Shown here: piece after piece, positions 1 through 21,938 of the stretch
Layout: each line of letters starts with the position of its first letter
Numbering within the stretch: position 1 is the stretch's first letter
Origin: a virus
IMG/VR virus record: IMGVR_UViG_3300010354_000779
Location: 1 to 21,938 of that record
DNA: 21,938 nt
Strand: one strand, 5' to 3'
The notes under the pieces: generated by a model
Seen by the model: the letters and a program-made list of their open reading frames with translations, nothing else
Database searches by the model: none
Told to the model about the DNA's origin: nothing
Translations under genes and position numbers: made by a program

Positions 1-132
1 CCATTTCTCACCATAGTATCCACTACCATCTTTTGCTTTACCATTATTCTCAATCTCTACTTCCAACTCATCAGCAAACTGTGATACCTTGTGGTAATCG
101 TAACCACAATCTCCAAAGTGACCTCCGCTCAT
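1..132 (-). CDS. Small conserved phage protein, 3' part outside window
   Basis: The first 44 codons are visible and open to the window edge; the protein begins MSGGHFGDCGYDYHKVSQFA. The MSGG(H)F start with a DCGYDYHKV segment resembles a small hypothetical protein common in T-even-like phages, by memory only. The ATG overlaps the stop of the upstream gene as ATGA, as in the rest of this operon, which supports the start. Function is unknown. Confidence 0.7.
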   Translation of the reverse strand, partial: MSGGHFGDCGYDYHKVSQFADELEVEIENNGKAKDGSGYYGEKW

Positions 133-326
133 TTGATTGCCTCCAACTCATCAAGTTTCTCATTCACAAAACCAGTCATATCAAGTGTGCGAGGGTCTAC
201 ACCTTCATCAAGGCAATCAAGGTTAAACTCCATCACAGCACCAAGAATCAGACATGCTTTACGCTTATCATCCAATGGTTGAGCAATGTAGTGAACAATG
301 TGCTCGTAGAGTTCATCGTAAGTCAT
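129..326 (-). CDS. Hypothetical acidic protein, 65 aa
   Basis: Not recognised. It is a small acidic, probably helical soluble protein without membrane segments or cysteine motifs; a short central stretch contains one Cys (KACLILGAV). The start ATG overlaps the TGA of the preceding gene and its own stop overlaps the next start, so it is embedded in a translationally coupled chain that begins at the promoter near 2735. Confidence 0.7.
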   Translation of the reverse strand: MTYDELYEHIVHYIAQPLDDKRKACLILGAVMEFNLDCLDEGVDPRTLDMTGFVNEKLDELEAIK

Positions 327-529
327 TGTTGTGATTCAATAATGGATTTGATTTTTTCGAGGTCATCTAGTCTTGCTTTGTGTTCATCATACTGTTCACA
401 AAAGTCATCAAATCGCTCCTGGTGTCCTTCATCATCATAGTTTGTTTCTTCTTGAATTTCCCAGGCAAGACATTCTAAGTGTTGTCCTACATCATCAATG
501 AAGTATTCTAAAGTGTCAATTAAGGTCAT
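323..529 (-). CDS. Hypothetical acidic helical protein, 68 aa
   Basis: Not recognised. Very rich in Asp, Glu and His, with a predicted long helix in the second half (QERFDDFCEQYDEHKARLDD). I chose the ATG at 529 (MTLIDTLEYF) rather than the one at 553, because it shortens the overlap with the upstream gene from 38 to 14 bases. Its stop forms an ATGA overlap with the next gene. Confidence 0.65.
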   Translation of the reverse strand: MTLIDTLEYFIDDVGQHLECLAWEIQEETNYDDEGHQERFDDFCEQYDEHKARLDDLEKIKSIIESQQ

Positions 530-698
530 CGTCTTCAAAGTCAAAGTATTCATAGATGGATGACATTACCTGTTCTTCAATGGATTCAATGATAGCACCT
601 TCAGATGGATTCTCTACATGTTTGTGTGCGCGAGAATACCCATAGCGTACACCTTCAGCGATTGCTTGTTCTAATATGACGCGGAACTTAGGTTTCAT
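516..698 (-). CDS. Hypothetical protein, 60 aa
   Basis: Not recognised. The N-terminal half is basic (KPKFRVILEQ), followed by a helical segment and an acidic tail (DFEDDDLN). The start overlaps the stop of the 49-residue gene upstream as ATGA. Soluble by appearance; no domain seen. Confidence 0.65.
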   Translation of the reverse strand: MKPKFRVILEQAIAEGVRYGYSRAHKHVENPSEGAIIESIEEQVMSSIYEYFDFEDDDLN

Positions 699-844
699 GA
701 CTTCATCACCTTGTCGTATAATTGTCGAAAGATTTCTGTATTGTCAGCATCTAGGTCATTCATGAACTCAGTACAGTTCTCAGTATACCATAGAATGTTC
801 TGAAGCATTACCATTTCTTCATACACTAGGTTCTTAATAGTCAT
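695..844 (-). CDS. Hypothetical small protein, 49 aa
   Basis: Found by translating the gap between larger genes. It begins MTIKNLVYEEMVMLQNILWY and ends KVMKS. The stop overlaps the next start as ATGA, the same arrangement as its neighbours, and this is the main support for it being real. An all-helical soluble protein is likely. Function unknown. Confidence 0.65.
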   Translation of the reverse strand: MTIKNLVYEEMVMLQNILWYTENCTEFMNDLDADNTEIFRQLYDKVMKS

Positions 845-932
845 CGTCATCATCGTTGTATTGTGAAATAAGTGTACCAGTCAGAACTGCAATTGGCAGA
901 CTGAGAATAATCCATGCAAGAATAAACGTCAT
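834..932 (-). CDS. Tiny membrane protein, 32 aa
   Basis: One hydrophobic segment (residues 2-23, with FILAWIILSLPIAVL) is followed by a short acidic tail of five Asp and a Tyr. The start overlaps the upstream stop as ATGA and the end overlaps the next gene by 11 bases. It is a single-pass membrane peptide with an acidic end, one of several in this accessory region. The host target is unknown. Confidence 0.6.
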   Translation of the reverse strand: MTFILAWIILSLPIAVLTGTLISQYNDDDDDY

Positions 933-1144
933 TCAATTATCTCCCAGTGTGCATCAGATTTGTCACCAAATCGATTAGTTCCAGTGCGAGTGCTAACCCA
1001 CATGAAGTATTTGCGATTCTCACTGGCAAGGAATAGTTCACCACCAGTATCTTGCTCTACTGTACATACAGGATTGCCTTCCATGATGTTAGCTAGACGG
1101 TTCTTCGCTTTGCTTGATTTTGGTTTTACGACTACTTTTCTCAT
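929..1144 (-). CDS. Conserved cyanophage-type small protein, 71 aa
   Basis: A basic N-terminus (MRKVVVKPKSSKAKNR) is followed by a compact domain with CTVEQDTGGELFL and a C-terminus HWEIIE. The pattern VKPKS-KAKNR-VEQD-HWEI resembles a small hypothetical protein of cyanomyoviruses, from memory. The frame is open further upstream, but the ATG at 1144 has a purine-rich AAGAGATTGAAG leader and limits the overlap with the zinc protein upstream to 56 bases. It may bind nucleic acid given the basic start; this is inference. Confidence 0.65.
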   Translation of the reverse strand: MRKVVVKPKSSKAKNRLANIMEGNPVCTVEQDTGGELFLASENRKYFMWVSTRTGTNRFGDKSDAHWEIIE

Positions 1145-1361
1145 CTTCAATCTCTTTTTTGAGTTTGCGAATACCAGTGACAAAGTAAGCAAAGTCTCGG
1201 GTTTCTGTGATAGGTTTGATTTCACCACAGACACCACACTTTGATTCATAAACAGAGGAACAACCTACAGAATACACACCATACTTTTGACCACAATCAA
1301 AGCATGTATTGTATGCAGTCTCTAGTTTCTTGAGTAGTTTGCGTTTTTCAGTAAGTGTCAT
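1089..1361 (-). CDS. Small zinc-ribbon-like protein, 90 aa
   Basis: Two CxxC pairs (C20-F-D-C23 and C42-G-V-C45) spaced 18 residues apart, plus C34, suggest one structural zinc site of the ribbon/knuckle kind. The pairs are followed by a long basic helix (residues 60-90, rich in K, E and S). The charged tail and zinc knuckle are compatible with nucleic-acid or protein binding. The start ATG overlaps the upstream stop as ATGA. The zinc site is read from sequence; the role is not known. Confidence 0.7.
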   Translation of the reverse strand: MTLTEKRKLLKKLETAYNTCFDCGQKYGVYSVGCSSVYESKCGVCGEIKPITETRDFAYFVTGIRKLKKEIEDEKSSRKTKIKQSEEPSS

Positions 1362-1513
1362 TTGGTTTTAGCAAAGATGCAATCAGGATGTCCTTTAGGA
1401 AGTTCAGCACATGCTTTATCATATGCATTGAACATCTTCTGGTCTCTCTGTATCAGAAAGACATTATACATGAGAATACCAATAACCGCAAGAAAGATGT
1501 AAGAAGTTTTCAT
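1358..1513 (-). CDS. Membrane-anchored small protein, 51 aa
   Basis: Starts MKTSYIFLAVIGILMYNVFL, a classic signal-anchor, followed by a soluble tail with two cysteines (residues 35 and 45, pattern CAELPKGHPDC) that could form a disulfide if the tail is periplasmic. The stop overlaps the next start as ATGA. Likely sits in the cytoplasmic membrane. Not a known family to me. Confidence 0.65.
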   Translation of the reverse strand: MKTSYIFLAVIGILMYNVFLIQRDQKMFNAYDKACAELPKGHPDCIFAKTK

Positions 1514-1534
1514 GATGCGGAAATGCTCCGTGTG

Positions 1535-1819
1535 TTAGAGTGATGCAACCTGATTCATGACGCGAGTGACATCCTCAGGCAACAGCCATCCTACCACATC
1601 ATTGGTGATAGGAGTGTCATAATTGATACGCCACCCGCCTTTGTCATTAAACTTTACGACAGCAATCTCATAGAATCCTTGTTTGCCACCATAGGAACTA
1701 CTATGTTGCACAACAGACACACCATAACCATTATCAAATCGGCGTACTGCTTGTACACCATCCTGACAAGGATTGAATTCCAGTTCGTGAAAAGAATGCA
1801 TCAGAGAGTTAGTCATCAT
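1535..1819 (-). CDS. Conserved hypothetical protein, ~94 aa
   Basis: A compact beta-rich protein with the stretch VQAVRRFDNGYGVSVVQH, a pattern I associate with a small conserved cyanophage protein of unknown role. Two adjacent ATG codons (1819 and 1816) and another at 1801 are possible starts. I chose 1819, which overlaps the upstream stop by 11 bases; codons further upstream are not ATG. No membrane segment. Confidence 0.7.
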   Translation of the reverse strand: MMTNSLMHSFHELEFNPCQDGVQAVRRFDNGYGVSVVQHSSSYGGKQGFYEIAVVKFNDKGGWRINYDTPITNDVVGWLLPEDVTRVMNQVASL

Positions 1820-2261
1820 TGGAAGAGTCAACTGATAGTTGTGATAGTGTAGTATGAAGATTGAATTCTGTCAAGAACTCATCAAAGTTGAGAATGGTCA
1901 CATCAGGAGTATTTAACCACTGAGACATACAATTCTCTCGATAGCAATCATCATGTTTCCAACCAGGACCGGCAAGAACAATGATACCTTTTTTGTAATT
2001 GTAATGTTCTACTGCATGTTGCAAACAGATTTGTTCATATGGTATCTTCTCTTCTGCAGTACCAGCAACATCCTGATACTTGAGAGAAAGAATTGTGTCA
2101 TCATTGACAATCAAATCTGTATAGTGATTTCCACCAGTAGGGCGTACACCAATACAAATTTGCTCGTTCACATCATAATCTGCAAGATACAACAGATGTT
2201 CACAAAGGTATTCAAATGACTTACCAGTTTGGTCTGTCTGGCGAGAAGCATGTGTTGCCAT
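1809..2261 (-). CDS. Probable PD-(D/E)XK superfamily nuclease, 150 aa
   Basis: The core reads D49-L-I-V, then S59-L-K61-Y-Q, then the segment GTAEEKIPYE (67-76). This is the spacing of a PD-(D/E)XK active site (acidic residue, beta turn, [D/E/S]xK, then Q), with an upstream Glu (E17 or E21) as the helix-1 residue. The GTAEEKxPYE signature after the catalytic Lys is, from memory, typical of small restriction-like members of this fold. It may degrade host DNA or trim phage DNA. Motifs are seen; the nuclease assignment is inference. Confidence 0.6.
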   Translation of the reverse strand: MATHASRQTDQTGKSFEYLCEHLLYLADYDVNEQICIGVRPTGGNHYTDLIVNDDTILSLKYQDVAGTAEEKIPYEQICLQHAVEHYNYKKGIIVLAGPGWKHDDCYRENCMSQWLNTPDVTILNFDEFLTEFNLHTTLSQLSVDSSNDD

Positions 2262-2264
2262 GGG

Positions 2265-2525
2265 TCATAAAGATTTGAGAAGTTGCATAGCACTATAGGG
2301 TGTAGTTTTGTTTATGTCAACTACACTACCGATTGTTGTACTATTCTTTGGGGCGTAGAATTGTCTTGTTTTGGTGTTGTAGAATCCCCAGATACAACGA
2401 ACTGTATCACCAAGATTGTAGTCAAACCTACGGTCAAAATGAATCCAAATTGCAATAACATTGCTTTTAAAGTCTGTGCGCTCATAGTGATAACCTTCGG
2501 GTGCTTTGTGAAATAATAGTTTCAT
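2265..2525 (-). CDS. Hypothetical protein, 86 aa
   Basis: A soluble beta-rich protein with aromatic-rich strands (CIWGFYNTKTRQFYAP). Start ATG at 2525 overlaps the stop of the TTG-initiated gene upstream as ATGA; three bases separate its stop from the start of the probable nuclease. The close coupling puts the two in one transcript. No family recognised. Confidence 0.7.
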   Translation of the reverse strand: MKLLFHKAPEGYHYERTDFKSNVIAIWIHFDRRFDYNLGDTVRCIWGFYNTKTRQFYAPKNSTTIGSVVDINKTTPYSAMQLLKSL

Positions 2526-2698
2526 GCATTGTATCCTTCCGATTTGAGAAGAGCACGGCGTGCTTCATATGCCTCAAACTGAGATTTGAATGTGGCAACC
2601 TTTTGAAATGGTTTCAGTCGCCAAACAGACCAGTTCGTAGAACCAATCTCTTGCATGATTCGGTAGGGGTTATCAACACCCAGGGGATAAGGTTTCAA
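2522..2698 (-). CDS. Hypothetical protein, 58 aa, TTG start
   Basis: Starts at TTG and reads (M)KPYPLGVDNPYRIMQEIG, ending KSEGYNA. A near-perfect ribosome site, AGAGGAGGAAC, ends two bases before the TTG, and no ATG fits at this position. The gene is the first of the operon driven by the promoter at 2722-2750, and the stop overlaps the next ATG as ATGA. Unknown function; probably a small soluble mixed alpha/beta protein (VWRLKPFQKVATF). Confidence 0.7.
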   Translation of the reverse strand: MKPYPLGVDNPYRIMQEIGSTNWSVWRLKPFQKVATFKSQFEAYEARRALLKSEGYNA

Positions 2699-2721
2699 GA
2701 GTTCCTCCTCTCAACATGGCT

Positions 2722-2750
2722 AATATACATGAGCACAGCGGCAACCACAA
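2722..2750 (-). promoter_or_regulatory. Early-type sigma70 promoter P1
   Basis: On the minus strand: -35 TTGTGG (2745-2750), 17 bp, -10 TATATT (2722-2727), then AGCCATGTTGAGAGGAGG. The -10 and downstream block recur almost unchanged at three other promoters in this window. A 6-bp inverted repeat (2734-2739 with 2754-2759) brackets the -35. It drives the operon running from 2698 to the left edge. Confidence 0.75.
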
Positions 2751-2761
2751 GTGGCTGTGTG

Positions 2762-2777
2762 CCAGTTGTTCAACTGG
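2762..2777. repeat. 16-bp perfect palindrome upstream of P1
   Basis: The sequence CCAGTTGTTCAACTGG is its own reverse complement with no mismatch. It lies 12 bp upstream of the -35 of P1 and could be an operator for a dimeric protein or a small RNA stem. No matching copy was noticed at the other promoters. Confidence 0.5.
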
Positions 2778-2831
2778 GTCAGTTCATTACACTTTTGGTT
2801 TTTTCGTGTGTGAGACTGTCATGGGTGACCT

Positions 2832-2895
2832 AGAACCCGCTGAAGGCGAAATTGCAGGTTTTTTGCGTTTTGCCTTCAGTGGTGGACTGGGTTCT
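2832..2895 (-). other. Large two-stem inverted repeat after a stop codon
   Basis: Outer arms AGAACCC/GGGTTCT (2832-2838 with 2889-2895) enclose a 12-bp inner stem (2840-2851 with 2868-2879, CTGAAGGC paired with GCCTTCAG plus one G-T and three A-T pairs). It begins at the stop codon of the 80-residue gene. No U-run follows on the minus strand, so it is not a standard terminator; it could stabilise the 3' end of the mRNA or be a non-coding RNA. The stretch 2699-2894 otherwise holds only promoter P1 and the 16-bp palindrome. Confidence 0.55.
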
Positions 2896-3137
2896 CAGTT
2901 GATGCGCCAGACGCGAACGACCCATACGCCGTTCTCCAGCAATTTTCGAGTCTGAACTCTATAACCCTTACGCATGAGGCTTTCAGGGGGAGTTGGTCTA
3001 CTTTTGCCGGAATTCAATTCATGTAAAGGAACAGCAAATGAGTCGAGAATCATTAACTGTTCCCAAGGATACTTTGATGCTCCAACGGCACGAGCAGAAG
3101 ATGGAATTGGAATGTTCTTTTCAATAGTGTAAGTCAT
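2895..3137 (-). CDS. Conserved small phage protein, 80 aa
   Basis: Begins MTYTIEKNIPIPSSARAVGA, then KYPWEQLMILDSFAVP, and ends in VWVVRVWRIN. The layout IEKNIPIP, YPW..L..LDSF.VP, then R-G-rich region and RVWRI resembles a small family seen in marine phages (KYPF..M.VGDSFFVP type), possibly DNA-binding. Last gene of the operon from promoter P2; the large inverted repeat begins at its stop. The start overlaps the upstream stop as ATGA. Confidence 0.7.
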   Translation of the reverse strand: MTYTIEKNIPIPSSARAVGASKYPWEQLMILDSFAVPLHELNSGKSRPTPPESLMRKGYRVQTRKLLENGVWVVRVWRIN

Positions 3138-3301
3138 GATTCGGTAGATTCAGTAGATTCGACAGATTGAGTAGGGCGGCGACGCACCTCATAGGTATAA
3201 CTCCGAGTGAATGAGTAATAGAATACTACAAGCACACCGAGCAAACCAGCAACAGCAGCAACAGTGGTAACATCAACAGGAAATGAAGTAGTTTCAATCA
3301 T
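3134..3301 (-). CDS. Small single-pass membrane protein, 55 aa
   Basis: Residues 9-31 form a hydrophobic helix (VTTVAAVAGLLGVLVVFYY), followed by a basic stop-transfer (YEVRRRPTQ) and a repeated tail VESTESTES encoded by near-identical 9-base units. I chose the ATG at 3301, which overlaps the upstream stop by 8 bases; the frame is open further back but that would overlap much more of the 68-residue gene. Membrane location is inferred from hydrophobicity. Confidence 0.65.
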   Translation of the reverse strand: MIETTSFPVDVTTVAAVAGLLGVLVVFYYSFTRSYTYEVRRRPTQSVESTESTES

Positions 3302-3500
3302 TGAGATAATCCAAAGCAAGAGTAACGTATGCAGGTTCTTCGAAGAGTTCACGAAACTCAGCATAAATTGCATCTGCATTACGCAGATTCTTCATACGAG
3401 TTTCACGATACTTTGCACGTTCACCCAGACGTTCCAGGTATTTAATGCGATAGTATGAGTGATTGAAACACTCATCAATCGATTCAGCGATGGTCTTCAT
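3294..3500 (-). CDS. Hypothetical helical protein, 68 aa
   Basis: Starts MKTIAESIDECFNHSYYRIK, with charged amphipathic helices to the end (ELFEEPAYVTLALDYLND). No cysteine pair or membrane segment. The start ATG overlaps the stop of the basic 40-residue gene upstream as ATGA. Not recognised. Confidence 0.7.
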   Translation of the reverse strand: MKTIAESIDECFNHSYYRIKYLERLGERAKYRETRMKNLRNADAIYAEFRELFEEPAYVTLALDYLND

Positions 3501-3619
3501 TTGATGTTCAGTTGTAATTTCAAAGTTTGCAAAGACTGTTTTCGGGCTTTAATTTTGCCCTTACACATACCCTTGGTTTTCTTATTCTTACCAGAGTTGT
3601 GCATCCAGTTCGGAGTCAT
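3497..3619 (-). CDS. Very small basic protein, 40 aa
   Basis: Reads MTPNWMHNSGKNKKTKGMCK and continues with more lysines (KGKIKARKQ). Both ends overlap neighbours as ATGA, which is strong context support for so short a gene. The charge suggests nucleic-acid or ribosome contact, but this is inference. No family recognised. Confidence 0.6.
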   Translation of the reverse strand: MTPNWMHNSGKNKKTKGMCKGKIKARKQSLQTLKLQLNIK

Positions 3620-3879
3620 AGTTCACCTGCCTGATTGACAAAAGATTTAGCATCACATACAGTCTCGAAGTGAGCGATGTTTTCAGTGATGGTAGTAACA
3701 CTATTGTCGGCAATTTGAATCTCCTTCACCTTGCGAAGGTTATATCCACCTTCATCAATGTCAGTGAAGATTTCACCAATGTACTGACCATTCTGATAAA
3801 TCCATTCTTGATACCAAACGAGTTCTTTAAGATTACGTTCGTAAGTGATACCGTTGTTGTTATCAACGATGGTGGTCAT
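3616..3879 (-). CDS. Hypothetical protein, 87 aa, first gene after P2
   Basis: Begins MTTIVDNNNGITYERNLKEL and appears to be a small beta-sheet protein (QYIGEIFTDIDEGGYNLRKV). The frame extends upstream through the promoter itself, so I placed the start at the ATG at 3879, which has a good AAGGAG site nine bases ahead. It is the leading gene of the P2 operon. Function unknown. Confidence 0.7.
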   Translation of the reverse strand: MTTIVDNNNGITYERNLKELVWYQEWIYQNGQYIGEIFTDIDEGGYNLRKVKEIQIADNSVTTITENIAHFETVCDAKSFVNQAGEL

Positions 3880-3903
3880 TGGAAAACTCCTTTCAACATG
3901 GCT

Positions 3904-3932
3904 AATATACAGGAACACACCCATCAAGTCAA
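3904..3932 (-). promoter_or_regulatory. Early-type sigma70 promoter P2
   Basis: Minus strand: TTGACT (3927-3932), 17 bp, TATATT (3904-3909), then AGCCATGTTGA as at P1 and P3. It sits within a long inverted repeat (3914-3925 with 3943-3954, 12 bp with one G-T pair) whose loop contains a further GTCA/TGAC stem carrying the -35. It drives the genes from 3879 to 2895. Confidence 0.8.
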
Positions 3933-3954
3933 GTGGCTGACCGATGAGTGTGTT
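3914..3954. repeat. Long inverted repeat covering the -35 of P2
   Basis: Arms 3914-3925 and 3943-3954 match in 11 of 12 positions (the other is a G-T wobble in RNA). The 17-base interior holds a second short stem. There is no U-tract on the minus strand side, so an operator or RNA-processing role is more likely than termination for the minus-strand operon. Confidence 0.6.
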
Positions 3955-3984
3955 TTATCATTCAAATACGATGTATAAGTTTTA

Positions 3985-4320
3985 CTACTTCCACTTTTTA
4001 TACATCCAATACAAAGCACCAATAATCAATCCGCCAAGTATAATCCAGCGAAGTGCCCAGATTAACAGCAAAACTGCAACCAGAACAAATAATCCAAGAC
4101 CAGCACCAGCACTATCACTGGTGGACTCAAATAGTGTACCAGATGAAGAACTGGACTGAGATGGTTTGCTTAGAGGAACACATGTTTTAACCTCTTTGGC
4201 ACCATACATGGATTGAATCTGTGCAATAGCATCTTCTCTCCAAGGACCAGGAGTTTCAACCTCAACATTTTGCAATGCGTTGGATTGAGTTAGAATCAAT
4301 GCTTTCCAGTAATGAGTCAT
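3985..4320 (-). CDS. Two-helix membrane protein, 111 aa
   Basis: The soluble N-terminal half (residues 1-50, with PWREDAIAQIQSMYG) is followed by a Ser-rich linker (SKPSQSSSSSG) and two hydrophobic helices (about 74-90 and 92-106), ending in YKKWK. An Arg lies between the helices, suggesting a hairpin topology. It is the last gene of the P3 operon and ends just upstream of P2. The start overlaps the upstream stop as ATGA. No known family. Confidence 0.7.
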   Translation of the reverse strand: MTHYWKALILTQSNALQNVEVETPGPWREDAIAQIQSMYGAKEVKTCVPLSKPSQSSSSSGTLFESTSDSAGAGLGLFVLVAVLLLIWALRWIILGGLIIGALYWMYKKWK

Positions 4321-4490
4321 TTTACTCGGTGAATGATGCAGCGTTTAAACTCTTGCCACTCAGTATCAGAGAAGTTATCAGAAGCATAGGGAATCCCAAC
4401 CTCAGCAGCACACTGCTTTGCAATACTTTCAGGAACAGGAGTTTGTAGGAAATCATATTGTATCAGAGTGGCAAGAAGAATGGGTATCAA
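4317..4490 (-). CDS. Hypothetical protein with hydrophobic start, 57 aa, TTG start
   Basis: Uses TTG and reads (M)IPILLATLIQYDFLQTPVP, then a Cys-containing domain (AKQCAAEVGIPYAS) and ends KRCIIHRVK. GGAGG lies nine bases ahead of the TTG. The TTG overlaps the upstream TGA as TTGA, and the end overlaps the next start as ATGA. An alternative frame beginning at the ATG at 4456 translates to a low-complexity protein and is less convincing. A short export signal at the N-terminus is possible. Confidence 0.65.
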   Translation of the reverse strand: MIPILLATLIQYDFLQTPVPESIAKQCAAEVGIPYASDNFSDTEWQEFKRCIIHRVK

Positions 4491-4678
4491 TTGCTAGAAC
4501 CTCCACTATTCTTAAATACCATGTTTGCAAGGACAATGATAGCAAGATTCTGCCAGAATGTCAGTGACACATTAAACCAAGACAGAATAAGACCAAGCAA
4601 CCATGCTTCAAACAGAATACTTGCAGTTACCAGTACAATGGCAGCAGCAACAACACCAATAGCAGTAGAAGTTTTCAT
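4487..4678 (-). CDS. Two-helix membrane protein, 63 aa
   Basis: Starts MKTSTAIGVVAAAIVLVTAS; two hydrophobic stretches (about 5-33 and 41-54) and a short polar end (KNSGGSSN). The segment LSWFNVSLTFWQNLAIIVLA resembles small phage membrane proteins with a WFN..LTFWQ turn, from memory. It belongs to the P3 operon. Likely in the host inner membrane; role unknown. Confidence 0.7.
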   Translation of the reverse strand: MKTSTAIGVVAAAIVLVTASILFEAWLLGLILSWFNVSLTFWQNLAIIVLANMVFKNSGGSSN

Positions 4679-4681
4679 AGG

Positions 4682-5068
4682 TCAGACAGCAAGGGCAGCA
4701 GAGGAAATTTCGACAATTTCGGGAAGTTTGTTGTCATCAAACTGGTGCATATCATAACACACCCATTCACCATTACGAAAGACATATGCATATTCTTCAC
4801 TGTTTTCAGGAAGAAGATACTCACACAGGTCAGCATCAAGGCGAGGAGGGCAAATATCTCCACGCATAGAATAATACTCAGGTTTCTTATCTTCAGACCA
4901 GCAAACACTCATGTCGCCACCATCAATCAGTTCAGCAACTTGTTGATGAGTGTTGTAATGTGTACGAAGAATACGACCCAACCATTCAGGATAACCATCC
5001 CAATGATGATAGACAGAAAGAATACTTCCGTTCTTCAGTTCGATACCAATGCGAGAGCGAGTTGCCAT
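4682..5068 (-). CDS. Conserved phage protein (MATRSRIG family), 128 aa
   Basis: The N-terminus MATRSRIGIELKNGSILSVY followed by HHWDGYPEWLG and GDMSVC is a widespread phage protein of unknown function, recognised from the MATRSRI and (H/C)HWDGYP motifs. Length matches what I would expect. A second open frame inside it is a shadow. The start is unambiguous. It is in the P3 operon. Confidence 0.8.
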   Translation of the reverse strand: MATRSRIGIELKNGSILSVYHHWDGYPEWLGRILRTHYNTHQQVAELIDGGDMSVCWSEDKKPEYYSMRGDICPPRLDADLCEYLLPENSEEYAYVFRNGEWVCYDMHQFDDNKLPEIVEISSAALAV

Positions 5069-5070
5069 AA

Positions 5071-5343
5071 TCAGACGAGTTGGAGTTTAGGAGCAGGTTG
5101 AACAGTAAAAGTGAAACGTTTGGCGGTGATGGTGGCATTCTCTGTGCCAGACTCATCAATCACTTCCCACCAATCTTCACCATCTTCAATCACAACATAA
5201 CCGAAACAACCAGCGATACAGAGAGAATCAAGACCCTTACGAATAGCAGCACGTTTGGAATTGAATCGTTCTTTGCAGTTGTACCAACCGTTGCGTTCAA
5301 CGTCTTCAGCAGGACCAAAAGTGATGAGAAGATAGTCAGTCAT
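5071..5343 (-). CDS. Hypothetical protein, 90 aa
   Basis: Starts MTDYLLITFGPAEDVERNGW. The middle has CIAGCFGYVVIEDGEDWWEV, a beta-strand pair with two nearby cysteines (CxxxC), and the end is Lys/Pro rich. No family recognised. It lies between two other P3-operon genes with only two bases to each. Confidence 0.7.
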   Translation of the reverse strand: MTDYLLITFGPAEDVERNGWYNCKERFNSKRAAIRKGLDSLCIAGCFGYVVIEDGEDWWEVIDESGTENATITAKRFTFTVQPAPKLQLV

Positions 5344-5345
5344 GT

Positions 5346-5540
5346 TCAGAGAAGGCAGAAAGAACCACAGAAGTTTTGCGCCCAGTTGAGTGCTTCATCA
5401 AGAGGACGAGGATTACTCACAACCATTGAATTTCCCTCAACTTCAGCAACACAAATGTATTCTGATTTGAGGAGAGACATAGAAGGAACCAAGGTTAGCG
5501 TTCCCTGTTTCCCGTGTCCGGCGGTGTAGTGAAAAATCAT
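5346..5540 (-). CDS. Hypothetical protein, 64 aa, first gene after P3
   Basis: Starts MIFHYTAGHGKQGTLTLVPS. An AGAGGA ribosome site lies nine bases upstream, within the conserved promoter-leader block. Beta-rich and probably soluble, with two C-terminal cysteines (FCGSFCLL). It leads the operon that continues to 3985. Not recognised. Confidence 0.7.
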   Translation of the reverse strand: MIFHYTAGHGKQGTLTLVPSMSLLKSEYICVAEVEGNSMVVSNPRPLDEALNWAQNFCGSFCLL

Positions 5541-5563
5541 CGGGTGTTCCTCTCAACATGGCT

Positions 5564-5592
5564 AATATACATGAAATCTGGCCCCTACACAA
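5564..5592 (-). promoter_or_regulatory. Early-type sigma70 promoter P3
   Basis: Minus strand: TTGTGT (5587-5592), 17 bp, TATATT (5564-5569), then AGCCATGTTGAGAGGA. The upstream ACTGGCACA and the downstream leader are shared with P1, so the two look like copies of one cassette. The -35 begins on the last base of one stem arm and continues across the loop of the 8-bp hairpin at 5579-5599. Confidence 0.75.
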
Positions 5593-5599
5593 GGGGCCA
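5579..5599 (-). terminator. GC-rich hairpin after the helicase gene, overlapping P3
   Basis: Perfect 8-bp arms TGGCCCCT/AGGGGCCA around a 5-base loop, 25 bases after the helicase stop. The following run on the minus strand is only GATTTC, so termination would be weak. The same bases carry the -35 of P3, so it could equally be an operator. Function is inferred. Confidence 0.5.
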
Positions 5600-5623
5600 T
5601 GTGCCAGTTTCTAGACTGTCCCA

Positions 5624-6865
5624 TCAGGAACAGTAGGACAGGGGAGGAATCCCTTTAATGAAGATAGAATCCACAACAGATTGCAGACGTTGAGTAATCT
5701 GTTTCCCGTGATTCTTGTAGACAGGGACAGTCACAAAACCTGCAGGTTTGCGATACATTTGGAATGCACCTGCAGTAATCTTACCAGATGCAATATCTTG
5801 TGCATCCTCTACATCCATACGAATGACACGACCAATAGTTTGGGCCATCTCAACAATGTTAAGATTGCGAAGGAGAACACAGTGAGTCAAACCAGGGACA
5901 TTCATACCCTCGGAAAGAATAGAATAGTGGAACAGAACGAATTTCTTTGACTTATCCCGACCCCACTTATTCAGGACATCAAAGAATACCTCACGGTTCA
6001 CTTTGGTCTTGTTGACATATGCACCATACTTAGAAGTGATATGAAGTACATTGTACCCACGATTCTTGAACTGTTCGAGAATATCAGTCTGAGACAACAT
6101 ATTCCACAGAACCTTAGAAGAAGGTGCAGCAATCAGGAGTTTCTGAGATTTATCCTGTTCCAGATTGTCTACAATACCGATGACAGTATCTGCATCAGTG
6201 AATGCAGGATTGAGTTTGTTGCGTTCTGCATCAATCTCTGCAGTCACAACTTGAGGGGGAATGATAGAACCACCTTCAATCAGTTCCTGTGCAGGAACAA
6301 TCTCAATCTGTTTCCCATAGACAACATGGTTGTTCATTCCACGACCATATGGGTCACGAGAAACGCGAGGAGTTGCAGTAAAGAAATAAGCGTTATTTGC
6401 AATCTCAGATACAGATGCAACCGGCACAAAGAATGCACGACCACATGCATTGTGAGACTCATCAAAGTATGCAACATCAATATCAATACCAGAATCGACA
6501 ATACGATTCAGAGAATGATAGGTAGTGAAGATGATGCAAGACTCACCTGCAGCACGAGCAGTATTGTTGAACAGTGCAATCTGGTCAACTTTGGTAGAAC
6601 TGAAGTAATGAGTTTCACCACTGTGAACGTGCATGATGTGAACGTTCTTAGTGTCAACCATTTCCATAAACTCACTGCAAAGTTGATTTGCAAGGAGAAT
6701 ACGAGGTGCAACAACAACAAACGTACCAGACTGTTGTTGAAGACGACGAATCGTATCCATTATCATAATCAAAGTCTTACCACCACCAGTAGGGATGATG
6801 ATTTGACCTTTATCGTTCTGTGCAATCGCATCAAGAGCACGTTGTTGATGGGGTCGCAGTTGCAT
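5624..6865 (-). CDS. SF2 DNA/RNA helicase (DESH box, UvsW/RAD25-like), 413 aa
   Basis: All core superfamily-2 motifs are present: Walker A PTGGGKT (25-31), Ia VVVAPRILLANQ (50-61), DESH box (135-138), TATPR (163-167), motif V SEGMNVPG (318-325) and motif VI QTIGRVIR (342-349). This fits an ATP-dependent duplex-unwinding or branch-migrating enzyme of the SSL2/UvsW type, used in phage replication and recombination. It is shorter than T4 UvsW, so I give no symbol. The frame is open to a GTG at 6895, but that lies in the -10 of P4; MQLRPHQQ at 6865 is the start consistent with the promoter. It is the only gene of the P4 transcript. Confidence 0.9.
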   Translation of the reverse strand: MQLRPHQQRALDAIAQNDKGQIIIPTGGGKTLIMIMDTIRRLQQQSGTFVVVAPRILLANQLCSEFMEMVDTKNVHIMHVHSGETHYFSSTKVDQIALFNNTARAAGESCIIFTTYHSLNRIVDSGIDIDVAYFDESHNACGRAFFVPVASVSEIANNAYFFTATPRVSRDPYGRGMNNHVVYGKQIEIVPAQELIEGGSIIPPQVVTAEIDAERNKLNPAFTDADTVIGIVDNLEQDKSQKLLIAAPSSKVLWNMLSQTDILEQFKNRGYNVLHITSKYGAYVNKTKVNREVFFDVLNKWGRDKSKKFVLFHYSILSEGMNVPGLTHCVLLRNLNIVEMAQTIGRVIRMDVEDAQDIASGKITAGAFQMYRKPAGFVTVPVYKNHGKQITQRLQSVVDSIFIKGIPPLSYCS

Positions 6866-6886
6866 AACAAAACTATCAATGTGGCT

Positions 6887-6915
6887 AATATACACAAAAA
6901 GACTGGAGGTGTCAA
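6887..6915 (-). promoter_or_regulatory. Early-type sigma70 promoter P4 (consensus -35)
   Basis: Minus strand: TTGACA (6910-6915), 17 bp, TATATT (6887-6892), then AGCCACATTGA. This is the best match to a bacterial housekeeping promoter in the window. The -35 is exactly the loop of the terminator at 6896-6924. It drives the helicase gene. Confidence 0.85.
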
Positions 6916-6924
6916 CCCCCAGTC
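6896..6924 (-). terminator. Rho-independent terminator overlapping P4
   Basis: Minus strand: GACTGGGGG, loop TTGACA, CCTCCAGTC, then TTTTTG. The stem is 9 bp with one G/A mismatch and is followed by five T. It ends the 7358-6958 operon, 33 bases after its last stop codon, and its loop is the -35 of the next promoter. Confidence 0.85.
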
Positions 6925-6957
6925 GATTAGCATAACTTATTGTTCACGACTCAATGA

Positions 6958-7149
6958 TTAAAAAATATCATTTGGTTCACCCCAGTATCTTACTCTATCT
7001 TCCAAATTCATTGTGTAACGAATTAAAGCATCAATCTGAGACTGCATTCTATTCTCTATTTCATACAATGCATTTGTTGTTCCAATATTCTCATCTTCCA
7101 GAATTTTAAGTTTATCTTCTAGAAATCTAATTCTTTCTTGGTCTGTCAT
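6958..7149 (-). CDS. Coiled-coil protein, 63 aa
   Basis: Starts MTDQERIRFLEDKLKILEDE; residues 4-52 are a continuous heptad-like helix, and the end is YWGEPNDIF. A short oligomerising protein is likely. It is the last gene before the terminator at 6896-6924, and its start overlaps the upstream stop as ATGA. Confidence 0.7.
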   Translation of the reverse strand: MTDQERIRFLEDKLKILEDENIGTTNALYEIENRMQSQIDALIRYTMNLEDRVRYWGEPNDIF

Positions 7150-7358
7150 GATTCATTCAGGGGGTTGTCAGTTCTCCATCGTGTTGTATCTGGCGGTTCA
7201 CATTTAGCATTCCAAGAGCGAACCAGTAATTCAGTAAATAACTCCATTTTTTCAGGATGTACTGCTGCAGGATTCTGGTTAATCTGTTCTTTTAAGGCAA
7301 CTAACTCTTTCCATTCTTCATCGGTTAGATTAGCATTCTGGGGCAGAGAGTAAGTCAT
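7146..7358 (-). CDS. Hypothetical protein, 70 aa
   Basis: Starts MTYSLPQNANLTDEEWKELV; a helical N-terminal half and a short C-terminal half with CEPPDTTRW. No known domain. It is the first gene below the candidate promoter at 7383-7415 and is coupled by ATGA to the coiled-coil gene. Confidence 0.65.
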   Translation of the reverse strand: MTYSLPQNANLTDEEWKELVALKEQINQNPAAVHPEKMELFTELLVRSWNAKCEPPDTTRWRTDNPLNES

Positions 7359-7382
7359 GCGATAATTGTACTGTACATGGCT

Positions 7383-7415
7383 ATTTTATGTTGATTTCCT
7401 CAAAAAATGCATTTT
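7383..7415 (-). promoter_or_regulatory. Possible promoter P5 lacking a -35
   Basis: On the minus strand TAAAAT (7383-7388) is followed directly by AGCCATGT, the same downstream block as in P1-P3. No -35 match occurs at 16-18 bp; instead a perfect 12-bp palindrome AAAATGCATTTT (7404-7415) is centred there. It may be activator-dependent or decayed. The stretch 7359-7449 holds no gene. Confidence 0.35.
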
Positions 7416-7436
7416 CTTAATGTTGTCTTTTGATTG

Positions 7437-7455
7437 TTGTAACAAATTGTTACAA
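7437..7455. repeat. Perfect inverted repeat over a stop codon
   Basis: TTGTAACA, three bases, TGTTACAA. The arms are 8 bp and the repeat includes the stop codon of the 49-residue gene above. AT-rich and without a following U-run on the minus strand, so termination would be poor; a protein-binding site is possible. Confidence 0.5.
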
Positions 7456-7599
7456 TATACCAATGTGTCTTAAGTAACGTCTGTATGCATGAAATCTGCC
7501 AATACTAGGTTGGTCTTTAACGCCTAGTTGATGACAGATTTCACAATACATTAGAAACTCATACCATGGTGTAGTTGGGTCTAACACATGATAATTCAT
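7450..7599 (-). CDS. Small hypothetical protein, 49 aa
   Basis: Reads MNYHVLDPTTPWYEFLMYCE and ends YRRYLRHIGIL. It contains ICHQLGVKDQPS, reminiscent of a helix-turn-helix turn but too short to claim. The ATG overlaps the TGA of the 22-residue gene upstream. Last gene of a chain, ending in the palindrome at 7437. Confidence 0.6.
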   Translation of the reverse strand: MNYHVLDPTTPWYEFLMYCEICHQLGVKDQPSIGRFHAYRRYLRHIGIL

Positions 7600-7664
7600 T
7601 TTTTATATGGTTTCTTCACAGTATATGTATGCAAAGTACCAAAGATTTTAACGGTTTTTGTCAT
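7596..7664 (-). CDS. Micropeptide gene, 22 aa
   Basis: Reads MTKTVKIFGTLHTYTVKKPY then KK. A GGAG site lies six bases before the ATG, 12 bases after the upstream stop, and the end overlaps the next start as ATGA. These two signals make translation plausible for so short a frame. The peptide is basic; function unknown. Confidence 0.5.
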   Translation of the reverse strand: MTKTVKIFGTLHTYTVKKPYKK

Positions 7665-7676
7665 AGTAATCTCCAA

Positions 7677-7913
7677 TTAAAGTTTTCCGCCTACTGTTCC
7701 TTCGTATGTTGTGGTAGCAACCCAGCCTTCTTGTCTACCTTTTAGATAGAATCGTGTGCCATCAATACATTGTTGCTCAGTCATAGCAGTAACTAGTTCT
7801 TCACCGTCTTTTGCTGCACTGTGCCACAAACCATATTTTGTTTTGTATACACGAAATGTATCATCAATCCAGTCTACTTCAGTTATTTCTGGGTGTTCGT
7901 TTGGGAGGTTCAT
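7677..7913 (-). CDS. Hypothetical protein, 78 aa
   Basis: Starts MNLPNEHPEITEVDWIDDTF; beta-rich with FRVYKTKYGLWHSA and a second half GWVATTTYEGTVGGKL. No recognised family. The ATG overlaps the TGA of the membrane-protein gene upstream. Confidence 0.7.
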   Translation of the reverse strand: MNLPNEHPEITEVDWIDDTFRVYKTKYGLWHSAAKDGEELVTAMTEQQCIDGTRFYLKGRQEGWVATTTYEGTVGGKL

Positions 7914-8236
7914 TCAAATTCTCCAGTGCGATTTTTGATTGTTGCTGAGTGATAAATGCCCTCAACTCTGGTGTCTCTGTCCACTCCCAGATTGTTCCAT
8001 CTGACTGCTTGTATTGTCTCGGAATAGTTTGGATTTTCATAAATTTCAATGTTGATAATTTGTTTGTCGTTCCAGTGACGCATTACACCTGCTACAATAA
8101 AGCAGTTTGTCACAAGATAGGTTACAAAGATGACCGTGCGAATGATAGCAACTTTATCTGCTTCTGTATCACAATCACTTGCTTTTTGACCCAGTGATTT
8201 AGCCCACCAGCGCCACATCATTTTCATTTTCATCAT
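7910..8236 (-). CDS. Single-pass membrane protein, 108 aa
   Basis: Met/Trp-rich basic N-terminus, then one hydrophobic helix (about 29-52, IIRTVIFVTYLVTNCFIVAG) and a soluble C-terminal domain of about 55 residues. The motif EADKVAIIRT before the helix and MRHWND after it recall a small cyanophage membrane protein, from memory. The start ATG overlaps the upstream stop; the next ATG is only one codon later. Confidence 0.7.
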   Translation of the reverse strand: MMKMKMMWRWWAKSLGQKASDCDTEADKVAIIRTVIFVTYLVTNCFIVAGVMRHWNDKQIINIEIYENPNYSETIQAVRWNNLGVDRDTRVEGIYHSATIKNRTGEFE

Positions 8237-8625
8237 CGGCCGGTGACATCCTCATAATCTTGAATTTTACCACATTTAAAGTGAATACGCAAGCGAGGCC
8301 AATCTTCCCATTTGCCCTTCCAATTAGCAGGATACACTTCGATGTACCTTGTGATATAACATGGTTGATACCTACCATGCACACCTGTTGGTATCCATTC
8401 AAAGTTTAAAAATCCATGTTTACTATACCTAGGGTCATCCTCTTTAATTTCTTCAAATGTATGTGTACCATTGTAACTTGGATACCACAATAGACCATTG
8501 GGGTCTAACCAATAGTCTGTCATTGTGCCGCCAATACCATCTTCAATGTCTTTAGTTTGGCACACTACATTTGTAAACTGCTCACCCAAATCGTAGGATG
8601 AACGAAAGTAATCAAACATTCCCAT
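8233..8625 (-). CDS. Conserved phage protein (MGMFDY family), 130 aa
   Basis: Starts MGMFDYFRSSYDLGEQFTNV and has QTKDIEDGIGGTM. The MGMFDYxRSSYDLG start and TKDIEDG segment are, from memory, common to many cyanophage and other phage hypothetical proteins. Likely a soluble beta protein. It overlaps the thioredoxin-like gene by 14 bases. Function unknown. Confidence 0.75.
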   Translation of the reverse strand: MGMFDYFRSSYDLGEQFTNVVCQTKDIEDGIGGTMTDYWLDPNGLLWYPSYNGTHTFEEIKEDDPRYSKHGFLNFEWIPTGVHGRYQPCYITRYIEVYPANWKGKWEDWPRLRIHFKCGKIQDYEDVTGR

Positions 8626-8887
8626 GTTTCTCTACCGTAGCCCTCCAGAAATCAGTTGTCATGTTATTCGACCCTTCAACTTTAGCAACCACCACACCAT
8701 CAACCAAGGCAATCAAAGTTGGTGTTGCAACCACACCACAATCAGTAGCAAACTGAGTCCACTGTTTGCCCTCTTTAGCATTAGTGATGGTGACAACATT
8801 CTCCCATCCTTCTACCTTATTCAGTTGTGTCTCTGCATACATGCAGGGTCTACATCCTTCCTGCACGAATAAGTGAATCTCGGTCAT
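8612..8887 (-). CDS. Thioredoxin/glutaredoxin-like protein, 91 aa
   Basis: Thioredoxin fold with active site C12-R-P-C15 directly after the first strand (IHLFVQEG) and a cis-Pro loop (V-A-T55-P56-T). The length suits a small thioredoxin/glutaredoxin. Such phage proteins usually supply electrons to ribonucleotide reductase, but no reductase gene is in this window. I use the internal ATG at 8887, with a GAGGGAAG site and an ATGA overlap, rather than the ATG at 8902. Confidence 0.85.
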   Translation of the reverse strand: MTEIHLFVQEGCRPCMYAETQLNKVEGWENVVTITNAKEGKQWTQFATDCGVVATPTLIALVDGVVVAKVEGSNNMTTDFWRATVEKHGNV

Positions 8888-9195
8888 ACTTCCCTCTCCC
8901 ATGGTGGTACTCTTTCCATTAGTTTACGAATTTTTTCCTGTACTTCTGGGTCTGGTGGTGCATTAATGCGTCTCACAAGTTCATCATATGCTTCTGCAGA
9001 CACATATATCTTTTCTGGTTTTGCACCAAAGTACGTCAACCATTTATCATCTTCTATCATCTGTGTCTGACCTTCATTAATACTATTCCAGAAGTCTTGA
9101 TACAGGAAATTATCATCAAGACGATAATCACGATGATTAATTAGACGATACCAACACCAGAATGGCGTATACCTAATTGGTTTAAATCCAATTAT
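8884..9195 (-). CDS. Conserved phage protein with antitoxin-like C-terminus; start uncertain
   Basis: The part I trust as coding begins at about IGFKPIRYTPFWCWYRLI and ends with VSAEAYDELVRRI...PPDPEV...LMERVPPWE. That tail fits the C-terminal pattern of DUF1778/TacA antitoxins (hydrophobic helix, PP.P, L..L, PWE). The preceding WLTYFGAKPEKIYVS is also well formed. In frame, ATGs occur at 9345 and 9312, which would overlap the 59-residue gene by more than 100 bases, and at 9060 with an AAGG site, which would discard 45 good residues. An ATA (9195) or ATT (9192) sits just after the upstream stop and may be the real start. Confidence 0.6.
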   Translation of the reverse strand: MIGFKPIRYTPFWCWYRLINHRDYRLDDNFLYQDFWNSINEGQTQMIEDDKWLTYFGAKPEKIYVSAEAYDELVRRINAPPDPEVQEKIRKLMERVPPWEREV

Positions 9196-9199
9196 AGTC

Positions 9200-9379
9200 T
9201 TATTTACGTTTCTTTCTATCGAGTACCTCAATGTGTCTAAGGTATCCGGCAGGTGCTTGAATCCATCTAGCAAGGACTTCATCATAGTGTTCATAAACTT
9301 CACATTTGCCATTTGTATATAATAATTTATACTTGTGTCTGTCATATGGTTTATGACAAGTTCTTGCAAAGGTTTCCAT
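9200..9379 (-). CDS. Small conserved-looking protein, 59 aa
   Basis: Reads METFARTCHKPYDRHKYKLL, then YTNGKCEVYEHYDEVLARW and ends in a basic tail (VLDRKKRK). The pattern YKL.Y..G..EVY..YDE...RW.Q.PA..L.H.EVLD looks like a small cyanophage protein. It starts inside TAATG, overlapping the stop of the upstream gene. It competes with the 5' extension of the next frame for the same DNA, and I find this reading more protein-like. Confidence 0.65.
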   Translation of the reverse strand: METFARTCHKPYDRHKYKLLYTNGKCEVYEHYDEVLARWIQAPAGYLRHIEVLDRKKRK

Positions 9380-9468
9380 TACTTTTTAAGACTCCAAAGG
9401 AATAACCACAACCATACTTCAATGATAACAAACACTGTTATTTCTACAACAACTGGTGGTAAATTCAT
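9379..9468 (-). CDS. Tiny membrane peptide, 29 aa
   Basis: Sequence begins MNLPPVVVEITVFVIIEVWL and continues hydrophobic to SLKK: a single transmembrane helix with a basic end. ATGA overlap at its start and TAATG at its stop place it firmly in the operon. Function unknown; comparable to other tiny membrane proteins here. Confidence 0.6.
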   Translation of the reverse strand: MNLPPVVVEITVFVIIEVWLWLFLWSLKK

Positions 9469-9725
9469 CGTCTATACCTTTCCAAATTGCGTGGGGCAGA
9501 TGTGAGAAAATCCCAGCGAATCTCAAACCATTTCCATCGAAATGAGAATCCTGTGAGTGAGCGACTACCGAAACTAATCAACAGCATTGGGAATAGTTCA
9601 GTAGCAGGATATTCATCCCACTGAATAACAACATCCATCAATGCGAAATGTGGATATGACGAGAGCACTTGGAGATACCATTCGTGCCCGTAATCTTCGT
9701 AGTGTGATATATCAATTAGTTTCAT
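9465..9725 (-). CDS. Hypothetical protein, 86 aa
   Basis: Starts MKLIDISHYEDYGHEWYLQV. Aromatic-rich and beta-like (GFSFRWKWFEIRWDFL), with a basic end (NLERYRR). I use the ATG at 9725 because it overlaps the upstream stop as ATGA. No family recognised. Confidence 0.7.
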   Translation of the reverse strand: MKLIDISHYEDYGHEWYLQVLSSYPHFALMDVVIQWDEYPATELFPMLLISFGSRSLTGFSFRWKWFEIRWDFLTSAPRNLERYRR

Positions 9726-10036
9726 CCTACTACTCTCCAACATACAGTAGCATTACCTTTACGAGTAGATTGAATATGAGCGAATGCAGAATAACTTAAG
9801 TCTAGGTCTGCATGAGAATAAGGTCCACGGTCATTCACACGAACAATTACCTGTTTCATATTATCTTGATTTGTCACCCGAATCCTCGTGCCCATAGGAA
9901 GATAAGGATGAGCTGCAGTCCAACGATAAGCATTAAACCGTTCACCATTAGCGGTCGTTTGTCCATGAAATCCGTCTCCTACTCCATAGAAAGTTGCAAT
10001 ACCACAAGTCAGTCCAGCAATAATAGTTGCAATCAT
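9722..10036 (-). CDS. RlpA-like double-psi beta-barrel protein, 104 aa
   Basis: A short hydrophobic N-terminus (MIATIIAGLTCG) precedes GIATFYG, then TANGERFN, AAHPYLPMGTRIRV and VNDRGPY (D69). These are the hallmarks of the RlpA family, whose Asp in the V.DRGP(F/Y) motif is catalytic in lytic transglycosylases. It probably acts on peptidoglycan in the periplasm, at lysis or during infection; the N-terminus suggests export. Domain length is near minimal for the family and there is no SPOR domain. The start overlaps the upstream stop as ATGA. Confidence 0.85.
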   Translation of the reverse strand: MIATIIAGLTCGIATFYGVGDGFHGQTTANGERFNAYRWTAAHPYLPMGTRIRVTNQDNMKQVIVRVNDRGPYSHADLDLSYSAFAHIQSTRKGNATVCWRVVG

Positions 10037-10215
10037 GATGATTCGTTAGAATAATACACTTTAAGATTGTCTCCACTAATATTCATATGGTAGATTTTTC
10101 CATCATTTGTATAGATACCAATCCACACATGACGACCTTCTTCCATAGTTTCATAATGAAACATTCTGATGTCTTCCAGAACAATCTCGTCTGGATTTTT
10201 CTCAAATCTGCTCAT
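10033..10215 (-). CDS. Hypothetical protein, 60 aa
   Basis: Starts MSRFEKNPDEIVLEDIRMFH, with a beta-strand pair (VWIGIYTNDGKIYHMNIS). Its stop overlaps the start of the RlpA-like gene, and its own start overlaps the upstream stop as ATGA. Not recognised. Confidence 0.65.
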   Translation of the reverse strand: MSRFEKNPDEIVLEDIRMFHYETMEEGRHVWIGIYTNDGKIYHMNISGDNLKVYYSNESS

Positions 10216-10382
10216 AGTAACTGGTGTTTCATTCCCATTAGTTTACCATAGATTTTGGCATAAAACAAGTTGGTGAATGCATCGTTGTCTTCTCGTAACA
10301 TTTCACCTTTAACCAATGCCATTAATGTTTCAATCTCCATGATGCCGAGGTCTGCATCTACATTATGTTCAGTGATTTCCAT
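10212..10382 (-). CDS. Small helical protein, 56 aa
   Basis: Reads MEITEHNVDADLGIMEIETL, ends LMGMKHQLL; Met-rich and helical. Its start overlaps the upstream TAA (TAATG) and its stop overlaps the next ATG (ATGA), so both ends are fixed by coupling. Function unknown. Confidence 0.65.
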   Translation of the reverse strand: MEITEHNVDADLGIMEIETLMALVKGEMLREDNDAFTNLFYAKIYGKLMGMKHQLL

Positions 10383-10810
10383 TATGCTACACCATCAGCA
10401 CTATCTTTGAATTCTTGTACTCTTTTCAGATACTCATCACTCTGTTGATACAATCGTGCAATCAAATCCTTGATGTCATCAATCGCAATCGCATCATACT
10501 CCACATTCATATTCTCGCAAATGAGAGCATCAACCATACATTCAAGTGTCATTGCTTGCATATGTTCTGGTGTGATTGGTGTCCCGTGAGGCATACCAGA
10601 ACATTCTTCATTATAGAAGTGATTATATCGTCGAAGAACAGTATCACTTCGTTCCTTGCGTTCCCATTCTTCTTTTTCAATTGCCGCAAGTTGTTTTAGA
10701 GCATCACCATTCTCTTTGTAGAGTTTTTCAACAGCATCAAGTGCCTTGCGTTCTGCTTCCCTACGTTCTGCTTCCTCAAACATTTCATCAGGATACGGTT
10801 CACAGTCCAT
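10382..10810 (-). CDS. Hypothetical coiled-coil protein, 142 aa
   Basis: A highly charged N-terminal helix (EEAERREAERKALDAVEKLY) is followed by a middle part with CSGMPHGTPITPEHM and an acidic C-terminal helix region. Soluble and probably oligomeric. The ATG at 10810 overlaps the previous gene by 11 bases. No known family. Confidence 0.7.
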   Translation of the reverse strand: MDCEPYPDEMFEEAERREAERKALDAVEKLYKENGDALKQLAAIEKEEWERKERSDTVLRRYNHFYNEECSGMPHGTPITPEHMQAMTLECMVDALICENMNVEYDAIAIDDIKDLIARLYQQSDEYLKRVQEFKDSADGVA

Positions 10811-11093
10811 GTACTACCTCAAAACATACTGAATTAAATTTACCTTTGATGCCTCTAAGTTCTATTTTTGTGTGTTGAGAATGTATATGCACATGCTCAA
10901 CATAATATTTGTCGCCCACAAATAAATGGGGATTGGGGTCATCATTGTTACCCCATTGAATTTGTTCCCTAGAACAACCAAGAAACTTTACAGTATCTCC
11001 TGCTTTGATTCTATCCATATCTCTTGCAGCCCACCCTAAATTTGGCCAAGTATCTCTATATATTTCGTTTAACTTGGCATTGTTGTAAAACAT
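10800..11093 (-). CDS. Hypothetical SH3-like protein, 97 aa
   Basis: An N-terminal helix with WPNLGWAARDMDRI leads into a beta-barrel-like part: AGDTVKFLG, YYVEHVHIH, TKIELRGI, FNSVCFEVV. This strand spacing suggests a small SH3-type barrel. Function unknown. The ATG overlaps the upstream TAA as TAATG. Confidence 0.65.
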   Translation of the reverse strand: MFYNNAKLNEIYRDTWPNLGWAARDMDRIKAGDTVKFLGCSREQIQWGNNDDPNPHLFVGDKYYVEHVHIHSQHTKIELRGIKGKFNSVCFEVVHGL

Positions 11094-11254
11094 TAGGTTG
11101 GTTGTTCTTGTTTCTGAACATATACAGAATCAAACAATTCATCTAAGATTTCATTGCATTCATGATACTCATCACTGTTCAGAATTGTCTTTTCAAGTTG
11201 ATAACGTCGAACAGAATTGAAAATGAGTTTGTATTGTTTATGCGTGAAGTTCAT
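11093..11254 (-). CDS. Hypothetical protein, 53 aa
   Basis: Starts MNFTHKQYKLIFNSVRRYQL; helical, acidic towards the end (CNEILDELFDSVYV). I chose the ATG at 11254; one further upstream would overlap the previous gene by about 50 bases. Not recognised. Confidence 0.6.
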   Translation of the reverse strand: MNFTHKQYKLIFNSVRRYQLEKTILNSDEYHECNEILDELFDSVYVQKQEQPT

Positions 11255-11450
11255 AGGTCGGTGGATGATACTTAAGATACTCAAAGAAAGTTAGTTTCAT
11301 CTCTTTCTGCGTCATACCACAATGTTTTGCTGCAGCAGGAAGAGTCATTTTAGCATGAAAGAGACCTTCATTTGCCTCTTTCACATTCTCGGGAGTTGTT
11401 TTCACAGGAATCTCATAGAGTGAATATCTGTCAATTTTAAGAAGACTCAT
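11238..11450 (-). CDS. Small protein with possible helix-turn-helix, 70 aa
   Basis: Residues 35-56 (MTLPAAAKHCGMTQKEMKLT) have the pattern of a helix-turn-helix: A-A-K-x-C-G-M-T in the turn and a second helix with KEMK. The end is YHPPTYELHA. Such a small protein could bind the phage or host DNA, perhaps near the repeated promoters; this is inference. The start at 11450 overlaps the upstream stop as TAATG. Confidence 0.65.
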   Translation of the reverse strand: MSLLKIDRYSLYEIPVKTTPENVKEANEGLFHAKMTLPAAAKHCGMTQKEMKLTFFEYLKYHPPTYELHA

Positions 11451-11632
11451 TAATCTGATGCCCTCCAAGCTTTTGTTGGTTTGGTTGATTGATAGTCTTC
11501 AATCATTTCCAGAATGCTATGAGAAACTTTTTTTGCTTCTTCATCATTCCATTGTTCACCATTTACACCATCCTCCCAGAAATTAAAGAGTTCGGTTGCA
11601 ATACTATCAATAAGAATATCGTAGCGTGTCAT
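11450..11632 (-). CDS. Hypothetical protein, 60 aa
   Basis: Starts MTRYDILIDSIATELFNFWE; acidic helical. A second ATG at 11665 lies in the U-run of the terminator just upstream, so I prefer 11632. No clear ribosome site or promoter is visible between the terminator and the start. Function unknown. Confidence 0.6.
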   Translation of the reverse strand: MTRYDILIDSIATELFNFWEDGVNGEQWNDEEAKKVSHSILEMIEDYQSTKPTKAWRASD

Positions 11633-11663
11633 TTTAAGGTGGTTATTGAAAAGAAGTGTGTTC

Positions 11664-11691
11664 ATAATAAAAAGACTCCCAGAGGAGTCTT
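11664..11691 (-). terminator. Rho-independent terminator
   Basis: Minus strand: AAGACTCC, loop TCTG, GGAGTCTT, then TTTATTAT. Perfect 8-bp stem with a following U-rich run, four bases beyond the stop of the KTSC-like gene. It closes the operon that starts at promoter P6. Confidence 0.85.
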
Positions 11692-11695
11692 AGAG

Positions 11696-11959
11696 TCAAG
11701 AAATAGGTTCGAGAACGTTATCTTTACGAAGTCGATTAACATATCGACCAATAGAAACAGTGGTGTCACCAGATTCTGCAGCAGTATTTTGCTCCAGCAT
11801 TTCAGTTTTTATTTGATTGTAATCACCATTCACAGTGTAAAAATACACTTCATCACTTGATGCGAATTGAAGTCCAATCTCGTTTGATTCATTGTCAAAA
11901 TAAAGATTGTTCACACAAGTAGAACTTTCAGTCGAAATGCACTCAAGAAGTTTAGTCAT
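11696..11959 (-). CDS. KTSC-like domain protein, 87 aa
   Basis: The order S-S-T..V..LYFD...NEIGLQF, then DEVYFYTV, and later SIGRYVN matches the layout of the small KTSC domain (beta strands around Y.Y.V with a terminal I...Y). Phage KTSC proteins have no settled role. It is the last gene before the terminator at 11664-11691. The match is partial and made by eye. Confidence 0.6.
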   Translation of the reverse strand: MTKLLECISTESSTCVNNLYFDNESNEIGLQFASSDEVYFYTVNGDYNQIKTEMLEQNTAAESGDTTVSIGRYVNRLRKDNVLEPIS

Positions 11960-11971
11960 AATTTTAAAGAA

Positions 11972-12151
11972 TCAGTAATCGTAATCGTCGTCAAAGTCTG
12001 CGTCGGTGTTTCGATTCCAACGTTTCATTCCAGAAATTTTATACTTCTGAAATCCCTCATCATATTCTAGGTCTTGAAGTTTGGTTTGTTGCTTCAACTC
12101 AGAAAGAGTAGAGTTGGTAGACTTGTTGAATTTACGATAGGAACGGGCCAT
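11972..12151 (-). CDS. Small basic/acidic protein, 59 aa
   Basis: Basic N-terminus (MARSYRKFNKSTNSTLSELK) and a strongly acidic C-terminus (DADFDDDYDY). It lies 12 bases below the 50-residue gene and 12 bases above the KTSC-like gene, with no larger competing frame. Function unknown. Confidence 0.6.
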   Translation of the reverse strand: MARSYRKFNKSTNSTLSELKQQTKLQDLEYDEGFQKYKISGMKRWNRNTDADFDDDYDY

Positions 12152-12163
12152 GTTTTTTGAGAA

Positions 12164-12316
12164 TTAGTCAGCGTAATCGAAGGTGTACTCGTAGTCTTCA
12201 GAGGCATCATCATAGCAATCATAATCAACCTCATCATTATAGCGATAAAATTTGTCTAGACGAATTTCATCTCGAATCTGGTCAATTATGGAACAATGGT
12301 AATCCAGGTAAGGCAT
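12164..12316 (-). CDS. Hypothetical acidic protein, 50 aa, first gene after P6
   Basis: Starts MPYLDYHCSIIDQIRDEIRL and ends in an extremely acidic, Tyr-rich tail (SEDYEYTFDYAD). The frame is open to 12385, but that region is the promoter P6; the ATG at 12316 has AGAGGAT eight bases ahead. The acidic tail could mimic DNA or contact a polymerase, which is speculation. Confidence 0.65.
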   Translation of the reverse strand: MPYLDYHCSIIDQIRDEIRLDKFYRYNDEVDYDCYDDASEDYEYTFDYAD

Positions 12317-12343
12317 GATTGAATCCTCTTGGAAACTCTGGCT

Positions 12344-12372
12344 ATAATATAGGCAGTTTTCCAAAAAGTCAA
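12344..12372 (-). promoter_or_regulatory. Early-type sigma70 promoter P6
   Basis: Minus strand: TTGACT (12367-12372), 17 bp, TATTAT (12344-12349), directly followed by AGCCA, as in P1-P4. No clear dyad covers this -35. It drives the three-gene operon ending at the terminator near 11680. Confidence 0.75.
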
Positions 12373-12394
12373 GGGCGTCTCTCATTAGACTATC

Positions 12395-12544
12395 TTATGA
12401 ATCCAAAATGTGTAGTTGATTTTTCAAATCAGTGTCTGCAATATGTACTATCAAAATTAATTGATTGACAATTTTTTGCAGAGAGTTGACTCGAACCTCT
12501 AGAGTTTCTATTCGGTCTGCCAACTCTGACATACTGCTATCCAT
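12395..12544 (-). CDS. Small coiled-coil protein, 49 aa
   Basis: Reads MDSSMSELADRIETLEVRVN; heptads with L, I and V in residues 7-45 suggest a short coiled coil. AGAGGA lies nine bases ahead of the ATG at 12544, which overlaps the upstream gene by 37 bases; an ATG at 12532 is an alternative. Function unknown. Confidence 0.6.
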   Translation of the reverse strand: MDSSMSELADRIETLEVRVNSLQKIVNQLILIVHIADTDLKNQLHILDS

Positions 12545-12660
12545 TCGTCAAATTCCTCTCCAATTGAAAGTGCATCTTCGTAGCGACCTTCTTCAATCAA
12601 TTGTTGAAAACGGTCACAACGTTCTCTGAGTATTTTATCCAGAGTCTTTTCGTTAATCAT
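12508..12660 (-). CDS. Small helical protein, 50 aa
   Basis: Reads MINEKTLDKILRERCDRFQQ and contains IEEGRYEDALSIGEEFDEW, which looks like a single TPR-like helical hairpin. The start overlaps the stop of the zinc-binding gene as ATGA. Function unknown. Confidence 0.6.
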   Translation of the reverse strand: MINEKTLDKILRERCDRFQQLIEEGRYEDALSIGEEFDEWIAVCQSWQTE

Positions 12661-12926
12661 AGGTCTTTACCCCACTTTCCAATAGGGCAAGAACCATGCT
12701 TTAATCTTGTTTTTGCAGACATAAAACATCCACAACGGCGACATTGAGTTGTTTTTGCATTAAAATCATCACAAGATTGACAAATAGACATTCTTGTGGA
12801 AGATGTTGTTTCAGTTACAAAAACGGATTGCCCTTTAGCAATCTCACCATAGGAACTAACTACAGTTTCTGACAATGATTTAAGTCTTTGAAACAATTCG
12901 TTCTTGATTTCTTCTGAGCGATTCAT
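12657..12926 (-). CDS. Small zinc-binding phage protein, 89 aa
   Basis: A Cys-rich C-terminal half has C49-Q-S-C52 and C62-R-R-C65-G-C67 with a later C80, then GKW. The pattern CxxC...CxxCGCFM..K...CP.GKW is, from memory, common in phage hypothetical proteins near structural genes. A helical N-terminus (residues 1-30) precedes it. One or two zinc ions are likely. Role unknown. The start overlaps the upstream stop as ATGA. Confidence 0.75.
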   Translation of the reverse strand: MNRSEEIKNELFQRLKSLSETVVSSYGEIAKGQSVFVTETTSSTRMSICQSCDDFNAKTTQCRRCGCFMSAKTRLKHGSCPIGKWGKDL

Positions 12927-13126
12927 GTTGAAAGTATTGCAGCTACTGCCTCAGGTGAGGCCTCTGGTTCTGTATTTGTATTTAGAAGTTCTAATCCTTC
13001 AATAGCACCTTGAAGTTTAACATAAAGTTCCTTCTTTTGTGCAAGTTCTGTATCAAGTTTGCGAATTTCTTCCATAACTTGAGATTGTTGATTTTTAAAA
13101 TTTTCTAAAAGTTGTTCTGGTTCCAT
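12923..13126 (-). CDS. Coiled-coil protein, 67 aa
   Basis: Starts MEPEQLLENFKNQQSQVMEE; residues 5-48 are a continuous heptad helix, and the end is Glu/Pro/Ala rich. It is 38 bases below the tail-assembly gene and coupled to the zinc protein. I recall similar small helical proteins after cyanophage fibre genes. Possibly a structural or assembly accessory. Confidence 0.65.
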   Translation of the reverse strand: MEPEQLLENFKNQQSQVMEEIRKLDTELAQKKELYVKLQGAIEGLELLNTNTEPEASPEAVAAILST

Positions 13127-13164
13127 GAGATTACTAATTCAAATTTCAGTGTATCACACTTGAT

Positions 13165-13800
13165 TTATTCTGTCAATTCTGGTTCTGGTCTGATTGGTAT
13201 ACCAGGACTCAAGATATCGGGCTTGACAGAGGTATCAAATTCATTTACAATCACTCTGTCAGGGGTGAAAAGAGAGTTATAAGATTCTTTAACTTCTTCT
13301 GGAGTATTGTGTACTATATTTAAATAATAACTATAACTATCATATTCTTCTGAGTCAGTTTCTGGTCTTTCATTATTTAAGATATATTCAGGTAAATTTT
13401 GTAAAGCAATTGTATATTCATTTAGTTGTTTATTGAAAATCCAATTGTTTACTTCATCTTGAACCCACTCTGGAATAGGACCAACAGTAACTCCGCCAGT
13501 AATAGTTTTAGGATATTTGTCTTTGATTTCTTGAATTTCTGATTTCCATACATCTAATCCTTCATGATATATTTTATCAAACTGGTCTGAGTAAGGAGGA
13601 TATTCTTGTTGTCTTAGAGTAGCGTAGTCAGGTTCAATAATGTCTGGACCTTCTACGATTTCTATTCCTTTTGTAGCAACATCTTGAAGAAAACGTTGAT
13701 ATTCAGGATTTTCTGATGATGGAAATATTGAAGTACTGTCTTCAAAACGAAAAATTAAATTATATAAATTGTTAGTTATTGATGATATGAGTTTATACAT
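13165..13800 (-). CDS. Tail-fibre assembly-like protein (XkdW-like segment), 211 aa
   Basis: Residues 61-98 read LRQQEYPPYSDQFDKIYHEG and continue VW..EI..IKDKYPK, the pattern of the XkdW/fibre-assembly segment (LR..EYP...DQ.D..Y..G...W...I..IK.KYP). Flanks are acidic and Pro-rich, as in tail accessory proteins. It follows directly after the 390-residue fibre gene, as expected for an assembly helper. Role inferred from motif and position. Confidence 0.65.
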   Translation of the reverse strand: MYKLISSITNNLYNLIFRFEDSTSIFPSSENPEYQRFLQDVATKGIEIVEGPDIIEPDYATLRQQEYPPYSDQFDKIYHEGLDVWKSEIQEIKDKYPKTITGGVTVGPIPEWVQDEVNNWIFNKQLNEYTIALQNLPEYILNNERPETDSEEYDSYSYYLNIVHNTPEEVKESYNSLFTPDRVIVNEFDTSVKPDILSPGIPIRPEPELTE

Positions 13801-13802
13801 TA

Positions 13803-14975
13803 TTATATCTCCGCAGAAAAAAGTATATCGTTAAGAAGTAAAAAATAAGATACTCCAGCACTCATTCCACTTGCAACTGAACAATCTAAAGATATCATAT
13901 TGCCAACCATAGAATACGCCGAAATACTAGTTACAAATCCAAGATTACTTAACGCAAATGTATAAATTTGAGGACTAGTTATTGATGTTATATTTGGAGT
14001 AGTCCTCATTTGAACGGGTGTGTGTAATGTGGAAAAACCTCTGGTTCCTGTATAAGCTCCAAGAACTAGTCCCCAAGGACTGTTTTGTGTTCCTGTTTGA
14101 TATCTTATAGCATATCTTTGGCACAATGCAAGTTCTTGAGAATATGTTCTATATTCAAATGGAGTTAACGTAGCACCCATTTCCCATTGAACTCCAGAGA
14201 TAAACACATCATTATTTACTGTGTCCATAAATGTAGTTCCAGTTCTTATATCACATCTTTGATTATTTACTGCATTTTTCCAGTTTGATGTATTGAGAGT
14301 TCCACCTGTATATGCGGAACCAGAAGCTAACCAAAAATTAAAATAACCTGCACTATTAACCCCATCACCCATTGATGTCAAATAATTTGGAGGCAATACA
14401 ACATAATATCTTTGCCAAGTACTTGTTAGTAAAAATGATTTAGAAATTTGAGCTCCATTGTATGAATAATATTCAAAAGTTAAAGTATAACCAGGAATTG
14501 TTGACCTTGCATAAAAACTTACAGTGCTAAAAGCCGCAGCTTGGTTTCCCCACCTAAGTACTCTTAAATCTCTTTGTTCTAATTGAGTATACAATAGCAA
14601 ATATTGGCCAGCTGCAAATGAAGTATCAGTTCCAGTACATCTGACTCGTATAGCATTTTTTAAACCAGCCGGACAATCTCCAGATATTGTTGAGGTTTGA
14701 ACTGTTCCATCTGTTTGATTATCTATTTTCCATCTGTCAGCTGTAACTACTGCAGTTGCGTTGGCTGCAATAGATTGAGTATTTCCACCATTTCTCTGGT
14801 CAACTAAAAAATCTCCATTGATAATGAAATTTTTTCTTCCGGCGCCAGTAACAGCAAAAACTTCTTCTGGTGTATTTGCCGCCATTACAGACTGACCAGT
14901 AATACCAACTGGTCTTTCTAATTCAGAAAGCTTTTCTCGTATGTTAATTGGTGGCCTTGAAATATTTACTGGCAT
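13803..14975 (-). CDS. Tail fibre or other receptor-binding structural protein, 390 aa
   Basis: The N-terminus has ISRPPINIREKL and LERPVGITGQSVMAANTPEE, then GRKNFIINGDF(L)VDQRN (46-62), followed by a jelly-roll-like carbohydrate-binding part, and GVQWEMGATLTPFEYR with ELALCQRY (about 263-288). These are typical of phage fibre proteins with a trimerising or sugar-binding head. A GGAG site precedes the ATG within the tail of the upstream gene. Confidence 0.75.
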   Translation of the reverse strand: MPVNISRPPINIREKLSELERPVGITGQSVMAANTPEEVFAVTGAGRKNFIINGDFLVDQRNGGNTQSIAANATAVVTADRWKIDNQTDGTVQTSTISGDCPAGLKNAIRVRCTGTDTSFAAGQYLLLYTQLEQRDLRVLRWGNQAAAFSTVSFYARSTIPGYTLTFEYYSYNGAQISKSFLLTSTWQRYYVVLPPNYLTSMGDGVNSAGYFNFWLASGSAYTGGTLNTSNWKNAVNNQRCDIRTGTTFMDTVNNDVFISGVQWEMGATLTPFEYRTYSQELALCQRYAIRYQTGTQNSPWGLVLGAYTGTRGFSTLHTPVQMRTTPNITSITSPQIYTFALSNLGFVTSISAYSMVGNMISLDCSVASGMSAGVSYFLLLNDILFSAEI

Positions 14976-14976
14976 T

Positions 14977-17349
14977 TTATTGCTCCACTATTAGGTTGTT
15001 GGATGCTGCAATCCAAGTTGTGACTGGAGATGTTGTATAATCAACTCTACGCAATCCATCAAATACACTTCTACCTCCAGAAGTTCCTGCATGTAATAAT
15101 TGTGCAGTATCATCATATGCAATAGCTGTTACCACGTTAGATGACCCATATAAAGTACATTTTGCACCAGTTGTAAATAATGCTTTTTCATCATTATATA
15201 TCTTTCTAATTTGTTCTTCCGTTATGAACGATTGACCGTATCTCAATAAAGCAATTTGCTGTCCAGAATTAACCGCATCATAAACACCATTGTAACTTCT
15301 TTTACCAATGAATAAATCTGCAGTTTCTGTTGTATATTTTCCAGTAATACTTCTAACCAATCTATCTCCAGCATAATGTTTTAATACACCACCTGAATAA
15401 ACTAGAGCAAAAAATTTCTCAGATGTTGATGAATCTGATAAATCTGAAAATTTACTTCTGGAACTTTGAGTTCCTACTCCGGCAAAAATAGCAGCAATTG
15501 TATTATTATATCCAGAAGTTGAAAATTTTTCTAATGATACTGTCCCAATATTAGTTGGAAACCAACCCATGATATACCAAGGACTTGCAAAATTAATGTT
15601 GACATTTCCTTGCATCATATAATTTGTTGACGAGAAGTTGCCGTACTGTACTAAATCAGAATCTGTTGCAACTTTTGTTTTTGATACAGTTCCATAGACT
15701 GCAATTGGTTTCACATAATTAGTTGGACCTCTATCGGAATCAGCAACAGTTAGAGAAACATTATCAAAACTTAATGTTACTCCATTACCAGTTCCACCCC
15801 AATAATAACCATAAATTTGTAATTTTAAATTACTGCTGGTGGAAGATGCAGTAAATGTTGTGTATAATCTTTTATTTGTTGCGCCAGGTCCGCTAGAGTC
15901 TATAATTAATGAATATTGAGTAGTATTTGATGTTCTATCAACAAGTCCAACGTAAATATTAGATGAAGTACCACCAGTCCATTCCATTGTAAATGCATAG
16001 GTTTGACCTGCAACTATAGTTCCAATATTTTGTTCGATTGCTCCATTGGTACTTGTCATTGTGATTGTACCAACACCACTCGCAACAGCAAAACCAGTAT
16101 TTCCTACAGCAGTCCATCCAGTAGTGCCACTTGCAAAATCTCCATTGGTAACAAATTCAGTTGCAACAATATCTTCAGTAACTGTGTTTGTTAGCAATAC
16201 ACCTCTCACATCACCTACCATCCAACCAGTGTTATATGTAGTTTTTGCCAATGCAGTCATACTTTGACCGCCAGCTGTAGACCCAATAAATGAATCATAT
16301 CTATTGAAAAATGTAAGACCTTCATTCATTGCAAGTCCTTGTTCAATAAAATTGTTTATATTAACATTATTTGATGATGCAGTTGTTGAAACAGCGTTAT
16401 CATAATATCTGTAATGATATACAACGCCATCTGCTGCAGTATTATAAGTTGCAATATCAGAACCACCTAATTTTTCATAATTGTGACAGAAAAATCCAGC
16501 AAAATTTGTATCATTTGATTGAGAAAATAACGCAGTAATTTTTCCAGAATTATAAATGTTTACTTTTGATACCTTAATAGAACCAGAAGTTGAAATAACA
16601 GACTCATTACTTCTAATAATAGAAATACCAGTAGCTCCAGAGATTGCTATAGTTGGATTTGGAAGTCCAGTTGATGCATCTATTACACTGTCTGGAGTTA
16701 CTGCCATGGAAACATGATATTGGGCGTTTAATCCAGAAAGAAGAGGATATCCATCTGAGTTTGTAACCCATTGAGAACCAACAACTGAATTATTTCTGTC
16801 GGTTATATATCTTCCATTTCTTAGACCATATGGATTATCTTGATATGCCAATTTAATATCGTCTTTAATCATATTAAAGACAAGTCCACCACTACCTGAA
16901 GTTGTAATTACAATAACTCCGTTTAATGCAGCACATGAAGTTAAATTACTAGTTCCAGAAGTTCCCCAATTTAATGTAACTTGTCCAACATTGCTGAAGA
17001 CCATCCACATTGGAAATTCTGGGTCATCGCCATCATAAATTGTCATCTCAGTTGCAGTTACTACAAATATAGCAACTGCAGGAAAATCTCTTCTACTTCC
17101 TCTCGTAGTAGTGTTTAGAGTTTCGTTGTACCATGAAGTGTTTTGTGTTCTCTTTCTCCATGCACCACCATCACTGTCCCTACGAGTATCATAGATGAAA
17201 GTATATACTGCATTACTAGTAATATTTGCATTTAGGATATCTAAATTTAAATCATCTACCGTTACATTACTTGGAGACTGGTATGCCATACCGCCAAGCA
17301 TACCATGAGTTGGCACCTGATTTAAACTAGTTCCAATTAGTTTTGGCAT
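14977..17349 (-). CDS. Large tail fibre-like protein, 790 aa
   Basis: N-terminal LIGTSLNQVPTHGMLGGMAY (4-23) is shared with the 201-residue fibre and likely anchors to the tail. Residues 60-390 are repetitive beta structure (for example VVTATEMTIYDGDD), compatible with a propeller. A CBM-like segment at 398-537 starts NGDFASGTTGW and ends SFDNVSLTV. A LamG-like jelly roll follows at about 575-725 (IMGWF...LFIGKRS...QIALLRYG). The end returns to propeller-like VTAIAYDDTAQLLHAG. Likely binds host surface glycans. Confidence 0.75.
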   Translation of the reverse strand: MPKLIGTSLNQVPTHGMLGGMAYQSPSNVTVDDLNLDILNANITSNAVYTFIYDTRRDSDGGAWRKRTQNTSWYNETLNTTTRGSRRDFPAVAIFVVTATEMTIYDGDDPEFPMWMVFSNVGQVTLNWGTSGTSNLTSCAALNGVIVITTSGSGGLVFNMIKDDIKLAYQDNPYGLRNGRYITDRNNSVVGSQWVTNSDGYPLLSGLNAQYHVSMAVTPDSVIDASTGLPNPTIAISGATGISIIRSNESVISTSGSIKVSKVNIYNSGKITALFSQSNDTNFAGFFCHNYEKLGGSDIATYNTAADGVVYHYRYYDNAVSTTASSNNVNINNFIEQGLAMNEGLTFFNRYDSFIGSTAGGQSMTALAKTTYNTGWMVGDVRGVLLTNTVTEDIVATEFVTNGDFASGTTGWTAVGNTGFAVASGVGTITMTSTNGAIEQNIGTIVAGQTYAFTMEWTGGTSSNIYVGLVDRTSNTTQYSLIIDSSGPGATNKRLYTTFTASSTSSNLKLQIYGYYWGGTGNGVTLSFDNVSLTVADSDRGPTNYVKPIAVYGTVSKTKVATDSDLVQYGNFSSTNYMMQGNVNINFASPWYIMGWFPTNIGTVSLEKFSTSGYNNTIAAIFAGVGTQSSRSKFSDLSDSSTSEKFFALVYSGGVLKHYAGDRLVRSITGKYTTETADLFIGKRSYNGVYDAVNSGQQIALLRYGQSFITEEQIRKIYNDEKALFTTGAKCTLYGSSNVVTAIAYDDTAQLLHAGTSGGRSVFDGLRRVDYTTSPVTTWIAASNNLIVEQ

Positions 17350-17369
17350 GTCTTACTTTCTCTCTAAGA

Positions 17370-17376
17370 TATTTAG
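17370..17376 (-). promoter_or_regulatory. CTAAATA motif, possible late promoter
   Basis: CTAAATA on the minus strand, 20 bases ahead of the 790-residue fibre gene. It resembles the T4 late-promoter core TATAAATA with a changed first part, and recurs before two other tail genes here. Confidence 0.4.
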
Positions 17377-17381
17377 ATTGT

Positions 17382-18710
17382 TTATGAAGTTAAATTTTGA
17401 AGTTGAGAATTAGTAATGCGCCTTGGGTAGTACAAAATTCTCTTAATACATCCATTCAATTGATATGAACCACTATTTAATCCTCCACCAATTTCCAGCA
17501 TGTTCATTGTTTTTGGAAGAGTTCCAGAAGTGTCTGGAGTTCCACCAGTTCCATTTACATAGAACATAAAATCGTTATCTTTAAAACCATGTGCAGTTTT
17601 ATAAAATGTATTATATGAATTTGCAATATTTACAAGTATTGCAGACTGAGTGGTTGTGTTTGTTACATAACCAGATGCAATATTATTCGAAAGTAATCTT
17701 GATACATCAACATATTCTGATAAACTTTTATTGTTACTTACAAATCCAGCAGCTGAAATATTTGAAGTAAATCTACTCATAAATTCACTATAAAATGTTC
17801 CCTCATACTGATTATAAAAATTTGTAAAATTAGTTCCTATTATATTTGCATAATCAAGTCTTCTTGTTGCCGCATATCCATACGTTGGAATGTACGAACT
17901 TGCAACAGAACCTTGTTCTACTTGAACTCCCCAAAGATAAAATCCAGACGTTCCATTTCCATTATATAATGGTGTTGCATTATGTGGAACAGAAACATTG
18001 TCTGTTGCTTCAATATAAAAAGTGGTTCCTCCAGTGGCACTGGTTCCAGATGTAAATGTTGCAGTTATTCTATACCAACCATTTGGATATGGTGTAACTG
18101 TGCCGCTAGTACTAGTAAATCCAGGATAACCAGGAATGTCTGCATATCCAACAAAAGTTGCAGTTGCTAAATTCCAAGTAAACATTCCAACGTGAAGTGG
18201 AGAGTTTCCATTGTTTATTTGTAGTACAACGTCTCTTCCATTTCTTTTTATAAATGCCGAGAATGTGTAAGTTGTAGAAGCAGAAAGAACATTTCCAATT
18301 AAACTTAGATAATGCGCTACTCCAGCAGTTGTATTTTCAACGAGAGCATATGCATCTACATTTCCAGAAGGAGATAAGGTAGCATTTGCAGTTCCAGATG
18401 CATTTGTATATGACCATTGACTAAAATTTTCACTATATCGAACTACATTTGTTCGTGTTTCTTCAATTAACAATCCCAAGCATTCTCCAGTATTTGCATC
18501 GTGTTCAAATCTAGGAGCATTTGGAGGAGCAATTTGAATAAATCCTCTAGAATCTACAAAACTTCCCGAAGATTCTCTAGTAAAATTTATTCTAGGGTCT
18601 AAAACTTTAGTCCTTGCAAAATTTAAATCTAGTGAGGGAGGTACACTTGGATAGTCTGTTGAAGGAGCGTCTCCAATAAACCCAGGTTGTATTTTAGTTA
18701 ACTCTGGCAT
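17382..18710 (-). CDS. Tail fibre paralogue with LamG-like region, 442 aa
   Basis: Contains PRFEHD (66-71), CLGLLIEETRTN (77-88), a jelly-roll with YPNGWYRITATF and LWGVQVEQGSVASSYIPT, then YEGTFYSEF and a C-terminal GCIKRILYYPRRITNSQLQNL. This block order is shared by three genes here and is common in phage fibre and spike proteins binding glycans. The N-terminal 30 residues differ from its relatives. Confidence 0.75.
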   Translation of the reverse strand: MPELTKIQPGFIGDAPSTDYPSVPPSLDLNFARTKVLDPRINFTRESSGSFVDSRGFIQIAPPNAPRFEHDANTGECLGLLIEETRTNVVRYSENFSQWSYTNASGTANATLSPSGNVDAYALVENTTAGVAHYLSLIGNVLSASTTYTFSAFIKRNGRDVVLQINNGNSPLHVGMFTWNLATATFVGYADIPGYPGFTSTSGTVTPYPNGWYRITATFTSGTSATGGTTFYIEATDNVSVPHNATPLYNGNGTSGFYLWGVQVEQGSVASSYIPTYGYAATRRLDYANIIGTNFTNFYNQYEGTFYSEFMSRFTSNISAAGFVSNNKSLSEYVDVSRLLSNNIASGYVTNTTTQSAILVNIANSYNTFYKTAHGFKDNDFMFYVNGTGGTPDTSGTLPKTMNMLEIGGGLNSGSYQLNGCIKRILYYPRRITNSQLQNLTS

Positions 18711-18721
18711 GGTTTTTTAAC

Positions 18722-18728
18722 TATTTAG
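18722..18728 (-). promoter_or_regulatory. CTAAATA motif, possible late promoter
   Basis: CTAAATA on the minus strand, 11 bases ahead of the 442-residue fibre gene and overlapping the stop codon of the upstream fibre gene. At this distance a transcript would have almost no leader, so it may instead serve as a processing or chance element. Confidence 0.3.
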
Positions 18729-19993
18729 AAGGTAGTTAATGCTTTAACTTGACTATCTGTTAGATATGATGGATAGTATTCAATTCTCCCCAAAGCAGAA
18801 TTTATTTGCAATCCATCATTTCTATTTCCAAAATATAATGTACTTGCTAAACTTGGAGATATTCCAGTTATATTTCCATTTTGAGTTCCATTACTGTGGG
18901 TTCTCAACAATGAATTTGGTATTGACCAAGATGATGCTACTTTAACCATTTGATTACTTGGAATGGTTAAGCCATTTCCACCAATGGCACCATTAATCCC
19001 TGTGTGAATTGTAGTGGAATCTGACATATAAAAATTTGGTGTGTTTGTAGAACCAGAATCAACTATAATTCTAGTAGTTAAACCAGCAGGAGCATAATTA
19101 TAAAATGATGCAACATAAGTACCTTCAATTTGTTTATACCAAGTGGACACATTAGCAAATGACATTGTAAGAACATCTGCACTTCTAGTCACTGCAGAAC
19201 CAGCAGTTGTTGGTATAAGAGAAGTTGCAAAAGTTGCTCCACTAGCTTCTGCTTGAACTCCCCATAAGTATAGATATTCATTTGCCGCATTTGCTTTTAC
19301 ATCTGACCCAAAATCACAAATTCTCATGTGCATATATGACATGTTGGTTGAGGTATCTCTGAAAATACATCTATACCAACCATTTGGATATGCAATCATT
19401 CTAGATGTAAATGAACCAGATGATGATTGTTCACCTGCTGCGGATGCAGTGGTTGCTGTAGTAACTCTATGTTGACCAGTAGACAGGTTAAACCATGCAC
19501 CCAGCCCGGCATTTCCATTAAATTTATAGATTCCTAAAGTTGATGCAGTGCCAGCTTTGGCCCAGACACTTTGAACTCCAGTACTAGCTAAAGTTAAATT
19601 TCTGTAGATTTGAGTTGATGAATTTGCTGCATTTGCACTGGTTAATTTTAGTGCAGTATTTGTTCCTGCTGGGTCTAGTGTTTCAGAAGTATTGGCAGTT
19701 TTTGCTCCACCAGTTCCTGCATTATCAAGTGTCCAATAAGCATTTCCTGGGTCACTGTAACCAAGTTGGTTTATTCTAGATTCTTCTAACAGTAATCCAC
19801 GACATCTTCTAGTTATTGGGTCATGGTCAAATCGAGGAATTCCCGCCGCTACGGTTTTCACATAACCATCTTCATCAGTAAAAGTTGCAGATGAAGTTCG
19901 TGAATATTGCAATCTGTAATCAATAGTTTTTGAATTTGCAAAATCAAGAACTATTGAAGGTGATAATACTGGAAAATTATTTTTAATAGACAT
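18725..19993 (-). CDS. Tail fibre paralogue with LamG-like region, 422 aa
   Basis: Same layout as the 442-residue fibre: PRFDHD (53-58), RGLLLEESRIN (65-75), AYPNGWYRCIF, LWGVQAEASGATFATSLIPT, IEGTYVASFYN and a C-terminal GRIEYYPSYLTDSQVKALTTF. It starts six bases after the end of the 201-residue fibre gene. Likely a receptor-binding fibre component. Confidence 0.75.
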   Translation of the reverse strand: MSIKNNFPVLSPSIVLDFANSKTIDYRLQYSRTSSATFTDEDGYVKTVAAGIPRFDHDPITRRCRGLLLEESRINQLGYSDPGNAYWTLDNAGTGGAKTANTSETLDPAGTNTALKLTSANAANSSTQIYRNLTLASTGVQSVWAKAGTASTLGIYKFNGNAGLGAWFNLSTGQHRVTTATTASAAGEQSSSGSFTSRMIAYPNGWYRCIFRDTSTNMSYMHMRICDFGSDVKANAANEYLYLWGVQAEASGATFATSLIPTTAGSAVTRSADVLTMSFANVSTWYKQIEGTYVASFYNYAPAGLTTRIIVDSGSTNTPNFYMSDSTTIHTGINGAIGGNGLTIPSNQMVKVASSWSIPNSLLRTHSNGTQNGNITGISPSLASTLYFGNRNDGLQINSALGRIEYYPSYLTDSQVKALTTF

Positions 19994-19999
19994 AGTTGA

Positions 20000-20605
20000 T
20001 TATGGGGCAGCTCTATAGGTCATAGTAAATGCTATCAAAGTATCGGAACTTGTAGATAATTCTAGTCCATCTAGGTTTCCTATTGCACTTCCAGAAATAT
20101 TCATTCTGTTGAAAAACAAATTTCCCGTAGATGTATTAATATAAGCTATTAATCCTCCCATATTTGCTTGAGTAATATTATTATATTCACATGCAGTTCT
20201 AGAAGAAGTAGTTGTATTGCAAGCAACTGGCAAATTCATTGTGATGTTTTGACCATTTGCACTACTTAATCTAAAACTTGCCGATACTTGAATTGTAATC
20301 AAATTTCCTATTCTAGTAAGAAGTCCACTTCTAGAAGCAAATGTATATACATGTCCACCTTGACCAATAAAATCTGGAGTAAAAGCATATTCCTGATATA
20401 CTATATTAGTAAATGCATTAATTCCTAACATCTGATTCAATGGAATCTGATTTTGTTCAGTTCCAATATCAGTTTGACTTACTACATCAACTCTGTTTTC
20501 TTGTATCTTATCTACCTGAACATCTTCTGGAGACTGAAAAGCCATCCCACCCAACATTCCATTAGTTGGTACTTGATTGTTTCCAGTCCCTATTAGTCTA
20601 GCCAT
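20000..20605 (-). CDS. Short tail fibre-like protein, 201 aa
   Basis: The N-terminus carries LIGTGNNQVPTNGMLGGMAF (4-23) and a second, diverged copy DIGTEQNQIPLNQMLGINAF (46-65), followed by a beta-rich C-terminal domain ending in TMTYRAAP. The repeat is shared with the 790-residue fibre, so both likely attach at the same tail site. The start overlaps the upstream stop as TGATG. Confidence 0.75.
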   Translation of the reverse strand: MARLIGTGNNQVPTNGMLGGMAFQSPEDVQVDKIQENRVDVVSQTDIGTEQNQIPLNQMLGINAFTNIVYQEYAFTPDFIGQGGHVYTFASRSGLLTRIGNLITIQVSASFRLSSANGQNITMNLPVACNTTTSSRTACEYNNITQANMGGLIAYINTSTGNLFFNRMNISGSAIGNLDGLELSTSSDTLIAFTMTYRAAP

Positions 20606-20922
20606 CAGTATCCAGCAAAAACTCTATTTGGTGTATTTGGAGTATCAATTACATATTCCTGAAAACTTTCTGGAATTACACCTAACATATTTATGTGATA
20701 GCCATCAAGAGCTACTGGTGCAACTACTTCTACAAGCTCACCAGTCTCTTCATCTCTGGTATATTCACCAGGAGTGTAGATAGTTCCAATAACATCAATA
20801 GAATAGTCGTGTGTGAATAGAGTTACTTGTGGCTCTCCAGTTTCATTGTGTGTATATGTTAGACCGGCTTCTTTTGCTTTTGTAAGGAAAGTTTCCTCAT
20901 CTGGAAATTTTAGAAAAATCAT
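20605..20922 (-). CDS. Small tail-fibre-associated protein, 105 aa
   Basis: Starts MIFLKFPDEETFLTKAKEAG; has DVIGTIYTPGEYTRD and APVALDGYHINMLG, ending NRVFAGY. The pattern D.IG..Y.PG...ETGE, P..LDGYHVN.LG..PE....Y.....P.RVFAG is, from memory, a small phage protein found next to tail fibres. The start overlaps the stop of the truncated fibre as ATGA. Confidence 0.75.
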   Translation of the reverse strand: MIFLKFPDEETFLTKAKEAGLTYTHNETGEPQVTLFTHDYSIDVIGTIYTPGEYTRDEETGELVEVVAPVALDGYHINMLGVIPESFQEYVIDTPNTPNRVFAGY

Positions 20923-21938
20923 AACGTTAGATTTGTTAGCTGTGTACTATTTAGTTTAACTGGGTAATATGTAAATCTAGAAATATGCCCATTCCAAAAT
21001 TCTCCACTACCAATTGGAACAGAAAATAGTCCCATATATGTAGAAGAACTTAGAGAAGTTTGCATCGTTGCAACGGTATCAGTTCCAGCATTAACACCAT
21101 TAATTCCTAATGTGCAATCATTTGTTTTATATGCCGCATAAATTTTATTTCTTCCAGAAACTAAATCATTACTTGCTGTGATTCCAACTTGAGAGGTTCC
21201 GCTATCATCATAATAATTGTATCTTAATCTTGCAGATGAAAAAGCTTTCCAAAGTTCTTGTCTATTTGGTGTTGTCGGATAGATGTAAAATAGAGCAGAA
21301 TATGTACCAGTAAGTCCTCCAGTCTTATATGTATCAATTACCCAAGTTCCTTCCTGAGGTCTGAACCAAGACATATTAGAGGAAGAAATTGAAGTGATAT
21401 CTGGACTTCTTGTTACTGTTGCAGTTGTTGTTGGAATATATGAAGTTGCAAAAGAACCAGCCTCTAATTGAGCACCCCACATATAGAATGAAATTGCGGT
21501 ATTATCAGATGATGCAGAATATACTAACAACTGTATAGATGATACTCCATTACCAGTACCAGATGTTGAAAATCTTTGCCATTGTGTGGTTAAATTGCAA
21601 GTTACAAAAGGTCCAGCAACACTATTACCATAAATTCTAACTGTAACATTAGAATCTGCTTTTAACCACACAGAAGCAGTATATGATTGATTTAAAACCG
21701 ATGTAGTTCCGCCAGTATAGATTCTATAATTACCAGCGGTTCCACTACCATCGTAGATTATTCTATCTGCAGTTAAATTTCCATCTGGTGCAGTTGTTGC
21801 ATTTGATACGACTGTTGTTCCTGTTGTTTTAGTCCAATTGGCATTATTATCAAACTGCTCACTATATAACGCTATATTAGTTCTACTCTCTTCAATCAAC
21901 AATCCCAAACTTTCTCCTGTTGCTGGGTCGTGGTCAAA
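20919..21938 (-). CDS. Tail fibre paralogue, 5' end outside window
   Basis: The frame runs from the window edge (FDHDPATGESLGLLIEESRT visible at the start) to the stop at 20919: 339 residues. It contains LWG-equivalent MWGAQLEAGSFATSYIPT, QEGTWVIDTY and a C-terminal ISRFTYYPVKLNSTQLTNL. It is the third copy of the same fibre layout. There is no start codon in the window; internal ATGs near 21908 are not the start. Confidence 0.8.
   Translation of the reverse strand, partial: FDHDPATGESLGLLIEESRTNIALYSEQFDNNANWTKTTGTTVVSNATTAPDGNLTADRIIYDGSGTAGNYRIYTGGTTSVLNQSYTASVWLKADSNVTVRIYGNSVAGPFVTCNLTTQWQRFSTSGTGNGVSSIQLLVYSASSDNTAISFYMWGAQLEAGSFATSYIPTTTATVTRSPDITSISSSNMSWFRPQEGTWVIDTYKTGGLTGTYSALFYIYPTTPNRQELWKAFSSARLRYNYYDDSGTSQVGITASNDLVSGRNKIYAAYKTNDCTLGINGVNAGTDTVATMQTSLSSSTYMGLFSVPIGSGEFWNGHISRFTYYPVKLNSTQLTNLTL
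20948..20954 (-). promoter_or_regulatory. CTAAATA motif, possible late promoter
   Basis: CTAAATA on the minus strand, 25 bases ahead of the 105-residue gene, inside the last codons of the truncated fibre (Leu-Asn). A coding origin is possible, but the spacing to the next start is like that of the copy at 17370. Confidence 0.35.

Follow-up and report, generated by a model that had tools for sequence, protein, structure and literature searches.

We found that four minus-strand sites in the DNA analysed here, a 21,938-base IMG/VR virus record that we call the window, are probably intergenic transcription-unit cassettes of a T4-like cyanophage, with two kinds of upstream module, one of them carrying a dyad that would bind a proposed activator. 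We give this reading a probability of about 70%. At the level of sequence, the results showed a cassette layout, fixed spacings, two upstream kinds and a dyad present family-wide.

Source of the window

The window is a fragment of a T4-like cyanophage (Kyanoviridae), an assignment based on its UvsW-like DNA helicase, for which 418 matching records came from T4-like phages of Synechococcus and Prochlorococcus (40-66% identity). This helicase is the clearest gene near the promoter sites. The window's other half codes for fibre-like, repetitive proteins, and about half of the tested window proteins neighbouring cassettes had no PHROG match.

5624..6865, minus strand: UvsW-like DNA helicase, served by cassette 4; the gene ends at cassette 3

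Four cassettes on the minus strand

The first-pass annotation had described promoters at 2722, 3904, 5564 and 6887, each with a TTG hexamer, 17-bp spacing and TATATT-AGCC-A(T/C)(G/A)TTGA, and all of these details were verified. A minus-strand family of four, TATATT-AGCCAYRTTGA, lies at 2711-2727, 3893-3909, 5553-5569 and 6876-6892; its TATATT, at 2722, 3904, 5564 and 6887, is in each case preceded at exactly 17 bp by a TTG-type hexamer. With up to 3 mismatches allowed, the 17-mer matched five times in the window (four exactly) against 0.40 expected per shuffled window. AGCC after TANNNT was observed six times on the minus strand against 0.33 expected, and AGCC directly follows 4 of the 12 minus-strand TATATT hexamers. 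The features of the four cassettes, and of two further sites that had been assigned to the family, are as follows.

2722..2727, minus strand: cassette 1 -10 TATATT, driving ORF 2522-2698
2745..2750, minus strand: cassette 1 weak -35 TTGTGG, 17-bp spacer, 3/6 consensus positions
2711..2721, minus strand: cassette 1 block AGCCATGTTGA, discriminator and leader start, followed by Shine-Dalgarno GAGAGGAGG and a TTG start at 2698 that was inferred from the ORF list
2761..2778, minus strand: cassette 1 dyad CCCAGTTGAACAACTGGC, 11/12, beginning 51 bp upstream of the -10
2732..2763, minus strand: cassette 1 weak hairpin predicted to enclose the -35, without significance at z -0.7
3904..3909, minus strand: cassette 2 -10 TATATT, driving ORF 3616-3879
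3927..3932, minus strand: cassette 2 -35 TTGACT, 17-bp spacer
3893..3903, minus strand: cassette 2 block AGCCATGTTGA, followed by Shine-Dalgarno AAAGGAG and ATG at 3879
3914..3954, minus strand: cassette 2 strong hairpin enclosing the -35, z -5.0, without T-run and without dyad
5564..5569, minus strand: cassette 3 -10 TATATT, driving ORF 5346-5540 and the genes after it
5587..5592, minus strand: cassette 3 weak -35 TTGTGT, 17-bp spacer, 3/6 consensus positions
5553..5563, minus strand: cassette 3 block AGCCATGTTGA, followed by GAGAGGAACACCCG and ATG at 5540
5579..5599, minus strand: cassette 3 terminator-like hairpin TGGCCCC(TTGTGTA)GGGGCCA, -35 in the loop, z -3.2
5603..5620, minus strand: cassette 3 dyad GACAGTCTAGAAACTGGC, 12/12, beginning 51 bp upstream of the -10, right after the helicase stop codon
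6887..6892, minus strand: cassette 4 -10 TATATT, driving the UvsW-like helicase
6910..6915, minus strand: cassette 4 consensus -35 TTGACA, 17-bp spacer
6876..6886, minus strand: cassette 4 block variant AGCCACATTGA, ATG at 6865
6901..6924, minus strand: cassette 4 intrinsic-terminator-like hairpin GACTGGGGGTTGACACCTCCAGTC plus TTTTT, TTGACA at the tip, z -3.8
12344..12372, minus strand: TTGACT-17-TATTAT-AGCCAGAG, ordinary promoter-like, not a member, without block, hairpin or dyad
7383..7388, minus strand: TAAAAT-AGCCATGTACA without a -35, not a member, without block, hairpin or dyad

The boxes expected of promoters were present at all four sites, but the -35 is not strong at every one. Sites 6887 and 3904, which match a sigma70 promoter at 11/12 and 10/12 positions, have good -35s and no dyad. 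By contrast, 2722 (TTGTGG) and 5564 (TTGTGT) look like weak sigma70 promoters, because their -35s match the consensus at only 3/6 positions. The earlier inclusion of 12344 as a fifth member and 7383 as a sixth had to be dropped, since neither has the ATGTTGA block, the hairpin or the dyad and 7383 also lacks a -35; 12344 can at best serve the ORF that begins at 12318 as an ordinary promoter. The first-pass annotation had missed the hairpins around the -35 and, at 2722 and 5564, the dyads lying 51 bp upstream of the -10.

The block recurs in relatives at gene boundaries

The promoter family is conserved past the -10 and beyond the window, with exact motif copies in 67 IMG/VR stretches. Absence of the motif from relatives, which would have refuted the first-pass reading, was not observed: S-T4, S-CAM9, S-8S53 and S-PRM1 carry 4 to 6 relaxed-motif copies each, and among twelve other Kyanoviridae isolates scanned, ten had none and two had a single one-mismatch match. 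IMG/VR and the isolates together yielded at least 165 distinct copies.

An ORF starts 20-38 nt past the first -10 base in 147 of the 165 copies listed (mode 28-31, mostly ATG), and in these 165 copies the preceding gene's stop lies mostly at -60 to -40. Genes on either side of a cassette are separated by a median gap of 70 nt, other neighbouring genes by 2 nt, upstream genes being called by a crude longest-ORF rule that makes individual assignments uncertain. Thus, given the clustering of ORF starts, the position of the preceding stop and the difference in gap, the cassette fills a gene boundary. We rejected a uORF reading of the ATG within the block, as starts at 28, 29, 30 and 31 nt are all common and the frame is not kept. 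K-mer enrichment upstream of ORFs was uninformative outside cassette contigs.

Conservation spans -53 to +28 around the cassette, with positions 0-16 fixed by the search seed, so part of the apparent block conservation is ascertainment. A seed containing only the leader and Shine-Dalgarno, which lifts this ascertainment for the -10 and discriminator alone, gave 41 distinct matches, of which 34 have TATATT at the offset expected and most have RGCCATG. From this fixed offset, and from the clustering of ORF starts 28-31 nt after the first -10 base, AGCCAT fits a discriminator, and GTTGAGAGGAACACC a short 5' leader that includes a Shine-Dalgarno, so -10, discriminator, leader and Shine-Dalgarno would be joined in the block as a single unit.

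The very strong conservation of AGCC-ATGTTGA, and the retention of RGCC even in copies where the -10 becomes TATCTT, could mean that the block is in itself a regulator site or a leader RNA element. We consider this quite unlikely: Rfam covariance models gave no match in the window, the search seed accounts for part of the conservation, and the same dyad is paired with unrelated leaders in other lineages. Of the extra function first suggested for the block, most of the block reads instead as ordinary discriminator, leader and Shine-Dalgarno, and the likely extra element lies upstream, in the hairpins and the dyad.

Two upstream designs

Of 129 clean cassettes, 33 have TTG at the -35 position and 96 do not. 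The 33 with TTG follow the pattern CCCCTTGACC..GGGG..TTTT, and the hairpin of this TTG class has a z of -2.2 against a control near 0. Significant hairpins occur at three of the four window sites (6887, z -3.8; 5564, z -3.2; 3904, z -5.0), and at 6887 TTGACA sits at the hairpin tip with a T-run. Only 21 of the 129 cassettes have a T-run, so termination is doubtful for most copies. A terminator scan of the window found 5 against 3.5 in shuffles, and strict stem-loop regexes, used in the first family-wide scan, gave matches at control level.

The non-TTG class, which is the majority, has no -35; instead, an 18-bp dyad, GMCAGT-N6-ACTGKC, lies some 50 bp ahead of the -10. A dyad score of at least 10/12 was reached by 96 of the 129 cassettes against 8 of 516 control segments. 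Among these 96 cassettes, the spacer is N6 in 90 and N7 in 6, and, with a single exception, the dyad starts between -52 and -49. In block-bearing cassettes, dyad and TTGAC almost never occur together (Fisher p 1e-9, a nominal value because copies share ancestry). Two window copies, 2722 and 5564, combine the dyad with a weak TTG -35, which speaks against exclusive designs.

The dyad overlaps the stop region of the preceding gene, and its class folds slightly, and only slightly, better than shuffles (z about -1), as might an RNA hairpin (a terminator or the 3' end of the preceding mRNA) with no protein site. However, the variable bases of the half-sites (A/C left, G/T right) are complementary in only 27 of 61 copies, compared with 31 in shuffles, both the N6 spacing and the distance to the -10 are rigid, and the dyad has no T-run after it, which makes the hairpin explanation quite unlikely. 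Ungapped covariation over all column pairs was smeared by indels. The lack of covariation between the halves and the rigid spacing favour a dimer-binding operator over an RNA stem, and the position of the dyad centre, about 53 bp before the presumed start, would suit an activator.

The dyad is shared more widely than the block

With one mismatch allowed, 160 dyads were found in 19 cyanophage genomes against 17 reversed-pattern controls. T4, RB49, KVP40, HTVC008M and Ma-LMM01 together had 3 dyads against 3 reversed-pattern matches, showing no enrichment. In isolates such as P-RSM4 and S-SSM5, the dyad is followed by a -10 at 49-50 bp and by a gene just after, and in Syn9, dyads lie 50 bp before a -10 at 44777 and 49081. 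Using the dyad as the only IMG/VR seed, we found the -10 at offsets 49, 50 and 51 in 10, 26 and 24 cases, with about 1 case at each other offset. None of the 53 distinct dyad-seeded promoters had the RGCCATGTTGA block, and 13 of the 53 had a TTG at 17 bp; dyad and -35 thus exclude each other only within the block-bearing family.

Over all fetched sequence, 796 dyad promoters group into families by their leaders, and several of the families have a distinct form of the -10, TATCAT-ACATGTATGAAAAATCAA being an example; these families come from greedy clustering of a biased sample at a looser dyad cut-off, and the counts are not abundances. The AGCC-ATGTTGA block is one of many lineage-specific leader types sharing the dyad.

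A search of 257 Gb of bacterial and archaeal genomes gave 24 matches to the long dyad against an estimated 15 or so by chance, six of them in cyanobacteria and none in marine Synechococcus or Prochlorococcus. Such near-chance numbers make a host regulon unlikely and point to a phage factor. A candidate for this factor was not found, the annotated 'transcriptional regulator' of S-T4 having no Pfam match.

Inheritance of the cassettes

Up to 11 copies occur per contig, all on one strand, and in the larger contigs every motif copy is on one strand and the copies are mostly clustered. Leader pairs with at least 70% identity make up 13% of pairs within a contig and 3% between contigs, and spacers are likewise slightly more alike within a contig (4%) than between (0%). 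This orientation and likeness are what would be expected if the sites were plain host-sigma70 early promoters and the block owed its conservation solely to recent duplication of cassettes that recombine with one another. Conservation is uneven, however, with spacer positions -2 to -12 variable and the block, the dyad and a G at -1 fixed, and the spacing from dyad to -10 is held within 3 bp across genera with unrelated leaders. We regard this explanation as unlikely.

When junctions with equal downstream-gene identity were compared, conservation of the upstream neighbour was less frequent at cassette junctions (2, 13 and 44%) than at other junctions (11, 25 and 52%), and, given the upstream gene, the downstream neighbour was conserved more often (26, 57 and 83% against 10, 25 and 47%), the pairs in both comparisons not being independent. 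These results are only suggestive that the cassette may travel with the downstream gene.

Proposed mechanism

Under the transcription-unit reading, each cassette would be a unit of about 80 bp from stop codon to next start, made of an upstream module, TATATT, RGCCAT and the leader with Shine-Dalgarno GTTGAGAGGAACACC. In this scheme the -10 and discriminator would be recognised by the host's RNA polymerase, and transcription would begin close to the G of ATGTTGA, a position taken from the usual -10 to +1 distance, to give an mRNA leader of about 16-20 nt. In the first kind, a TTGAC -35 lies in a hairpin, sometimes with a T-run, and the unit may also end the previous transcript, much as a PeSL would. 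In the second kind, which has no good -35, the 18-bp dyad at its fixed distance would bind a putative dimeric activator standing in for the -35. The start point, the activator, termination and early timing are all inferred. A -35 is often absent from cyanobacterial promoters (PMC3219970).

A broader and more tentative proposal, which we hold to be possible though short of probable, is that Kyanoviridae cyanophages use a putative dimeric activator, phage-borne or virion-delivered and without a marine-host regulon, whose binding to GMCAGT-N6-ACTGKC would take the place of the -35; each lineage would mark its promoters by a -10, discriminator and leader block peculiar to it. Should the genes indeed be early, the phage factor would need to arrive with the virion or be made first. 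The rigid layout of dyad and -10, common to genera of very abundant marine viruses, could serve as DNA bait for this factor, and it offers a simple rule for annotating cyanophage transcription units.

Comparison with known systems

In 2016, Doron (ISME J 10:1437) reportedly described a 'novel regulatory element' of Syn9 early genes, said to be conserved among T4-like cyanophages. The dyad resembles it in being spread across T4-like cyanophages, Syn9 included. As the dyad is more likely than not this Syn9 early element, we make no claim of novelty for it. In the literature covered, the defining PeSL and Syn9 transcriptome papers apart, we found no description of the block, of the paired upstream designs or of the leader families.

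In T4 middle promoters, as in the second design, a factor site replaces the -35 beside a normal -10. The MotA box lies at about -30 and is not a dyad, unlike the dyad here, which lies about 50 bp before the -10. A 2010 review (PMC2984593) states that cyanomyoviruses have no motA and asiA homologues and calls the mechanism of early and middle transcription in T4-like cyanophages unclear. Sigma70-like promoters upstream of S-PM2 and Syn9 early genes, as reviewed there, have the same -10 type as the cassettes and the same proposed unmodified host polymerase; unlike in the cassettes, no fixed downstream block or dyad is mentioned in the passages covered.

PeSL (promoter-early stem-loop) cassettes of T4-like phages (Arbiol 2010, Comeau 2014) are cited here through PMC4503421, which holds that in cyanophage S-PM2 PeSLs are too few to explain its gene gains. 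It is the hairpin class of our cassettes that resembles them. As outlined in that paper, they share with our cassettes a composite of early-type promoter and stem-loop, repeated between small variable genes of one region. They differ in that most copies described here lack the T-run and the -35 and carry the dyad instead.

Leaders and repeats near promoters and a -10-like site

A second widespread leader, ACTTCAGTTCAAACAAA, was found downstream of dyad promoters (-10 elements preceded by the 18-bp dyad). It occurs at positions 4276 and 116694 of cyanophage S-T4 (NC_048049) and at the IMG/VR loci L317, L339 and L349; S-T4 carries both the ACTTCAGTTCAAACAAA leader and the GCCATGTTGA leader in one genome.

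In the window, a long interrupted inverted repeat (GAACCC..CTGAAGGC / GCCTTCAG..GGGTTC) occupies 2833-2894, between the 2722 promoter cassette and the preceding ORF, and this repeat had no Rfam match. A perfect 8-bp palindrome, TTGTAACA-AAT-TGTTACAA, lies at 7437-7455, about 60 bp upstream of the -10-like site at 7383.

Coding features of the window

1809-2261, minus strand: 150-aa ORF matching a PD-(D/E)XK nuclease domain (PF20472, E 6e-10)
13803-21908, minus strand: repetitive fibre-like ORFs

Because the fibre-like ORFs have segments in common, such as GLLIEE(S/T)RTN and LIGTxxNQVPTxGMLGGMA, their sequences suggest internal duplication.

Dyad promoters on a contig filed as bacterial

Dyad promoters were also present on a contig (L295) filed under the genome of Flavobacteriales bacterium TMED113. 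This contig is probably phage sequence binned with that genome, and its dyad promoters are of the type typical of Prochlorococcus phages.
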